A DNA stretch of 64,000 nt from Alphaproteobacteria bacterium. GTDB taxonomy: Bacteria > Pseudomonadota > Alphaproteobacteria > Sphingomonadales > Sphingomonadaceae. The translations under genes and the position numbers were made by a program. Position 1 is the first letter of the stretch, and every line of letters starts with the position of its first letter. A model generated the notes under the pieces. It was not told the origin of the DNA, did no database searches, and saw only the letters and a program-made list of their open reading frames with translations. The stretch lies in contig JAHJIJ010000019.1 in assembly GCA_018823325.1 (NCBI GenBank), positions 1-64,000 on the forward strand. The letters run 5' to 3'. Below, in pieces: positions 1 to 64,000 of this stretch.

Positions 1-517
1 ATGCAGCGGCGCTTTCGATAAGGCGGTAACAGGCCCGCTCGCCGCTTTTGTCGAGCGCGATGGCATGACCCTTCTTGCGAAGGCCAGTGAGTGCGGCACG
101 CGTGCTGTGCGGAAGCCAGCCGGTCGCGCTGACCAGCTCATCAAGGGATGCGCCTTCCTCGCGGCGCAGGAGGCCGAGCACCTGCTCGGATCTTGACGGG
201 GTGGCGGGGGGCACCCCAGCGATCTCACCAGCAGACGCAGTAGTGGGCGCGCCCTGTTCGTTCACGACACCGATACAAGCGCGTCCGGCCTCGGTGATGA
301 CAAGCGCGAACCGGTCATCGCCCTCCTCACGCCAGACCTTGGCAGGATCGTTGGTGGCTGCTTCCGCCACCAGCGCGCGCTTGATCAGCGGTGGAATGGT
401 CTTGCGGATCCGCGCGGCCTGATCCGCGAGATGTTCGGGTGGCGGCAACAAGCTGCCATCATCGCGCTGGGCAGCGGCAAAGAGAAGGACGAGTTGCAGA
501 TCGTTAAGTTTGGTCAT
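1..517 (-). CDS. DUF3489 domain protein, 3' end cut off by window edge
   Basis: A reverse frame opens with ATG at 517 behind a good AAGGAGA ribosome site and stays open to the left edge (172 codons visible, no stop). The protein starts MTKLNDLQLVLL and has a central low-complexity Ala/Pro linker, then a C-terminal winged-helix-like stretch containing RSEQVLGLLRREEGASLDEL, followed by TGWLPHSTRAALTGLRKKG. This arrangement matches what I know of the DUF3489 family, small proteins common in sphingomonads whose C-terminal half resembles a DNA-binding helix-turn-helix domain; their function is not established. It is likely nearly complete, since family members are about 170-230 residues. A transcriptional or mobile-element role is only a guess. 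Confidence 0.75.
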   Translation of the reverse strand, partial: MTKLNDLQLVLLFAAAQRDDGSLLPPPEHLADQAARIRKTIPPLIKRALVAEAATNDPAKVWREEGDDRFALVITEAGRACIGVVNEQGAPTTASAGEIAGVPPATPSRSEQVLGLLRREEGASLDELVSATGWLPHSTRAALTGLRKKGHAIALDKSGERACYRLIESAAA

Positions 518-717
518 GGGTGGTCTCCTTGCAAGGAGCAGCACCACGCTGCTCCCACCACCCAAGGCCCTGTCGATCGAGCCGGCAGGGCATGCTCGCG
601 TCACCGGGCCGCGGTTGATCAGCACCAATGCTCGACCCGCGCAGCAAGTCCAGTCGAATGTGCAAGACCGCAAAGCTGCATATCGACTTGCGCCGCCTGT
701 GGCGGCTTGGTGCACCC

Positions 718-915
718 ATGGACCGCGACACCGCCGACTTGATCGCTCAGCTCTGCGCCAGAGCTGGAATGGCGATGGAGGATACAAGCCCGATCGCGCT
801 GTCGATCGGTTCAACGTCGGTTGAGCAATGGCCTGCGACGATCGATCAGCTGACCCAGGACGCGGAGCGTATCCTCAGCCTTCTCCACGCAGCGCGCATG
901 ATGATGCGAGCTTAG
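718..915 (+). CDS. small hypothetical protein
   Basis: A 65-codon frame beginning MDRDTADLIAQLCARAG and ending with an Ala/Met-rich helix. It reads like the short helical hypothetical proteins found next to DUF3489 genes in sphingomonads, and it is divergent from that gene here. The frame is open further upstream (TTG or other starts near 628, ATG at 658), but the residues before 718 are Arg-rich and look non-coding, so 718 is preferred although its ribosome site is weak. No domain or function is recognised. Confidence 0.45.
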   Translation: MDRDTADLIAQLCARAGMAMEDTSPIALSIGSTSVEQWPATIDQLTQDAERILSLLHAARMMMRA

Positions 916-990
916 GACCCGGAGCAACCTCGCAGCCTGGGGAAGTTGGAACGGGGCTGTCGTCGCTGGAATCCTTCCGGACTGGCTGAG

Positions 991-1010
991 GAACGTCCGC
1001 TTCGTTGGAC
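991..1010 (+). repeat. intergenic GAAYGTCSGCT-type short repeat, copy 1
   Basis: The 20 bases GAACGTCCGCTTCGTTGGAC lie in the 292-base gap between the small hypothetical gene and the MarR gene. They match, imperfectly, similar strings at 14491, 24030, 27848, 29874, 35126 and 35844, all in non-coding gaps. The rest of the gap (916-1207) shows no gene that I can support. Confidence 0.45.
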
Positions 1011-1207
1011 GTACCGGTAAGTCTCCTTACGAGCCCGACCGTGCCCAAGCTGCCCTTCGTTCATTGATCCACTATGCGGCTCATGAATCACCGAGGGAAG
1101 GTTCTCGTAGGTCTCCTGTTAGATTAGGATCGATCCAAGCGTCGCTGTCTCCGTTTCGGTTGCTATGAAATCGGCCGAAATTTTTCAAAATCCGAAACAA
1201 GGCATAT

Positions 1208-1675
1208 TCAGCTTGCAATCATGATGTTGTTCCTGACTTTTGTCAGTAACGCAATAAGCGTCTCCCGTTCCTCGTCGGTCAAGTTTTTCGCGAGTTGATC
1301 TTCCTGTCGTTTACTACGCGTCTCGACGACAGACATTTCTTCCTCACCCCTTTTAGTGAGCGAAAGAAGCACGCGCCTGCGGTCTGAGGCGGATCGGACG
1401 CGGTCAGCGAAGCCTTCGTCCTCCAGTCTGTCCAGGATCGAGCTCGTCGCTTGGGGATCGAGATAAAGAACTTCCGCCAAACGCTTGGGGGAAATGCCCG
1501 GATTATACCCAATGACCACAAGGGCGCTGTTGAAGCCGGAAGGTCGGCGGCTGGCTCGCGTCTTTGAGGCTGTTCTCAGTAGCCGCCAGACAGCCCGGCC
1601 GCACAAATGCAGCTGGAACCCGATGTGCCCGCTCAGGAAGCCAAACTGAACCGAATTCCGCGACTTTGAACTCAT
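1208..1675 (-). CDS. MarR family transcriptional regulator
   Basis: A 155-residue winged-helix regulator. The DNA-binding region is clear: PGISPKRLAEVLYLDPQATS (recognition helix), then SILDRLEDEGFADRV and the wing with SASDRRR, the Asp-Arg-Arg turn typical of MarR proteins. The C-terminal helix (LTDEERETLIALLTKVRNN) is the usual dimerisation helix. The start ATG at 1675 follows GGGAGGTGGCTG, a strong ribosome site. It is divergent from the cytochrome c gene at 1791 with a short palindrome in the shared gap, so it probably controls the 1.8-13.2 kb block and itself. The ligand is unknown; MarR proteins in such settings often sense an aromatic acid or its CoA ester. Confidence 0.88.
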   Translation of the reverse strand: MSSKSRNSVQFGFLSGHIGFQLHLCGRAVWRLLRTASKTRASRRPSGFNSALVVIGYNPGISPKRLAEVLYLDPQATSSILDRLEDEGFADRVRSASDRRRVLLSLTKRGEEEMSVVETRSKRQEDQLAKNLTDEERETLIALLTKVRNNIMIAS

Positions 1676-1737
1676 CAGCCACCTCCCTTGAGCGTGAGGC
1701 TGACGATCCTATCGACCGTGGCTCCGCCTGGCTACTT

Positions 1738-1750
1738 GCAAATAGTTTGC
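1738..1750. promoter_or_regulatory. candidate MarR operator between divergent genes
   Basis: The perfect inverted repeat GCAAA-TAG-TTTGC lies between the divergent MarR gene (start 1675) and the cytochrome c gene (start 1791), immediately before the AT-rich TATATAGATA stretch that could be a -10 region. Size, symmetry and position suit a MarR operator, but binding is inferred only. Confidence 0.4.
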
Positions 1751-1790
1751 GTTCTATATAGATATGAAATGGATTAATGGGGAGAGGGCA

Positions 1791-3362
1791 GTGTTTCGAA
1801 GGTTGCCAGGCGCCGTGTTGCTGGGGTCTGCGCTGGTCTTCGGCGCCGGCGTTGCTTTTCAAGTTTCTGCGCAGAGCGAGCCGGAAATTGCGGCCAGAGC
1901 AGGCGAACGCGAATGGTGGTCGCCGGGGATCGACATGACGGTGCCCGAGATGCTTACCTATTCCAATTCTTGGGGTGAGCTCAGTATCTATACCGAAGGC
2001 GCGCCCATCGCGACGAAGGGGCACGCTTTCTTCGAGCCGATCGGCGCCAACGGCCGCGCATGCGTAAGCTGTCACCAGCCCGCCGACGGCATGGGCCTCT
2101 CGGTCGCATCGATCCAGCAACGATGGAAGGAAACCAAGGGCAAAGATCCGATCTTCGCCATGGTTGATGGCGCCAACTGCCCGACGCTGCCACCAGGCGA
2201 CGCCGCTTCGCATTCCCTGTTGCTCAATCGCGGGCTGTTCCGGATCAGTCTGCCCTGGCCTCCTCGCGATCCCAACGGCAAAGCCATCGACCCTGAGTTC
2301 ACCATCGAGGTCGTGCGGGACCCGACCGGCTGCAACACCGACGCCAGATATGGGCTCACCAGCGATCAGCCCAGAATATCCGTGTATCGCAGGCCGCGCC
2401 CAGTTGCGAATGTCAAGTACACGACGCATCAGAATTTCGGCGTCAGCCCGTTCATCGGGAAGAACGGGCTCCCGACGGCGCGCGATCCGGAGACGGGGCG
2501 CCCCACCAGTATGAATCTCATGAGCGATGCGCGCTTCCCGACTCTCAAGGTTCAAATGCGCGACGCGGCCGCCACGCATCTCGAGTTCAAGGGCCGGCTC
2601 ACAGCTCGACAGATGAGCCAGATCGAGGATTTCGAGCGCCGCGTGTACGCCGCTCAGGTTAGCCTGGTGCAGGCTGGCAGTCTTGTCGAGCCCGATGGGC
2701 CTCCGGCGTTCGGTCCGCGCAACCTGGCGCGTGGCGAAGCAGGCGTGCTGGGTAACAATACGACGCGCTTCGTCTTTCCCATGGGCGACGCCTGGAAAGT
2801 CGCCAAACCGAGCGAAACCCCGGAGCAGCGCGCCAAGCGTGAGGCCATTCTCCGCGGCCAGGACATCTTCATGTTCCGGACATTCTGGATCAGGGATTCC
2901 ATGCATCTCAACACCGTGGGCCTCGGTAATCCCACCAAGCGGACCTGCGCGACCTGCCATGGGATGCACATGACCGGCATGGATGCCGCCAACGGCTGGA
3001 TGGATCTGGGCACGACTAACCTGCCATGGGCAAAGGAAGTGCCGGTCAATCCATGGACCGACAAGAAGGCGGAGATGCCGCTGTTCAAGGTCACGTGCAA
3101 GGCCGGGGTGCCGGCGCACCCCTATCTCGGCCGGATCATCTATACGCAGGATCCAGGGCGTGCGCTGATCTCGGGCAAATGCAATGACGTGGGGACGATC
3201 GTGATGCAGCAGTTCAGGGCGCTGGCGTCCCGAGCGCCCTATTTTTCGAATGGTTCAGCCGCCAGCATTCGCGAGCTGATCGACTTCTACGATCGTCGCT
3301 ATAATATCCAGTTCACGGAGCAGGAAAGACTCGATCTCGAGATCTTCCTGGCGAGTCTGTGA
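1791..3362 (+). CDS. secreted di-heme cytochrome c (cytochrome c peroxidase-like)
   Basis: An exported protein of about 523 residues with two CxxCH heme-binding motifs, CVSCH at residues 91-95 and CATCH at 386-390, and a hydrophobic signal peptide ending near VSAQ. The spacing of one heme site in each half resembles di-heme cytochrome c peroxidase/MauG-like or thiosulfate/alcohol-oxidation cytochromes. I infer a periplasmic electron carrier or peroxidase. The start is set at GTG 1791 because it follows GGGGAGAGGG and leaves a standard signal peptide; ATG 1764 in the same frame has no ribosome site and sits in the presumed promoter. It heads a forward block with a translationally coupled OmpA-like gene, a TBDR, a molybdenum hydroxylase and a PQQ enzyme, so it may accept electrons from those. 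Confidence 0.8.
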   Translation: MFRRLPGAVLLGSALVFGAGVAFQVSAQSEPEIAARAGEREWWSPGIDMTVPEMLTYSNSWGELSIYTEGAPIATKGHAFFEPIGANGRACVSCHQPADGMGLSVASIQQRWKETKGKDPIFAMVDGANCPTLPPGDAASHSLLLNRGLFRISLPWPPRDPNGKAIDPEFTIEVVRDPTGCNTDARYGLTSDQPRISVYRRPRPVANVKYTTHQNFGVSPFIGKNGLPTARDPETGRPTSMNLMSDARFPTLKVQMRDAAATHLEFKGRLTARQMSQIEDFERRVYAAQVSLVQAGSLVEPDGPPAFGPRNLARGEAGVLGNNTTRFVFPMGDAWKVAKPSETPEQRAKREAILRGQDIFMFRTFWIRDSMHLNTVGLGNPTKRTCATCHGMHMTGMDAANGWMDLGTTNLPWAKEVPVNPWTDKKAEMPLFKVTCKAGVPAHPYLGRIIYTQDPGRALISGKCNDVGTIVMQQFRALASRAPYFSNGSAASIRELIDFYDRRYNIQFTEQERLDLEIFLASL

Positions 3363-4132
3363 TGGAGCGCGCTGTCGTTCTGCGCGGGCTCCTTCTTGCC
3401 TCTCTCGCGCTTCATTCCGCGGCCAGTGCCGCGGAGGATCATCTGGCCTTCGTGTCCTGCCCGATCGTGCGCGACACGAAGACGGTGCCGTGCTGGCTGG
3501 CCGAGCATGAAGGGGAAACCTACTATCTTGGCATCCAGACGGATGTGAGTGCGCCCTTTTCTCCGCCGTCGCTTGGGCACAAGGTCCTTGTCGAGGGCGA
3601 GAAAACGGATGAACCCCGGATCTGTGGCGGCATTCCGTTGCGCAACGTCATTGTGTCGGTGATGCCCGAGCGTGCGGACTATTGTCAAACGCTGCTGATG
3701 GCTGAGGACCGGTATACTTTGCCCTTTGAATCGCCGCGCCCTCCCGGCCCAAGCCGGGGACGGCTGGCGTTCTCCTTCCCCGAGCCCGAGAAGGTGATGC
3801 CGCCATACAAGAGTCGCTCCTTCCAACTCCGCTATGATTTCGACGGTACCGTCGGGTTCCGCCACCCGCGGTCCCTGGTCGCGGTGATGGAGTATGCCAG
3901 TCAGATCAATGCGCGCTCCATCGTGATCAAGGGTTATCGCGGGCGCACGATCCTGAGCAACGGTGAAGCGCTGACCGAGCGTGAAGGGCTTGCCGAATTG
4001 CGCGCGAAGGAAGCAGCAAACCTGCTTCAGGGGGCAGGTCTGACATCTCCGGAATATGTCGTCACATGGGATGACGAGCCGCAGACTGGCGATGCCAGTC
4101 AGAGAAGGATCGAGATTTCTGTCGATCCATAA
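3362..4132 (+). CDS. secreted OmpA-like C-terminal domain protein
   Basis: A protein of about 256 residues with an N-terminal signal peptide (LRGLLLASLALHSAASA). Its C-terminal 90 residues resemble an OmpA/MotB peptidoglycan-associated fold: a beta strand IVIKGYRG, a helix with LTEREGLAELRAKEAANLL, GAG, and a final strand ending RRIEISV. The N-terminal part has no recognised domain and carries several Cys residues. ATG overlaps the cytochrome stop as TGATG, so the two genes are translationally coupled and probably co-function, perhaps anchoring or assembling the cytochrome at the cell envelope. The family assignment is moderate because the diagnostic OmpA motif is degenerate. Confidence 0.65.
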   Translation: MERAVVLRGLLLASLALHSAASAAEDHLAFVSCPIVRDTKTVPCWLAEHEGETYYLGIQTDVSAPFSPPSLGHKVLVEGEKTDEPRICGGIPLRNVIVSVMPERADYCQTLLMAEDRYTLPFESPRPPGPSRGRLAFSFPEPEKVMPPYKSRSFQLRYDFDGTVGFRHPRSLVAVMEYASQINARSIVIKGYRGRTILSNGEALTEREGLAELRAKEAANLLQGAGLTSPEYVVTWDDEPQTGDASQRRIEISVDP

Positions 4133-4231
4133 CCGTCAGATGAAAGCGGCGCTGGCGATGATCAAACATGGATCGTCATCCAGACGGTCGTATTAAATCA
4201 CTGATAATATTTAATTTAGAGGGAGGTTGTA

Positions 4232-6931
4232 ATGACTACCAACATGGGGAATTTCCGCAGGAGCATGGCGATCAGGACGAGCCTGATTGCGATCCTCGCT
4301 TCTCAATCCACACTGGCGCTCGCGCAGTCCGGGCAGAGCGGTGCAGCTGCCGACGATGCCGCCACCGAGATCGTAATTACCGGAACGAGCATCCGCGGCG
4401 TTGCGCCCGTCGGCGCCCCGGTTGTGACGCTGGACCAGGAGGCTATCCAGGCTCAGCCGGCCACCACGACGGCCGAGCTGCTTCGCCAAGTGCCCTCCGT
4501 TGTCGGCCTTGGCGCGAACGACCAGTATTTTGGTGGTGCCAATGGCTCTGCCGCGAACATCACGAGTGGCAACGGCATCAACCTTCGCGGTCTCGGCACG
4601 ACTGCAACGCTGACACTCCTGAACGGCCGTCGTCTTGCACCGGCCGGCACGCAGGCGCAGTTCTTCGACCCCTCTGTCTTTCCGACGTCCGCGATCGGCA
4701 GAATGGAAGTCATGGCCGATGGCGGTTCGGCTGTTTACGGCTCCGATGCTGTTGGCGGTGTGGTCAACATCGTGACTCGGCGCCCCTTCAGCGGGCTTGA
4801 AGTCTATGCGAAGAGCGGCATCAGCGCACGCGGCGATGCGCCCAATCTCGTGCTCGGGGGCGTTGGCGGCGTGCAATGGGGCGGCGGCAGCGCAGTGATT
4901 TCGTACGAGTATAATCGTCGCGAGGCGCTGAAGGCATCGTCCCGCACGCTCTACACAGACGATCTGCGCCCATATGGCGGTTCGGATCAGCGCCTGTTCG
5001 CTGGAAGTCCGGGCAATATCCAGGTCGGCGGTACGCGCTATGCTATCCCAGCCGGGCAGGACGGCACGAACCTGCTACCTTCCGATCTCATCGCCGGCGC
5101 GCCCAATCGGCAAAGCGCCTTTCTCGGTGCAGACGCCATTCCTGGGCAAGAGCGACACTCGGTGCTCGCCACTATTCGTCAGGATATCACGCCTGACATC
5201 GAGATCTGGGCCGAAGGGTTCTATACGGACCGTAAGTCTGACCGGAAGATCGGGCCGATCACGAGCAACCTGACTGTCCCGTCCAGCAATCCGTTCTTTG
5301 TCCACCCGACCAATCCTGCAGCTTCCAGCGTGCTGATGAACTACAGTTTCTCGGGCGATTTCGGTTCGCAACAGCATACTGGCGCCCAGCTCGCCTGGCA
5401 GGGCGCGGCGGGCTTCGAAGCCAATCTGGGTTCGGGCGTCTCGCTGAGCGGCTATGGCTCATACAGCGGCAATGATGACGAGCGCCACCAGCCTGTGCTC
5501 AACATCCCCCAGATGCAGCTTGCGCTGGCGGACACATCACCGGCCACGGCGTTCAATCCGTTCGGTTCGGGCGGACAGAACAACCCTGCGACGCTGGCGA
5601 ACATCCTCGGCTTCCGTGATATCGGCGTCGAATATCGCATGGCCGATTTCGGCCTGAAGCTCGATGGCCCGCTGTTCGACATCGGCGGCGGCGCAGTGCG
5701 CTTCGCCGTGGGTGGCGAATATCAGGATCATCATCTCAACAGCTACTTCCGCGATAATGCCAACACGCCCAATGTCTCGACGATCAGCTATCGCCCGAGC
5801 TACACGAAGCGCACGGTGAAGTCGGTCTATGGCGAGCTATACGTGCCGCTGGTAAGCAGCCTGAACGGCTCGCCGGGGCTGGAGGAACTCTCCCTTGCCG
5901 GCGCGGTGCGTTACGATGATTACAGCGACTTCGGCTCCACGGTGAACCCCAAGCTGTCGTTCAGCTACCGGCCGCTCACGGGTCTTTCGTTCCGCGGCAC
6001 TTATGGTCGCTCGTTCCGTGCGCCGACCCTGTCCGACATCGATCCTTCGGTGCTGACGATCGCGTTCCAGGACTTCACGGATCCAAGCTCGCCGTCCGGG
6101 CAGACCCGGACGCTGTGGGTACGCGGCTCCAACCTGGACCTTGGCCCCGAGCGTGCGACCACATGGTCGCTGGGCGCCGACTTCGCACCGGTCTCCGTGC
6201 CGGGCCTGCGCCTCGGCCTCACCTACTTCAATGTGAACTACAAGGACCGTATCGAGGGTCCAGGGTCTGACGTGCTGGCTCTGACGCCCGCCCGCGAGCC
6301 GCTGCTGGGCGATCTCGTCGTCCGCAACCCGAGCGCGGATCTTGTCAATTTCTGGCAGAACTCGCCTTACTTCTACACCGGCGTGAAGGAAGATCCGGCA
6401 ACCATCGGCGCCTATGTCGATGGCCGGAAGGTCAACGTTGGTCTGCTGGAAACGGACGGGCTGGAAGGCACGCTGGACTACGCCATCGAGACCGGCGCCG
6501 GCACAGTCAACCTGGGCGTGGCTGCGACCTATCTGCTCAACTACAAGCGCAAGATTGCTCCCAATTCGGTGCTTGAGCAGGATCTCGACACGATCAACAA
6601 CCCGTCCTCGCTCAAGGGTCGTGGCACGCTGGGTTATCAGAACGGTGGGTTCGCGGGTAATGTCTACTTCAATTACACCAAGGGCTATCTGAACGATTCC
6701 ATCGCGGCGCGTCCGGAAGTGCCGGCCTATTTCACGACCGACATGAGTCTGCGCTACACGATCGACGATCCGGCAGCGTTCGGCCTGAACGGCGTGACGT
6801 TCAGCCTAGATGTGCAGAACCTGTTCGATCGCGATCCGCCGATCGTCCTGGCCGGCAATCTGCCCTATGATGCGCAGGTTGCCAGCATCATGGGCCGCTA
6901 CATTACGGCCGGCGTGCGGTTCCGCTGGTAA
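4232..6931 (+). CDS. TonB-dependent outer-membrane receptor
   Basis: An 899-residue receptor with a signal peptide (cut near LALAQ), TonB box region EIVITGTSI, plug domain with GINLRGLGTTATLTLLNGRR and GSAVYGSDAVGGVVNIVT, and a long beta-barrel ending in YITAGVRFRW with the terminal aromatic residue required for outer-membrane assembly. GGGAGG precedes ATG 4232. It imports a substrate larger or more scarce than porins allow. Its neighbours (hydrolase, molybdenum hydroxylase, PQQ dehydrogenase) suggest an organic carbon source rather than iron. It resembles the paralogues at 19603 and 30031 more than those at 40926 and 54226. Confidence 0.93.
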   Translation: MTTNMGNFRRSMAIRTSLIAILASQSTLALAQSGQSGAAADDAATEIVITGTSIRGVAPVGAPVVTLDQEAIQAQPATTTAELLRQVPSVVGLGANDQYFGGANGSAANITSGNGINLRGLGTTATLTLLNGRRLAPAGTQAQFFDPSVFPTSAIGRMEVMADGGSAVYGSDAVGGVVNIVTRRPFSGLEVYAKSGISARGDAPNLVLGGVGGVQWGGGSAVISYEYNRREALKASSRTLYTDDLRPYGGSDQRLFAGSPGNIQVGGTRYAIPAGQDGTNLLPSDLIAGAPNRQSAFLGADAIPGQERHSVLATIRQDITPDIEIWAEGFYTDRKSDRKIGPITSNLTVPSSNPFFVHPTNPAASSVLMNYSFSGDFGSQQHTGAQLAWQGAAGFEANLGSGVSLSGYGSYSGNDDERHQPVLNIPQMQLALADTSPATAFNPFGSGGQNNPATLANILGFRDIGVEYRMADFGLKLDGPLFDIGGGAVRFAVGGEYQDHHLNSYFRDNANTPNVSTISYRPSYTKRTVKSVYGELYVPLVSSLNGSPGLEELSLAGAVRYDDYSDFGSTVNPKLSFSYRPLTGLSFRGTYGRSFRAPTLSDIDPSVLTIAFQDFTDPSSPSGQTRTLWVRGSNLDLGPERATTWSLGADFAPVSVPGLRLGLTYFNVNYKDRIEGPGSDVLALTPAREPLLGDLVVRNPSADLVNFWQNSPYFYTGVKEDPATIGAYVDGRKVNVGLLETDGLEGTLDYAIETGAGTVNLGVAATYLLNYKRKIAPNSVLEQDLDTINNPSSLKGRGTLGYQNGGFAGNVYFNYTKGYLNDSIAARPEVPAYFTTDMSLRYTIDDPAAFGLNGVTFSLDVQNLFDRDPPIVLAGNLPYDAQVASIMGRYITAGVRFRW

Positions 6932-6945
6932 TCATCAAGGGTGAT

Positions 6946-6968
6946 GGCGGCCGCATGGTGCGGTCGCC
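6946..6968. terminator. hairpin after TBDR gene
   Basis: GGCGGCCGCA and TGCGGTCGCC form a 10-pair stem (one G-T pair) with a three-base loop, 14 bases after the receptor stop. There is no T-run, so it may be a weak terminator or an mRNA-stabilising stem that sets lower expression of the downstream hydrolase. Confidence 0.45.
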
Positions 6969-7034
6969 GTCGCGCCGCTAATGGTGATGACATGCCGTGC
7001 AAAGAACCGGCGTGGAAGATTGGGAGAGGTCTGA

Positions 7035-9020
7035 ATGTCCAGGTTCATGAGCGCGCTGCTGCTGGGTAGCGTCACGATTGCGGCGACGGCTTCCAGCGAG
7101 GCGGATGCCCGTGTCAGCCGGATCGACGTCAGCGAAGTGAAGCCCGCCTTCGGCGGCAAGCGCTTCGGCACCGTGGGCAGTTATGAATGGGTGCGCGCCG
7201 TGGCGCATTTCGAGGTCGACCCCAGCCTCCCGGCCAATGCCGGCGTCAAGAACCTCCAACGCGCGCCACGCAATGCTAGGGGCCAGGTCGAGATGGATGC
7301 GGACGTCTGGATGCTGCGGCCGACCGATCCTTCGGCCGGAAACGGACATCTCTTCTACGAGCCCGTTAATCGCGGGCGCCCGCTGTCGCTAGGCCAGTTC
7401 AATGGCGCGGCGCCGGCTCCGCTCGATCACCCGGAAGCCGCCGGCAATGGCTTCCTGATGGAGCAGGGCTACACGATCGTGTTCAGTGGCTGGCAGCCCG
7501 GCTACCCGGTGGCAGAGGCCCCAACCATGGCGGTTGGCTATGGCAGCCGCCTCCCCGACGCGGGAGGACTCAAGGCCCGGCTTCCGATCGCGCGTGGCGT
7601 CAACGACACGCCGGTCACGGGCCGCGTGATTGAAGGGGAGGGCTTTGCCGGACAGTCGGACGGCCGCAAGATCTATCTTACCTATCCTGCCGCCGATACA
7701 GCGGACGAAAGCGCCTATCTGCGCGCCGCGGGGTCCACAGAGCCGCTGCGTGATGGCAGCAGCTGGCGCTATCTGAACGAGCTTCAGGTCGAGGTGACGC
7801 GCCCGGCTGGCGCTCAGGGTCCGGTCGAGTTCGTGTATGAAGCCAAGGATCCGTTCGTCTATGGCCTTGCGCTCATCTCGATGCGGGATCTCATGTCCTT
7901 CTTTCGCCACGAGACCGCAGGCAACCCGCTGCGCGAGAACGGCCGCAAGCCTTTGACCGGCACCTTCGCATTCGGCGCCTCGCAGACCGGGCGCACGGTC
8001 AAGACGCTGGTCTATCTGTTCAATGACGACGAGCAGGGGCGGAAGGTCGTCGATGGCGCATTCATTCATATCTCGGGCGCCAGCCTCAATTCGCAGAACG
8101 AACCGTTCGGTCGGCCGGGCGACAAATACGGCGCCTTCCCGTTCACCTACGCCGCCATGTTCGATCCGATCAGCCGGCAATATGGCGGCGTGTTGATGCG
8201 CTGCTCGGCACTGGGCACCTGCCCCAAGATCATCCACACTGACTCCGATTCGGAGATGTCGTTCGGCACCAGCCTGCTCTACACGGACACCAAGGGACAG
8301 GATGTCCAGTTCCCAGACAACGTCCGCGTGTACCTGCTTGCAGGCACGCAGCATGGTCCCGCTCAGAAGGCGGAGCGGACGATGTGCAAAAATCTGAGCA
8401 ATCCGTTACCCTATGCGCAGCCCATGCGCAGCCTGCTCGTGGCTCTGGATCAGTGGGTCACGGCCGATCGCGCCCCACCAGCCAGCCGGCATCCGATGCG
8501 CGCCGACGGAACGCTGATCAGCCTTACCGAGATGCAGGCGACCTTTCCGAAGATCCCGCAGATGGTCGTGGACACCAGCTTTCAGACCTTCAACTTCGTC
8601 GATCCTGGCTCAGGCGATCCCGTCGAGGGCCTAGCCTACCCCGACTATCGCCTGAAGACCGATGCCGACGGCAATACGGTCGCTGGCATCCGCAATGCCG
8701 AGTTGATGGTGCCGCTCGGCACCTACACGGGCTGGAACCCTTCGGCGACAGGCACCGGACTGTGCCCAGCGACCGGATCCTACGTCCCGTTCGAGCCAAC
8801 GAAGGCGGCGCGAGAGGAGCTTGGTGATCCCCGTCTGTCGATTGCGGAGCGCTATCCCACCGTGGAGGCCTATGTCGCGGAAATGCGCAAAGCCACCCAG
8901 AGCCTCGTCGCGCAGCGCCTGATGCTGCCGGCAGATGCCGAGGCGGTTATCGACGGCTCGCCGCGGCGCTATGCGCAAGCGATAGACGCATCCGGGAGAG
9001 CGGCTGCCGCGACGCAGTGA
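7035..9020 (+). CDS. secreted alpha/beta hydrolase (Abhydrolase_10-type)
   Basis: A 661-residue exported protein with a signal peptide ending near SSEADA. Residues about 314-318 form the nucleophile elbow GASQTG with Ser316, and the C-terminal region carries PNGKAG-free, long loops typical of the large 'alpha/beta hydrolase domain' family (Pfam Abhydrolase_10) rather than of small esterases. A His in AGTQHG could complete the triad. I infer ester or lactone hydrolysis in the periplasm. ATG 7035 has GGGAGAGG upstream. The following gene overlaps at the stop codon region, so it belongs to one transcript with the molybdenum hydroxylase and the PQQ enzyme, and probably acts on the compound imported by the preceding receptor. 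Confidence 0.8.
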   Translation: MSRFMSALLLGSVTIAATASSEADARVSRIDVSEVKPAFGGKRFGTVGSYEWVRAVAHFEVDPSLPANAGVKNLQRAPRNARGQVEMDADVWMLRPTDPSAGNGHLFYEPVNRGRPLSLGQFNGAAPAPLDHPEAAGNGFLMEQGYTIVFSGWQPGYPVAEAPTMAVGYGSRLPDAGGLKARLPIARGVNDTPVTGRVIEGEGFAGQSDGRKIYLTYPAADTADESAYLRAAGSTEPLRDGSSWRYLNELQVEVTRPAGAQGPVEFVYEAKDPFVYGLALISMRDLMSFFRHETAGNPLRENGRKPLTGTFAFGASQTGRTVKTLVYLFNDDEQGRKVVDGAFIHISGASLNSQNEPFGRPGDKYGAFPFTYAAMFDPISRQYGGVLMRCSALGTCPKIIHTDSDSEMSFGTSLLYTDTKGQDVQFPDNVRVYLLAGTQHGPAQKAERTMCKNLSNPLPYAQPMRSLLVALDQWVTADRAPPASRHPMRADGTLISLTEMQATFPKIPQMVVDTSFQTFNFVDPGSGDPVEGLAYPDYRLKTDADGNTVAGIRNAELMVPLGTYTGWNPSATGTGLCPATGSYVPFEPTKAAREELGDPRLSIAERYPTVEAYVAEMRKATQSLVAQRLMLPADAEAVIDGSPRRYAQAIDASGRAAAATQ

Positions 9021-9028
9021 GAAACGAC

Positions 9029-11143
9029 ATGGAAACGAGCCGGCGATCAGTCATCAAGCTCGCAGCGGCGTCCGGACTGGCGTTCGCGCTGAGCGAAGGG
9101 CGGGCGCGAGCGGTAGCGGCGCGTCGGCTTGGGTCCGGCTTTCAACCAATACCGTGCTTCCAGCTGCATGCAGATGGACGTGCGACCCTTTTCCTGGGCC
9201 TTAGCGAAATGGGGCAGGGCGTGACCACGATGGCGGCCATGCTGGTGGCTGAGGAGCTGGATCTCCCGCTGGATCGGATCACCGTCGAGCAGGCCCAGGC
9301 TGATCCCGAACGGTTCGGCATTGGCGGTCGGCAGGCGACCGGCGGTTCTACCTCCGCGCGCTTAGCCTGGGAGCCGTTGCGTCAGGTCGGCGCGACGGCC
9401 CGCGCCATGCTGCTCGACGCGGCGGCACGCCAGCTCGAGGTGCCGAGGAAGCAGCTCGAGACGACTGGGGGTGTCGTACGCCATCCGCCGACCGGCAGGC
9501 AGGCGCACTATGGCGATCTCGTACAGGTGGCTTCCTTGATGGTAGTCCCGCAATCAGTCAGCCTCAAGACGCCGACGGGTTACCGCATTATCGGCCGGGA
9601 CGCCCACCGCGTAGACGGCGCTGCGATCGCGAATGGCAGCATCCGCTACGGGATTGACGTCAAGGTGCCGCACATGAAGGTCGCCGCGATCGTGACCTGT
9701 CCGGAGGTCGGCGGCCGCCTCCTTGCGCTTGATGAAGCGGCGGCGCTGCAGCTGCCGGGCGTCGTTGCCGTGGTGATGCTGGACGATGCCTTTGCCGTGG
9801 TTGCGGAGCAGTCCTGGACAGCGCTGAGTGCCGCGAGATCGGTGAAGGCGCAATGGTCGAAGGGCGTCGCCGTTCAAAGCCAGGCCGATGTGGTGCAAGG
9901 CCTTGAGGCCGCACTGCAAGCGCCCGGCGCAATGGCCTTTTCCAGCGGTGACGCCCAAGCCGTGCTGGCGGCGGATGACCAGCGGATCAGCGCCACCTAC
10001 AGCCAATCCTTCCTTGCCCATGCTCCCATCGAGCCGCTGAACTGCACGGCGCACATCACGGCAGACAGGTGCGAAATCTGGACTGGCACGCAGGTGCCGG
10101 GGCCGGCACGTGAGGCCGTCGCGCAAAAGCTAGGCCTGCCTCTCGAGCAGGTGGTGCTCCACAATTTCCCCATCGGCGGCACATTTGGGCGGCGGTTGGA
10201 CAACGACTTCGTTCTTCGCGCCGTCGATGTCGCCCGGAGGGTTCCGTGGCCGGTCAAACTGCTCTGGAGCAGGGAGGAGGACTTCCGGCAGGATTTCTTT
10301 CGTCCCGCCTATCTGGACCGGCTCACAGCAAGCCTCGATGGGAGTAACAAGCCCGTAGGCTGGTCGCATCAGATTGCCGGCTCTTCCGTCTTCGCGCGCG
10401 TGGACGCGCGCATGTTCAAGGATGGCGTGGATCTGGGAGCGATCCAGTCCGCGATCGACATGCCCTATGCGCTGCCGATCCGCGACCTGTCCTATCATCG
10501 TGCCGAATGCGGCGTGCGCACCGGGTCATGGCGCGGTGTCGGGCGTGCGCGCACCCTTTTTCCGTTGGAGAGCTTCGTTGACGAGCTGGCTCATGCGGCG
10601 GGGATTGACCCCATTGATTATCGTAGGGCGCTGATCGATCAGCCGAGGTTGCGTCATGTGCTGGATGTCGCCGCCGAGCGGGCAGGGTGGAACGAGGCTC
10701 TGCCGGCCGGGGAAGGGCGCGGTGTCTCGGTGCTCTGGGGCTTTGGGAGCTTTGTGGCGCAAATCGTTCATGTGGCCATGCTGCCCGAGACGCCGCTGCG
10801 CATCAGGCGCATTGTCGCCGTCATCGATTGCGGGCGGCCGATCAATCCGGACGGCATTCGCGCGCAGATGGAGGGCGGCATCCTCTTTGGCCTGTCCGCC
10901 GCGCTCGGGGAGGCTGCACGGGTAGAGAAGGGGCGCATGGCCGCCACGAGCTTCGCCAATTACCGGCTCCTGCGCATCAATGCCGCACCGCCGGTTGAGG
11001 TGCACATCGTGGCAAGTGAGGAGGAACCGCGCGGCGTGGGCGAATCCGGCGTGCCGGGCATCGCGCCGGCGCTTGCCAATGCGATCTTTGCGGCGAGCGG
11101 CCGGCGCATCAGGGCGCTGCCGCTATCCGGGAGCGGGCTGTAG
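9029..11143 (+). CDS. molybdenum hydroxylase large subunit (IorB-like), Tat exported
   Basis: A protein of about 704 residues starting METSRRSVIKLAAASG, a twin-arginine signal, so it is folded with cofactor and exported. It belongs to the xanthine-dehydrogenase/aldehyde-oxidase superfamily, close to the isoquinoline 1-oxidoreductase beta subunit: GLSEMGQGVTTMAAMLVAEE, QATGGSTS, FPIGGTFGRR, CGVRTGSWRGVGRA, and the catalytic-Glu motif GVGESGVPGIAPALANAI. Such enzymes hydroxylate N-heterocycles or oxidise aldehydes with water as oxygen donor. Odd: the small [2Fe-2S] partner (IorA type) normally adjacent is not in this window. GTG at 9017 is also in frame but ATG 9029 is preferred because it gives a standard Tat peptide. 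The next gene follows by three bases. Confidence 0.85.
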   Translation: METSRRSVIKLAAASGLAFALSEGRARAVAARRLGSGFQPIPCFQLHADGRATLFLGLSEMGQGVTTMAAMLVAEELDLPLDRITVEQAQADPERFGIGGRQATGGSTSARLAWEPLRQVGATARAMLLDAAARQLEVPRKQLETTGGVVRHPPTGRQAHYGDLVQVASLMVVPQSVSLKTPTGYRIIGRDAHRVDGAAIANGSIRYGIDVKVPHMKVAAIVTCPEVGGRLLALDEAAALQLPGVVAVVMLDDAFAVVAEQSWTALSAARSVKAQWSKGVAVQSQADVVQGLEAALQAPGAMAFSSGDAQAVLAADDQRISATYSQSFLAHAPIEPLNCTAHITADRCEIWTGTQVPGPAREAVAQKLGLPLEQVVLHNFPIGGTFGRRLDNDFVLRAVDVARRVPWPVKLLWSREEDFRQDFFRPAYLDRLTASLDGSNKPVGWSHQIAGSSVFARVDARMFKDGVDLGAIQSAIDMPYALPIRDLSYHRAECGVRTGSWRGVGRARTLFPLESFVDELAHAAGIDPIDYRRALIDQPRLRHVLDVAAERAGWNEALPAGEGRGVSVLWGFGSFVAQIVHVAMLPETPLRIRRIVAVIDCGRPINPDGIRAQMEGGILFGLSAALGEAARVEKGRMAATSFANYRLLRINAAPPVEVHIVASEEEPRGVGESGVPGIAPALANAIFAASGRRIRALPLSGSGL

Positions 11144-11146
11144 GTT

Positions 11147-13249
11147 ATGGCGATGGGGGGACGGTTGAGCGGCATTCTGGGCAGAGCGCTTCTGGCGATC
11201 ATGGCGGCGTCGTTGCTGGCGGCGTGCAGCAAGGCGCCGAACATTCACGCGCAACTGGTCGACGACGCCAGCATCGGCGACGCTGCGCTTGCCGGAGACT
11301 GGCTGAGCCACGGGCGGACCCATGCCGAGGATCGGTTCAGCCCACTCGATCAGATCAATCGCGAGAGCGTCGCGCGTCTTGGGCTCGCCTGGTCGCTGGA
11401 CCTGCCTTCCAAGGGCGCTATGGAAGCAACGCCGCTGGTCTGGAACGGGATCATCTACACGACCGGGAGCTGGGGCGTCGTCTATGCCGTGGATGCCCGC
11501 ACCGGCAAGCAGATCTGGTCCTATGATCCCCAGGCGCAGGGCCGCGCTGCCGAGGCGATCGTGTGGGATCGCAACCGCGGCGTCGCGCTGTGGAATGGAA
11601 AGGTCTATGTGGCGCTGGTCGATGGTCGCCTGATCGCTCTGGACGCCCGGACGGGTGCGGAAGTCTGGACCGCACAAACCTTCGATCGCAAGCTGCCGTT
11701 GTCGATCACCGGCGCGCCGCGCGTTTTCGGCGGAAAGGTCATCATTGGCAATGCAGGTGGCGATGTCGGCACCCGGGGCTTCGTCTCGGCTTACGATGCG
11801 GAGACCGGCAAGCAGGCGTGGAAATTCTATCTGGTGCCCGGCAACCCCGCCGACGGCTTCGAGAGCGACGCGATGCGGATGGCCGCTGCGACGTGGACCG
11901 GCGAGTGGTGGAAGATGGGCGGGGGTGGCAATCCCTGGAATGCCTTTTCCTACGATCCCGCCTTGCGCATGGTCTATGTGGCAACGGGCAATGGCGGGCC
12001 CTGGAACCAGCATGTCCGCAGCCCTGGCGGCGGCGATAATCTGTTCCTGGCCTCGGTGGTCGCCCTGAATGTCGATACCGGCGACTATATCTGGCACTAT
12101 CAGGAGACACCGGGCGACAGCTGGGACTTCGCCTCGGCCATGGACATGATCCTGACCGACCTGCCGATCAATGGTCAGGTCCGGCAGGTGCTGATGCATG
12201 CGCCGAAGAACGGCTTCTTCTACGTGCTGGATCGCAAGACCGGAGAATTGCTCTCGGCCGAGAAGATCGTGCCCGTCACCTGGGCGAGCCATGTCGATCT
12301 CAAGACCGGGCGACCGGTGGAGGCGCCGAACATCCGCTATGATGATGGACCGGCTGTGATCGCGCCCACAGGCGCCGGCGCGCACAATTGGCAGCCCATG
12401 TCCTACGATCCGGGACGGCAGACCGTTTTCATTCCCTATCAGATCAACAGCGCCACCTATCAGGACGCGCCAGATCTCGCCTCCTATCGCTTCGTGGCAG
12501 GAAAGTTCGATCGTTCGGCACGACTGAGCCCGGCCGGGCCTTCCAGCACGGGCCTGCTGGCTTGGGGTCCTGTCGGCCAGCGCGAGAAATGGCGGACCGT
12601 GGACCCGACCCCGATCATCGGCGGCACCATGACGAGTGCCGGCGGGCTCGTATTCTATGGGCGCCCTGATGGTCAGTTCATTGCTGTGGATGCCGATACA
12701 GGCAAGGCGGTGTGGCAGCGCTATGTCGGTGGCGGCATCGTCGCGCCGCCCGTTTCCTTTGCGGTCGATGGCAAGCAATATGTCGCGGTGCTGACCGGGG
12801 TCGGCGGTGGTGCGGCCAACGCCGGTGGCCCGATCATGGCCAGCTATGGCTGGCGGTACGGAGAAGGCCGGCGGCTCCTGGTGTTCACGCTGGACGGCGA
12901 CGCGCCCGTGCCTGCAGCACCGGAGGCCGACGCGCGTGTCATTCGTCCACCGATTGCCGTCAACCGGCCTTCCGAGCGGCGCGGCATGGCACTCTACGGT
13001 GACTATTGTGCGATCTGTCATGGGGGACAGGCGGTCAACGGCGGCACCACGCCGGATCTGCGTGCTTCTTCGCCGGAGGTTATCGACATGCTGCCTCAGA
13101 TATTGATCCAGGGTGCGTTGGCACCCGCGGGTATGCCGAGCTTCGCGCATGTGATGACCGAGGCGGAGGCGCGCGACATCTCGGCCTATCTCAAAGCGCA
13201 AAGTTTCAAGACCTCCAGCCCTGTGAAGCGCTCTTCATCCTCGCGCTGA
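11147..13249 (+). CDS. PQQ-dependent quinohemoprotein dehydrogenase, lipoprotein
   Basis: A 700-residue PQQ beta-propeller dehydrogenase fused to a C-terminal cytochrome c domain (CAICH at residues 621-625). Tryptophan-docking repeats recur (DARTGKQIWSYD, DARTGAEVWTAQ, DADTGKAVWQRY), and GDSWDF contains the Asp expected as catalytic base. The N-terminus ends in LLAAC, a lipobox, so the enzyme is probably a membrane-tethered periplasmic lipoprotein. It would oxidise a primary alcohol or aldehyde and pass electrons through its own heme. Odd: type II alcohol dehydrogenases carry two adjacent Cys just before the NRGVA(L/V)WNGKVY segment; here the aligned positions are Ile-Val, so the vicinal disulfide ring is absent. 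It is the last gene of the forward block. Confidence 0.9.
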   Translation: MAMGGRLSGILGRALLAIMAASLLAACSKAPNIHAQLVDDASIGDAALAGDWLSHGRTHAEDRFSPLDQINRESVARLGLAWSLDLPSKGAMEATPLVWNGIIYTTGSWGVVYAVDARTGKQIWSYDPQAQGRAAEAIVWDRNRGVALWNGKVYVALVDGRLIALDARTGAEVWTAQTFDRKLPLSITGAPRVFGGKVIIGNAGGDVGTRGFVSAYDAETGKQAWKFYLVPGNPADGFESDAMRMAAATWTGEWWKMGGGGNPWNAFSYDPALRMVYVATGNGGPWNQHVRSPGGGDNLFLASVVALNVDTGDYIWHYQETPGDSWDFASAMDMILTDLPINGQVRQVLMHAPKNGFFYVLDRKTGELLSAEKIVPVTWASHVDLKTGRPVEAPNIRYDDGPAVIAPTGAGAHNWQPMSYDPGRQTVFIPYQINSATYQDAPDLASYRFVAGKFDRSARLSPAGPSSTGLLAWGPVGQREKWRTVDPTPIIGGTMTSAGGLVFYGRPDGQFIAVDADTGKAVWQRYVGGGIVAPPVSFAVDGKQYVAVLTGVGGGAANAGGPIMASYGWRYGEGRRLLVFTLDGDAPVPAAPEADARVIRPPIAVNRPSERRGMALYGDYCAICHGGQAVNGGTTPDLRASSPEVIDMLPQILIQGALAPAGMPSFAHVMTEAEARDISAYLKAQSFKTSSPVKRSSSSR

Positions 13250-13660
13250 TCCGAAGGATCTGGACGTTCTGATCACGAGGCAATGCTCCCCATTCACAGG
13301 CGGGAGCTCCTGTTATCTCTCTGCAATCGAAACTCGCGGGTTGTCGACAAGTGACGAGTTCGATCCAGCGCTGATTGACTTATTCAGGCGCGGCGGCGCG
13401 GTAGATGATATCGGAGCATCCGCCCTACACAACACTGCCATTGGGGGCCGCCTTTTGGCGTTCAGGCGCGTAGGAGATGACCTGCAATCAATGATTTCAG
13501 ACGCTCGTGAACAAAGGTTGGTTTTGGGAAGGCGCATAAGGCTTTGTGAATTTCAACTGCGTCGGCGTGAGGTGGCATGAACCCGTTTGACCGCAAGCCG
13601 CGGGAGGCCAATCGGCAGGAAGTGCTCTAATTTCCCAGCTCCACCAAGGAGAGCTAGAGA
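13250..13660. other. 411-base gap without supported gene
   Basis: A 79-codon forward frame from a TTG at 13341 and a 74-codon reverse frame at 13537-13313 are present, but neither has a convincing ribosome site or recognisable domain and both look like noise or the remains of a lost gene. AAGGAGAGCTAGAG before 13661 is the ribosome site of the SDR gene. Confidence 0.5.
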
Positions 13661-14413
13661 ATGATGCTACTGAGCGGCAAGGTCGCCATCATCACAGGCG
13701 CGAGTTCAGGGATCGGCAGGGCAGCCGCAATGCTGTTCGCCGCCAACGGCGCCGCCGTGGTGCTCGTCGCCCGTCGACGGGGACTGCTGGACCAATTGGT
13801 AGATGAGATCGAACAGCGCGGCGGGCGAGCGCTTGCGATAGTGGGTGACGTGGCAGATGAACAGACGCATGGGGAGGCTGTTGCTGCTGCGCGATCAACG
13901 TTCGGCGGCCTGCACATTGCCTTCAACAACGCCGGTCTCGTTGGAACCATGAAGCCGTTGACGGAGATCGAGCCGCGGCAATGGTCGGAAGTGCTGGCGG
14001 TGAACTTGACCGCATCCTTCCTCGCTGCCCGAGTACAAATACCTTGCATGCTGGAGCAGGGAGGAGGCGCCCTGGTTTTTACCAGCAGCTTTGTCGGAAA
14101 CAGCGTTGGATTACCGGGCATGAGCGCTTATGCAGCAGCCAAAGGGGGGCTCATGGGCTTGGTCCGCGGCATAGTGGCAGACTATGGCGCGTCAGGGGTC
14201 CGCGCAAACGCCCTTCTCCCAGGTGGGACCGCGACCGAGATGGCCGGCGACGTTGATCAGCGAAAATGGGCTGCCAGTCTTCATGCCATGAAGCGGATCG
14301 CTGAACCGAAAGAAATAGCGCAAGCAGCGCTGTTCCTCGTGAGTGATATGGCAAGTTTCGTCACGGGGTCGGCCTTGTGGGCCGATGGCGGCAATGCCGC
14401 CGTAAAACTCTAG
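13661..14413 (+). CDS. SDR family NAD(P)-dependent oxidoreductase
   Basis: A 250-residue classical short-chain dehydrogenase. TGASSGIG near residue 13 binds the nucleotide, FNNAG is at about residue 88, the catalytic serine lies in FTSSFVGN, and Tyr-x3-Lys is in SAYAAAKGG. The C-terminus SALWADGGNAAVKL is typical of FabG-like or 3-alpha/glucose-dehydrogenase-like enzymes. It would oxidise or reduce a secondary alcohol/ketone in the cytoplasm. A strong AAGGAGAG site precedes the ATG pair at 13661. It stands alone on the forward strand between two blocks, so its pathway cannot be told from position. Confidence 0.9.
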   Translation: MMLLSGKVAIITGASSGIGRAAAMLFAANGAAVVLVARRRGLLDQLVDEIEQRGGRALAIVGDVADEQTHGEAVAAARSTFGGLHIAFNNAGLVGTMKPLTEIEPRQWSEVLAVNLTASFLAARVQIPCMLEQGGGALVFTSSFVGNSVGLPGMSAYAAAKGGLMGLVRGIVADYGASGVRANALLPGGTATEMAGDVDQRKWAASLHAMKRIAEPKEIAQAALFLVSDMASFVTGSALWADGGNAAVKL

Positions 14414-14490
14414 TGGTCTCGGTGCTCGTTGGCTTTCGAGGTGGAGGAACGTGAATGTTAGGCACGCTTTTACCGGTCCATATCACTCGG

Positions 14491-14510
14491 GAACGACGGC
14501 TATGTTGGCG
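14491..14510 (+). repeat. intergenic GAAYGTCSGCT-type short repeat, copy 2
   Basis: GAACGACGGCTATGTTGGCG lies in the gap between the convergent SDR and thioredoxin-reductase-like genes. It differs from the copy at 29874 at only three of 20 positions. Confidence 0.45.
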
Positions 14511-14567
14511 TCTGCTGAAGTTCCCTCATACCCGGCCGAGCCGGTCAATGGTCTATATGTTGATACA

Positions 14568-15491
14568 TCAGGCCGTGCCTACAGCGCTCTGTGTCTTTAT
14601 TAGCCGCCATGCTGACTGCGCTGCTTGGGCGCCGTCTCCCAAAGCATTCGAGATCAGTCCCGGGAAACCGGAACGGACGTCGCCCGCCGCAAAGCAACCC
14701 GGGACAGAGGCCTGCATGTCAGAACCGGTCACCACCCGTCTGTCGCTGTCCAGTCTGAGGAGGGCTTGGACGAAGTCGGTGTTCGGCGTCTGACCGATGT
14801 ATGGGAAGACGGCGGCGGCGGGTATGCTGACTCCATCGTCGAGCATGACCGATGCAAGCTCCGTATCGCCCTCAATCGCCTCAACCCTTCTGCCGGCAAG
14901 GATCGAAATATTTGGTAGCGCTTCGACGCGCCTCACCTGAGGACTGCGCGCCGTGGGCCGAGGTCCTTGATGGATGATGGTGAGCGTCGCTGCATGCTCA
15001 GCGAGCAACGCGGCTTCATCAAAGGCAGAATCACCCCCGCCGACAATCACCATGTCCTTGCCGCGAAAGAAGGGGCCATCACAGGAAGCACAGTGAGACA
15101 CGCCGCGGCCGAGGAAAGTTGCTTCTCCTGGCACGCCCAACGCCTTGCGATGCGAACCCGTCGCCAGGATAACCGTTTTTGAACGCAGTGCCGTTTCTGC
15201 GCAACGAATGCTGAATTGGCCATCCATCGGCGAAACAGCCTCGACAGTGTCGACAAGGAAGCTGGCGCCGGCGTTCTCCGCCTGAAACTGCAGAGCCGGG
15301 CCGAGTTCATATCCTGCTACGCCGTCCGGAAAGCCGGGCGCGTTCATGATGCGGTCCACGGTCGCAATCTGCCCGCCTGCGGCCAAATGTTCGATGATGA
15401 CCGTCTCCAGCCCCCATTCCGCCGCAGTGGCCGCCGCAGTCAATCCAGCAACGCCCGCACCAATCACCACAAGGTCAACGGCTTCGTTCAT
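14568..15491 (-). CDS. thioredoxin-reductase-like FAD/NAD(P) oxidoreductase
   Basis: A protein of about 307 residues. The FAD-binding GxGxxG is at residues 11-16 (GAGVAG), the redox-active disulfide CASC is at 134-137 within VSHCASCDGP, the NAD(P) motif GGGDSA is at about 151, and the second FAD motif AAGDVR is near the C-terminus. This is the full layout of low-molecular-weight thioredoxin reductase (CAxC-D) and the related flavoproteins that reduce dedicated partner proteins. ATG 15491 follows GAAGGGCCCGCAG and lies 11 bases after the stop of the UGSC-family gene, so the two are one operon. I infer that it reduces the CSTC centre of that protein. Confidence 0.88.
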   Translation of the reverse strand: MNEAVDLVVIGAGVAGLTAAATAAEWGLETVIIEHLAAGGQIATVDRIMNAPGFPDGVAGYELGPALQFQAENAGASFLVDTVEAVSPMDGQFSIRCAETALRSKTVILATGSHRKALGVPGEATFLGRGVSHCASCDGPFFRGKDMVIVGGGDSAFDEAALLAEHAATLTIIHQGPRPTARSPQVRRVEALPNISILAGRRVEAIEGDTELASVMLDDGVSIPAAAVFPYIGQTPNTDFVQALLRLDSDRRVVTGSDMQASVPGCFAAGDVRSGFPGLISNALGDGAQAAQSAWRLIKTQSAVGTA

Positions 15492-15502
15492 CTGCGGGCC
15501 CT

Positions 15503-17176
15503 TCAGCGCCAGTCGTCGACCGACATGGTCGTGCGGTAGCCGGCACCCATGATCTGCCAATAGCCGTTGCTTTCGCCGCCGACGACAACGACATTGATGT
15601 CCTGCTCGTTGAACATCGGTACAAGCTCATCAGGCGCGGCTTTGAGCTTGGTCGCAGCTGGCTCGACACCTAGCGTGGCGTTGGGATAGATGTAGTTCTG
15701 TACCAGCTGCAGGTCCCAGTAGCGCCCGGCGGGCATCTGGGCGCTTTCGTAGGCAAAGCGGATCAATTTCTCCTTCGTGTCGAATCCACCGCGGTCGATG
15801 AACTGCCGAGCCGTGATCGGGTCGAGCAACAGCGTTGGTGGGCCGACGACGTCAGTGGCGCGGAGCATGTCCTGAACATGTTCGCGCCAGTAGGTCTCAC
15901 GCAGGCCCAGGCTGAACGTCGTCGTCCGGCCGCCGTAGAAGATGCTCACGGTGCTGTCCTCGCGATCATAGCCCTTCTGCACGTGCAGAGGCTCCCAAGG
16001 CGAGCGTTCCTCATTCTCCGCGAAGGTGAGGCTGTTGTAACTGTAGCCATTTCCGAGCGAGCCCATGTAGGTCTCCCCGGGGACGGAGCCGCCCTGCAGA
16101 TTCTGGGAAAGCAGGCCATAAGCGCGGCCGATGGTGGCATTGGCATGATTGTAGGGACCAAGGGCCCCGATTCCGCTGTTCATGTTGATCTGCTGACGGA
16201 TCGGACCGTTGACCACCACCATGGCCGCCCCGGAGCTCGACGTGCTGCTGCGGGCGCTGAGCCCGGAGGAGGCGATGGCAAGGACGACCGGGAAGTATTC
16301 GGGAAGACAACCTGCCATGACCGCGTTCACCGCCACCTTCTCGACGGTGTACTCCCAAAGGCCCCGGTTTGCCGTGGGCTGCATCCGGCCGACGATATCG
16401 TCCGGCTTGCGGCTGGTGTGCGCCAACATGGCGGCAACACGCTCCTCCGTCGGCAGGATGATCGGCAGCTTGTCCGTCCAGTTGTTGTTCAGGAAGAGCT
16501 TGTGGAGAGTCTCCTCGCTCGCCGCGTCCAGTAGCCTGGCTGTGCGTGCGAACTGGACGGCTTCCTCGTTGGTCGCCGCAATGCCCACGGTCAACGCGTC
16601 GATGACCTCGCGCATGAACGGCAAGCCCGTGACGGGGTCGTCGCCTTCGACATAAGCACGCAGCTGCTCCGCGCTCCGCCCCATGACAGGCTGGGGAACA
16701 AACGCACGCGGCGCCCGGTCGAGCCCGGCCATGCGGACCGTGGAACGCACCACGGCGGCGAACTTGTCTGTGTGGACCGAGACGGTTGGCAGCCCGTAGT
16801 CGCTTTCGAGTGTCACCGCATGCTTGGCGACGGCGGGTGCGCAGGTGCTGCAGTGGCCCACCCCGAAAATCACGGCGTCTGCTTCAGCCCTAGCGCGCGC
16901 CCACAATTCCGGATCGTCCCGACCATAATAGCCGGACATTGGAACCAAGTGAGTCTGAACGCTCGGCAGGTTCTCGTTCAGCCAGATTTCAATTTGCTCG
17001 AGCAGCCGCGTGGAGTCGTCGAATCGGCTGTCGATCAGGAAGATCGTTTTCTCCTGCAACGTGGGGAGTCGAGGAGCGAGGCTTTTTTTGGTCACGATGG
17101 GTGGATAACCCACGGGGTTGTGCGCGATCATGTGCGGTTGCCCGGTACGGACATTATCTGATGCGGCGATAGTCAT
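15503..17176 (-). CDS. UGSC family protein, cysteine form (CSTC)
   Basis: A 557-residue cytoplasmic protein. Residues about 44-200 resemble the UGSC domain, a thioredoxin-like family named for a selenocysteine-Gly-Ser-Cys motif; here FGVGHCSTCAPAV puts Cys109-Ser-Thr-Cys112 at that place, followed by GLPTVSVHTDKF and RAFVPQPVMGR, which are typical of the family. The C-terminal 300 residues contain MAGCLPEYFPVVLA and a Gly/Ser/Asn-rich segment, also known from long members. No catalysed reaction is established to my knowledge. ATG 17176 follows GGAGGATCAA; the upstream TTG at 17191 is rejected because that ribosome site would lie inside the gene. It is co-transcribed with the thioredoxin-reductase-like gene and divergent from a MarR gene, so a regulated thiol-redox reaction on a foreign compound is likely. 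Confidence 0.75.
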   Translation of the reverse strand: MTIAASDNVRTGQPHMIAHNPVGYPPIVTKKSLAPRLPTLQEKTIFLIDSRFDDSTRLLEQIEIWLNENLPSVQTHLVPMSGYYGRDDPELWARARAEADAVIFGVGHCSTCAPAVAKHAVTLESDYGLPTVSVHTDKFAAVVRSTVRMAGLDRAPRAFVPQPVMGRSAEQLRAYVEGDDPVTGLPFMREVIDALTVGIAATNEEAVQFARTARLLDAASEETLHKLFLNNNWTDKLPIILPTEERVAAMLAHTSRKPDDIVGRMQPTANRGLWEYTVEKVAVNAVMAGCLPEYFPVVLAIASSGLSARSSTSSSGAAMVVVNGPIRQQINMNSGIGALGPYNHANATIGRAYGLLSQNLQGGSVPGETYMGSLGNGYSYNSLTFAENEERSPWEPLHVQKGYDREDSTVSIFYGGRTTTFSLGLRETYWREHVQDMLRATDVVGPPTLLLDPITARQFIDRGGFDTKEKLIRFAYESAQMPAGRYWDLQLVQNYIYPNATLGVEPAATKLKAAPDELVPMFNEQDINVVVVGGESNGYWQIMGAGYRTTMSVDDWR

Positions 17177-17291
17177 TTGATCCTCCACCAACGACTTTCA
17201 GCCGTTTTTCCGATACATGCCCAGCCGATCCGGCCGAAGCGCTCAATTCACTTGCTGGGGATGAGGATAAGCAGGCAAATTTACTTTGCAA

Positions 17292-17306
17292 TACTAATTA
17301 TAAGTA
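17292..17306. promoter_or_regulatory. candidate MarR operator, UGSC/MarR intergenic region
   Basis: TACTAATTATAAGTA is an AT-rich imperfect palindrome (TACT/AGTA arms) between the divergent UGSC and MarR genes. Its 10-base core ACTAATTATA occurs again, on the opposite strand, at 17981-17990 on the other side of the MarR gene, just before the MFS gene. Shared sites on both flanks suggest one regulator controlling both transcripts. Confidence 0.45.
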
Positions 17307-17392
17307 ATACGATCCATACTGTCAGGTCACTTGCGGTTTTCGCCACCGATGCGATGGAGGGAACAATAGGGCGTTGCGGCAAGGCGGAGCAA

Positions 17393-17944
17393 ATGAAGGT
17401 ACCGAGAAGAGCGAATGTAGATCGGGCGGCCGAGGTGACGAGCGCGACGGGCGAGGCGTCTCCACCCAGCGCGCTTCCCCATTATGATCATTGGTATCAG
17501 GAAGGCTCGATCGAAGATCTGAGGTTCCGCTTCACCAGTCGTCTTCGTGAGGCGATGCGCACCATGCGCGTGATGCTCGAGGAGGAGCTGCGCGCCGAGG
17601 GCCAGACCCGTGCCTTGTGGGAAGCGCTGCTCGTGATCGTACTGTCGGGTGGCCATAGCACACAGAAATCGCTCGCCAACCGATTGCGAATCGAAGGGGC
17701 GACCCTCGTTCGCTTGCTCGATGCGCTGGAAGGGGATGGCCTCATCGAACGTGTAGCTGGCGTTGAGGATCGACGCTCCAAGATGATCAAGCCGACCCCC
17801 AAGGGGCTGGCGCTCGCCAAGCGTCTGGTTCAGCGTACGGACGAGGTACGTGCGCGCTTGCTCAATGGCTGGTCGGAAGCGGATCTCCATGCGGGGATCG
17901 CCATGCTCGAGAAGTTTGGATCCGCCATAACCCACGAAAAATGA
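17393..17944 (+). CDS. MarR family transcriptional regulator
   Basis: A regulator of about 183 residues. The winged helix is clear: HSTQKSLANRLRIEGATLVR, LLDALEGDGLIERVAG, and a VEDRRSKM wing, with flanking dimerisation helices (EAMRTMRVMLEEELRAEG; LAGI-free C-terminal helix). The frame is open back to 17177, but ATG 17393 has GGCGGAGC just upstream and removes an odd hydrophobic extension, so it is preferred; ATG 17354 is another option. It is divergent from the UGSC operon and precedes the MFS gene, and the same 10-mer flanks it on both sides, so it probably represses both. Confidence 0.85.
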   Translation: MKVPRRANVDRAAEVTSATGEASPPSALPHYDHWYQEGSIEDLRFRFTSRLREAMRTMRVMLEEELRAEGQTRALWEALLVIVLSGGHSTQKSLANRLRIEGATLVRLLDALEGDGLIERVAGVEDRRSKMIKPTPKGLALAKRLVQRTDEVRARLLNGWSEADLHAGIAMLEKFGSAITHEK

Positions 17945-17980
17945 TTGATTCCTATCAAGTGCAAGATGATTAGTTGCACA

Positions 17981-17990
17981 TATAATTAGT
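17981..17990 (-). promoter_or_regulatory. second copy of candidate MarR site, upstream of MFS gene
   Basis: The reverse strand reads ACTAATTATA, identical to 17293-17302. It lies about 90 bases before the MFS start, in a notably AT-rich stretch between the MarR and MFS genes where a promoter is expected. Confidence 0.4.
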
Positions 17991-18080
17991 TATGCTATGT
18001 ATTTCTGAGGCGGCTGCGAATCGCGGTCAGCTGACACTCGCAGCGACCGGCACGATCGGTTGGCACGGGAGGGGATTGGC

Positions 18081-19463
18081 ATGGCGCGCGTGACGATGGC
18101 GTCCGAAACGAGTGACCAGCAGGGTGTGCCACCCGCTGAAGCGAAGGATTGGCCTCGGCCCCGTTCCGCTTGGTACGCGGTTGGCATGATCTCGTTCATA
18201 TCGGTGCTGTCAAACATCGACCGTGGTGTGATCGCGCTCCTTGTCGAACCGATCAAACGGGACCTGCAGGTCAGCGACACGGAAATGGGTCTGCTGATCG
18301 GTTTCGCCTTTTCGTTCTTCTACATGCTTGTGGGCCTGCCCATGTCGCGGGTGACGGACGTTCGCAATCGCCGCAACATTCTGACGATCGGTCTCAGCAT
18401 CTGGAGCATGGCTACCGCGCTCTCGGCTTTGGCCTACAGCTATCTGACGCTGTTTATCGCCCGAGGGATCGTGGGCGCCGGGGAATCGGTCAAAGGCCCA
18501 ACATCGATGTCGATGATTTCCGACATCGTGCCCCGCAGCAAATTGCCCAGAGCGATGTCCATTTATTCCATGGGCATTGCTGGCGGCATGGCCGCTTCGA
18601 TGATCATTGGGGGCGTTCTTCTCGAACTCGTGAAGGACATCACGCCGATCCATGTCCCGGGCTTCGGTCTCCTGCGTGACTGGCAGTTCGTTTTCCTCAG
18701 CTGTGGCTTGCCTGGGTTGCTGGTCGCGGTGATCTTTTTTCTCACGGTGAAGGAGCCCACCCGCAAGGGCCGTAAAGTCAAAGGCTCCGTGCCTCTACCG
18801 GACGTCGCTCGCTTCGTCTGGTCTAACAAGCGCGTTTACGTGCCTTTGTTGCTCAGCCTCGCCATCGGGGCGATCGAGTCATTCGGCATGGCTGCCTGGC
18901 GTGTCGCGTTTTTCGAACGCACCCATGGCTGGACACCCAATGAGGTCGGGCCATTGCTCGGCATCGCGGCGCTTCTCACAACGCCGATTGGCTTGGTCAT
19001 CGGCACATTGATCGCCGAAAGGCTGGACCGGCAGAAGATTCCGGACGCGATGATCCGCCTGTGCCTTTACTCGAATTTCATCACGGTCCCTGCGGCGATT
19101 GCCATGCCGCTGATGCCGACGCCCTGGCTTTCTCTGGCACTGATCGTGCTGAGCGGGGTTGGGAACGCGATTGGTTCGCCCGGGCAGAATTCGGCCATCC
19201 AGATCATCACGCCCAACGAGATGAGAGGCCAGCTAAGCGCGATCTATCTATTTACGATCAGCGTCGTCGGTGCCGGCCTGGGTCCCCTGTTTGTCGCGCT
19301 GATCACGGACTTCGTCTTCGTCGATGAGAGCATGCTGCGCTACGCGATGCTGGCCACGACAGCGGTGCTGGGGCCGCTGGGGCTGCTTCTCACTTGGCTG
19401 GCCATGCGTCCCTATGGCGAAGCCGTGATCAGAGTACTGAACGACGAGGCGGAGCAGGCGTAA
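18081..19463 (+). CDS. MFS transporter (anion/sugar-acid symporter type)
   Basis: A 460-residue permease with about 12 membrane segments, beginning with the first helix around SAWYAVGMISFISVLSNIDR. NIDRGVIALL and the loop VTDVRNRRNIL match the MFS signature (spinster/4-hydroxybenzoate or hexuronate-like subgroup with IDR in the first helix). It probably moves a carboxylated substrate across the inner membrane with protons. ATG 18081 follows GGGAGGGGATTGGC; TTG 18060 is also in frame. It is followed 139 bases later by a TBDR and shares a candidate MarR site with the UGSC operon, so it likely completes uptake of the compound that operon processes. It is clearly related to the permease at 37852. 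Confidence 0.88.
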   Translation: MARVTMASETSDQQGVPPAEAKDWPRPRSAWYAVGMISFISVLSNIDRGVIALLVEPIKRDLQVSDTEMGLLIGFAFSFFYMLVGLPMSRVTDVRNRRNILTIGLSIWSMATALSALAYSYLTLFIARGIVGAGESVKGPTSMSMISDIVPRSKLPRAMSIYSMGIAGGMAASMIIGGVLLELVKDITPIHVPGFGLLRDWQFVFLSCGLPGLLVAVIFFLTVKEPTRKGRKVKGSVPLPDVARFVWSNKRVYVPLLLSLAIGAIESFGMAAWRVAFFERTHGWTPNEVGPLLGIAALLTTPIGLVIGTLIAERLDRQKIPDAMIRLCLYSNFITVPAAIAMPLMPTPWLSLALIVLSGVGNAIGSPGQNSAIQIITPNEMRGQLSAIYLFTISVVGAGLGPLFVALITDFVFVDESMLRYAMLATTAVLGPLGLLLTWLAMRPYGEAVIRVLNDEAEQA

Positions 19464-19602
19464 AGGCAGAGTGGAGATGCCAGCGCACGATAAGTCGCAG
19501 AAACAGTTCGGCATGGGAATGCAGCACCTCGCAGCCCGCAAGACCCGCACCGGAAGAGAAAACCATGGCCATGCACGGACCATGGCGACGAGGAGAGGAA
19601 AG

Positions 19603-22500
19603 ATGATAATGCCCTGTTCACTTCGCACATTCGGAAGCCTCAATCATGGCCTGAGCCGGTCGGCACTGGCTGCGGCTTTGGCAATGCTCGCGACAGGCAA
19701 CGGGCTGGCGCAGAGCGGGGACGACCTCAGCCCTCAGCAAGAAGCTGCCCAGGCAGATGACGCGATCGTGGTGACCGGCTCCCGCATTGCCCGGCAGGGC
19801 TTCAACGCGCCGACCCCGGTCACGGTCGTGGGGCAAGACAGCATTCAGGCGCAGGGCGACACGAACATTGCCGAGGTCCTGAACGAAATGCCGGCTTTCC
19901 GGCCAAGCCAGACGCCGGAAAACTCCTTCGTGACCATTACCGGCAATATCGGCGCGCGCACCCTCGATCTGCGCGGGCTCGCGCCGCAGCGTACGCTCGT
20001 GCTGGTCAACGGCCGGCGCTTCATACCCTCGTCGCCGCAGGGAACGGTGGACCTCAATCTCATCCCAACCATGCTCATCCAGCGTGCCGAGGTCGTTACC
20101 GGCGGCGCCTCGGCGGCCTACGGCTCGGACGCGGTCGCCGGCGTGGTGAACTTGATCCTGGACACCAAGCTCACCGGGTTTCGCGCGCAAGGACAGTATG
20201 GCATCTCCGAACGGGGAGACGACAAGAATTATCAGTTCGCGCTTGCAGGCGGCAGCTCGTTCGGTGGGGGACGAGGCCACGTCGTGGCGGCGTTTGAGTT
20301 CGCCGACAACAAGGGCATGGGCGGCTGCTTCGAGATAGACTATTGCGCGAAAGAGTACAGCAACTTCACCAACAATGATTGGATCGCGCCTACGGCGGCG
20401 AATCCCAACCCCAACAATCCGCTGCCGAACCGCGTCACCTTGCCGCACAAGCATCCGACGCTGATTACGCCCGGGCTCATCAATTCGCCGGGCGCAGGTG
20501 GCAGCCCGTTACTGCGCGGCACCTACTTTCGACCGGATGGGACGCCTGTCATCAACGGATGGGATTATGGTCAGTGGCCCTCCACATTTGCGCAAGTGGG
20601 TGGCGACGGCCATCACGATGATCCGTTTACCTCAGCGCATCTCATGAAGTCGCCGGTTCGCCGCTGGGCGGCCTATATGCATGGCGAGTATGAATTCACG
20701 GACACGATCACGGGCTTCGCCGAGCTGTCCTATGGCGATGTTCTCGGTACGCAGAATGGTGCGCAGTTCCGCGAGATCGGCCTAACGATCCGGCGCGATA
20801 ATCCGTTTCTGCCGCCTGAGATCCTGGCGTTGATGGGCCCCAATCAGGCTTCCATCGGCTTGGCGCGGGATGGCGATGACTTCGGTGTCGCCAAATATCG
20901 TGGCCAGAACCGCACCTTTCGCGGTGTCGCCGGGCTCCAGGGAGACTTTGGCGGTGGCTGGCGGTGGGATGCCTATTATCAGTTCGGCCACAATAAATAT
21001 GAGCAGGAAATGGCCAACAATCGCATCAATGCGCGATTTGCCTTAGCCATCGACGCTGTCCGCAACAGCGCTGGCGATATCGTCTGCCGCGTCAATGCCG
21101 ACGCGAACCCCGCCAATGACGCGCCGGGCTGCATCGCGATCAATCCGTTCGGCGAAAATCAGTGGGATCCGGCTGCCAAGGCCTTCACCTACGGTACGGG
21201 CTGGCAAAATTCGACGATCAAACAGCATGTCGTGGCGGCCAATATCCAAGGCGAGCCGTTCAGCACCTGGGCGGGACCTGTCTCGATCGCTGCCGGCGCC
21301 GAATATCGTCGCGACACAATCGCCGGCGATGCTGATCCGATCTCGCTGATCAACGGCTGGTATGTCGGCAATGGCAGCGCGGTGTCAGGCAAAGTGAGCG
21401 TTAAGGAGGGCTATGTCGAAGCCATTGTGCCGCTTGCCAGGGACATGGCATTTGCGCAGAATCTTGAGCTAAACGGCGCACTCCGCCTGACAGATTACAG
21501 CACCAGCGGCAGTGTGACGACGTGGAAAGTCGGTGCCATCTGGGACGTGACGGACTGGTTGCGGCTTCGAGGCACGCGCTCGCGCGACATCCGCGCGCCC
21601 AATCTCCTGGAGCTGTTCGGCTCGACGACCTCGGTGTCGTCACGTGTCGTTGGCGCCTCGGGTGTGCAATATCTGCCGCGTGTTTTCTCGGGCGGCAATG
21701 TGGCGCTGGACCCGGAGATCGCCGACACCTGGACAGTGGGTGCCGTGCTGACGCCGCGCGGCGTCCTGAATGGCCTGCGCCTTTCCGCCGACTACTATAA
21801 TATCGAGATCGAGGAGGCGATCAGCCAGGTGGGCGGCCAGACCATCGTCGATCGCTGCCTTCTGGCGAACGTGTCGGAATTCTGCAGTCTCATTACATTT
21901 GGCACCGCGAATCCCAATGAGATTGCCCAGATCCGCAACCCCTGGCTCAATCTCAACACATTGATCGTGCGCGGTGTCGATCTTGAGGCGGATTATCGCC
22001 TGCGGGTCGGTGACACGCAGAGCGTCAACTTCCGCGTGCTGGCATCCTATGTGGCCGATCTGATCACGGTAGATTCGGTCGGCTCCATCAACCGTGCCGG
22101 CCAGACCGGCGTGCAAACCGGCGCTCAGCCGGGTCTGCCACGGTGGACGGTGAATTCCACCGTCAGCTTCGACAGCGGACCGTTCAATTTCAACGTGCAG
22201 GGCCGCTTTATTTCGGCGGGCATCATGGACGTGACGCTGGTGGGTCCGACGGACGCCGGCTACGATACTGACCTGCCCAACAGCATCAGTGACAATCATA
22301 TCGAAGCCATGTTCTACGTTGATGTCGGCGCCAGCTACACCTTCGATCTTGCCGGGCGTTCGCTGCAGATTTACGGCGCGATCAAGAACCTCACGAACCC
22401 CACGCCTCCGGTCAACGTCTACAGCGGTTCGGGCACCAACCCGTTTCTCTTCGACCTCGTCGGCCGCAGGTTCACGATGGGTGCAAGGGTGAGCTTTTGA
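19603..22500 (+). CDS. TonB-dependent outer-membrane receptor
   Basis: A 966-residue receptor with signal peptide (SRSALAAALAMLATGNGLAQ), TonB box area DAIVVTGSRI, plug motifs LDLRGLAPQRTLVLVNGRRF and GGASAAYGSDAVAGVVNLIL, and a barrel ending FTMGARVSF with a terminal Phe. An extracellular loop carries CFEIDYC, a Cys-x5-Cys also present as CYDRPFC in the paralogue at 30031, so a conserved loop disulfide is likely. Start ATG 19603 follows GAGGAGAGGAAAG; earlier in-frame starts from 19471 would place residues ahead of the signal peptide. It follows the MFS gene on the same strand. Confidence 0.93.
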   Translation: MIMPCSLRTFGSLNHGLSRSALAAALAMLATGNGLAQSGDDLSPQQEAAQADDAIVVTGSRIARQGFNAPTPVTVVGQDSIQAQGDTNIAEVLNEMPAFRPSQTPENSFVTITGNIGARTLDLRGLAPQRTLVLVNGRRFIPSSPQGTVDLNLIPTMLIQRAEVVTGGASAAYGSDAVAGVVNLILDTKLTGFRAQGQYGISERGDDKNYQFALAGGSSFGGGRGHVVAAFEFADNKGMGGCFEIDYCAKEYSNFTNNDWIAPTAANPNPNNPLPNRVTLPHKHPTLITPGLINSPGAGGSPLLRGTYFRPDGTPVINGWDYGQWPSTFAQVGGDGHHDDPFTSAHLMKSPVRRWAAYMHGEYEFTDTITGFAELSYGDVLGTQNGAQFREIGLTIRRDNPFLPPEILALMGPNQASIGLARDGDDFGVAKYRGQNRTFRGVAGLQGDFGGGWRWDAYYQFGHNKYEQEMANNRINARFALAIDAVRNSAGDIVCRVNADANPANDAPGCIAINPFGENQWDPAAKAFTYGTGWQNSTIKQHVVAANIQGEPFSTWAGPVSIAAGAEYRRDTIAGDADPISLINGWYVGNGSAVSGKVSVKEGYVEAIVPLARDMAFAQNLELNGALRLTDYSTSGSVTTWKVGAIWDVTDWLRLRGTRSRDIRAPNLLELFGSTTSVSSRVVGASGVQYLPRVFSGGNVALDPEIADTWTVGAVLTPRGVLNGLRLSADYYNIEIEEAISQVGGQTIVDRCLLANVSEFCSLITFGTANPNEIAQIRNPWLNLNTLIVRGVDLEADYRLRVGDTQSVNFRVLASYVADLITVDSVGSINRAGQTGVQTGAQPGLPRWTVNSTVSFDSGPFNFNVQGRFISAGIMDVTLVGPTDAGYDTDLPNSISDNHIEAMFYVDVGASYTFDLAGRSLQIYGAIKNLTNPTPPVNVYSGSGTNPFLFDLVGRRFTMGARVSF

Positions 22501-22745
22501 GAATGAAACACCGACGAACCTGACTCGTGGCGAATTGCGGCTTAGAAACCTGCCCTGCGGCTAGAGTACCTCCGCTGAGGCTCAAGGATTCGGTGTCCCG
22601 ACACTTGCGCCAGGCGCTGCCATTTGCTCGCGCGAGGGGACATAGTGCGGGTGACCATCCTGGTATGGGAAGACCTCCTGAACCAACGACAGCTTTCAGG
22701 GACGGCTCCATGGCATGTGTGTGTCCGGAATGTTGGCGGCTGCAG

Positions 22746-23087
22746 TCAAATCGATATCAAGGCTATGCCGTGCCATCGATGAGCGGACATCCGAGCTGCG
22801 ACCTTTTCTCCATATTTCGGCCAAGGAAGTGGGTCGGGTGAGCGGTGCCGGGTCCAGTTACAAAACCGGCAGGCGGCGACAATGTTCGATGGTATGTCAG
22901 CACCACCCTCCCAACGTGGGATCAGATGCTCCGCCGTTGCTTGCAGTCGAAGAGCTTGGCGCAGTGAGAGATGAAACCGCTTTGCAAACGTGCCTGCGTC
23001 TCTGGTCCACATGGGCTGGCGGCAATATGCACAACGCCCACGCTGCTTTGCAAACGCATCTAATCTTAGTCTTGTAAGCTTTTTCAT
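22746..23087 (-). CDS. HNH endonuclease family protein
   Basis: A protein of about 113 residues with two zinc knuckles, CAYCRQPM near residue 20 and CRFCN near residue 75, around the HNH core AEHLIPRWEGGADIPSNIV, where His and Asn are the catalytic and structural residues. Such small HNH proteins cut DNA in restriction, phage or mobile-element settings, but some are free-standing and uncharacterised. ATG 23087 is preferred over an in-frame TTG at 23114 because it starts the Lys-rich helix MKKLTRLRLDAF. It is divergent from the nuclease at 23365. The 245 bases between it and the TBDR at 22500 hold nothing I can identify. Confidence 0.8.
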   Translation of the reverse strand: MKKLTRLRLDAFAKQRGRCAYCRQPMWTRDAGTFAKRFHLSLRQALRLQATAEHLIPRWEGGADIPSNIVAACRFCNWTRHRSPDPLPWPKYGEKVAARMSAHRWHGIALISI

Positions 23088-23364
23088 GTGCACTCGCTCC
23101 GACAAATTCGTCAAAGCGGATGTGCAACGGTCGGAATAAACCGTCCCTTTGGTGGGGAGCTAAAGCTCGCACTGGACGACGGCTATAGCCGTCACCCCGC
23201 GGTCGTGCGAACAACCTATTTCATTTTGGAATTACCTGCAATGCGCTGTTTGACAGCCTAACGATGCTTGTAGGGATTCCGAATTCGTGAAGGAGTTTCT
23301 CTCATACTGAACTCCAGATCTGGACCGCGAAGCAATATTCACTCCATTGGGAAGCTCAGTCCGA

Positions 23365-23985
23365 ATGATTATCGTGCCAGATAATCCGGAAGCCGCTGGC
23401 GACGACGAGGTGTTCAAAGCGACTGTCGTCAAAGTGTTCGACGGCGATGGATTTTTGGCGGACGTATGGAACCCTCTCAGACATGCATGGGTCAAACGCG
23501 TCCCCTTCCGCATGGCATTCATCGATGCGCCTGAGATGGACCAGCCGTTCGGTCTGGAGGCCGGAAGTTTCCTAAGCCAGCTAATCCACGGGAAGACCCT
23601 GCGCTTGGATCCTGTCGTCAAGGAGTCGACGCCAAACTCACCTGTAGACCGGTACAGGCGAATGCTCTGCATGGCGTTCCTAACCGAGCACATGTCGGCC
23701 GGGCGGGTCGAATACTACTTCAATGCAAAATCAGGGTCGGGTTTGGTGAAGGAAGCTCGGCTGGTCACACGCAACATCGAGCTCGAGATGGTTGTGAATG
23801 GCTGGGCTTGGGTGACCGAACAGTATGCCTTCGACCGCAAGGACGAATATTTCGACGCGCAGAGTGACGCGCAGAAGCACCGACGCGGCCTATGGCAATT
23901 GGATAAACCCGAACCGCCTTGGACATTCAAACGCCGTCAAAAAGCCAGGCGGCGGACATCCGAGGGACAAGGACGCCTAATTTAA
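23365..23985 (+). CDS. thermonuclease (SNase-like) family protein
   Basis: A 206-residue protein with the staphylococcal nuclease OB-fold: ATVVKVFDGDGFLADV, FRMAFIDAPEMDQPFGLEAG (Asp-Ala-Pro-Glu, then the E-A segment), DRYRRML with the catalytic-type Arg, MVVNGWAWV, and QKHRRGLWQL near the end. Most of the catalytic positions look retained, so it may cut DNA or RNA. There is no signal peptide, unlike typical secreted nucleases. ATG 23365 is preferred to TTG 23347. It lies in a pair with the HNH gene, both outside any catabolic operon, so the pair may be an acquired island. Its function is unknown. Confidence 0.78.
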   Translation: MIIVPDNPEAAGDDEVFKATVVKVFDGDGFLADVWNPLRHAWVKRVPFRMAFIDAPEMDQPFGLEAGSFLSQLIHGKTLRLDPVVKESTPNSPVDRYRRMLCMAFLTEHMSAGRVEYYFNAKSGSGLVKEARLVTRNIELEMVVNGWAWVTEQYAFDRKDEYFDAQSDAQKHRRGLWQLDKPEPPWTFKRRQKARRRTSEGQGRLI

Positions 23986-24029
23986 CCACTGAACGAAGGG
24001 CCGCTCTTGGGAAGCTGAAACTCGCGCGC

Positions 24030-24049
24030 GAATGTCCGAGATGTCGGCG
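24030..24049 (+). repeat. intergenic GAAYGTCSGCT-type short repeat, copy 3
   Basis: GAATGTCCGAGATGTCGGCG begins a stretch running to about 24095 that resembles the repeat-rich tail at 27940-27990 (both contain GGCTGCCGACCAG followed by a CGTTC segment). It lies between the SNase-like gene and the histidine kinase. Confidence 0.45.
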
Positions 24050-24159
24050 GCTGCCGACCAGGATGCGTCGTTCCGAACCAGTGCCCGATGTGTCGGCTCA
24101 CGCCGAAAGCTGCCGGTCAGGCTGCGCGAAACAGCGGGTCCGCAGTGCGCCTCAAAGGT

Positions 24160-26985
24160 TTATCCGGTCTCTTCCTCGATCACGCGCCGGACAGCCGTTG
24201 CCAGTTCCTCGACCGTGAAGGGCTTGCCGATCAGATGGACGCCAGGATCGAGGACACCATTATGGACGACTGCGTTGCGGGTATAGCCGGTGGTAAAAAG
24301 AACCTTGAGGTCGGGACGCCGCTGGCGTGCCGCTTCCGCAAGCTTGCGGCCATTGACTTCAGGCATCACAACATCGGTGAACATGAGCGCAATTTCGGGA
24401 TGGGCATCGATCAACTTGAGCGCGGCTGCCGCCCCATCGGCCTCGAGCACGCGGTAGCCAAGCTCTGTGAGAGCATCGACCGAAAACTGCCGCACGCCCG
24501 GCTCATCCTCGACAACGAGGATCACTTCTCGCCTCTCGCCCAGCGGCAACGCGTTGTCCGTCTGGGCGAATTCCACCTCTTCGACTGCACCCATGAGACG
24601 CGGCAGATACACCTTTACTGTGGTGCCTTGGCCGACCTCGGAGTAAATCTTCACATGTCCACCCGACTGTTTGACGAACCCATAGACCTGGCTGAGGCCA
24701 AGGCCCGTGCCGCGCCCAACCTCCTTGGTGGTGAAGAAAGGGTCGAACGCCTTGGCAATGACCTCCTCGGGCATGCCGCTGCCGGTGTCGCTCACAGCGA
24801 TCATCACGTATTGCCCGGCCGGTACGCCAAGATGTCCGGCGGCATAGTGTGCGTCGAGATGACAATTGGCGGTTTCGACCGTCAGCTTTCCGCCATCGGT
24901 CATGGCATCTCGCGCGTTGACGGCGAGGTTCAGGATGACATTCTCGAGCTGATTGGGATCGGCAAAAGTCCGCCACAGCCCGCCGGCTAGCACGGTCTCG
25001 GGCTGAATGTCGGGAAGCGTGTGACGCAGCAGATCGGACATTCCGGCAACCAACTTGTTCGCGTCGATCGCCTCAGGTTTAAGCGGTTGCTGCCGCGAGA
25101 AGGCGAGAAGGCGTTGGGTGAGTTGAGCCGCCCGCCGCGCCCCGTCCATAGCAGCATCGACATAGCGCCGTGCCCTGGGGTCAGAGTCTCCCATCCGCCG
25201 GGTCAGGAGGTCCAGCGACCCGACAACGACGGCAAGCATGTTGTTGAAGTCGTGCGCGATCCCGCCGGTGAGTTGACCGACCGCCTCCATCTTCTGGCTC
25301 TGCCGTAGCGCGTCCTCGGCCTTCGTCCGCTCGGCGACCTCCTCAGCGACGCGCAGTTCGAGCCGCTCGTTAAGTTCGAGGAGTCGGGCCTCATCAGCCT
25401 TGCGCGCGGTGACGTCGATCGCAACGCCGACCACGCGGACGCAGCGACCCTCCTCGAACTCGCCGCGGCCCTTGGCTGCAACCCACCGGACGATGCCGTC
25501 CTCCTTGCCAACAGTGCGATATTCCACATCATAGAGCGCGCGCTGATCGGGATCGGCGGCGGCCGCAAATGCCGCGCTGGTCGCTTCGAAATCGTCGGGA
25601 TGTAGACCCGCGTAGAAGTCGCGCATCGATACTGGCACATCGGGCGAAATGCCAAACATGCCCTTGGTGCGGGCCGGCCAGATCAGCACGTCTTCGATGA
25701 TATCGACGTCCCAGAAGCCGATATCGGAGGCTTCGGTCGCGAGACGCAGCCGCTCTTCACTTTCGGCAAGCGCGGCCTCCGCCGCCTTGCGCTCGGTCTG
25801 GTCGAGCATCGCGCCAATCATGCGCAAGGGAGCGCCATCTTCACTACGCAGCACGGTGCCGCGATCGAGCACAAACGCATAACTGCCGTCAGCACGCTGG
25901 AAGCGATATTCGTCGGTCCAGCTGGTGCCGCCATGATCGATCACGGCATGAATGCTTTGCTCGATCCGCTCGCGATCGTCGGGATGGATATGATCGAGCC
26001 ACCACTGCGCGCTTGTCTGCTCCTGAGCGTGGCCAAAACGCGTAACCAGCGCCTCGTTCCAGATGACGTGGCCATCAGCGAGACGCCAATCCCAGATGAC
26101 GTCGCTCGTCGCTCCAATGGCGAGCCGGTAGCGCTCCTCAATCTCGCGGTGGCTGGCTTCGATAGCCTTGCGCTCGGTAATGTCGAGGGATGTGCCGACA
26201 AGGCCCACCACCGTGCCATCGGCATCTCGCAGGGGTGATTTGGTCGACAGCCAGATCGCGCGCCGGCCATCGGGAAAATTCACATCCTCCTCAATTTGTT
26301 CGGAACGGCCGCTGGCCATGATGCGCTGGTCGGTCGCCATCACAATGGCGGCCTGGTGTTTGTCCTCCAGCACCTCCAGGTCGGTGCGGCCGATAAAATC
26401 CTGCGGTGCCTTGCCGATGAGTTCGCTCGTGCCATGGTTACCGATCAGCAGACGCCCGTCGCGATCCTTGGCATAAACGACGCCCGGCATTGCCTCGACG
26501 AAATTGGTCAGGAGCGCTCGTGCGTGATCGCGTTCGGCCTCGACACGGCGTCGTTCTCCAACGTCGATAATAACGCCCGGAAAGCTTATAGGCTTGCCGC
26601 TTCCGTCATGCACGACGTGTCCGTTGGCCTCGATCCAGTAATATTGGCCATCGGTCCGGCATACACGATATTGATGAGCATAACGGCCGCCCCTCGCAAG
26701 CGCCTCCTCAATGGCGGCCACAAGGCCTGCGCGATCCTCGGGATGGACGGTCTCAACGATCTTCTCGAGACTGAGACCGTCCCGTCCCAGGGCTGGGTCG
26801 AGACCGAAGGCCTGGGCAAAAGGCTCATCGACGGTGAAGCGATCGGCAGGCACGTCCCAAAACCATGTCCCAACAATCGCGCCGGCTGCGAGCGCTAGCT
26901 TGAGACGGTCTCCGTCCAGACGCGAGCGCGCGACCATGGCCTGCAGTTCGTCGATGGTCCTCGCGTCGGTTCCGGTTGAGTCCAA
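24160..26985 (-). CDS. hybrid sensor histidine kinase/response regulator, four PAS domains
   Basis: A 941-residue soluble kinase with no membrane segments. Four PAS/PAC modules occupy roughly residues 25-140, 155-275, 285-405 and 410-530 (PAC ends DVGERRR, DITERKA, DQTERKA, DVTARKA). A coiled-coil linker leads to the HisKA box GQLTGGIAHDFNN with phospho-acceptor His578, then the ATPase domain (NLAVNARDAM, DTGSGMPEEV, GRGTGLGLSQVYG), and a C-terminal receiver with FTDVVMP (Asp871) and KPF. This architecture is common in sphingomonads and senses redox, light or ligands in the cytoplasm. No flavin-binding LOV Cys motif (NCRFLQ) is seen. No cognate response regulator is adjacent. Confidence 0.92.
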   Translation of the reverse strand: MDSTGTDARTIDELQAMVARSRLDGDRLKLALAAGAIVGTWFWDVPADRFTVDEPFAQAFGLDPALGRDGLSLEKIVETVHPEDRAGLVAAIEEALARGGRYAHQYRVCRTDGQYYWIEANGHVVHDGSGKPISFPGVIIDVGERRRVEAERDHARALLTNFVEAMPGVVYAKDRDGRLLIGNHGTSELIGKAPQDFIGRTDLEVLEDKHQAAIVMATDQRIMASGRSEQIEEDVNFPDGRRAIWLSTKSPLRDADGTVVGLVGTSLDITERKAIEASHREIEERYRLAIGATSDVIWDWRLADGHVIWNEALVTRFGHAQEQTSAQWWLDHIHPDDRERIEQSIHAVIDHGGTSWTDEYRFQRADGSYAFVLDRGTVLRSEDGAPLRMIGAMLDQTERKAAEAALAESEERLRLATEASDIGFWDVDIIEDVLIWPARTKGMFGISPDVPVSMRDFYAGLHPDDFEATSAAFAAAADPDQRALYDVEYRTVGKEDGIVRWVAAKGRGEFEEGRCVRVVGVAIDVTARKADEARLLELNERLELRVAEEVAERTKAEDALRQSQKMEAVGQLTGGIAHDFNNMLAVVVGSLDLLTRRMGDSDPRARRYVDAAMDGARRAAQLTQRLLAFSRQQPLKPEAIDANKLVAGMSDLLRHTLPDIQPETVLAGGLWRTFADPNQLENVILNLAVNARDAMTDGGKLTVETANCHLDAHYAAGHLGVPAGQYVMIAVSDTGSGMPEEVIAKAFDPFFTTKEVGRGTGLGLSQVYGFVKQSGGHVKIYSEVGQGTTVKVYLPRLMGAVEEVEFAQTDNALPLGERREVILVVEDEPGVRQFSVDALTELGYRVLEADGAAAALKLIDAHPEIALMFTDVVMPEVNGRKLAEAARQRRPDLKVLFTTGYTRNAVVHNGVLDPGVHLIGKPFTVEELATAVRRVIEEETG

Positions 26986-27392
26986 TGCCTTAAGCTCCTG
27001 ATGCCCGGGACTGTATATCTACGAGGTAAGGTGCGATCCAGTTGAAGCTGGACGAGCGCGATCGCTGTCAACGACCTTCGTCTAGGAGATGTGGATGTCA
27101 ATCCAGATGTTCTCTCAAGCGGCCGCTGCCACGACGCTAGGACGTTGAACGAGAAGCGACAATTGCGGCGGCTCCTGCCCTTTCTTTCGCCCCCGACCGA
27201 GTGACCATCAAACGACCAGGTGTTGCCGTTCAACAAGCGCGGTGCGAACGTCTGGATCGGACAGATGCTGCCGGACGGCAAGCGCCCCAGTAGCGGACAT
27301 TCCGAGGGGTCGGGGGTGACCGCGGATGATGTGCCTGTTAAGTGAGACCGCTAATGGCGATCGGAAGTCGATCAGCCTTCAGGAGAGTATGC
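26986..27392. other. 407-base gap without supported gene
   Basis: The gap holds only short frames without recognisable domains. AGGAGAG at 27381-27387 serves the VOC gene. A promoter for the reverse histidine kinase should lie near 27000 but is not obvious. Confidence 0.5.
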
Positions 27393-27791
27393 GTGCTTTT
27401 TCACACCATGGTCGGATCAAACGAGATTGAACGGTCCAAGCGCTTCTACGACACGGTGCTCGGCACCTTGGGTGCAGGGGAAGGGACGAGGAACATCGCC
27501 GACAGCGGCCATACACGTCTGATCTACAATAACGGCAACGGGACCAACTTCATCGTCAGCCAGCCGATCAACGATGAACCAGCAAGCGTCGCCAACGGCA
27601 GCACCGTCGCCTTTTCCTGCGACTCGCCCGAGCAGGTGAAGCAGCTTCACGATACCGCTGTTGCCGCTGGCGGGACCTCGATCGAAGCTCCGCCTGGACC
27701 GCGCGAAACTGCCTCCATGGGCACCATCGAACTGGCCTATTTTCGTGATCCCGACGGTAACAAACTGTGCGGAATTCATTTTCCTGCCTGA
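27393..27791 (+). CDS. VOC family protein (glyoxalase/bleomycin-resistance fold)
   Basis: A protein of about 132 residues with one vicinal-oxygen-chelate domain: FHTMVGSNEIERSKRFYDTV begins the fold with the metal-ligand His, and AYFRDPDGNKLCGIHF ends it. The set of possible metal ligands (His near residue 4, Glu in TIELAYF region, His in GIHF) is compatible with an active metal centre, but the substrate is unknown. Related small VOC proteins occur widely in sphingomonads. GTG 27393 is used because AGGAGAG lies five bases before it; the frame is open to 27342. It is a single gene flanked by gaps. Confidence 0.8.
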   Translation: MLFHTMVGSNEIERSKRFYDTVLGTLGAGEGTRNIADSGHTRLIYNNGNGTNFIVSQPINDEPASVANGSTVAFSCDSPEQVKQLHDTAVAAGGTSIEAPPGPRETASMGTIELAYFRDPDGNKLCGIHFPA

Positions 27792-28124
27792 TCCGTCCGG
27801 CACCAGTCCGCTTCTGACCCTAGCGGACCTCGATCATGCTGCCCCGCGAATGTCCGCTTTCCACCGGACTTCCACGTTCCGCGCCGAAAATGGACTCGAC
27901 TTTGCCTGAAACCTGACTGGCAGGTTTTTGATGAGGTCACAGTCGGACGGCTGCCGACCAGACCCAGTCGTTCGGCGCCATCTCGGCTACCGGCCGCTTC
28001 TGATGAAAGCCGTCGGTGGTGCCGGCCAAGCAGGCGATCCAGAAAGCGCTCGAGAGCTATCTGTTGCCCGCGACAGTGATTCGAAACATGGTAGACGCGG
28101 ACACTTAGGTCGAGGATGAGGTGC
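27792..28124. other. 333-base gap with repeat-family remnants
   Basis: Contains GAATGTCCGCTTT at 27848-27860 and a second block near 27940-28005 (GGCTGCCGACCAG, GTCGTTCGGCG, ACCGGCCGCTTCTGA). No gene is supported. GAGGATGAGGTGC before 28125 is a ribosome site. Confidence 0.45.
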
Positions 28125-28643
28125 ATGCTCAGAAAGATCGTATTGCTTGGCGCGCTCCTTTGTGCCGCGCCGGCACTTGCGCAGCTTGCCCCCGGCGTTC
28201 GGATGCCGCCCGAGATCGGTGCGGCTTACGGAAGACTGGGAAAAGCCATGATGGCTCATGACGCAGCAGGTGTCAGAACCGTTTGGGCCGAAGATTTCGT
28301 CGTCAATTCGCCAAACAACACGGTCATCGGACGCGAGGATGTGATTAGCGTCATGGAGCAAGACTTTCTCGATTATCGGGACTTCCACAAGCACATCACA
28401 TTCGTGGGTGAGAAACCGGAGGTGACGGTGGTGATGGGATATGAGACCATGATCCCGATCAAGGGTCCAGGCGCTGGCAAGCAGGTAATGCGGCCATTTA
28501 CGGACATATGGGCAAAGCGAAGCGCGGGCTGGCAATTGATCGCCCGTCAGGCGACAATCGCCACAGCGAGGTCGTCCGCAAGCCCGGCAACAGTCGACCA
28601 GTTCCCGACGTTCTGCAGTGCGAGGATGTGCGCCCGGATGTGA
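28125..28643 (+). CDS. secreted NTF2-like (SnoaL/DUF4440-type) protein
   Basis: A 172-residue protein with signal peptide MLRKIVLLGALLCAAPALAQ. The mature part has the small NTF2-like cone fold: helix RLGKAMMAHDAAGVRTVWAE, DFVVNSPNNTVIGREDVISV, and strands with FTDIWAKRSAGWQLIARQAT. This family includes ketosteroid isomerase-like enzymes and many non-catalytic proteins; catalytic residues cannot be assigned here. The C-terminal 25 residues after the domain are unusual and may be a frameshifted or variable tail. It stands alone between gaps. Confidence 0.75.
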   Translation: MLRKIVLLGALLCAAPALAQLAPGVRMPPEIGAAYGRLGKAMMAHDAAGVRTVWAEDFVVNSPNNTVIGREDVISVMEQDFLDYRDFHKHITFVGEKPEVTVVMGYETMIPIKGPGAGKQVMRPFTDIWAKRSAGWQLIARQATIATARSSASPATVDQFPTFCSARMCARM

Positions 28644-28834
28644 CATGAGCCGACGCTCGAATGCCGTGCAGCCTGCCGTTCCGCAGTTGCACCTGCTACG
28701 CATCGCTTTATCAGGGTCGTATGAAATTCATCTCTCTCAATCGCGCGTTCGCTTTCCCGCTGATCTGAGCGAGCCGGTTTCGGCTCCATTGGCGGCATTG
28801 CCGCCCGATGACCCACGCCTTTTTGAGAGACTTT

Positions 28835-29632
28835 ATGCGAAACCAATCAAATCCTGCGCTGAGCGCAGATGACATTGCCGCGTTCGTGCGCGACGGCTTC
28901 ATCCGTATCGACGAGGCCTTCAGCGAAGACACAGCAGCACAAGCGCGCGCAATTTTGTGGAAAGCCACCGGTTGCGATCCCGACGATCGATCAACATGGA
29001 CCCAGCCGGTCGTGCGACTGGACCAATTCAGCCAAGCCCCGTTTCGGGAGGCAGCAAATACGCCGAAGCTGTGCGGGGCATTCGATCAGCTTGTCGGTGC
29101 TGGCCGCTGGTGTCCTCGTGGAACTCTTGGCACCTTTCCAGTTCGCTTCCCCTCTCAAGATTCGGTCGGCGACGATGGTTGGCACATTGATGTTAGCTTT
29201 GGATACGAACACCCGGACTTCATGGAGTGGCGCGCCAATGTCAGCAGCAAAGGGCGAGCCTTGCTCATGCTGTTCCTTTTTTCAGATGTTGGTGTTAATG
29301 ATGCGCCGACCCGCATCCGCGTGGGCTCTCATGCTGATATCGCAAGGCAACTCGCACCCGCAGGCGAAGCTGGCCTGACCCTTCGCGAGCTTGCCGCAGA
29401 TGGTTTCGCCAGTTCGTCGGAGAGGCAAGAGGAACTGGCCCTGGGCAATGCGGGCACGGTATATTTGTGCCATCCTTTTCTCGTGCACGCTGCGCAGCAG
29501 CATCGGGGCACAACGCCACGGTTCATGGCGCAACCGCCTTTGATGCCGCGCGAACCACTCTCTTTGCATTGGCAGGACGGAGGCTACTCGCCCGTCGAGC
29601 AGGCGATCGTGGATGCGATTTCCGACGAGTAG
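28835..29632 (+). CDS. phytanoyl-CoA dioxygenase family protein
   Basis: A 265-residue putative Fe(II)/2-oxoglutarate oxygenase. DDGWHIDVSF carries the His-x-Asp metal pair (His117, Asp119), and CHPFLVHAAQQHRG carries the distal His218; an Arg follows in TTPRFM, in place to hold 2-oxoglutarate. Family members hydroxylate small molecules or halogenated compounds, so the substrate is open. The N-terminal helix SADDIAAFVRDGFIRI is typical. ATG 28835 follows GAGAGACTTT; ATG 28808 is also in frame. A pair of strong inverted repeats follows the stop, and no operon partner is present. Confidence 0.88.
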   Translation: MRNQSNPALSADDIAAFVRDGFIRIDEAFSEDTAAQARAILWKATGCDPDDRSTWTQPVVRLDQFSQAPFREAANTPKLCGAFDQLVGAGRWCPRGTLGTFPVRFPSQDSVGDDGWHIDVSFGYEHPDFMEWRANVSSKGRALLMLFLFSDVGVNDAPTRIRVGSHADIARQLAPAGEAGLTLRELAADGFASSSERQEELALGNAGTVYLCHPFLVHAAQQHRGTTPRFMAQPPLMPREPLSLHWQDGGYSPVEQAIVDAISDE

Positions 29633-29641
29633 GAAAATTTG

Positions 29642-29690
29642 GTCGGCCCGTCTGCTCAAACTCCCGAGGGGAAGAGACGGACGGGCCGAC
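29642..29690. repeat. perfect 11-bp inverted repeat
   Basis: GTCGGCCCGTC at 29642-29652 and its exact complement GACGGGCCGAC at 29680-29690 enclose 27 bases. It begins nine bases after the dioxygenase stop. It may act as a transcription end or as a protein-binding site; there is no T-run. Confidence 0.55.
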
Positions 29691-29736
29691 AGTCTTCCAA
29701 CACCAGCACACGTAATACGCGCTTTTCATCGATCTC

Positions 29737-29767
29737 GAACGACGGCTGTCAGGCACAGCCGTCGTTC
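29737..29767. terminator. strong perfect hairpin between convergent genes
   Basis: GAACGACGGCTGT and ACAGCCGTCGTTC form a 13-pair perfect stem with the five-base loop CAGGC. It lies between the convergent dioxygenase and TBDR genes, so it is a plausible bidirectional terminator, although a T-run is absent on both sides. Confidence 0.55.
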
Positions 29768-29873
29768 CCGGTGGCTCGCCGGAAGGATCGCGATGTCCCA
29801 AGGCCGGTCGATCGCTATGCCCCGACAGCATGCTAAATTAATGGCAGGTTTTAGGGAGCCGTTTGAGGCTGCG

Positions 29874-29893
29874 GAATGTCGGCTACGTTGGCG
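29874..29893 (+). repeat. intergenic GAAYGTCSGCT-type short repeat, copy 5
   Basis: GAATGTCGGCTACGTTGGCG, in the 398-base gap after the dioxygenase gene that also holds the two inverted repeats above. Nothing else in the gap looks like a gene. Confidence 0.45.
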
Positions 29894-30030
29894 GAAGGGG
29901 GCATCATGGCTCTGCCAGTGTTGCCCCATCGGCGCGAACCCAATGGTCAGGTGGTCCCTGGAGATGCCCCGTTGGCTCTTGGGGCGGCAAGTTATTCACT
30001 TGCCACCCCCGTATCCCTCATTCTCCAGGT

Positions 30031-32886
30031 TTAGTAAGCGAAGCGGACGCCGATCTTGTAAGCACGGCCAATCACATCGTAGAGTACTGCGTTGCCAGGC
30101 CCCGAGCTCGAAGGCGTGTTATCCGGTGGCATGGTATCCAGCAGATTGTTCGCGACACCGAAGAATTCCAGCTTCTGCCGCCCCGTTTCATAAACCGTGA
30201 TCTGCGAGGTCAGGTTCAGATAGAACCGTGCGCCGATTTCGTTGTCGCTGATGCTGTTGGGCGCGGTGGGGCTGTATCCTTCCTGCCCTGGGCCGACCAG
30301 CTGTGCGTTGTACGAGCCCTTGGATAGATAACGACCCTGCAGTTGCGCAGCGAAGGGACCTTTCGACCAGCCGACGTTGCCGGTCAGGGTCCAGCTGGGC
30401 AGGCCCGAAGTCTGTGAGGTCGGCGCGCCGTTCATGCCCGCCCGATCAACGGGGCCGCCGCTGTCTACTGTAACCAGATCAATAACGTGGGTGCCAAGGA
30501 GGCGCACGTCCAGCGATCCATCGCCGAGTACTGTGCGATAGCTCGCCTCGAAGTCCACGCCGCGGACCTTGAGAGAGTTCACGTTCAGATTGACGTTGCG
30601 GACGCGGAGCAACTGCTCCGTGGTGGGGTCGCGATCAACAAGCGCGCAGAATTCCGCCGCGCCCTGCTCGCAGCGTGTGACGATCGTTCCACCGCCGAGT
30701 GTGGAAATCGCCCCTTCCAGATTGATGTCATAATAGTCGGCGGCGATACGCAGGCCATCCATCGGAGAGAGGACAATGCCGGCAGTGAATGTGTCCGCAG
30801 TTTCCGGACGCAACTGATCGTTTCCGCCCACGATGATGGGGACGAGCGCACTTGCACCGCCGAAGCGGGGATCATCGATCCGCTGGAACGAGCTGCTCGG
30901 CGGGCTGTAGAGCTCGAAGAAATTGGGCGCGCGGATGTCACGCGACCGCGTCGCCCGCAAACGCAGGAGGCTGGATACCTCCCACACGCCGCCGACCTTC
31001 CACGTCGTCACCGTACCGCTTGTCGAGTAATCGGTTAAGCGGACGGCACCATTGATCTCGAGGCTTTGAATGAAGGGCAGGTCTCGAGCCAGCGGCAGCG
31101 CTGCCTCGGCAAATGCTTCCTTCACCTTGGTTGCCGGACCGGTTATCCCAGAGCCGGGGCTCGTGTAAAAGCGCAGTGCGGTTGAAACAGGATCTGCCGT
31201 TCCTTCAGCGTCTTCGACCCGATATTCAGCACCGAAGGCAACCGGGACGGGGCCCGCCCAGCCTTCAAACAGATCGCCCCTGAACGTCGCCGCGGCAACA
31301 TGCTGCGTAAGCTTGGTGTTCTGTTGCGCCGTTCCGTAGGAATAGGCTTTCGCAGCCGCCGAGAAATTGTTCTGGCCGAATAAGTTCAGCGGGGCGCATC
31401 CCTGAACGAGGGGATTGGAGGGGTCGGTCAGGGTCGATCGGCAAACGATTGAGCCGTCACCGGCCCGGACTGCGTCCACGGCGCGAGTGAAATTATCGTT
31501 GATCCGGTTATTGGAGGCAGACTGTGCGTAATCGGTCTGACCGTACTGATAGTACACGTCCCACGACCAGTTCGAACCAATCCTGCCGTCGAGACCCGCT
31601 GCGATCCGCGCTGTCTCGCGCGTAGTTCGGCCAACCATGGGCCCAAGGTCCTGGCCGATGCGTCCGAAGGTGAATGATGTCAACCCAAGCGTCGTCATGC
31701 TGTCGACGACGGACGCCGGCAGGAAGGGGTTGTCGCGCTGAATTGTGATGCTCGTGTCGCGCGTCTGTGCGCCGACGAGTTCGGCTTTCACCCGGCCGTA
31801 GGACGCATCCAGCTTGAAGTTGGTGTCGGGCGCCACCTCGTAGCTCAGCTGGCCATAGAGAGAGTAACGCTCGACCGGCGCCATCAGCGGAAAGTTGTCG
31901 AAATAGGCATTGCGGGGGTCTGCGCTTCCGCCGGACTGGAACAGGCCCGCACCATAATAGGTGCCATAATCATGCTGGAAGGTCGTGCCGTCATCGGCAA
32001 ATTCGGTGCCGCGCAGCGGCCCGGAGACGATGAGACCACCCCACGATGCCGATGCCGGCCGGGCATTGGGCAGCAGGATCTGCCTTGGCAGGCCGTTCGT
32101 CTGCGGCGTGGGGTTGCTGATCGGGGCGACTTCCGCCGCACAGAACGGACGGTCATAACAACTCTTGATGCCATCGGACTCGGCATATTCGCCCGCCAGC
32201 ACGAGATGCCCGGCGCCGCCGGCAAAGGTCGTGCCGCCGGCAAGGGAGAAGAAGCGCTCAAAGTTGTCACCGCGCTCGGACATGCCGAACTGCGCCGAAC
32301 CGCGCAGCCCATCCAGCCTGTCATCGAGGATCAGGTTAACCACGCCGGCGACCGCGTCCGAGCCATAGGCAGCCGAAGCGCCACCGGTCACGACTTCCGA
32401 ACGCGCGACCAGGGCGGTTGGGATCATGTTGAGGTCGACGGCGCCTGCCGGAGACAGGGCGTTGCCCGCCACAGTGCCCGAGACGAAGCGCCTGCCATTC
32501 ACCAGCACGAGCGTACGGTTTGCACCCAGGCCGCGAAGGTCGGAAAGCTGCGCACCCGCGTTCTGAAGCGATACGCCGGCGGTAGCCGGCGTCGACTGCG
32601 CTCTGAAAGCGGGCAACTGGTTGAGCGCGTCGCCGATGTTCGCCGCGCCTTGCCTCGCAATTTCTTCCTGCCCCAGGACGGTGACCGGCGTGGGCGCCTG
32701 AAAGCCGGCGCGAGCCAGGCGGCTGCCGGTCACAACAATTGCCTCGGCAGGCTGCGGCGCATTGTCGGTCGTCGCTGTTGCGCTATCGGCAGTCTCTTGT
32801 GCCGAGGCGGGTGCCTGTATGCCCATCACCAGGGCAATCGCGGATGATGCGCAGGCCAGTGTTCGAAGTGCATTCTTGGATTTCAT
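30031..32886 (-). CDS. TonB-dependent outer-membrane receptor
   Basis: A 951-residue receptor with signal peptide (SSAIALVMGIQAPASAQE), TonB box area EAIVVTGSRLA, plug with LSDLRGLGANRTLVLVNGRR and GGASAAYGSDAVAGVVNLIL, and a barrel ending YKIGVRFAY with a terminal aromatic residue. The loop motif CYDRPFC mirrors CFEIDYC of the receptor at 19603, and the two share long stretches of plug sequence, so they are paralogues. It lies 32 bases downstream of the sulfatase gene in the same direction, so the pair is an operon; a sulfated or desulfated molecule is the likely ligand. Confidence 0.93.
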   Translation of the reverse strand: MKSKNALRTLACASSAIALVMGIQAPASAQETADSATATTDNAPQPAEAIVVTGSRLARAGFQAPTPVTVLGQEEIARQGAANIGDALNQLPAFRAQSTPATAGVSLQNAGAQLSDLRGLGANRTLVLVNGRRFVSGTVAGNALSPAGAVDLNMIPTALVARSEVVTGGASAAYGSDAVAGVVNLILDDRLDGLRGSAQFGMSERGDNFERFFSLAGGTTFAGGAGHLVLAGEYAESDGIKSCYDRPFCAAEVAPISNPTPQTNGLPRQILLPNARPASASWGGLIVSGPLRGTEFADDGTTFQHDYGTYYGAGLFQSGGSADPRNAYFDNFPLMAPVERYSLYGQLSYEVAPDTNFKLDASYGRVKAELVGAQTRDTSITIQRDNPFLPASVVDSMTTLGLTSFTFGRIGQDLGPMVGRTTRETARIAAGLDGRIGSNWSWDVYYQYGQTDYAQSASNNRINDNFTRAVDAVRAGDGSIVCRSTLTDPSNPLVQGCAPLNLFGQNNFSAAAKAYSYGTAQQNTKLTQHVAAATFRGDLFEGWAGPVPVAFGAEYRVEDAEGTADPVSTALRFYTSPGSGITGPATKVKEAFAEAALPLARDLPFIQSLEINGAVRLTDYSTSGTVTTWKVGGVWEVSSLLRLRATRSRDIRAPNFFELYSPPSSSFQRIDDPRFGGASALVPIIVGGNDQLRPETADTFTAGIVLSPMDGLRIAADYYDINLEGAISTLGGGTIVTRCEQGAAEFCALVDRDPTTEQLLRVRNVNLNVNSLKVRGVDFEASYRTVLGDGSLDVRLLGTHVIDLVTVDSGGPVDRAGMNGAPTSQTSGLPSWTLTGNVGWSKGPFAAQLQGRYLSKGSYNAQLVGPGQEGYSPTAPNSISDNEIGARFYLNLTSQITVYETGRQKLEFFGVANNLLDTMPPDNTPSSSGPGNAVLYDVIGRAYKIGVRFAY

Positions 32887-32918
32887 GTCACCCTCCCAAG
32901 GTTGTTTTGAGTTTTGGA

Positions 32919-34301
32919 TCAGTCATGTACCGCCAGAAGGCCCTTGCCTTTTGTGGTGTAGCTTGGCGAGTTGTCGGGATATGGGAGCATGGTATCGTTC
33001 CATCCCCGCCACGCGTCCTTCAGTTCTGCGAATATCTGTGGATATGCGTCCTTGAGGTTCGCGCGCTCCTGCTTGTCGTTCGCCAGATCGAAGAGGTATT
33101 CATGACCGTTCACACGCAGCATTTTCCATCGGCCGCGTCGTGCTGCCGCCTGCTCGCCGGCTTTGTAGCGCCAGAACACCGTGCGTTCGGCTGACGCGCC
33201 GACACTGCGGGTAACCGGGAGCAGGTCCATGCCATCGCTCGGATAGCGGGGGTGCGGGGCTCCGCCGGCGGCGGCCAACAATGTCGGCAGAAAGTCCATT
33301 GTCATGGCGACCTGATCGCTGCGAGATCCGGCCGCTATCTGGCCGGGCCAGCGCATCATCATCGGTACGCGGATGCCGCCTTCAAGGAGGTCTCCCTTCA
33401 TGCCGTCGAACGGCCAGACCTTGGAAAAGCGCTCGCCTCCATTGTCGCTGGTGAACACGATGATTGTGTCGTGCGTCAGCCCCCGGGCCTCAAGCGTTGC
33501 AAGCACCCGGCCAACACCGGCATCCAGAGATCGAACCATCTCGGCAAATGTAGAGTCGGTGCCGCCATCGTAATGCAGAAGCGATTTGATCTTGGCGGCG
33601 AGCGCTTCATCCTCGGGCCCTTCCCAGGGCCAATGGGGCGCTGTGTAATGGAGGCTGAGGAATAGCGGCTTGTTGGACGCGGCAGCCAAGTCGATTTCCG
33701 CAATTGCGCGGTCCGTCAGAATATCGGTGAGATAGCCATGCCGATTGACGATCTCATTGCCGTCACGGAGATCGCTCGTGCCAGGTCCTGCCATGGACCC
33801 GCTATGCGTGAAATAGTCGACACCGCCGCTGTGGATACCGAAAAAGCGGTCGTACCCGCTCTTCAGCGGGCTGAAATTCGGCGGTGAACCGAGATGCCAC
33901 TTTCCGACGAGAACCGTTCGATATCCCGTCTGGCGCAGCAGCGAGGCAATGGTCGGATGTTCGGGAGGCAAGCCCACGTCTTCCGTTCCAGCACCGATAG
34001 GCTCATCCAGGCCTCCACGCAGCCGATATTGATATCGGCCCGTGGCCAGGGCCATTCGGGTGGGCGAGCAGACCGAGGAATTGGCGTAGGCCTCGGAAAA
34101 GAAGCAGCCCTGCTGCGCGATACTGTCGATATGCGGTGTGTCGTATTCTGTCCGGCCGGTAAAGCTCAGGTCCGCATAACCAAGATCATCAGCCATGATG
34201 AAGATAATGTTGGGCTGCTTACGAGAGGCTGTGCGGGCCACCGCTCCTGCACTGAATGATACGGCGGCGGCAGTGCTCACAAAGGTTCGCCGGGTGAACA
34301 T
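32919..34301 (-). CDS. exported sulfatase (arylsulfatase family)
   Basis: A 460-residue type I sulfatase. The modification motif CSPTR has Cys78, which a formylglycine-generating enzyme would convert to the active aldehyde; ATGRYQ completes the signature. Metal ligands DDLG (after FIMA) near residue 38 and SDNGG near the middle are present. The N-terminus MFTRRTFVSTAAAVSF is a twin-arginine signal, so it works in the periplasm. It hydrolyses sulfate esters of sugars or aromatics. ATG 34301 follows GGAGAGGCG; TTG/ATG upstream to 34325 are in frame but less likely. It is divergent from a TetR gene and precedes a TBDR. Confidence 0.9.
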   Translation of the reverse strand: MFTRRTFVSTAAAVSFSAGAVARTASRKQPNIIFIMADDLGYADLSFTGRTEYDTPHIDSIAQQGCFFSEAYANSSVCSPTRMALATGRYQYRLRGGLDEPIGAGTEDVGLPPEHPTIASLLRQTGYRTVLVGKWHLGSPPNFSPLKSGYDRFFGIHSGGVDYFTHSGSMAGPGTSDLRDGNEIVNRHGYLTDILTDRAIAEIDLAAASNKPLFLSLHYTAPHWPWEGPEDEALAAKIKSLLHYDGGTDSTFAEMVRSLDAGVGRVLATLEARGLTHDTIIVFTSDNGGERFSKVWPFDGMKGDLLEGGIRVPMMMRWPGQIAAGSRSDQVAMTMDFLPTLLAAAGGAPHPRYPSDGMDLLPVTRSVGASAERTVFWRYKAGEQAAARRGRWKMLRVNGHEYLFDLANDKQERANLKDAYPQIFAELKDAWRGWNDTMLPYPDNSPSYTTKGKGLLAVHD

Positions 34302-34397
34302 CGCCTCTCCAAAAAAAAGAATCATACTCGCATTATGTTTTGTGGCTTTTGTGATCTGCGCTGTTGTATGTCAACCGTTCCATGAAGGAGCGCTCAC

Positions 34398-35036
34398 TTG
34401 TCGGAAGATTTGGACGAACGGCTTGATAGAGCGGGCGCGTTTCCCGCACAGCAGGAGCGCAGCAAGCAAATGCGCGACATGCTTATTGAAACCGGCCTGT
34501 CGCTCGCCAGGCAGCTTAGCTACGATCAACTGTCGGTCGCCCGGATCTGCACTGAAGCGGGCTGCTCCACAGGCGCCTTCTACGCGCGATTTCCCGATAA
34601 AAAAGCGTTCTTCAAGGCGCTTATCGTCAAGCACACCATGAACAGTCGCGCACAATCGCGCCAAAGTCTCGATCAGGTTCCATTCGACGATCTTTTGAAT
34701 GAGATGATAGCCCGCTTGGTCCGGGCCTACGTAAGCAACGTCGTTTTTCTGCGCAGCGCCGTCCAGGTGTCACTTGAAGAACCGGAGGCTTGGGAGCCCT
34801 TTCGGCGGAACAGCCATGAGCTTGCAGCCTATCTGCTGGCAAGGATCAGGGTCGAGCCGAACATAGATCAAAGCTCAGTTCACGAGCCGACAATAAGATT
34901 CGCCGTTCAGGTCCTTCTCGGCACTCTGAACAACGCTTTCATTAATCGTCCGGGGCCGATTTTTCTGGAGGATCCAGAATTTCCCGTCTTACTGCGAAAC
35001 GCGGTGCAGAAAGCCATGTCACTGACGCGATTGTAG
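34398..35036 (+). CDS. TetR family transcriptional regulator
   Basis: A 212-residue TetR protein. The N-terminal helix-turn-helix is clear: QLSVARICTEAGCSTGAFYA, RFPDKKAFFKAL. The C-terminal 140 residues form the helical ligand domain, typical in length. TTG 34398 is accepted as start because AAGGAG lies eleven bases upstream; the next ATG (34470) would cut into the helix-turn-helix. It is divergent from the sulfatase-TBDR operon, separated by about 96 bases with an A-rich stretch, and most likely represses that operon. Confidence 0.85.
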   Translation: MSEDLDERLDRAGAFPAQQERSKQMRDMLIETGLSLARQLSYDQLSVARICTEAGCSTGAFYARFPDKKAFFKALIVKHTMNSRAQSRQSLDQVPFDDLLNEMIARLVRAYVSNVVFLRSAVQVSLEEPEAWEPFRRNSHELAAYLLARIRVEPNIDQSSVHEPTIRFAVQVLLGTLNNAFINRPGPIFLEDPEFPVLLRNAVQKAMSLTRL

Positions 35037-35125
35037 ACGATCCAGAGGGAGAAGCCGAAACTACAACAAAGCGCTTTGCGGCGTCGATGAACGAGCGGCG
35101 GCTATTGAACGGGCATTTGAGTTGC

Positions 35126-35146
35126 GAGACGGCCGCTTTGTTGGCG
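35126..35146 (+). repeat. intergenic GAAYGTCSGCT-type short repeat, copy 6
   Basis: GAGACGGCCGCTTTGTTGGCG, between the TetR and GIY-YIG-like genes; a partial match preceded by ATTGAACGGGCATTTGAG. Confidence 0.4.
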
Positions 35147-35234
35147 GTTTAGGTCCGACACCCACGATGTGGTTGACCTCCCCAAACTCAAGGCCGAATG
35201 TAGCTAGTATCAAGTCACATTAGTTTCGCTCTGC

Positions 35235-35762
35235 GTGCAAAGCTTAGGAGATGGCATAGGGCGCTGGACTGCCGAGCAATCACGTTTTTTAAAGTCTCAC
35301 GGGTTCAGTGATCCCAAATCGTGGGCGCTCAACGCCACAGGTCTTACAACGCGGGAATATCGAGCTGCCCTCAGCCTGGAAGGGAAGCTGTTCGCCTATG
35401 GCCTTGCCCCGTGCAAGAATGGCCACACCCTAAAAACCGCAGGTGGATGCCCTCAGTGCAATACGCAGTATCTGTCCTATGCCCGCAAGAATGTCACGCC
35501 GGGCTATGTCTACGTCGCCCGTTCAGCCAGTACGAGGCTCGTGAAAGTGGGCTTGTCGGAAAACTTCCGAAATCGCCTGTATATTGCGAATCTTGAGGGG
35601 TATGCCGGCATTTGGGATTGGGAGGTGCGGGATTATATTTATGTCCAGGAAATGGGCCGAGCAGAAGCTCGGATCAAGCGTAGCCTCGCTGCCTATGGCG
35701 TGGATGCTCCTTGTATGGGAGCGCTCGAATTGCCATCGGGTTCTCCAAGGGAATCTGACTGA
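35235..35762 (+). CDS. GIY-YIG-like (T5orf172-type) nuclease domain protein
   Basis: A 175-residue protein. Residues about 60-80 carry CKNGH and GGCPQC, a possible zinc ribbon. From residue 95, GYVYVARSASTRLVKVGLSE is the start of a GIY-YIG fold of the T5orf172 type (YVY...KVG), followed by EMGRAEARIKRSLAAYGV. Such domains occur in phage and defence proteins. The C-terminus ends soon after the domain and looks shortened. The start GTG 35235 has no strong ribosome site. It sits between two catabolic blocks and next to repeat copies on both sides, which would fit acquisition or a decayed mobile gene. Confidence 0.6.
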   Translation: MQSLGDGIGRWTAEQSRFLKSHGFSDPKSWALNATGLTTREYRAALSLEGKLFAYGLAPCKNGHTLKTAGGCPQCNTQYLSYARKNVTPGYVYVARSASTRLVKVGLSENFRNRLYIANLEGYAGIWDWEVRDYIYVQEMGRAEARIKRSLAAYGVDAPCMGALELPSGSPRESD

Positions 35763-35843
35763 CGCACGTCTCAAGTCCGGGTAATAGCGCCACCGTCAGA
35801 TCATGAACCTCTGGCACCTTTCGATGATTTCCTTTGAGATGGC

Positions 35844-35863
35844 GAACGCCCGCTTTGTCGGCG
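35844..35863 (+). repeat. intergenic GAAYGTCSGCT-type short repeat, copy 7
   Basis: GAACGCCCGCTTTGTCGGCG, in the gap between the GIY-YIG-like gene and the MarR gene. Confidence 0.4.
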
Positions 35864-35995
35864 TTCTCCGATGGCCGAACGACCGACATGTCGACGGATA
35901 AGAGACTGGCGGCCGTCCTATGGTCAGTCAGCGACTCGCGTCTCTTGAATTGTGCAATGTTCACAGCGCCCGAAATCTGGCCATTTGGAAGGCCT

Positions 35996-36514
35996 TCAAT
36001 CTTGGGAGGCCGGCTTCTGAAAGTGTTTTGCGGTGTAGGCGACGGCCTTGGGCAAATTTTCCGCAAATCTGGTCAGCAGCTCACGAAACTTGTCGCGATC
36101 TTCCTTGCTGAACCCGTCGAGCAGCACTTCCTCACGTGAGCGCGCCATCCGGACGATCTGGCGGTGGATCGGCAGGCTATTGGGGGTTGGCCTAGCAAAC
36201 CGGCCGTTGCGATTGGTTTCGATTTCGATCAGGCCATCCTTTTCAAGTTTCTTCAGGGACTGGCTGACGGTGGCCTTGTTCATGCTCAAAATATCGCAGA
36301 TTTCCCAAGCCTGAAGCTCGCCGAATTCGTAAAGGATCGACAGCACACGCATTTCGTTGACGCCCATGCCGAGCACTTCGAGATACATGCGCGACGTGTG
36401 CCATGCATAGCCGTTGTTCGCGACCGTTAGCAGGTGCGGCACGAACTCGTCCTTTCGAAGGAAGGGCTCCCCGTCATATTCGGAGGGCAGTCTATCTTCC
36501 GCCTTTTTCGTCAT
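35996..36514 (-). CDS. MarR family transcriptional regulator
   Basis: A 172-residue winged-helix protein. LQAWEICDILSMNKATVSQS, LKKLEKDGLIEIE and the wing TNRNGRFARPTPN are the DNA-binding parts; in place of the usual Asp-Arg-Arg turn it has Asn-Arg-Asn-Gly-Arg, a noticeable variation. ATG 36514 follows GATGGGGAAAA. It is divergent from the P450 gene; two tandem GTTTGG-N4-TAAAC elements lie in the shared gap and are candidate operators. It probably controls the P450-MFS-kinase-TBDR-sulfatase operon. Confidence 0.85.
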   Translation of the reverse strand: MTKKAEDRLPSEYDGEPFLRKDEFVPHLLTVANNGYAWHTSRMYLEVLGMGVNEMRVLSILYEFGELQAWEICDILSMNKATVSQSLKKLEKDGLIEIETNRNGRFARPTPNSLPIHRQIVRMARSREEVLLDGFSKEDRDKFRELLTRFAENLPKAVAYTAKHFQKPASQD

Positions 36515-36586
36515 TTTTCCCCATCGCGCTGCGACGCAACGTCGTCGCATTTACCGGAATGCTACATTCTCGGTTGACTGTCTAGA

Positions 36587-36618
36587 GTTTGGCTTTAAAC
36601 GACGGTTTGGATATAAAC
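36587..36618. promoter_or_regulatory. tandem GTTTGG-N4-TAAAC elements in MarR/P450 promoter
   Basis: GTTTGGCTTTAAAC (36587-36600) and GTTTGGATATAAAC (36605-36618) are direct copies, each with GTTT/AAAC inverted ends, starting 18 bases apart. TTGACT at 36574 is a possible -35 box, placing the first element over the -10 region of the P450 operon. They are the likely binding sites of the divergent MarR protein. Confidence 0.5.
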
Positions 36619-36652
36619 TGCGGCGCAGACCGAGCAATTGACAGGAGAGGGC

Positions 36653-37855
36653 ATGGGCGTGAGCGCCAAATTCAAGCCGAGCGTCATCGGCATCGATCCC
36701 TTCGCTGAAGAGACGTTGCGTGCGCCTGAGGCTTTCGAACGTGCGGCGCTGTTGGCTGGGCCCGTCCTGTATCTCCCGCAGTATGATCTCTGGGCGCTCG
36801 CCCGCCATGAACTCGTCAAGTCCGCCTTTACGGACTGGCGACGGTTTTCATCCGCGTCGGGCACCGGACTGACCAATATCCGCAAGGCCGAGGTGTGGCG
36901 TCGTCCCAGCCTGATCCTCGAAACCGATCCGCCGGAGCACAGTCGCTACCGCAAGATCATGGCGGCTATTCTGACCGGCAAAACCCTCACGCGCATCCGC
37001 GACCAGTTCAGTCAGGCTGCCGATGAACTGGCTGCGCGCCTTGTGGCGCAGGGCAGGTTCGATGCCGCCAGGGATTTCGCAGAAGTCTTCCCGTTCATCG
37101 TTGTGCCGACGATGCTGGGTCTCCCGCAGGAGGTGCGCCATGCGATGCTCACCTATTCCGAACTCAACTTCAACGCGATGGGACCGGACAACTTCCTGCT
37201 GCAGCAATCGCGCGAAAAGGCAGCGCCGATTCTGGAGATCGTCGCCGAATATTGCCGGCGCGAGCACCTGTCCGACGACGGTCTGGGTGCGCAAATCTAT
37301 GCTGAGTGCGCGGCGGCCGGGGTCGGTGAAGATGATGCGGCCGTGCTGGTTCGCACGTTCTTTTCGGCGAGCATGGATACGACGATGAACGGGATTGGCT
37401 TCACCGTGCAGTCGCTCGCGGAACATCCGGACCAGTGGGCCATGGTGCGCGAAGACCCCTCGCTGGTGAAAGCCGCATTCGACGAAAGCCTGCGGCATCG
37501 CTCGCCCAGTCCTTACATTGGTCGGACGACGGCTTGCGACATCGAGATCGACGGCGTGACGATCCCAGCCGAGAGCAAAGTGCTGCTGCTCGTCGCGGCA
37601 GCAAATCGCGACCCGCGCCGGTTCGAGGAGCCTGATCGCTTTGACCTGCGCCGCAAAACCGCAGGCCATGTGGCGTTCGGTGTCGGCATTCATGCCTGCA
37701 TCGGCCAGATGGTCGCCAAGCTCGAGGCCGAAATGGCGTTGGCGGCGCTGGTCCGTCATGCCAGCGAGATCGTGCTGGACGGCGAGCCGCAATATCAGAT
37801 GAACAATTGGCTCCGGGGCCTCACGTCCCTGCCGGTTCGCACGGTGGCGGCATGA
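36653..37855 (+). CDS. cytochrome P450 (CYP199-like)
   Basis: A 400-residue soluble bacterial P450. The I-helix is SASMDTTMNG with the Asp/Thr-Thr proton-relay residues, ExxR is ESLR, and the heme loop FGVGIHACIG carries Cys349. Several stretches (YSELNFNAMGPDN, LLVAAANRDPRRFEEPDRFD, NNWLRGLTSLPV) match, as I recall the family, the CYP199 group that O-demethylates 4-methoxybenzoate-type aromatic acids. This is a recollection, not an alignment. It needs a putidaredoxin-type ferredoxin and reductase; a fitting ferredoxin is 13 kb away at 50370, but no reductase is in the window. ATG 36653 follows CAGGAGAGGGC. Its stop overlaps the MFS start. Confidence 0.9.
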   Translation: MGVSAKFKPSVIGIDPFAEETLRAPEAFERAALLAGPVLYLPQYDLWALARHELVKSAFTDWRRFSSASGTGLTNIRKAEVWRRPSLILETDPPEHSRYRKIMAAILTGKTLTRIRDQFSQAADELAARLVAQGRFDAARDFAEVFPFIVVPTMLGLPQEVRHAMLTYSELNFNAMGPDNFLLQQSREKAAPILEIVAEYCRREHLSDDGLGAQIYAECAAAGVGEDDAAVLVRTFFSASMDTTMNGIGFTVQSLAEHPDQWAMVREDPSLVKAAFDESLRHRSPSPYIGRTTACDIEIDGVTIPAESKVLLLVAAANRDPRRFEEPDRFDLRRKTAGHVAFGVGIHACIGQMVAKLEAEMALAALVRHASEIVLDGEPQYQMNNWLRGLTSLPVRTVAA

Positions 37856-39183
37856 GCGCCGCCTTGGACCAGGCTTCACCGCTGCCAGATCGGCCAGCGC
37901 CGCGCTTCGCTTATTCTTCGTTGCAGGCGTGGACCGTGGTTGTCCTCCTACTGCTCGCCTACGCGGTTTCCCTGATCGACCGTCAGGTGCTCAGCCTTCT
38001 CGTTCAGCCGATCAAGACGAGCCTGGATATTTCCGACACGCAGATCAGTCTGCTCCACGGGCTTGCCTTTGCCATCTTCTATACCATGTTCGGCATTCTG
38101 ATCGGGCGGGCGGTCGACAAGTATAACCGCCGCAACATCATTGTGGCCGGCATGACGCTCTGGTGCCTGGCGACGGTCGCCTGCGGCCTCGCAAGCAGCT
38201 TTGCGGGATTGTTCATTGCGCGAATGTTCGTCGGTGTGGGTGAGGCCACGCTTTCGCCGGCCGCCTTCTCGATGATCGCCGATTATTTCCCGCCGGAACG
38301 CCGTGCGCGCGCGATGAGCGTGTTTTCGACCGGCGTGTTCGTGGGGTCGGGTCTGGCCCTCATTCTTGGTGGCGCGGCCATCGAAGCGACCGGGCGCTAC
38401 AGCGGCACCCAATTCCCCATCATCGGCGAAGTTTCGGGCTGGCAAATCGCGTTCTTCGCGGTGGGCGCGCCCGGCCTGCTCATCGCCGCGCTGATTATGC
38501 TTGTGCGTGAGCCAGCGCGAATGGAAGTCAGTGCAGACGGCGCCAGCCTGGCCGACAGTCTCGCCTTCTTCCGCCGCAATGGCCCTGCACTGGGCACGAT
38601 GATCCTCGCCTTCGGTGCCAACGGCCTCATTAACTTCAGTCTCTCGGGCTGGGCGCCAACCTACTTTATTCGTGTCTTTGGCTGGTCGGCTGGTCAGATT
38701 GGCGCGATTTACGGAACCTTGCTGCTTGTATGCGGCACGAGCGGCATCATGCTCGGTGGCTGGATCGCCGATCGGCTTGTCCCCAAAATGGGGTCGCGCG
38801 GCGCGCTGGTGACGATGCGCTGGTCCGCCCTGTTGATGGTCCCCTCCCTCGCCGCCTTTGGCTTCGTGTCGACACCGACAACGGCGCTGATGGCGCTGGG
38901 CTGGTCGTGCTTCGTGCTCGGCCTTCCTACCGGGCTCGCCCCCGTCGCGCTCTATTCGATTACGCCGAACCAGTTCCGCGGCCAGGTCACCGCCTGCTAT
39001 CTCTTTGCCGTGACCATGATCGGCATGACGCTCGGCTCGACGCTGATCGCACTGTGCACGGATTACCTCTTCCGGAATGAGGCAGCGGTTGGCCAGTCCC
39101 TCGCACTGGTCGCCAGCTGTGCGGCGGTGGTCAGCTTCATCAGCCTTACGATCTCCCAGCGGATTCAGGGACGCGCATCATGA
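37852..39183 (+). CDS. MFS transporter
   Basis: A 443-residue permease with about 12 helices, the first holding LLLAYAVSLIDRQVLSLLVQ. The IDR motif in the first helix and VDKYNRRNIIVAGMTLW in the second loop place it with the permease at 18081. The start ATGA overlaps the P450 stop, and its own stop overlaps the DHA kinase start, so translation is coupled through three genes. It probably imports, across the inner membrane, the aromatic compound handled by the P450. Confidence 0.9.
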   Translation: MSAALDQASPLPDRPAPRFAYSSLQAWTVVVLLLLAYAVSLIDRQVLSLLVQPIKTSLDISDTQISLLHGLAFAIFYTMFGILIGRAVDKYNRRNIIVAGMTLWCLATVACGLASSFAGLFIARMFVGVGEATLSPAAFSMIADYFPPERRARAMSVFSTGVFVGSGLALILGGAAIEATGRYSGTQFPIIGEVSGWQIAFFAVGAPGLLIAALIMLVREPARMEVSADGASLADSLAFFRRNGPALGTMILAFGANGLINFSLSGWAPTYFIRVFGWSAGQIGAIYGTLLLVCGTSGIMLGGWIADRLVPKMGSRGALVTMRWSALLMVPSLAAFGFVSTPTTALMALGWSCFVLGLPTGLAPVALYSITPNQFRGQVTACYLFAVTMIGMTLGSTLIALCTDYLFRNEAAVGQSLALVASCAAVVSFISLTISQRIQGRAS

Positions 39184-40901
39184 AGAAGCTCATCAATGCA
39201 CCCGACGCGGTCACCAGCGACATGCTGTCCGCGCTCGCTCGCTCCGACAACCGCCTGTTGATCGAGCCGGATCATGGCATCGTCCTGCGGGCTGATTATC
39301 TGGCACATCGAGAGAGCGGCAAGGTCGCGCTGATCTCCGGCGGCGGCTCAGGTCATGAGCCGGCCCATGCGGGCTACGTGGGCAAGGGAATGCTGACTGC
39401 CGCAGTGGCGGGGGAAGTCTTTACCTCCCCCAGCGTCGACGCCGTGCTCGCGGCAATCCGGCTGGTCACCGGCCCGGCGGGATGTCTCCTCATCGTCAAG
39501 AACTACACTGGTGACCGGCTGAACTTCGGTGTCGCCGCTGCAATCGCGCGCGGCGAAGGACTGAATGTCGCGATGGTGCTGGTCGACGACGACATCGCCA
39601 TCCCGGCAGGGAAGAGCCGTGCGGGCGCACGTGGTCTGGCTGGAACCGTGCTCGTGCATAAAGTGGCAGGGGCCTCGGCGGAGGCCGGCACTTCGCTCGA
39701 CGCGCTGGCTGCAGAAGTTCAGACATTCGTCCCTCAAATTGGCACGATGGGCATTGGCCTGTCCGCCTGCACCGTGCCTGCCGCCGGCAAGCCGAGCTTT
39801 GTGCTGGGCGATGGCGAAGTTGAATATGGTCTGGGCATTCACGGTGAGCCTGGCGTCAGCCGTGAACCCATCGATACCGCCGATGCGATCGCCGCGCGTC
39901 TGGTCGGCGCGATTGTGGCAGCCAAGCAGATCCCGGCTGGCAAGCCCGTCGTCCTGCTCGTCAACGGCCTGGGCGGCACCCCGCCAGCCGAGCTTGCTAT
40001 CGTTGCCGGATCGGCAGTGGCGGCCTGTGGCGCGCACGGCCTGCATGTCCGGCGTCTGTTGGTCGGATCGTTTCTCACGGCAATCGAGATGGCAGGCTGC
40101 TCGATCACTTTGGCAACCGCTTCCGACGCCCTGATCGAACGGCTGGAGGCGTCGACCGAGGCTTCGGCCTGGCTGCCAGTGCTGACGCCGTCGGATGCCT
40201 CCCGCACAGTTACGCCGCCGCCGCCTGCGGCTGCTTTGGGCGGAACCACCGGCCCGGCTGCGGACCCAGCCGCACAGAAGATCTTCGATGCGGCTATACG
40301 CAGCGTGGCAAAGGCGCTGATCGAGGCAGAGCCCATGCTGACAGCGCTCGATGCGAAGGTCGGCGATGGTGATCTCGGCATCAGCATGATGCGGGGCGCC
40401 CAAGCGGTACTCGGTGTGATCGATACGCTTGATCTGGCTCATCCCGCTGCTGCGCTGGAGCAGGTGTCGAGCCTGTTGCGGCGCAATGTGGGGGGCACCT
40501 CAGGTCCGCTCTATGCCGCTTTCTCCCTCGCGGTCGCTTTGAGCTTGCGGGATGACGGCGGCGCACTGGCACTGGCGGACTGGGCGCGGGCATTCGACAG
40601 TGGATGCCGTGCCGTCATGGATCTGGGCGGCGCCGGCAAAGGCGACCGGACCATGCTGGATGCCTTGCTGCCTGCGGCAGAAGCGCTTGCAAAGGCTGCG
40701 TCGGAAGGTGTGTCCGCAGGCGAAGGACTGTCCCGTGCCGTGCAGGCGGCGCGGGCCGGCACGAATGAGACCGCTCGCCTCGATCCGCGCTTCGGACGCT
40801 CCAGTTACGTAGGCGACCGCGCGATCGGCCATGTCGATCCCGGCGCCGAGGCTGTCACCATCTGGCTCGGCGCGTTGCCGGGCATTTTCGTCAATCAATA
40901 A
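39180..40901 (+). CDS. single-chain ATP-dependent dihydroxyacetone kinase
   Basis: A 573-residue fusion of DhaK and DhaL domains. In the DhaK part (about 1-330), GGGSGHEPAHAGYVG binds substrate and LGIHGEPG carries His221, which forms the covalent hemiaminal with the ketone in this family. A Pro/Ala-rich linker at about 340-360 joins the DhaL part (about 365-570), where AKVGDGDLGISMMRGA gives the Mg-ATP ligands. It makes dihydroxyacetone phosphate from ATP; single-chain kinases of this type are also known to phosphorylate D-glyceraldehyde. Here the position between a P450/permease and a TBDR/sulfatase is unusual and suggests that the pathway yields a three-carbon keto or aldehyde unit. Confidence 0.9.
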   Translation: MKKLINAPDAVTSDMLSALARSDNRLLIEPDHGIVLRADYLAHRESGKVALISGGGSGHEPAHAGYVGKGMLTAAVAGEVFTSPSVDAVLAAIRLVTGPAGCLLIVKNYTGDRLNFGVAAAIARGEGLNVAMVLVDDDIAIPAGKSRAGARGLAGTVLVHKVAGASAEAGTSLDALAAEVQTFVPQIGTMGIGLSACTVPAAGKPSFVLGDGEVEYGLGIHGEPGVSREPIDTADAIAARLVGAIVAAKQIPAGKPVVLLVNGLGGTPPAELAIVAGSAVAACGAHGLHVRRLLVGSFLTAIEMAGCSITLATASDALIERLEASTEASAWLPVLTPSDASRTVTPPPPAAALGGTTGPAADPAAQKIFDAAIRSVAKALIEAEPMLTALDAKVGDGDLGISMMRGAQAVLGVIDTLDLAHPAAALEQVSSLLRRNVGGTSGPLYAAFSLAVALSLRDDGGALALADWARAFDSGCRAVMDLGGAGKGDRTMLDALLPAAEALAKAASEGVSAGEGLSRAVQAARAGTNETARLDPRFGRSSYVGDRAIGHVDPGAEAVTIWLGALPGIFVNQ

Positions 40902-40925
40902 TCTAAACCAAGGAGGGGAAACCAA

Positions 40926-43313
40926 ATGACCCGGATCATCAGTACGCAACGCTTTTTGGCCGGTACGTCGTTGGCGGCCGCTTTGCTTTTGGCAGGCGTA
41001 GCGAAAGCTCAGGACGTCGGCGCGCAGGTGTCATCCAGCCAGTCATCCGAAACCGTGACGGAAGCTGCGGGTAATACCACGGAAGATATTGTGGTGACGG
41101 CGCAGTTTCGCAGCCAGCGTCTTCAGGACACACCGATCGCGATTACCGCGGTCAGCGGTGCCATGTTGGAATCCAAGGGCGCATCGAGCATCCTGGATGT
41201 CGCCAACACGGCACCTAACGTCACCATGCGTCAGGCCGGCGGCGCGAATGGCGGTGCGGCGCAGGTGTTCATCCGTGGTGTGGGACAGTCCGATTCTCAA
41301 TTCGCCTTTGAGCCTGGCGTCGGCATGTATGTCGACGATGTCTATTATGGCACTGTCTTCGGATCGATTTTCGACCTTCTCGATCTGGAGCGGGTGGAGG
41401 TGCTGCGCGGCCCGCAGGGTACGTTGTCCGGACGGAACTCGATTGGCGGCGCTGTGAAGCTGTTTTCTACCAAGCCCGGTACCGGAAACAGCGGTTATGT
41501 CGAAGCCGCTTATGGCCGCTTCAATCGCCTCGAACTGAAGGGCGCGGCAAATTTCGAACTCGTGCCAGACGTGTTGATGGTGCGTGTTTCGGGCGTGGCC
41601 AAGCGTGCCGACGGCTATTTCAAGCGCTATGATTATGGTTGCCTCAACCCCACGAGTGGTGTCATTTCGTCGGCCTCCGGCAACTGCCAAACCGGCGAGG
41701 AGGGTGGCCGCAATTTCCAGGCCGGCCGCCTCGCCGTGCGGTTCGTGCCTAGCGAGCAGGTTGAGGTGAACCTGATCGGCATGATTACGTCCGATGACTC
41801 GCAGGTTGCGCCCCAAAAGCTGCGCGACATCACGACCCGATCGAACATTCCGGCCAATATCGATCCGCGCATTTTCATTCCCGGTGCGAAGGATCGCTTC
41901 AGCTACGCGACCTACATCAACCCCGCCTTCACTGATCCGGCGCGTTACAACGGCATTCCCGGCACCGGCGCCCACCCCGCGACGGCTCTGGAGCCGAAGC
42001 TGCGGCTGCGCGCGAAAATGGTGTCTGGCTCCATCGATTGGGAGTTGGCGGATGATCTCAAGCTGACGTCTATCACTGCTTATCAGCATTACACTGGCAG
42101 CAACGCGACAGACATCGACCTGACGCCCTATGGCCTCAATACGGTGCTCTCGGCCTATCGCTACGATCAGTTCACGCAGGAAGTGCGACTGGGCGGCGCT
42201 CTCTTCAACCGCTTCCTCGATTACACGGTCGGGGCCTATTATTTTAAATCCGTAGGCCGCTTCAACGGTGCGAACTATAACTTGCCGGGCCTGGCGAACG
42301 AGAACATCTACGCCTCGAACGATCGCATCCCGTCGGAAAGCAAGTCGGTCTTCGCACACCTCACGGCCAACATCACCGACCGACTCTCGGTCATTGGCGG
42401 CATCCGGTATACGAAGGACCGCAAGGACTATCAGTTCGGGCGCCTCAACCCCTATTTCCCCGATCTGCCCGCTTATACTGCCGCCGGCCGCATCAACGGC
42501 GTCGAAGCGAGCTATCGCGGAGACAGTGTCGATTACCGCGCGAACCTGCAGTATCGTTGGTCCGATGCCGTGATGACCTACATCCAGTTCTCCACCGGTT
42601 ATCGCGCGGGTGGCGTCAATCCGCGGCCCTATGTGCTGGATCAGGCGGTTCCTTTCGATCCCGAGCGGCTGAAAGCGTATGAAGCAGGGTTCAAGGCCGA
42701 TCTCTTCGGGCGCGCGCTGCGGCTGAACGGTTCTTTCTTCATCAACGAATACACCGGCATCCTGTTCAACAACCAGTCGCCGACGCCGACATCGGTTCTG
42801 AACGCGACGCCCGTGAATGCGGGTGACGCGCAATTCCAGGGCGTCGAGCTGGAGGTCAACATCCGGCCGTTGGCCGGGCTGCAGATCGACGCGTCGGGAA
42901 GCTATCTCGGCTTCGATTTCAAGCGGATCGGCGCCGCTGGTGCGACAATCACCGGCATCTCGCTCGACAATCGCGCCCCGTTTGCGCCTGAGTGGAAAGG
43001 CAATGTCGGGATTCAATATGAAGTGCTGACAAACGGGGCTGGTACGATCACGCCGCGCGTCGACGTCTCTTACCAATCCTCCTTCTTCCCGCAGGTCGAC
43101 AATGATCTGCGCGCGCAGATCGATGGATACGCCCTCGTGAACTCGCGCCTGACCTGGATGAATGATGATCGCGATCTGCAGGTGGCGCTTTCCGTCACCA
43201 ACCTGTTCGATCGTTATTACGATATCAGTGCGCTCAAATACCCGATCGGTATCGTGTCGGCGACGCCGGCCGCACCGCGCGAATGGCGGATCAGCGTTCG
43301 CAAGAGCTTCTAA
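40926..43313 (+). CDS. TonB-dependent outer-membrane receptor
   Basis: A 795-residue receptor with a signal peptide ending near VAKAQ, TonB box EDIVVTAQFR, plug DTPIAITAVSGAMLESKG and VFIRGVGQSDSQF, ERVEVLRGPQGTLSGRNSIG, and a barrel ending EWRISVRKSF with terminal Phe. This is the second class of receptor in the window (shared with 54226), typical of sphingomonad catabolic clusters. ATG 40926 follows AAGGAGGGGAAACCAA, 24 bases after the kinase stop, so it belongs to the P450 operon. Confidence 0.93.
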   Translation: MTRIISTQRFLAGTSLAAALLLAGVAKAQDVGAQVSSSQSSETVTEAAGNTTEDIVVTAQFRSQRLQDTPIAITAVSGAMLESKGASSILDVANTAPNVTMRQAGGANGGAAQVFIRGVGQSDSQFAFEPGVGMYVDDVYYGTVFGSIFDLLDLERVEVLRGPQGTLSGRNSIGGAVKLFSTKPGTGNSGYVEAAYGRFNRLELKGAANFELVPDVLMVRVSGVAKRADGYFKRYDYGCLNPTSGVISSASGNCQTGEEGGRNFQAGRLAVRFVPSEQVEVNLIGMITSDDSQVAPQKLRDITTRSNIPANIDPRIFIPGAKDRFSYATYINPAFTDPARYNGIPGTGAHPATALEPKLRLRAKMVSGSIDWELADDLKLTSITAYQHYTGSNATDIDLTPYGLNTVLSAYRYDQFTQEVRLGGALFNRFLDYTVGAYYFKSVGRFNGANYNLPGLANENIYASNDRIPSESKSVFAHLTANITDRLSVIGGIRYTKDRKDYQFGRLNPYFPDLPAYTAAGRINGVEASYRGDSVDYRANLQYRWSDAVMTYIQFSTGYRAGGVNPRPYVLDQAVPFDPERLKAYEAGFKADLFGRALRLNGSFFINEYTGILFNNQSPTPTSVLNATPVNAGDAQFQGVELEVNIRPLAGLQIDASGSYLGFDFKRIGAAGATITGISLDNRAPFAPEWKGNVGIQYEVLTNGAGTITPRVDVSYQSSFFPQVDNDLRAQIDGYALVNSRLTWMNDDRDLQVALSVTNLFDRYYDISALKYPIGIVSATPAAPREWRISVRKSF

Positions 43314-43320
43314 TCCCCCT

Positions 43321-43349
43321 GCGCGGCGGGCATATCCTGCCCGCCGCGC
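43321..43349. promoter_or_regulatory. perfect 12-bp GC-rich hairpin between TBDR and arylsulfatase
   Basis: GCGCGGCGGGCA and TGCCCGCCGCGC pair perfectly around the loop TATCC. It begins seven bases after the TBDR stop and ends 24 bases before the sulfatase start, with its ribosome site just beyond. No T-run follows, so it is more likely an mRNA-stability or partial-termination element than a full terminator. Confidence 0.6.
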
Positions 43350-43373
43350 CCCCATTGCTCGAGGAGACTGGTG

Positions 43374-45680
43374 ATGATCCGCAACCGCTTTCGAAACGCT
43401 GCCCGTGCGTCCATCCTGGCAATCGCTGCAATGACCACGCTCGGCGTGGGCGCGACGTCGGCCCTAGCGCAGACCAGGGCTGACGGCGCCTATCCCGAAC
43501 GGCCCCGTGCCCCCAAGGGCGCGCCCAACATCATCGTCATCATGACGGACGATGTCGGCTTTGCCGCCAGCAGCACGTTCGGAGGCCCGATCCCGACGCC
43601 GACTTTCGACGCGCTTGCCGCGAAAGGCGCGCGGTACAACCAGTTCAGCACCACAGCCATGTGTTCGCCCACCCGCGCCGCCCTGCTCACCGGGCGCAAT
43701 CCGCATTCGGTCGGGTTCGGCGTGATCAGTGAAGAAGCGGCGCCGGCGCCGGGCTATAACTCCATCATTCCGCGGTCGGCGGCGACTTTCGCCAAGGTGC
43801 TGGGGATGAACGGCTACAACACCGCGATGTTCGGCAAGCACCACAACACGCCGCTGTGGGAAGATACGCCGGTCGGTCCCTATGATCACTGGCCGATGGG
43901 CCTGGGCTTTGACTATTTCTACGGCTTCCTCGGCGGCGCCACCAATCAGTTCGCCCCGGCGCTCTACGAGAACCGGAACTGGAAGGAAGCGCCACAGGAC
44001 GATCCGAATTACATTCTGGATCGCGACCTCGCCGACCACGCAATCAAGTGGATGAACACGCAGCGCAGTGTGAATGGCAGCGCGCCGTTCCTGATCTATT
44101 ATGCGCCCGGCTCGGCGCACTCGCCACATCAGGCACCGCCGGAATGGATCGCGCGCTTCAAGGGCCAGTTCGATCAGGGCTGGGACAAAGCGCGTGAGAT
44201 GAGCTTCAAGCGCCAGAAAGCCGCCGGAATCATCCCCGCCAATGCCGTTCTGACGCCTCGGCCCGATGTGATTCCGGCATGGAACTCGCTCAGCCCAGAC
44301 GCCAAACGCGTCCAGGCGCGGATGATGGAAATCTATGCAGCCCAACTCGCCTTCGCCGACGACCAGATCGGACGGCTGATCCAGGCCGTGAAGGACAATG
44401 GTGACTTCGACAATACGCTGATCGTCTTTATCCAGGGCGATAACGGCGCCAGTCTGGAAGGCTCGCCGATCGGCACGATGGATGAAATCGCGCGCGGCAA
44501 GAACGGGATGTCGGACACGCTGGAAGACCAGATCGAGAAGATCGATCAGTTCGGTACGCGGCACTCCTGGAACAATTATGCTGTAGGCTGGGCTTGGGCG
44601 ATGAATACTCCGTTCCAATGGGGAAAGGCGATTTCATCTCATCTTGGCGGTGTTCGCAACGGGATGGTCGTCAGTTGGCCGAAGGCTATGCAAGAGGTCG
44701 GGAGCTTGCGGCCGCAGTTCTCTCATGTGACCGACATTGCGCCCACACTTTATGAGGCTGCCGGGATTGTCCCGCCGGACGTTGTGGATGGCGTCAAGCA
44801 GATGCCGATTGTGGGGGTAAGCCTCGGCTACACCTTCCGACAGGCTACCGCGCCGGGCCGCCACAATGAGCAATATTGGGAACTGCGGGATAACATCGCT
44901 TACTATCGTGACGGATGGATGGCATCCACGACGCCGCGGGTCATGCCTTGGGAGAAAGAAGCGCCGCCAGCGGAAGGCACGCCTGTCGAGTGGCAGCTTT
45001 ACAATCTCAATCGTGATTTCAGCCAATCGCGTGATCTCGCTGCCGCCAATCCGGCCAAGCTCGCTGAGATGCAGCGGGCTTATGCGGAAACAGCAGCAAA
45101 AAATCAGGTGGGGTTACCGAGCGGCGTTTCGAGCGCCGCGCCGCGACCGTTTCTTAGCAACGGGCAGACCCGCTTTGTTTATCGCAACAGCTACGAACGG
45201 CTTTCGCGGTACAGCTTCGCGAACATCATGAACCGCTCATGGCAAATGACCGCAGACATCGTGGTACCGGAAAAGGGCGGCGACGGAGCGATCGTAGCCC
45301 AGGGCAGTCGGCTGGGCGGCTGGGGCCTGATGATCATGGATGGCAAGCCGACCTTTCTGTATAACGGCTCAATACTCGACCGCGACAAGACTCGCATCGT
45401 GGGGAGCGAAACTCTGAAGCCTGGCGCGCATCAGATCACGATGGAATTTGCGTATGATGGCGGGAAGCGTGGCGCGGGTGCCACCGTACGCCTTTTGGTG
45501 GATGGGTTGGAGTCTGCGGTAGGGCGAGTTCCTCGGACAATTGGAGCGCTCATGGTTAGCGAGGGCGGCGCTTCCATCGGCCGAGACTATGGTACGACGC
45601 TTTCGGACGACTATGCCAGCCCGTTCATCTATCCGGGAGAGATCAAGGAAGTCGTGATCGACCTCGAACCGCCTTCCTGA
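43374..45680 (+). CDS. exported arylsulfatase, long form
   Basis: A 768-residue type I sulfatase. TTAMCSPTRAALLTGR holds Cys97, the formylglycine precursor; DDVGFAASSTFGG gives metal ligands, GKHHNTP the catalytic Lys/His pair, and FIQGDNGAS the distal Asp-Asn. The extra C-terminal 200 residues (after FRYA-free linker, containing NRSWQMTADIVVPEKG and MVSEGGASIGRDYGTTLSDD) form a beta-sandwich typical of long AtsA-like enzymes. A signal peptide ends near SALAQT. ATG 43374 follows GAGGAGACTGGTG. It is the last gene of the P450 operon and would remove sulfate from the ligand in the periplasm before or after uptake. Confidence 0.92.
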   Translation: MIRNRFRNAARASILAIAAMTTLGVGATSALAQTRADGAYPERPRAPKGAPNIIVIMTDDVGFAASSTFGGPIPTPTFDALAAKGARYNQFSTTAMCSPTRAALLTGRNPHSVGFGVISEEAAPAPGYNSIIPRSAATFAKVLGMNGYNTAMFGKHHNTPLWEDTPVGPYDHWPMGLGFDYFYGFLGGATNQFAPALYENRNWKEAPQDDPNYILDRDLADHAIKWMNTQRSVNGSAPFLIYYAPGSAHSPHQAPPEWIARFKGQFDQGWDKAREMSFKRQKAAGIIPANAVLTPRPDVIPAWNSLSPDAKRVQARMMEIYAAQLAFADDQIGRLIQAVKDNGDFDNTLIVFIQGDNGASLEGSPIGTMDEIARGKNGMSDTLEDQIEKIDQFGTRHSWNNYAVGWAWAMNTPFQWGKAISSHLGGVRNGMVVSWPKAMQEVGSLRPQFSHVTDIAPTLYEAAGIVPPDVVDGVKQMPIVGVSLGYTFRQATAPGRHNEQYWELRDNIAYYRDGWMASTTPRVMPWEKEAPPAEGTPVEWQLYNLNRDFSQSRDLAAANPAKLAEMQRAYAETAAKNQVGLPSGVSSAAPRPFLSNGQTRFVYRNSYERLSRYSFANIMNRSWQMTADIVVPEKGGDGAIVAQGSRLGGWGLMIMDGKPTFLYNGSILDRDKTRIVGSETLKPGAHQITMEFAYDGGKRGAGATVRLLVDGLESAVGRVPRTIGALMVSEGGASIGRDYGTTLSDDYASPFIYPGEIKEVVIDLEPPS

Positions 45681-45829
45681 ACTGACGGCAGCTTTCAGAC
45701 ACCCGCAAAGTCTGCGAACGCCGAAACGCCTTCGAGCCTGTCCCTGTTAGCTGTTTGATCGTGTTATTTCGGCTTCACAGCATTCGCGGAATTGCTGCCC
45801 CGGGATCACGCCAACCGTTCAAACAATAT

Positions 45830-46339
45830 TCAAGGCTTCGGTGGATTACCCGCCTTCTGCTTAACCGGCGGCGAGGGTGTGACCAGTATGCCGAGGTCGT
45901 ATACGCCATCGTAGCTGCCATCGGTTGGTGGACATAGCGAAAGCTTTCGCTGGAGGCTGCCGGTCTGATTGGCATCCTGCTCTCCGCAGCCATTCTCGGT
46001 GCAGGCCCTCCTCCTGCCACCGAACCCCTGAATGCGGACACTGAATGTTCGCGCACGCGGCAACAAGGAAGCCATTGGCGGATATCGGGTTGTTTCAATA
46101 TCAGCCAAGCGAGAACGAGCATGATAGGAGCCAGTGAGCACAATGAATAAGCCGCGCTTCTCGAGTGCGGTTGCCTGCAAAGGCCGCGCCATCTGCTCCT
46201 CGCGGTCGACACCATTGCGGATCTCGTCCGCATCAAAGGCAAGCACACCGGATATGATGCCCCTCTGACGCTGCACGCGCAACCACTCTAACAATGCGAA
46301 CATGGCCTGTGACGACTTACCGTCTGCCCAATCCGGATC
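45830..46339 (-). pseudogene. 3' fragment of a hypothetical gene, 5' end lost
   Basis: A reverse frame runs from a stop at 46340-46342 to 45830 and contains ADGKSSQAMFALLEWLR, FDADEIRNGVDREEQMA, RGLFIVLTGSYHARS, TRYPPMASLLPRA and a C-terminal GSYDGVYDLG. From memory this resembles the C-terminal half of an uncharacterised bacterial family with Gly-Asn/Ser-x-His-Ala-Arg motifs. The first possible ATG (46303) lies inside the conserved part, and nothing matching the missing N-terminal half exists upstream, where an anti-sigma-like remnant begins on the other strand. It is therefore a truncated gene. Confidence 0.5.
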
Positions 46340-46878
46340 CTACACAGATGCTGACAATAAGGCAGCACGTGCGGCCGAGCCTCCGTCCGAAGCTGGCAAG
46401 TGCGCGAGCAAAGCGCGCAGCCCCACGCTTTGGTTTTGCCGCACTGGGCCGGCGTGGCAGCGGCCCTGGTTGCGGGATTTTTTGGGGGTACATACTCGCT
46501 GGCGGCGCTGCGACACCACAGGATGGGCTTGTCGTCAGCGCGCAGGTGCTCACCGCATTGGATACACAACTCGCGAGTGCGGATCATGATAGAGAATCCG
46601 ATCAGCAAGTGCGGGTTCGTCTGACGTTCCGCGATGCTGGCGACAATCTGTGTCGGAGCTTCGAGACACCCTCCACCGCCGGCGTGGCGTGCCGGGACAA
46701 AGGCACTTGGACCGTGCGCGCGCTGGTTTCACAACAACCCCATAAACAAGCTGACTATCGCATGGCGACCAGCGGCAATGCCGCCATAATGGCCTACATC
46801 GACGCCCAGATCAGCGGAGATCCCTTGGATGCCGCTGCCGAGAAACGAGCGATGCAAAGCGAATGGACCACGCAGTGA
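46294..46878 (+). pseudogene. anti-sigma factor-like remnant with two compensating frameshifts
   Basis: The C-terminal part of a forward frame (GLVVSAQVLTALDTQLAS, RVRLTFRDAGDNLCRSFE, AAEKRAMQSEW) resembles the periplasmic domain of sphingomonad ECF anti-sigma factors. That family has a membrane helix before this domain, but here the same frame reads LGRRGSGPGCG instead. The next frame reads HWAGVAAALVAGFFGGTY at about 46442-46496, an excellent membrane helix. So a frame change near 46435 and a reverse change near 46490, within a T6G5 run, cancel each other: the frame stays open but the membrane helix is lost. The N-terminal third does not look like an anti-sigma sigma-binding domain either, so the gene is 5'-truncated. 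No sigma factor gene is adjacent. Confidence 0.55.
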
Positions 46879-47075
46879 AGAAGCGACAGGGAGTGACCTT
46901 CCGAAATCGATGGATGTGTTTGTCAGGGCGAAATGTGAAGAGAGCTGACTAAAGCCATAAGTTCCTACCCCGCGCGCAAAGATAGAGCAGTGGGCGAGCC
47001 GTTAAGGTCGTTAATGTCGGCCACGTCGATGTCCGGCGTCCCGGATCCCGCTCAGCCAGAACGGCGACCGAAAGG

Positions 47076-48271
47076 TCAGGCTGACCGCGGGAGCGGAGAA
47101 GCTGCGGATGCGAGCTTACCGAAGCGTCGGCCGACTCCCTTTCCTGCCCCCTTGGCCGCGTAGAGTGCTTCGTCCGCCCTTAGTCGAAGCTCCACGGTAT
47201 TTGATGCGTCTTCAGGCAAGCAGGCAAAGCCAATACTGGCACCCACGCGCGCGGTGACGCCCTGTTCGATTTCGTAGGAATGGCGGGAGATGGCGGCAAT
47301 CAAACGATCGGCAAGCGGTCCGATCTCGTCGGGCGCGAGACCTCGAACGACGGCCATGAATTCATCACCTCCCATACGAGCCAATAGATCTTCGTTCCGC
47401 AACGTATCGCGCAGTCGATGGGCCACCTGGGTGAGCAGGAGGTCGCCGGCGCCATGACCGAACCGGTCGTTGACTTCCTTGAAGCCGTCGAGATCGATAC
47501 TGATGAGAGCCATATGCCGGTCTGCATCGGGGACGTCCGGCTGAGCGCCTGATCCATCCCTTGTCGATTGAGGATGCCGGTAAGCCAATCATGCTCGGCA
47601 AGATGGCGTGCGTGGGCCTGCGCAGTCAGCGTTTGCAGCATGGCGCGATGAAAGGTCATGATGATCTGCATGGCCCCGAGCAAGAAGGGGGGAGTGATCG
47701 GCAGCACCACAAGGAGCCACGGCTCACGAGACATGATCGTCCCGGCAACAAATGGGAAATCGCAAAGCAGAACGAGCAAGAAAGCAAAGCGCGGCGCGGC
47801 GTAATTGCGCGCGCATATTGGCCCTATCACCGCCATTATCAGGGTCGCGGAGAGGACGCTGAGAACCAAATCTCCTGAGGCGATGATCGTAAACGCAAGC
47901 AGTCCCTGAAGCGTGCACCATAAGGCAGATAACAGCACTGACCTGTCGATCGCCGGCACGTGTGCTTTGTGAGACTGCGCCCGACGAGACCGGCTTTGCC
48001 ATTCAACTACCCGTCCAAGGGCAAGCGTTACCTCAGCCCCTATGAATAGCCAGTAGACCGTCTCTTCGCTCCGCCACCATGCGACTATGGCCACGGTCAA
48101 GGCGCAGAAGGAGCCCATGAGCGCTGCCAATGGCGTAGTGAGAAGCTGGGCGAGCAAATAGTCGCGCCCAACATCGTCCACCTTGCTCGCCGGTCTGAAT
48201 AGCCACTGGACGGGTGAAGCCCGGCAGCTGAGCCTCGCTCGATCAGTCAAGTCCACTCTGGGCCGTTCCAT
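47076..48271 (-). pseudogene. membrane diguanylate cyclase, frameshifted
   Basis: The first frame (48271 to about 47540) encodes an N-terminal membrane region with about six helices (ALMGSFCALTVAIVAWW, LLSALWCTLQGLLAFTIIA, FAFLLVLLCDFPFVAGTI, and others) and the start of a GGDEF domain, AEHDWLTGILNRQGMDQAL. A second frame then continues with MALISIDLDGFKEVNDRFGH, RNED (I-site RxxD), MGGDEF and the C-terminal ADEALYAAKGAGKG to 47076. Joining the frames gives one typical cyclase that makes c-di-GMP; the break is a one-base shift near 47535-47545, in CCGGACGTCCCC. The catalytic GGDEF is intact, so the mutation is recent or a sequencing error. The 197-base gap to 46879 holds no gene. Confidence 0.8.
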
Positions 48272-48685
48272 GATCGAACTTTCGGTCGGAGCTCCTTTAA
48301 TTTGGTTAATTGTATCGGAAAATGCGGCAAGCCGATGCCTGCAAGCACCATCGAAGGGTGCCTTCGTGCCTCATCGCATGCTCCTCACCCGATCAGATCG
48401 TCCAGCCGCTGGGTACATTCCCGCTCCAGCTAGGCCTCAGGCCGGGGAGGAGTGCGATAACGATTCAGGCACCAAGCTCTAGACGGCGCCGACCGTCCCG
48501 GAGGTGCAGGAGGAACTGCGTCTCCCGTGAATTGCTCAGCTGCACTGACCTATGCCTACCAAGTGACCTATATCCTGTCAGCCGGCGCTGCTGTTGCGAC
48601 GAATCGTCTTGGATTGATAGGTCAGGAACGAGCGGGGCGTCGAACAGATTGGCCAGACCTGCGCTGCACCGAACGTTGCTTCCCC
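48272..48685. other. 414-base gap without supported gene
   Basis: It lies upstream of the reverse diguanylate cyclase and downstream of the zinc-finger gene. Short frames exist on both strands but have no recognisable domain or ribosome site. A TTTAATTTGGTTAATTGTAT stretch near 48296-48315 is the most AT-rich part and may be the promoter of the cyclase gene. Confidence 0.45.
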
Positions 48686-48949
48686 TCACCGTAGTTGGCT
48701 GTCCTTGCTACCGCGCCGGTTGATGCCCGAGACGGCCGGCCGTTTGTCGCGAGCCGACTGACACGCAACGCACGTCCGGACGCCGGGCAAAGCACGGCGA
48801 CGCGCCTCGGGGATGGCTTCGCCGCAGTCCTCGCAATCAGCGAGGCCGGAACCAGATGGCATGCGGGCACGGGCACTAGCGAGTGCATCCTTAACGCTGT
48901 CATCGATCTGTTCTTGAACGGCGCCATCCGGCGCCCAGCCATTGGCCAT
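48686..48949 (-). CDS. DksA/TraR family C4-type zinc finger protein
   Basis: An 87-residue protein. Cys39, Cys42, Cys60 and Cys63 (CEDC...CVAC) form the C4 zinc finger of the short DksA/TraR family, with the signature GEAIPEARRRALPGVRTCV. The N-terminal half is a short helix rather than the long coiled coil of true DksA, so it is of TraR/YbiI type, which may modulate RNA polymerase through its secondary channel. ATG 48949 follows GAGAGGCGAGC. It stands alone; such genes are common in phages and plasmids as well as chromosomes. Confidence 0.88.
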   Translation of the reverse strand: MANGWAPDGAVQEQIDDSVKDALASARARMPSGSGLADCEDCGEAIPEARRRALPGVRTCVACQSARDKRPAVSGINRRGSKDSQLR

Positions 48950-49309
48950 GCTCGCCTCTCATGCATCAGTTGCGATGCTCCTGATGTAGGAAGTGGACAG
49001 CGTCATTTCATCGGTAGCGCTCACCGCTTCCTTGCCTGAGCCCCATGCAGCCGAACCTGTCTTACAATCCCATTATATGCAGCGTGGCGACTTTGGCTCC
49101 TTCCAAGGTCATAGTCGGAGCCAGAGGCCTGTCAGAATGCGATCAATCAGTCGTCCTTGGAACATCCCCGCAGAACCCAAAGCGCCAGCGCAACACCGCG
49201 GGTCTATATCTTACTTCTGACAGAGGTAGCCTCGCACAGGACAAAGGAAGGGACCCCGCGGGAGGGAGCGCGTTTAGTCGATCTCATCAACCTGCTGTAG
49301 AACGTGGTT
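48950..49309. other. 360-base gap without supported gene
   Basis: Holds the promoter region of the zinc-finger gene and the 3' side of the AraC gene. No gene, obvious hairpin or repeat copy was found. Confidence 0.4.
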
Positions 49310-50326
49310 CTAGTCGGCCTTGAACCAGTTTTTTCGATATCGACTGGGCGTCACACCAAAGTATTTTGCGAAACTTCGAGTGAAGCTTGCGCTCTCGGAA
49401 AATCCGATCGCCAGCGCGATATCCGAGATCCTCCTTTGGCTTTCCTGCAAGAGACGCGAGGCCTTCTGCATCCGCCGTTCATGCAGGAGGTTCGTCCAGT
49501 CTGCTCCTTCGGCGCGCAGCCGACGGTTCAAGGTCGGCACTGACATACCCAGATCTGCTGCTGCGGCTGTAATGGAGAGCTTCTCGTCAGATGGCTTGCT
49601 GTCGATCAGGCCGCGAACGCGCTCGGCCATCGTATCCTGGCCGAGAAACGCTTCGGCCTTTCGCCGGAGATGCTCTTCCAGGATGGGGTATAAGGTGGGG
49701 CTGAGCGCCTGGCTGCTGAAGTTCAGGAGGTCGACATCGAACGAGATCGAATTTCTGTCCTGAGAGAAGAAGACATCGCAGCCGAAATAGTCGCGATAGC
49801 GCGCATAATCGCCAATGATCTCGTGTTCGAACCTGACTTCCACCAACGAAAATTGCCCCCCAACGAACTGGCGAGCCAGCGTGTAGGTCGCGCCGATCGA
49901 GTATTCGGTGTCCTGCCGACATTGGCTCACGTTCGGATGGGTCACGCCATATTCGAACGTGGCGAGGTGAGCATGTTCCTCGAAACGATGGCGCGATCCC
50001 TGCTGCATCGTTTCGAGATAGCGTGTGAAACTTGAGAACGCTTCCCGAAGCGTCGGTGCGCTCAGGAACAGGAAACTGAGGGGACCCAGACTGTCCGACG
50101 CAGCCAGGCGGCCGACATACAGCCCAAAATGCAGATTGTTCACATAGTCGGCCGCTGCTTCGAAGAAACGGATGAAGTCGGCCAGAAGGAGGAGTTGTTG
50201 CGGATCTTCGAGTGAGGCCCTTTCGATGCCAATGGCCTGCAGCAAGGGATCGGCGGGCCGACCGGTCAACTCAAGGCAGTGGGCCACGTGGCGCAAGAAA
50301 TGGGCTGCGATCGTGGGTTCAGCCAT
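49310..50326 (-). CDS. AraC family transcriptional regulator (OruR/AppY-type sensor domain)
   Basis: A 338-residue AraC protein. The N-terminal 200 residues match the Arabinose_bd-type sensor of the OruR/ArgR-like subgroup (FGLYVGRLAASDSLGPLSFL, APTLREAFSSFTRYL). The C-terminal 100 residues hold two helix-turn-helix units, SITAAAADLGMSVPTLNRRL and RISDIALAIGFSESASFTRS, ending FGVTPSRYRKNW. It activates nearby catabolic operons in most known cases. ATG 50326 is chosen over TTG 50338. It is the last gene after fumarylacetoacetate hydrolase, aldehyde dehydrogenase and ferredoxin in the same direction (43-base gap), so it probably regulates its own operon and the divergent decarboxylase gene. Confidence 0.9.
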   Translation of the reverse strand: MAEPTIAAHFLRHVAHCLELTGRPADPLLQAIGIERASLEDPQQLLLLADFIRFFEAAADYVNNLHFGLYVGRLAASDSLGPLSFLFLSAPTLREAFSSFTRYLETMQQGSRHRFEEHAHLATFEYGVTHPNVSQCRQDTEYSIGATYTLARQFVGGQFSLVEVRFEHEIIGDYARYRDYFGCDVFFSQDRNSISFDVDLLNFSSQALSPTLYPILEEHLRRKAEAFLGQDTMAERVRGLIDSKPSDEKLSITAAAADLGMSVPTLNRRLRAEGADWTNLLHERRMQKASRLLQESQRRISDIALAIGFSESASFTRSFAKYFGVTPSRYRKNWFKAD

Positions 50327-50369
50327 GAACCCACCCAACAGAAACCAATGCGCGTTTATAATGCGTAGG

Positions 50370-50687
50370 TCAGTCCTCCGGCGCGACTGTGATGATAGCT
50401 CCGTCTGGCAACGCGTTCACAGGCACCTGACACGAGAGGCGCGATGTGGCTCTGCGATGAGAGGAGCTGTCCAGCAGATCATCTTCGTCAACATTCATCG
50501 AATCGAGCGCGTCAAAAACGCCCGGCTCCAAGATGACATGGCAGGTCGCGCACGAGCAACACCCGCCGCACAATGCCAGCAACTCTTCCACGCCTCCGTC
50601 CCGTAGCGCTTCCATCAGGCTACGATCCTCTTGCGCTGCTATGTCCTTTTCTTCGCCGCTGCGCAGACGAACACGGATTTTGGTCAA
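50370..50687 (-). CDS. 2Fe-2S ferredoxin, putidaredoxin/adrenodoxin type
   Basis: A 105-residue ferredoxin. The cluster ligands are Cys40, Cys46, Cys49 and Cys86 (C-x5-C-x2-C...C), the same spacing as in putidaredoxin, which serves P450 enzymes; two additional Cys (43, 44) lie inside the loop. The C-terminal strand region (SCQVPVNAL) matches that group. The start overlaps the aldehyde dehydrogenase stop by four bases (ATGA). No P450 or Rieske oxygenase is in this operon; the nearest P450 is at 36653, 13 kb away. It may serve that enzyme or one outside the window. Confidence 0.9.
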   Translation of the reverse strand: MTKIRVRLRSGEEKDIAAQEDRSLMEALRDGGVEELLALCGGCCSCATCHVILEPGVFDALDSMNVDEDDLLDSSSHRRATSRLSCQVPVNALPDGAIITVAPED

Positions 50688-52132
50688 TGGCCCGCTCCTT
50701 GGAATGAAACATGCGCGACTCCGCCGTAAATGGATTTGATTTCGAGGAATTCCTCAACGCCGAAGCGGCCCCATTCGCGGCCGTTGCCAGACATGCCGTA
50801 GCCGCCGAATGGCGCCGCGCTGTCGAGCGAGGCGCCATTGATATGGACCATGCCTGTTCGCATTCTGCGCGCGACGTTGCAGGCCTGATCCGGATCGGCG
50901 CTCCAGACATAGCCAGACAGGCCGTAGGGGCTGTCATTGGCGATCTTGAGTGCCTCGTCTAGGTCGCGATAGGTCATGATGACGAGAACCGGCCCGAATA
51001 CCTCCTCGCGCGCGATCGTCATGGTCGGCGCGACATCGCGAAAGATCGTGGGCGGCACGAAAAGCCCGCCTTCAAGGCCTTGGAGCGGCGCACTGCCGCC
51101 GGCGATGAGTCTCGCGCCCTCAGCCTGCGCCTGTTCGATTGCACTCAAGACGCGCTGATGCTGCGCTTCGTTGGCAACCGGTCCGATGTCGGGATCATCG
51201 TCCGGAAGTCCGACAACGAGCGCCTCGGCCGCCATCACAGCCAGGCGACAAGCTTCCTCGAGCCTCTCTCGCGGGACGAGGAGGCGGGTAGGAGCATTGC
51301 AGCTTTGCCCGGTGTTCAGCATGCAGCTTCGCACGGTGGCCGGAACGGCGGCCTCGAAATCGGCGTCCGGCAGCAGGATGCAGGCTGATTTGCCGCCCAG
51401 TTCCAGAGCGACGCGCTTGACCGTCGGCGCGGCGTTCCGGCTGATCTCGATACCGGCCCGGGTGGAGCCGGTGAACGACACCATGCCGACGTCCGGGTGG
51501 CTGGTCAGCGGCATGCCGACCGCCTCTCCCGATCCCTGGATGAGATTGAAGACGCCGGGAGGCAGGCCAATCGCGTCGATGATCTCAGCGAGAATAACCG
51601 CATCCAGCGGAGCGTGTTCGCTCGGCTTGAGGACCATCGTGCAGCCCGCGGCGAGGGCCGGCGCGACCTTGGTGGCGATCTGGTTCATTGGCCAGTTCCA
51701 GGGGGTGATGAGCGCGCATACCCCGATGGCTTCGCGCTGGACCAAGGTGCTGCCCAACGGCGCTTCGAAGGCATAGGTTTCCAGAACCCGCAGGATTTCC
51801 TCAAAATGCTGCGGACCGGAGCCGGCCTGTGCCCCGCGCGCGAGCCATTTCGGCGCGCCCATGCAGCGCGTGATGGCGTCTCCGATCTCCTCCTGCCGTT
51901 CGATCAGCCCGGCATTGATGGCTCTGATCCATTGGATTCGCTCAGCCGGCGTGGTCGCGGACCAGTTCGGAAAGGCTGCGCGTGCGGCGGCCACCGCGGC
52001 ATCCACATCTGCCTTGGCCCCCATCGCCACTTGCCCGATGATGCTCCGATCGGACGGATCGATCAGCGGTGCGCGATCAGAGGTGGTGGGCTCTACCCAC
52101 CTCCCACCAATGTAGAAGTGAAGGGCATCCAC
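50684..52132 (-). CDS. aldehyde dehydrogenase (NAD-dependent)
   Basis: A 482-residue ALDH. The catalytic Cys278 is in NTGQSCNAPTR, and the general base Glu244 in ALELGGK; PWNWPMNQI, GSTRAG and EVFGPVL are also standard. It oxidises an aldehyde to an acid with NAD(P) in the cytoplasm. GTG 52132 is preferred because GAGGCGGCAC precedes it; TTG 52147 overlaps the upstream stop. It lies 11 bases after the fumarylacetoacetate hydrolase-family gene and overlaps the ferredoxin gene, so the three form one operon. It is more like the general betaine/aliphatic and coniferyl-type ALDHs than the succinate-semialdehyde enzyme at 61508. Confidence 0.92.
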   Translation of the reverse strand: MDALHFYIGGRWVEPTTSDRAPLIDPSDRSIIGQVAMGAKADVDAAVAAARAAFPNWSATTPAERIQWIRAINAGLIERQEEIGDAITRCMGAPKWLARGAQAGSGPQHFEEILRVLETYAFEAPLGSTLVQREAIGVCALITPWNWPMNQIATKVAPALAAGCTMVLKPSEHAPLDAVILAEIIDAIGLPPGVFNLIQGSGEAVGMPLTSHPDVGMVSFTGSTRAGIEISRNAAPTVKRVALELGGKSACILLPDADFEAAVPATVRSCMLNTGQSCNAPTRLLVPRERLEEACRLAVMAAEALVVGLPDDDPDIGPVANEAQHQRVLSAIEQAQAEGARLIAGGSAPLQGLEGGLFVPPTIFRDVAPTMTIAREEVFGPVLVIMTYRDLDEALKIANDSPYGLSGYVWSADPDQACNVARRMRTGMVHINGASLDSAAPFGGYGMSGNGREWGRFGVEEFLEIKSIYGGVAHVSFQGAGH

Positions 52133-52143
52133 GCCGTGCCGCC

Positions 52144-53028
52144 TCAATCTGCGAGCTTGGACTTGTAGAATTGGGCGCCCTGACCACCGGCGGCTCGGAT
52201 ACCCCGAAACTCCCAGTCACCGCCCATCGCCGTGGAAATCACTTCTTCGGATTCGGTCGGCTGCGCACCGCAATCGTCGCGGACGGGGGTAGGGCCGTGC
52301 ACAATTGTGTTGGACAGTCGGCCAAGCCCCTCCACCTCGACGTCCACCACGTCGCCGGGCTCGACCGGGCGGCTGTTGGCAGGCGTGCCCGAGAGGAGGA
52401 CGTCGCCCGGCTCGAGCGTGATGGTCCGCGCAATATCTGCAACGAGATAGTGCATGTCCCATTCCATGTTGTCGGTGCTGTCTTCCTGGCGCAGTGCTCC
52501 GTTCACATAGGTCCGGATCATTTTGCCGCGGAAATCCCAGCCGGTAACCAGACCGGGACCGATTGGGCACAACGTGTCCGAGCCCTTCACGCGGAGCATC
52601 GAACCGGAATCGGTGTCGCGGAAATCGTGCAGCCCATAATCATTGGCTACCGAATAGCCGAGAATGTAGTCGCCGGCTTGCTCGGGCGCGATGTTGCGGC
52701 AGGTCCTGCCGATGACGATGGCGATTTCACCCTCGAAATTGAGATACTTGCAGCGCTCGGGGCGGACGACATGCCCCTTGTGCGTGTTGAGCGCCGTGAC
52801 GGGCTTGTGGAAATAGGTGGGTGCGGGGGGCAGCCGGGTCATGAATTCATCGACGCGGCTCTGATAATTCAAGTGTACGCAGATGATTTTTCTGGGGTTG
52901 CATGGCGCCAGATGGATCGCCTCATCCATGCCGATGCTGCGCCCGTCCCGGGTAACCAACTCGTCGCCATGCCGTTCAGTCAGGATTGGATAGCCATCCA
53001 GAAGGATACGGCGATATTCGATCGTCAT
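52144..53028 (-). CDS. fumarylacetoacetate hydrolase family protein
   Basis: A 294-residue enzyme. NFEGEIAIVIG carries metal-binding Glu residues, GYSVANDYGLHDF the conserved loop, and LLSGTPANSRPVEPGDVVDV the usual C-terminal signature (SGTP...GD). Family members cleave C-C bonds or decarboxylate and isomerise acylpyruvates and ring-cleavage products. A 45-residue C-terminal extension (ISTAMGGDWEFRGIRAAGG) is beyond the usual end. ATG 53028 follows GAGGAGCAGCAG; the frame is open to 53451 but the upstream part is unlike the family. It heads the reverse operon with aldehyde dehydrogenase and ferredoxin. Confidence 0.88.
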   Translation of the reverse strand: MTIEYRRILLDGYPILTERHGDELVTRDGRSIGMDEAIHLAPCNPRKIICVHLNYQSRVDEFMTRLPPAPTYFHKPVTALNTHKGHVVRPERCKYLNFEGEIAIVIGRTCRNIAPEQAGDYILGYSVANDYGLHDFRDTDSGSMLRVKGSDTLCPIGPGLVTGWDFRGKMIRTYVNGALRQEDSTDNMEWDMHYLVADIARTITLEPGDVLLSGTPANSRPVEPGDVVDVEVEGLGRLSNTIVHGPTPVRDDCGAQPTESEEVISTAMGGDWEFRGIRAAGGQGAQFYKSKLAD

Positions 53029-53081
53029 CTGCTGCTCCTCGCAAGAAGCCGTCCTTATAATCAGCAAGGCCCGCGTGGGCT

Positions 53082-53098
53082 TTGGCCGTTGTGGCCAA
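53082..53098. promoter_or_regulatory. candidate operator palindrome between divergent genes
   Basis: TTGGCC-GTTGT-GGCCAA is a perfect six-base inverted repeat in the 120-base gap between the divergent fumarylacetoacetate hydrolase-family and acetoacetate decarboxylase-family genes, a good position for joint control. The likely binder is the AraC protein, although AraC proteins usually prefer direct repeats. Confidence 0.35.
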
Positions 53099-53148
53099 GC
53101 TCGTTCCGAATTGCCGGCTAAAGTCGGAGGAAACCAATCGAGGATATC

Positions 53149-53952
53149 ATGAGCGCTCTCAAAGGTCTGTTCTATCCACGAACGCCAACCGGAAAGGCGA
53201 GTATCGTGCCACCAGTGCCGTGGCATTATTCCGGCGAACTCATCACGCTTGAATACCGGACCGATCCGGGCAAAATCGCGCGATTGCTGCCCGAAGGCTT
53301 CTCTCTGGCCGATGAGGACCCCGGCGCCGTCGCCGCCATCTGGGCGGACTGGCAGAGCGTCAGCGAGGAACCCGGACATGCGCTTGATCCGGTTCGCGTG
53401 CAGTATAAGGAAATGTTCTTCGTCGTCCGGTGCCAGTTTCAAGGGAAGCACTACTCACGCTGCATCTATATCTGGGTCGACAAGGAATTTGCCGTGCTGC
53501 GTGGGCAGCACCAGGGTTATCCCAAGAAGCTCGGCTCAATTCATATGAGCCGGCCGGTGGTCGTGGGGCGTGGCGGTCCACGGCTGGAGTCGGGCGGAGC
53601 CTTTGGTGTCACTCTCGCGGCGTTCGATCGCCGACTGGCCGAGGGGCATCTCACCATCACCGGTCCGGCTGAGCGGCCCGGGTTCGTGAATGGCCTGCCG
53701 ATGGCGCACAACCGCTGGATGCCGGCTATAGAGACCGACGGGACCGACAGCCTCAACGAGGTTGTGACCATGTCGAGCTACGACATCGAACTCGGGCGCT
53801 GCTTCCGGGGGGATTTCGAGCTCGATCTGTTCGATTCCCCCGTCGAGGAGCTGCTGGACATCGCGCCCCAGGAAAAGATCGCCGGCTATTGGCATGAGGT
53901 CGGGGCGTCCTGGAAGGCAGGTGTGACGCTCCAGCGCAAAAATCTCGAATGA
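53149..53952 (+). CDS. acetoacetate decarboxylase family protein
   Basis: A 267-residue member of the ADC family. HQGYPKKLGSIHM includes the Lys pair that forms the Schiff base in true acetoacetate decarboxylase, and PEGFSLADEDPGAVAAIWAD and KEMFFVVRCQFQGKHYSRCI are typical of the N-terminal beta cone. The family also includes aldolase-dehydratases and other Schiff-base enzymes, so decarboxylation of a beta-keto acid is likely but not certain. ATG 53149 follows GGAGGAAACCAATCGAGG. It is divergent from the FAH-ALDH-ferredoxin operon and likely handles a downstream ring-cleavage product. Confidence 0.88.
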   Translation: MSALKGLFYPRTPTGKASIVPPVPWHYSGELITLEYRTDPGKIARLLPEGFSLADEDPGAVAAIWADWQSVSEEPGHALDPVRVQYKEMFFVVRCQFQGKHYSRCIYIWVDKEFAVLRGQHQGYPKKLGSIHMSRPVVVGRGGPRLESGGAFGVTLAAFDRRLAEGHLTITGPAERPGFVNGLPMAHNRWMPAIETDGTDSLNEVVTMSSYDIELGRCFRGDFELDLFDSPVEELLDIAPQEKIAGYWHEVGASWKAGVTLQRKNLE

Positions 53953-54225
53953 CTTAAGTCGCTTTCCATCAGGAGATATGTTCAAGAGATCTGAGCGTTG
54001 TTCAAATATTTCCGATAATAATGCCGTATTCATTGTAATGAATTGCGGGGCAATGCTATTTATAGGGGGGTGATTGCGAGATAAAATTGATAAAATCTTC
54101 ACGTTGGAAATAGATATTGATTTAGGATTGACTTCTTTCTGTAAGATTTGTCCGAATCTGCCAAGATGGTAACTTGATCCATAAGTCACTCTTTCCTCTG
54201 ACAAGTGTGACAGTGGAGGCAGAAC
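53953..54225. promoter_or_regulatory. AT-rich promoter region of TBDR at 54226
   Basis: 273 bases with visibly lower GC than anything else in the window, including ATTTATAGGGGGG near 54058 and TTGACTTCTTTC near 54128. No gene is present. TTGACT may be a -35 box for the receptor. The sharp composition change suggests a strong or regulated promoter, or transferred DNA. Confidence 0.4.
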
Positions 54226-56574
54226 ATGGGGTATCGTCGGGGACTTAGAGCAATATTGTTGGCGACATGCGGGGCGGCTTGCTGGACGGGGACGGCGAGC
54301 GCGCAGACTGGGGGTGCTGCGGAACGCACGGCTCGCGAGCCGATTCCGGGAGAGATCGTCGTCACGGCGCGCAGGCAGGAAGAAAGCCTGTCGGATGTTC
54401 CTCTGAGTGTCGCGGCCTACACGCGGGATGCCCTCGACCAGCAGGGCGTGCGTACAGTCGATGATGTCGCTTCGCTCACGCCGGGCGTGACCTTTACCCG
54501 TGGTGATCAGCGCAATGCCGGTGCGGCGAACATTGCCATTCGCGGGATTTCCTCGACGGCGGGCTCGGCAACAACCGGCGTCTACATCGATGACACGCCG
54601 ATCCAGACTCGCAGTATCGGCTTCAGTGCATTCTCGGCCTTCCCCGCCGTGTTCGACCTCGAGCGCGTGGAAGTGCTGCGCGGTCCTCAGGGCACGTTGT
54701 TCGGGGCAGGGTCACAGGGCGGCACGGTTCGATTCATCACGCCCAAGCCTGATCTCGATTATGTGCGAGGCTACGGGCGCGGGGAGCTGGCCTTCACGGA
54801 GGGCGGCGACAGCAGCTACGAAATGGGCGCGGCGGTCAACGTTCCGCTGGTCGAGGGGAAACTCGCTGTGCGCGCCAGCGGCTATTATCGGCGTGACGGC
54901 GGTTATATCGATCGCGTTGATTACATCACCGGCAACATGGTGGATGAGAACGCTAACCACAGCTCCACCGTCGTGGCCCAGGCGGCGTTTACGTGGAAGC
55001 CCACGGAAACGCTCACTATCACACCGTCGATTTTCTATCAGGATATCGATATTGGTGACGGGAACTACTTCTGGGAAGACCTGTCCAACCAGAGCGAAGG
55101 GGATTTCCGGAACGGCAACGCGGTGGCCAACACGAGCACGGACCGCTTCGTGCTGCCGGCGCTGGCCATAGAGCTTGACCTTGGCAATGCAGCGCTGTTC
55201 TCCAACACCTCCTATTTCGATCGCAATCAGCAAGCGGTAAACGACTACACGGCTTTTGAGTCCGCGCTCTGGACGGGCAGCCCCTATTTCGCGGCAGGGA
55301 CGTTCGCCCCCGCGTTCCAGACGAACAAACAGCAGAATTTCACACAGGAAATCCGGCTCCAGTCCACCAACCCGGATTCCCGCATCGATTGGGTGATCGG
55401 CGGCTTCTATTCCAGAAACAAGCAGATCGCTGCCCAACTTGTGCAGAACACCTTCCTGCCGGACATCATCCCGCTTGAGGTCATCTTTGGCCGCGGTCTG
55501 GTGGACGGCCTTTACACCTTCGTGCTTGATGACGCCCGGTCGACTGACGAGCAGATTGCAGGGTTCGGGCAGATCGACTGGCATATGACCGACACGCTGA
55601 CGTTTACGGTAGGCCTGCGCGTGTCCCGTACTGACTTCAATATCCGTGCCCAGTTCGAAGGCCCCGTGGTGGGTCCCGACGTAGATGACCGTGGTCAGCA
55701 GAGCGAAACGCCGGTCACGCCGAAGTTCGGAATCACTTACCAGCCGAACGAGGACCACATGTTCTATGGCACGGTGGCGAAGGGGTTCCGCATCGGCGGG
55801 TATAATCCCGCAGTAGGCTTGCCGTGCGGCGTCTCCGACGGAGCGCCCCGTCCAGGTACGCCGCTCGGCAATATCGGTCTTTCCGATCGTCCAGCGCTAT
55901 TCGATTCCGACACGGTGTGGAGCTACGAAGTCGGCTCCAAGAACAGCCTCATGGACCGGCGGCTCAACGTCGAAGCGAGTGCATTCTACATCAACTGGTC
56001 AAACATCCAGCAATCAGTGGGCTTGCAATGCGGCTTTTCCTTCACGGACAATCTGGGTTCGGCGACCAGCAAGGGCTTTGACATTGCATTCCGCTTTAGC
56101 GTCAATCCGAGTCTCTCGCTTGGCGGGCAAGTGGGGTACGTCAACGCCACGCTTGACGAGACGGTGCGGGCCGGGCCGACGGCGCCGCTCAACCTCGTCA
56201 CCGCAGGCAACGCGATTCCGCTCAACCCTTGGCAGGTCAGTCTGAACGGCCAGTACAGCTATGGGCTCCTGGGCCAGGATGGCTACACACGGTTCGACTA
56301 CCGTTTCCAGAGCAAGCAGACGGACACCACGGCAGCGCGTGACCCAAGAAATGGCGGCGCAGATCTGAATATTCCGGGCCGACAGGAACTTCATACCCTC
56401 TCGATGCGGACTGGCGTCAAGACGGAGGCGCTGGATATCTCCCTGTTCGTCAACAACATCTTCAATACCCACCGTACGCTGTTCCGACAGCACGATACGG
56501 CGGCCTCGCCTCTTTATCGCGCGACCACCATCCGCCCGCGCACCGTCGGGCTGACGATTTCTGCGCGTTACTGA
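54226..56574 (+). CDS. TonB-dependent outer-membrane receptor
   Basis: A 782-residue receptor with signal peptide ending near ASAQT, TonB box EIVVTARRQEE, plug with DVPLSVAAYTRDALDQQG and IAIRGISSTAGSATTGVYID, ERVEVLRGPQGTLFGAGSQG, and barrel ending RTVGLTISARY. It is of the same class as 40926. It heads a forward block with two amidohydrolases, 29 bases before the first, so its ligand is probably their substrate. Confidence 0.93.
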   Translation: MGYRRGLRAILLATCGAACWTGTASAQTGGAAERTAREPIPGEIVVTARRQEESLSDVPLSVAAYTRDALDQQGVRTVDDVASLTPGVTFTRGDQRNAGAANIAIRGISSTAGSATTGVYIDDTPIQTRSIGFSAFSAFPAVFDLERVEVLRGPQGTLFGAGSQGGTVRFITPKPDLDYVRGYGRGELAFTEGGDSSYEMGAAVNVPLVEGKLAVRASGYYRRDGGYIDRVDYITGNMVDENANHSSTVVAQAAFTWKPTETLTITPSIFYQDIDIGDGNYFWEDLSNQSEGDFRNGNAVANTSTDRFVLPALAIELDLGNAALFSNTSYFDRNQQAVNDYTAFESALWTGSPYFAAGTFAPAFQTNKQQNFTQEIRLQSTNPDSRIDWVIGGFYSRNKQIAAQLVQNTFLPDIIPLEVIFGRGLVDGLYTFVLDDARSTDEQIAGFGQIDWHMTDTLTFTVGLRVSRTDFNIRAQFEGPVVGPDVDDRGQQSETPVTPKFGITYQPNEDHMFYGTVAKGFRIGGYNPAVGLPCGVSDGAPRPGTPLGNIGLSDRPALFDSDTVWSYEVGSKNSLMDRRLNVEASAFYINWSNIQQSVGLQCGFSFTDNLGSATSKGFDIAFRFSVNPSLSLGGQVGYVNATLDETVRAGPTAPLNLVTAGNAIPLNPWQVSLNGQYSYGLLGQDGYTRFDYRFQSKQTDTTAARDPRNGGADLNIPGRQELHTLSMRTGVKTEALDISLFVNNIFNTHRTLFRQHDTAASPLYRATTIRPRTVGLTISARY

Positions 56575-56603
56575 CGGCCCTGACAAAAAGAGAGGAAGAT
56601 CAA

Positions 56604-58358
56604 GTGGACTGGATCAAACAGAGACACGCCTTGCTGGCCACGGCAATGATGATCGTGGTCACCCCAGGGCACGCGGCAGATCAGCCGCCGTCAGCTGGTG
56701 CCGTGGAGCCCGCCGCAGACCTCATTTTGCTGAATGGAGACATAAAGACTCCCACGGGATGGGTGCAGGCCATGGCGGTCAGGGACGGCGTGATCGTCGC
56801 CCTCGGCAGCAACGCTGATGTCGCAAAGTTGCAGACGTCCACCACGCAGAAGCTGGATCTTGGTGGCAAGGCCGTCCTGCCTGGCCTTCATGACTCACAT
56901 GTCCACGCTCTGGGGGCCGGACTCGAACAATATGCTTGCGGATTCGCGCCAGGTTCCGCTCCTGAGGCGATTGCGGCTGCCGTAAAGGCCTGCGTCAAGG
57001 AGGTCGGTAAAGGCGAGTGGATCAGTGGAGGCAACTGGGTCGCGGCGGTCTTCAAGCCGGGGCAGCAGACCCGAGAGTTCCTTGACGCGATCGCGCCAGA
57101 CAATCCGGTCATCCTGTCAGATGAGTCCCACCACAGCTCCTGGGTGAACTCGAAAGCCCTCGAACTCGCGGGCATTACGGACGATACGCCTAATCCACCC
57201 AACGGCGTCATTGAACGCGATGCAAATGGCCGTGCGACCGGGCTGTTGCGGGAGACGGCTTCGGGACTGGTCGGGCGCGTGATGCCACCGCCCAACGACG
57301 AGGCGAAGAACAAGGCGCTGACGCTCTCCAGTGCGCAGATGCTGTCCTACGGAATCACGTCTTTCGTCGATGCGGGTGTCACTGCGGACACAATCGGCAC
57401 CTATGCGGGGCTGTCCGCCAGCGGGGCGATGAAGCAGCGTGTCACGGGCTGCATTCGTTGGGTCGCCCCTTCTCTGCCCGGCCATGAGGCCACCATGGCT
57501 TTGATCCGTGATCGGGCTTTCTACACGCGTGGACGGTTCAGCGCTGACTGCGTGAAAGTCGTGCTGGACGGCGTGCCGACGGAAAGCCACACGGCCGCCA
57601 TGCTGGCACCCTATGTCGGCCATTCGCATGGATCGGCGGGCGGCAAGGGCATGCTGATGGTGGAGCAGAACGAACTGAATAGCTCCATGGCAGCTTTCGA
57701 CCGGGACGGCCTGCTCATCAAATTCCATGCCGCTGGCGATGCGGCAGTGCGTGCGGCAATCGACTCCATCGCCTATGCGCGCTCGGTCAATGGCACCGGA
57801 GGGCAGAAGCACGACGTTGGGCATAACAGCTTTGTCGACCCGGCGGATATTCCTCGTGTGCATGATCTCTACATGACGTGGGAATTCTCGCCCTACATCT
57901 GGTACCCCACGCCGATCGCCGCGCAGGATATTCGCAAGGCTGTGGGCGATGAGCGCATGGAGCGCTGGATACCCATCAAGGATGCGGTGGATACCGGCGC
58001 GCTGGTCGTGGCGGGGTCGGACTGGTCGGTCGTTCCTTCAGTCAATCCGTGGCTTGCCATCGAGACAATGGTTACGCGCCAGATTCCAGGCGGGAGCAAC
58101 GAAACGCTGGGGATCGGCCAGGCAGTCGACCTTGAGACGGCCTTCCGCATTTTCACGGAGAACGGCGCCGCTCAGCTTAAGGAGCGCTCGAAATGGGGCG
58201 CGCTCGAACAAGGCATGCTGGCCGACTTTATCGTGACCGAACGGAATCCGTTCAAAATCCCGATTACCGAGGTTCACAAGACGAAAGTGACGCGGGTCTA
58301 CATTGAAGGTGATCTCGTCTTTGATGCCGCCAATCCCCCAACATTGAAGGCTCATTGA
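56604..58358 (+). CDS. exported amidohydrolase family 3 enzyme (YtcJ-like), copy 1
   Basis: A 584-residue metallo-hydrolase. GLHDSHVHALGAG carries the His-x-His metal pair, FHAAGDAAVRAAID and DVGHNSFVDP further His ligands, and AGSDWSVVPSVNPW the catalytic Asp. A signal peptide (LLATAMMIVVTPGHAAD) sends it to the periplasm, unusual for the mostly cytoplasmic family. It would hydrolyse an amide, N-formyl or cyclic amide bond. The start GTG 56604 follows AGAGAGGAAGATCAA. A paralogue follows at 58430. A strong hairpin lies between them. Confidence 0.9.
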   Translation: MDWIKQRHALLATAMMIVVTPGHAADQPPSAGAVEPAADLILLNGDIKTPTGWVQAMAVRDGVIVALGSNADVAKLQTSTTQKLDLGGKAVLPGLHDSHVHALGAGLEQYACGFAPGSAPEAIAAAVKACVKEVGKGEWISGGNWVAAVFKPGQQTREFLDAIAPDNPVILSDESHHSSWVNSKALELAGITDDTPNPPNGVIERDANGRATGLLRETASGLVGRVMPPPNDEAKNKALTLSSAQMLSYGITSFVDAGVTADTIGTYAGLSASGAMKQRVTGCIRWVAPSLPGHEATMALIRDRAFYTRGRFSADCVKVVLDGVPTESHTAAMLAPYVGHSHGSAGGKGMLMVEQNELNSSMAAFDRDGLLIKFHAAGDAAVRAAIDSIAYARSVNGTGGQKHDVGHNSFVDPADIPRVHDLYMTWEFSPYIWYPTPIAAQDIRKAVGDERMERWIPIKDAVDTGALVVAGSDWSVVPSVNPWLAIETMVTRQIPGGSNETLGIGQAVDLETAFRIFTENGAAQLKERSKWGALEQGMLADFIVTERNPFKIPITEVHKTKVTRVYIEGDLVFDAANPPTLKAH

Positions 58359-58371
58359 ATTCGACTGTCCA

Positions 58372-58404
58372 CATCGCCTCGGCTCCCTGCGAGCCGGGGC
58401 GATG
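58372..58404. terminator. hairpin between the two amidohydrolase genes
   Basis: CATCGCCTCGGCTC and GAGCCGGGGCGATG form a 14-pair stem (one T-G pair) around CCTGC, followed by TTTCATTTC. It starts 14 bases after the first stop and ends 25 bases before the second start, so it may act as a partial terminator reducing expression of the second gene. Confidence 0.6.
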
Positions 58405-58429
58405 TTTCATTTCTGTGAGGGAGAGCTCC

Positions 58430-60133
58430 ATGCGCGCGTTGAAATATTTGATCGGGGCGACAATGCTCGTTCCGGGTGCCGCCAATTCCCAGTTCAACAA
58501 GACCGAACCCGTGCCACCCGCGTCAGCTGACGTGATCCTGGAAAATGCGCGCATCTACACGCCCAATGGCTGGGTTACCTCGATGGCTGTTGCCGGAGGT
58601 GCCATTGTAGCGCTGGGGGACGCTGCCGCCATGGAGCCGCACAAAACCCTTGCCACCCGCGTCATCAAGCTGGACGGCCAACTGGTCCTGCCCGGCCTGC
58701 ACGACATGCATGTCCACCCCATGGGCGCCGGCCTTTCGCAGACGAGCTGCAGCATTCCGCACGGTTCCTCGCCTGCCCAGATTCTTGCGATCATCAAGGG
58801 GTGCGCGGACAAGGCGGAACCGGGCGAGTGGATCACGGGCGGCGGCTACCAGAACGACAGCTTCGGGATTACGCCGCCCACCAAGGAAATGCTGGACAGC
58901 GTCGCCCCCAAGAATCCTGTCATTCTGCGCGATATCAGCGGCCATAGTGGCTGGGCCAATTCGCTTGCACTCCAGATCGCGGGCATCGGCAAGGATACGC
59001 CCGATCCTCATAACGGCATCATTGAACGCGATTCGGCTGGTGAGGCGACCGGCGTACTGCGCGAGAACGCCGCAATGCTCGTCTCGCGTCAGGTTACGGA
59101 AGCATCCGTGGAAAAGGCGGCGGCGGCGCTTGCCTGGTCAATGCATGAGATGATGTCCTACGGGATCACCGCCTATGATGACGCCGGCGTCGCGGAAACT
59201 GCCGCGCGGGCTTATGCCAAGCTCGCGGATGAAGGAAAACTCAAGCAGCGGGTGCGTGGCTGCCTGTGGGCGCGTGATCCTGATCTGCTGCAAAAGCACA
59301 TGCTCTATGCCCGCCCCAACTTCTCTCCATCCTGTATCAAGATCGCACTGGACGGTGTGCCTACGGACGGACACACCGCCGCGATGGTCGATCCCTATGA
59401 GCCGCTGCACGGCCATCATGGCGACAATCGCGAGCGCGGCATGCTGATGATCCGGCAGGCTGAGCTCGACAAGACCATGATCGACCTTGACCGGCGCGGT
59501 TTCACCGTGAAGTTTCATGCCGCCGGGGACGCAGCCGTGCGCGCGGGCCTCAACGCGATCGAAGCCGCCCGCAAGGCCAATGGGCCGAGCGGGCAGTATC
59601 ACAACGTTGGGCACAACAGCTTCGTCAAGATCGAGGACATTCGCCGTGCACGGGCCATCGGTGCCGCATTCGAGTTCTCGCCGTACATCTGGTATACCTC
59701 GCCGATCATTGGCGACATCCGCAAGGCGGTTGGCGAAGAGCGCATGAAGCGCTGGATACCTGTCAAGGATGCCTTGGATGCAGGCGCGCTGGTCGTACCG
59801 GGATCGGACTGGAACGTCGTCCCATCGGTCAATCCGTGGATTGCCATCGAGACGCTGATCACGCGGCAAGTGCCCGGTGGTGGTGGCGAGGTTCTGGGCG
59901 CGCAGCAGCGCATCACGCTTCCCCAGGCCCTCGATATCTTCACGCGCCAGTCTGCGCGCCAGATGAACTTTGATTTCGCGACGGGCACGATCGAGAAGGG
60001 CAAGCTGGCGGACATCATCGTGCTCGACCAGAATATTTTCGAGGTTCCGGTGACGAGCATTCACAAGACCAAGGTTCTGATGACCTTCATTGGCGGCGAG
60101 CTCGTCTATGACGCGAAGGGGGCGCTGCGCTGA
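58430..60133 (+). CDS. exported amidohydrolase family 3 enzyme (YtcJ-like), copy 2
   Basis: A 567-residue paralogue of the preceding gene. GLHDMHVHPMGAG, KFHAAGDAAVRAG, NVGHNSFVKI and PGSDWNVVPSVNPW show the same metal and catalytic residues. The signal peptide is shorter (LKYLIGATMLVPGAANS). ATG 58430 follows GTGAGGGAGAGCTCC. Tandem duplication followed by divergence is likely; the two may differ in stereo- or chain-length preference. It converges with the gabT gene, 85 bases away. Confidence 0.9.
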   Translation: MRALKYLIGATMLVPGAANSQFNKTEPVPPASADVILENARIYTPNGWVTSMAVAGGAIVALGDAAAMEPHKTLATRVIKLDGQLVLPGLHDMHVHPMGAGLSQTSCSIPHGSSPAQILAIIKGCADKAEPGEWITGGGYQNDSFGITPPTKEMLDSVAPKNPVILRDISGHSGWANSLALQIAGIGKDTPDPHNGIIERDSAGEATGVLRENAAMLVSRQVTEASVEKAAAALAWSMHEMMSYGITAYDDAGVAETAARAYAKLADEGKLKQRVRGCLWARDPDLLQKHMLYARPNFSPSCIKIALDGVPTDGHTAAMVDPYEPLHGHHGDNRERGMLMIRQAELDKTMIDLDRRGFTVKFHAAGDAAVRAGLNAIEAARKANGPSGQYHNVGHNSFVKIEDIRRARAIGAAFEFSPYIWYTSPIIGDIRKAVGEERMKRWIPVKDALDAGALVVPGSDWNVVPSVNPWIAIETLITRQVPGGGGEVLGAQQRITLPQALDIFTRQSARQMNFDFATGTIEKGKLADIIVLDQNIFEVPVTSIHKTKVLMTFIGGELVYDAKGALR

Positions 60134-60218
60134 TCGACCGGGCCGCGCCGCGGGCGAGATCCACGGCGCTGCCATTCATCGGACTCGATCGGCAATTTCC
60201 TGACGGGCGGCGGCCCCG

Positions 60219-61511
60219 TCACCCCAGCTTGCGGAGCACATCCTCCAGCCGATCCAGTCCTTCCGCCAGCAGGGCATCCGGCATCGTGAGCGCAGGCAGG
60301 AAGCGCACCACATTGCCCCGCAGGCCGCAAGAGAGCAGTAGCAAGCCATTGGCCGCGCCTTCCTGAACGACAGCGCGTGTGAGGTCGGGGGCAGGCCGAT
60401 CTGGGTCGCCATCCTTGACCAGCTCCACCGCGACCATCGCGCCCGGACCGCGCACGTCGCCGATGGCGTACAGGCCGCTTTGCCGGAGCTGCCGCAGACG
60501 CGACTTGATTTCGTCCCCCAGCGCCACGGCACGTTCGCACAGCCTGTCGCTCTCGATGATCTTCAGCACTTCGAGACCGGCGACACAGCCGAGCGGGGAG
60601 CCGCCATAGGTGCCACCCAGCCCGCCGACGTCCGGCGCGTCCATGACCTCGGCTTTGCCGATCAGGCCGGATATTGGGAAACCGCCGGCCATGGCCTTGG
60701 CGATGGTGATGAGGTCGGGCGTGATGCCGGTGGCGTCCTTGACCCAATCCATGGCAAAAACCCGGCCAGTCCGGGCGAAACCCGATTGGACCTCGTCGGC
60801 GATCAGTAGAATGCCGTGCCGGTCGCATATCTCCCGCAGCGCTTTGAAGAATGCGTAGGATGCGGTGTAGAAGCCGCCTTCGCCAAGCACGGGCTCCAGC
60901 ACGATCGCAGCCACGGCCGAGGGTTCGATAGACGACGCGAACAGGGCTTCAAGCCCGGCAACGGCCTGATCCTCATCGAAACCGTGATAGGCGATGGGAA
61001 AGCGTGTGTGGAAGATGTCGCCCGGCATGGGACCAAAGCGCGCCTTGTAAGGCGTCACCTTGCCCGTCATCGCCAGGGTCAGCAGCGTGCGGCCGTGATA
61101 GCCGCCCTGAAAGGTAATGACGCCGCGGCGACCGGTGTGGGCGCGGGCGACCTTCACGGCATTCTCGAGCGCTTCGGCCCCTGTCGTAAAGAAGATGGTC
61201 TTGGCGGGCCCGCTGATGGGCGCAATGGCATTGAGCTGCTCGGCCAGCGCGACATAGGGTTCGTAGGGCGTGACCTGGAAGGAGCAATGCGAGAACAGGT
61301 CGAGCTGCCGCTTCACGGCATCAACGATGCGCGGATCGCCATGGCCTGTGTTGCACACGGCGATGCCGGTCGCGAAATCGATATAGCGGGTGCCCTCGGC
61401 GTCGAACACTTCGGCATTGGCGCCGCGCGCGAAGAAGCGGTGATGCATTGATCCGACCCCGCGCGGGACAGCTGCCTCGCGCCGAGCCCAGAGCGTCTTG
61501 TTGTCGGTCAT
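60219..61511 (-). CDS. gabT: 4-aminobutyrate aminotransferase (class III)
   Basis: A 430-residue PLP aminotransferase. Lys272 in TIAKAMAGGFPISG binds PLP, Asp239 in LIADEVQSG contacts the pyridine nitrogen, and TTGAEALENAVKVAR is the GABA-type signature. It transfers the amino group of GABA (or a similar omega-amino acid) to 2-oxoglutarate, giving succinate semialdehyde. Its start overlaps the gabD stop by four bases (ATGA), so the pair is coupled. Substrate range within the omega-aminotransferases cannot be fixed from sequence alone, but the gabD partner supports GABA. Confidence 0.92.
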   Translation of the reverse strand: MTDNKTLWARREAAVPRGVGSMHHRFFARGANAEVFDAEGTRYIDFATGIAVCNTGHGDPRIVDAVKRQLDLFSHCSFQVTPYEPYVALAEQLNAIAPISGPAKTIFFTTGAEALENAVKVARAHTGRRGVITFQGGYHGRTLLTLAMTGKVTPYKARFGPMPGDIFHTRFPIAYHGFDEDQAVAGLEALFASSIEPSAVAAIVLEPVLGEGGFYTASYAFFKALREICDRHGILLIADEVQSGFARTGRVFAMDWVKDATGITPDLITIAKAMAGGFPISGLIGKAEVMDAPDVGGLGGTYGGSPLGCVAGLEVLKIIESDRLCERAVALGDEIKSRLRQLRQSGLYAIGDVRGPGAMVAVELVKDGDPDRPAPDLTRAVVQEGAANGLLLLSCGLRGNVVRFLPALTMPDALLAEGLDRLEDVLRKLG

Positions 61512-62923
61512 CGATTGATGCCCCCTAGCATGCAGTATTTGATGTTCAGATATTCATCGAGACCGTGGCGCGATCCCTCGCGACCCACGCCCGATTCCTT
61601 GATGCCGCCGAACGGGGCGACCTCGGTTGAAAGGATGCCGTCGTTGACAGCGACCATGCCGTATTCGAGCGCTTCCATGGCTCGCCAGATGCGCCCGACA
61701 TCGCGAGCGTACAGATAGGCGGCAAGCCCATAGGGTGTATCGTTGGCGAGGCGGATGCCTTCCGCTTCGTTCGAGAAGCGGATGACCGGCGCGACAGGGC
61801 CGAAGATCTCGCTTCTCGCAATCTCCATGTCCTGCGTCACGCCGCTCAGCACCGTCGGCGCATGGAAATGGCCGGTTGCAGGAAGGGCAGGCGCTTGGGT
61901 TTCCATGCGAGCGCCTGCCTGCTGAGCGCCTGTCACCAGCCTGACGACCTTGTCGAGCGCATCGCTGTTGATGAGGGGGCCGATCTTCGTAACCGGGTCC
62001 GCGCCATCCCCGACAGGCAGGGCGTTCACTGCGACGCTAAGTCGGCGCACAAAGTCGTCGTAAACGCCGGCCTGGACCAGGATCCGGTTTGCGCAGACGC
62101 AGGTCTGCCCTGCGTTGCGGAATTTGCTGGCGAGCACACCCTCAACGGCGGCATCAAGGTCTGCATCATCGAAGACGATGAAGGGGGCGTTGCCACCCAA
62201 TTCCATGCTCACCCGCTTCACCTGACCGGCAGCCTGGGCCATCAGCAGTTTGCCCACCCGCGTGGAACCGGTGAAGCTGAGCTTGCGGATCAGCGGGTGC
62301 CTGCAGAAGAGGCTTCCCATGGCCGCGGGGTCGGTCGTCGGCACGACGCGAAAAACAGCGGCCGGGATGCCGGCCTCTTGTGCCAGCTCTTCCAGAAACA
62401 GTGCCGACAGGGGTGTCGCCTCTGCCGGTTTGACGATGATTGAGCAGCCGGCGGCGAGCGCGGGTGCGACCTTGCGCGTGATCATCGCTACTGGAAAATT
62501 CCAGGGGGTGATTGCAGCGCAGGTGCCGACCGGCTGGCGGATCGTCATCACCCTTTTACCCGGGGCGAAGGTGGGAATGGTCTCGCCGTAAGCGCGCTTT
62601 CCTTCCTCCGCGAACCATTCGATGAATGCCGCGCCATATGTCACCTCGCCGCGCGCTTCGGCGAGTGGCTTGCCGGACTCGGCCGTAATCAGCTGTGCCA
62701 TGTCCTCCTGCCGCAAGATGACGAGATCGAACCAGCGGCGGAGCAGCAATGCCCGTTCCTTGGCGGTGCGCCCGGCCCAGTCCAGCCGCGCGGTCTCGGC
62801 CTGCTCGATGAGGGGCGCGACCTCCGCCGGCCGATACGCCCGGACGGTGGCTATGGTTTCGCCCGTCGCGGGATTGCGGACGATCAGTTTGTCCGAATCG
62901 CCTGCACGGAACATCTCAGTCAT
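61508..62923 (-). CDS. gabD: NAD(P)-dependent succinate-semialdehyde dehydrogenase
   Basis: A 471-residue ALDH with catalytic Cys275 in NAGQTCVCANR and Glu241 in VSMELGGNAPF. The ITPWNFPVAMITRK and EVTYGAAFIEWFAEEGKR segments are characteristic of the GabD group. It oxidises succinate semialdehyde to succinate for the TCA cycle, completing the GABA pathway begun by the aminotransferase. It lies six bases after the MFS gene and overlaps gabT. The second Cys two residues after the catalytic one is also found in GabD, where it can form a redox switch. Confidence 0.93.
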   Translation of the reverse strand: MTEMFRAGDSDKLIVRNPATGETIATVRAYRPAEVAPLIEQAETARLDWAGRTAKERALLLRRWFDLVILRQEDMAQLITAESGKPLAEARGEVTYGAAFIEWFAEEGKRAYGETIPTFAPGKRVMTIRQPVGTCAAITPWNFPVAMITRKVAPALAAGCSIIVKPAEATPLSALFLEELAQEAGIPAAVFRVVPTTDPAAMGSLFCRHPLIRKLSFTGSTRVGKLLMAQAAGQVKRVSMELGGNAPFIVFDDADLDAAVEGVLASKFRNAGQTCVCANRILVQAGVYDDFVRRLSVAVNALPVGDGADPVTKIGPLINSDALDKVVRLVTGAQQAGARMETQAPALPATGHFHAPTVLSGVTQDMEIARSEIFGPVAPVIRFSNEAEGIRLANDTPYGLAAYLYARDVGRIWRAMEALEYGMVAVNDGILSTEVAPFGGIKESGVGREGSRHGLDEYLNIKYCMLGGINR

Positions 62924-62929
62924 CTGGTC

Positions 62930-64000
62930 TCACACAGTCTGCGCGCGGGCGAGGAGAGCGCCGTGGCGCCGGATGGGAATGAGCAGGAGCAAATAGCTCA
63001 AGACGAACAACGCGACGCACACCAGCCCGGTCGCACGATATCCCGACCGCTCGAGCAGGGCCGCAGCAACGAGCGGTCCGCTGCCCAGGCCGATCATCTG
63101 CACGGCGATGGCAAAGGACATCATGCGGCCGCTTTCCTCGAAGTCGCAAATCCGACCCAGGATGAACGGCAGCACAAAGTTCCAGAGTACATTGAAGCCG
63201 CACACGCCCAGAGTGAAGAGCGCCAGCGACGGATGATCCAGCAGGATGGCGATGCTCGCGCCACCCGCCAGAATGCCGAACCCGATTGCGAAATTGCGAT
63301 TGATGCGCGCGGCGAGAAAGACAGCGGCGAGCGCCCCGGCAATGGCGAGCACTTGCGAGAGGAACAGGGCATTGGCGACGCTTTGCTCGGCCAGCCCGGC
63401 GTCAACGCCGAGCAGGAACAGGATCGCCCAGGCAATGCCCTGCGCAACATTGTAGGAAAGCACACCGAGCAGTGCGACGGCCAGCAAGACGCGCGGAAGC
63501 TGCCGCGCCTCCGGATTGGGCATTGCCGAGATAGAAAAAGCGCGCGGTACGAAGGCCGCCGTCACCATGGCGGCAGCGGAACATGCCGCAAATCCGAGGA
63601 AGAGCCCGGTCAGACCGAAGGCCGCGAGAAAGGCCGGCAAGTACCAGAGTCCGAAGGCACCATAGGTCAGCAGTGAAACAAGATAGAGTGACAGGTTGCG
63701 CTCCGCCTTCGTCGTCAGGCCGACGAACGTGAAGCTGATCGAGATGATGATCCCTTCGCCGACGCCGGAGAGCAGCCGAAAAGCGCTGAAAGCATCATTC
63801 GAAAGCGTGAGCGCGGAACCGATGTTGCCAATGACCGCGAGGCTCAGGCCGCTCACGATGATCCAGCGCCAGTCGAGCCGAACCCCCTTCAGCGCCATGA
63901 AAATGGTGGCCAAAGCGACGCCAAGCATTTCGATGCCGGCAAGATAGACCGCGTCCGCTTCGCTGACGTTCAATTGCGTTACGTAGCCCTGCACAAGCCC
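62930..64000 (-). CDS. MFS transporter, 5' end beyond window
   Basis: A reverse frame open to the right edge, with about 356 residues visible and about 11 membrane helices; the first helix appears to be cut off. The family is MFS of the AraJ/drug or metabolite type (LLSGVGEGIIISISFTFVG, INRNFAIGFGILAGGASIAI). The visible GTG at 63994 is unlikely to be the start, since the sequence continues GLVQGYV as part of a helix. It stands six bases before gabD, so it is the likely inner-membrane importer of GABA or of a GABA-containing compound. Confidence 0.85.
   Translation of the reverse strand, partial: GLVQGYVTQLNVSEADAVYLAGIEMLGVALATIFMALKGVRLDWRWIIVSGLSLAVIGNIGSALTLSNDAFSAFRLLSGVGEGIIISISFTFVGLTTKAERNLSLYLVSLLTYGAFGLWYLPAFLAAFGLTGLFLGFAACSAAAMVTAAFVPRAFSISAMPNPEARQLPRVLLAVALLGVLSYNVAQGIAWAILFLLGVDAGLAEQSVANALFLSQVLAIAGALAAVFLAARINRNFAIGFGILAGGASIAILLDHPSLALFTLGVCGFNVLWNFVLPFILGRICDFEESGRMMSFAIAVQMIGLGSGPLVAAALLERSGYRATGLVCVALFVLSYLLLLIPIRRHGALLARAQTV

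What the first reader, a model, noticed from the sequence alone, without database searches (positions are those of the whole stretch)
14568..22500. UGSC-family protein with dedicated thioredoxin-reductase-like partner, under a MarR with matching sites on both flanks
The sequence shows a long UGSC-family protein with Cys109-Ser-Thr-Cys112 at the UGSC position, a flavoprotein with CASC 11 bases downstream, a divergent MarR, then an MFS and a TBDR. It is known that UGSC proteins have a thioredoxin-like fold and no assigned reaction. I infer a complete import-and-reduce system in which the flavoprotein recharges a CxxC enzyme that reductively attacks a compound taken up by the receptor, perhaps by dehalogenation or reductive cleavage.
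Basis: partly seen in the sequence, partly recalled or inferred. Interest (0 to 1): 0.8.

Follow-up and report, generated by a model that had tools for sequence, protein, structure and literature searches.

The report
Cysteine version of a selenium-enzyme pair
A bacterium carries a two-part redox enzyme with its own reductase; relatives of the enzyme use the rare amino acid selenocysteine at the active spot and look distantly related to the glycine and proline reductases of anaerobes, which makes a reductive bond-cutting role for this unassigned family testable.

Summary
The anatomy is right. A 557-aa UGSC protein (15503-17176, minus; Cys109-Ser-Thr-Cys112) is followed 11 bases later by a thioredoxin-reductase-like flavoprotein (CASC), with divergent MarR, MFS and TonB receptor. 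The window protein is the cysteine form of a selenoenzyme family: in a same-genus genome the relative (50% identical) has TGA at Cys109, in one run with a SelD-like gene, the reductase, SelA, SelB and tRNA-Sec. Behind the UGSC domain lies a second domain (C-domain) with no significant Pfam, NCBIfam or PDB sequence match; it is fused to or beside UGSC in 45 of 46 loci fetched by UGSC searches. Apart from its own family, UGSC recurrently matches in NCBIfam, weakly, only selenoprotein-B models of glycine, sarcosine, betaine and D-proline reductases; a confident model (pLDDT 88) looks flavodoxin-like. A reductase-like gene lies within 4 kb of UGSC in 22 of 41 loci. Malonyl-CoA decarboxylase occurs in 2 of 94 genus genomes, both times beside this gene, but not in the window genome. 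Best reading: a Cys/Sec reductase that removes a substituent from an imported small acid and is recharged by the flavoprotein. Chemistry and substrate are inferred. Papers could not be searched.

The parts
15503..17176 (-). UGSC domain + C-domain fusion protein, 557 aa
   Evidence: relatives 72% identical in G064 and G056
16646..17116 (-). UGSC domain (PF24696), flavodoxin-like in the model
16841..16852 (-). Cys109-Ser-Thr-Cys112; first Cys is TGA in L030 and L021
15506..16552 (-). C-domain, no significant Pfam/NCBIfam/PDB sequence match; constant neighbour of UGSC
14568..15491 (-). thioredoxin-reductase-like flavoprotein, CASC at 15081-15092, degenerate NADPH motif
17297..17325 (-). sigma-70-type promoter match CTGACA-17-TATAAT for the UGSC-reductase pair (consensus match only)
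17282..17305 (.). possible operator, arm 1, overlaps the -10
17393..17944 (+). MarR/SlyA-type regulator (start inferred; 17354 also possible)
17978..18001 (.). possible operator, arm 2, upstream of the MFS gene
18081..19463 (+). MFS transporter (start inferred); 60% / 56% relatives in the L028 / L029 clusters
19471..22500 (+). TonB-dependent receptor (start uncertain, perhaps 19582)

Best explanation
The window encodes the cysteine form of a Sec/Cys reductase made of a UGSC domain and a C-domain, with its own flavin reductase. Proposed cycle: the UGSC domain and C-domain bind a small carboxylic acid brought in by the MFS (and perhaps the TonB receptor); Cys109 (Sec in relatives) attacks the atom bearing a leaving group beside the carboxylate; Cys112 resolves the adduct, releasing the reduced acid and leaving a Cys109-Cys112 (Se-S) bond; the flavoprotein reduces that bond through its own CASC pair with NAD(P)H. 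In two same-genus relatives and in Neorhizobium the released acid is most likely malonate, taken on by malonyl-CoA synthetase and malonyl-CoA decarboxylase. Shown: domain make-up, pairing, Sec/Cys exchange, gene neighbours, the weak selenoprotein-B likeness. Inferred: every chemical step, donor and substrate.
For: TGA exactly at Cys109 in L021 and L030, which are 69% and 53% identical to the window in the C-domain and 46% and 45% in the UGSC domain. L030 order on one strand: UGSC(TGA), AIRS-domain gene taken as SelD, reductase-like, SelA, SelB, tRNA-Sec. SelB in the 3 genomes of 14 asked that have TGA forms, and in none of the other 11 (10 with Cys forms, G001 without UGSC). Hairpin signal after the motif: mean z -2.14 in 28 Sec rows against +0.17 in 21 Cys rows, one-sided p 8e-8. 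C-domain within 1.5 kb in 45 of 46 loci of two UGSC searches, 17 of them same-genus with the window included. Of 24 loci that came in by C-domain matches, all 24 have a UGSC match, partial in L025 and weak in L050; two share one UGSC. 47 UGSC domains: besides UGSC_fam the only NCBIfam models that match more than one member are gly_red_sel_B 17, GrdF 8, PrdB 7 (best 4.6e-4), GrdH 7 and TIGR01918 6; in the four rows checked the match spans the Sec. Reductase-like gene within 4 kb in 22 of 41 loci: 16 of 26 fused, 6 of 15 split. Malonyl-CoA decarboxylase in 2 of 94 genus genomes, both times in the same cluster as this gene; decarboxylase and synthase right before the gene in Neorhizobium. Carboxylate-type transporters (SDF, TRAP, TTT) near other members.
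Against: The window genome has no malonyl-CoA decarboxylase, so malonate as product here is doubtful. The selenoprotein-B matches are weak (best E 4.6e-4, most above 0.005), absent in 4 of 10 domains scanned singly, and PF07355 (GRDB) is not among the 25 of 34 Pfam families shown for the 47 domains. L021 itself shows no hairpin excess (z +1.45), and L030 only -1.06. No reductase-like gene within 4 kb in 19 of 41 loci; within the 1.5-kb flanks only 5 of 46, the window among them. No usable structure for the C-domain (full-length model pLDDT 37). No direct substrate evidence.
Confidence: 0.5

Rival explanations
1. A thiol-disulfide or peroxide/electrophile defence module: the CSTC pair reduces disulfides, peroxides or metals and MarR senses oxidants.
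For: TrxR-like partner with CASC, MarR regulator, trxA+trxB beside the Arthrobacter member.
Against: Neighbours elsewhere are catabolic: malonyl-CoA enzymes, CoA transferases, TRAP/TTT/SDF transporters; up to 8 copies in one genome fit substrate diversity better than defence; no thioredoxin among the listed fold matches, which does not exclude one.
Confidence: 0.15
2. Cleavage of a thioether or thiol conjugate (a coenzyme-M-like or glutathione-like adduct), so the leaving group is a thiol, as in 2-ketopropyl-CoM reductase (recalled).
For: Genes named phosphosulfolactate synthase near members in Arthrobacter and Natrinema, with an adenylosuccinate-lyase-family gene in the latter; MetE-like gene downstream in L020 with an 86% relative in L019.
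Against: Seen in a minority of the loci looked at; not seen in the annotated clusters with malonate genes.
Confidence: 0.15
3. The flavoprotein and the UGSC protein are neighbours without a redox link; the UGSC-C protein does non-redox chemistry.
For: 19 of 41 loci lack a reductase-like gene within 4 kb; degenerate NADPH motif.
Against: Sec at the first position in relatives, the C/UxxC pair kept in 47 of 47 aligned domains with U read as C, and the reductase inside the Sec gene run of L030.
Confidence: 0.12
4. Reductive dehalogenation, is the specific reaction.
For: A Sec/Cys nucleophile with a resolving Cys could do it; nothing here excludes it.
Against: No product name in the annotated plasmid clusters points to halogen metabolism; most other loci were annotated only in part.
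Confidence: 0.08

Closest known systems
UGSC family (PF24696 / NF041046)
   Same: Domain match over 157 residues; [UC]xxC motif
   Different: Fused to a C-domain, STC in place of GSC, below the NF041046 cut-off; no reaction is named in the models seen here
Selenoprotein B of glycine/sarcosine/betaine reductase and PrdB of D-proline reductase (TIGR01917, NF040794, NF040795, TIGR04483)
   Same: Weak but recurrent profile matches of UGSC domains over the Sec region
   Different: Far below the cut-offs; the partner C-domain matches no GrdE/PrdA model; TrxR-like neighbour; found in alphaproteobacteria, haloarchaea and others
Thioredoxin reductase (TIGR01292)
   Same: Pyridine-nucleotide-disulfide oxidoreductase with CxxC; best PDB sequence hits are thioredoxin reductases
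   Different: Below cut-off, CASC, HQGPRPTA in place of HRRDxxRA, outside the TrxB group; the genome has a separate TrxB over the cut-off
Malonate assimilation by malonyl-CoA decarboxylase and synthetase
   Same: Gene neighbours of the closest relatives
   Different: Decarboxylase absent from the window genome

Membership tests
UGSC family | PF24696 above gathering score | tested here: met
   80.8 bits, cut-off 25
UGSC family | NF041046 equivalog cut-off | tested here: not met
   52.2 bits, cut-off 125
UGSC family | [UC]xxC at the motif position | tested here: met
   CSTC at 109-112
Selenoprotein B of Stickland reductases | Over the curated cut-off of TIGR01917/01918, GrdF, GrdH or PrdB | tested here: not met
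   Window domain: no such model listed at E 10. Of 10 other domains scanned singly, 6 match at 11-19 bits against cut-offs of 65-800. A possible distant relative, not a member
Selenoprotein B of Stickland reductases | Common ancestry with the Sec domain | tested here: inconclusive
   Recurrent weak matches, up to 17 of 47; no structure comparison with GrdB was possible
Selenoprotein B of Stickland reductases | Partner with pyruvoyl-forming GrdE/PrdA subunit | tested here: inconclusive
   No GrdE/PrdA model among the 12 families matched by 54 C-domains; no invariant or nearly invariant Cys or Ser in the C-domain
Selenoproteins | Sec encoded in this gene | tested here: not met
   Cys codon; no SelB in the genome
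Thioredoxin reductase | TIGR01292 cut-off | tested here: not met
   261 bits, cut-off 343
Thioredoxin reductase | NADPH motif HRRxxFRA (motif recalled; present in the TrxB rows) | tested here: not met
   HQGPRPTA
Thioredoxin fold (UGSC domain) | Fold match | tested here: inconclusive
   Listed matches are mostly flavodoxin-, CheY-, B12-domain- and lumazine-synthase-like

The most novel reading that the evidence does not exclude
UGSC plus C-domain is a branch related to the Stickland selenoprotein-B reductases, without a recognisable pyruvoyl partner and living outside the amino-acid-fermenting anaerobes: a large family, Sec in most alphaproteobacterial copies and Cys in most copies of the window's genus, that strips alpha substituents off imported organic acids with electrons from a dedicated TrxR-like flavoprotein; one genome of the genus holds it as a self-contained cassette with its own selenocysteine genes.
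Probability: 0.35. Interest if true: 0.85.

Novelty: new variant of a known kind. Interest (0 to 1): 0.7.

Why it matters
The models for the UGSC selenoprotein family name no reaction. A fixed partner domain, a likely dedicated reductase, a Cys form that should be makeable in E. coli without selenium genes, and a short list of likely products turn that into a bench question. If true it would also mean that chemistry known from amino-acid-fermenting anaerobes (recalled) has a counterpart in quite different bacteria and archaea.

Tried and rejected

Every paper search or reading failed: no paper was seen, nothing is claimed about what is or is not in print, and facts about GrdB, PrdB, CoM and malonate assimilation are recalled.
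Full report
What is there. The UGSC gene runs 17176 to 15503 on the minus strand (557 aa, CSTC at 109-112); the flavoprotein starts 11 bases after its stop. The MarR gene diverges, followed by MFS and TonB receptor genes. An 11-of-12 promoter match faces the UGSC gene, and the proposed operator overlaps its -10 box. The operator pair is better than shuffles (1 of 1000 as good), but both arms hold TATAAT, so it is weak evidence for MarR control.

The protein has two domains. PF24696 covers only residues 26-182 of the 562-aa ORF. The rest, the C-domain, has no significant match: for 54 members, Pfam lists 16 families each with one member (best E 0.023), NCBIfam 12 families with one or two members (best E 0.031), PDB nothing under E 0.6. 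Starting from UGSC, the C-domain is within 1.5 kb in 28 of 29 loci of the class search and in 17 of 17 of the genus search, window included (the miss is L067). Starting from C-domain matches (12 loci, 6, and the 6 fetched of the 14 plasmid hits H11-H24), all 24 have a UGSC match, partial in L025, weak in L050, two sharing one UGSC. In some genomes the two are separate neighbouring genes, in others fused.

It is a cysteine form of a selenoprotein. L030 (same genus, 50% identical) and L021 (a Latescibacterota MAG) have TGA in place of Cys109. In L030 the order on one strand is UGSC(TGA), AIRS-domain gene taken as SelD, reductase-like, SelA, SelB, tRNA-Sec; the SelD-like frame looks broken. L031 and L157 also have SelA, SelB and tRNA-Sec near UGSC (in L157 by likeness to the L030 and L031 genes). 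In the class, 28 of 289 genomes have UGSC, and 69 of 71 matches hold one TGA (candidates per genome were capped); in the fetched TGA loci of that search the stop falls at the Sec position of the profile. In the genus 15 of 94 genomes have it, and 16 of 17 matches have no stop. SelB was found in G034, G288 and G459, which have TGA forms, and in none of the other 11 genomes asked. A hairpin signal follows the motif in Sec rows and not in Cys rows as groups (28 against 21), though L021 itself shows none and L030 little. The tree puts the window in a 7-row Cys clade (support 96) with the Sec rows L021 and L030 outside it.

Relationship. Of 47 UGSC domains, 17 match gly_red_sel_B, 8 GrdF, 7 PrdB, 7 GrdH and 6 TIGR01918; every other non-UGSC NCBIfam model matched one member only. 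The window's own domain is not among those that match. Single E-values are weak (best 4.6e-4), bits are far under the cut-offs, 4 of 10 domains scanned singly show none, and GRDB is not among the Pfam families shown (25 of 34). I read this as possible distant kinship, not membership. The UGSC domain model from 4 sequences has mean pLDDT 87.8: five strands and alternating helices with CSTC at the start of the third long helix. Best matches are flavodoxin-, CheY-, B12-domain- and lumazine-synthase-like with middling scores.

The reductase. The genome has another TrxB over the family cut-off. In the tree the window's reductase-like protein groups with those of 8 other fused loci (CASC, CADC or CAWC; degenerate NADPH motif), apart from TrxB with CATC and HRR (fork 92/90, below the star level, several long branches). 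The reductase of the fused locus L041 falls elsewhere; those of L148-L156 were not in the tree; the reductases beside the split loci L032, L046, L048 and L049 are of TrxB type. Within 4 kb of UGSC a TrxR-like gene lies in 22 of 41 loci, 16 of 26 fused and 6 of 15 split; by the density (25 matches in about 31 Mb, another threshold) chance would give about 0.7% a locus (my rough arithmetic). The loci are not independent. In the 1.5-kb flanks only 5 of 46 show one, the window among them. In G064 a second gene, over the TrxB cut-off, follows directly; Arthrobacter has trxB and trxA beside it.

What it may do. G064 and G056 carry malonyl-CoA decarboxylase and an AMP-binding ligase after the reductase; one Neorhizobium plasmid has malonyl-CoA decarboxylase and synthase right before UGSC. 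In the genus, malonyl-CoA decarboxylase occurs in just these 2 of 94 genomes. The window genome lacks it, so its product may be another acid or be used otherwise. Other members lie near TRAP, TTT or SDF transporters, CoA transferases, amidohydrolases and PEP-mutase-type genes. I therefore favour reductive removal of a group from a small acid, with the CSTC pair as nucleophile and resolver and the flavoprotein as recharger. Substrate, leaving group and donor remain open.

Verdict.

Noticed in passing
window 4232-14413: Plus-strand run upstream of the finding: TonB receptor, alpha/beta hydrolase (PF20091), molybdopterin-binding dehydrogenase subunit, PQQ alcohol dehydrogenase with cytochrome, SDR; looks like another catabolic cluster.
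   Followed up: partly
window 30031-39183: TonB receptor 44% like the L028 receptor, a sulfatase, a P450 and a second MFS.
   Followed up: no
L043 (Acidovorax sp. T1 plasmid p2-T1): TGA-bearing UGSC on a plasmid typed conjugative IncP, with IS1071 and IS91-type transposases a few kb away.
   Followed up: partly
L128-L147: Proteins matching the C-terminal half of GRDB (PF07355) without stops in UGSC-rich alphaproteobacteria, no C-domain within 1.5 kb; a separate group.
   Followed up: partly
L046 4653-5441; L051 3847-6136: Genes named phosphosulfolactate synthase near UGSC, with an adenylosuccinate-lyase-family gene in L051.
   Followed up: no
L036, L044, L045, L148-L150, L152, L153, L156, L157: A second C-domain gene or match beside the first, so the C-domain may form mixed complexes.
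   Followed up: no
L030 7856-8521: The SelD-like match covers only the N-terminal AIRS domain, and its continuation appears in another frame: frameshift or assembly error.
   Followed up: no
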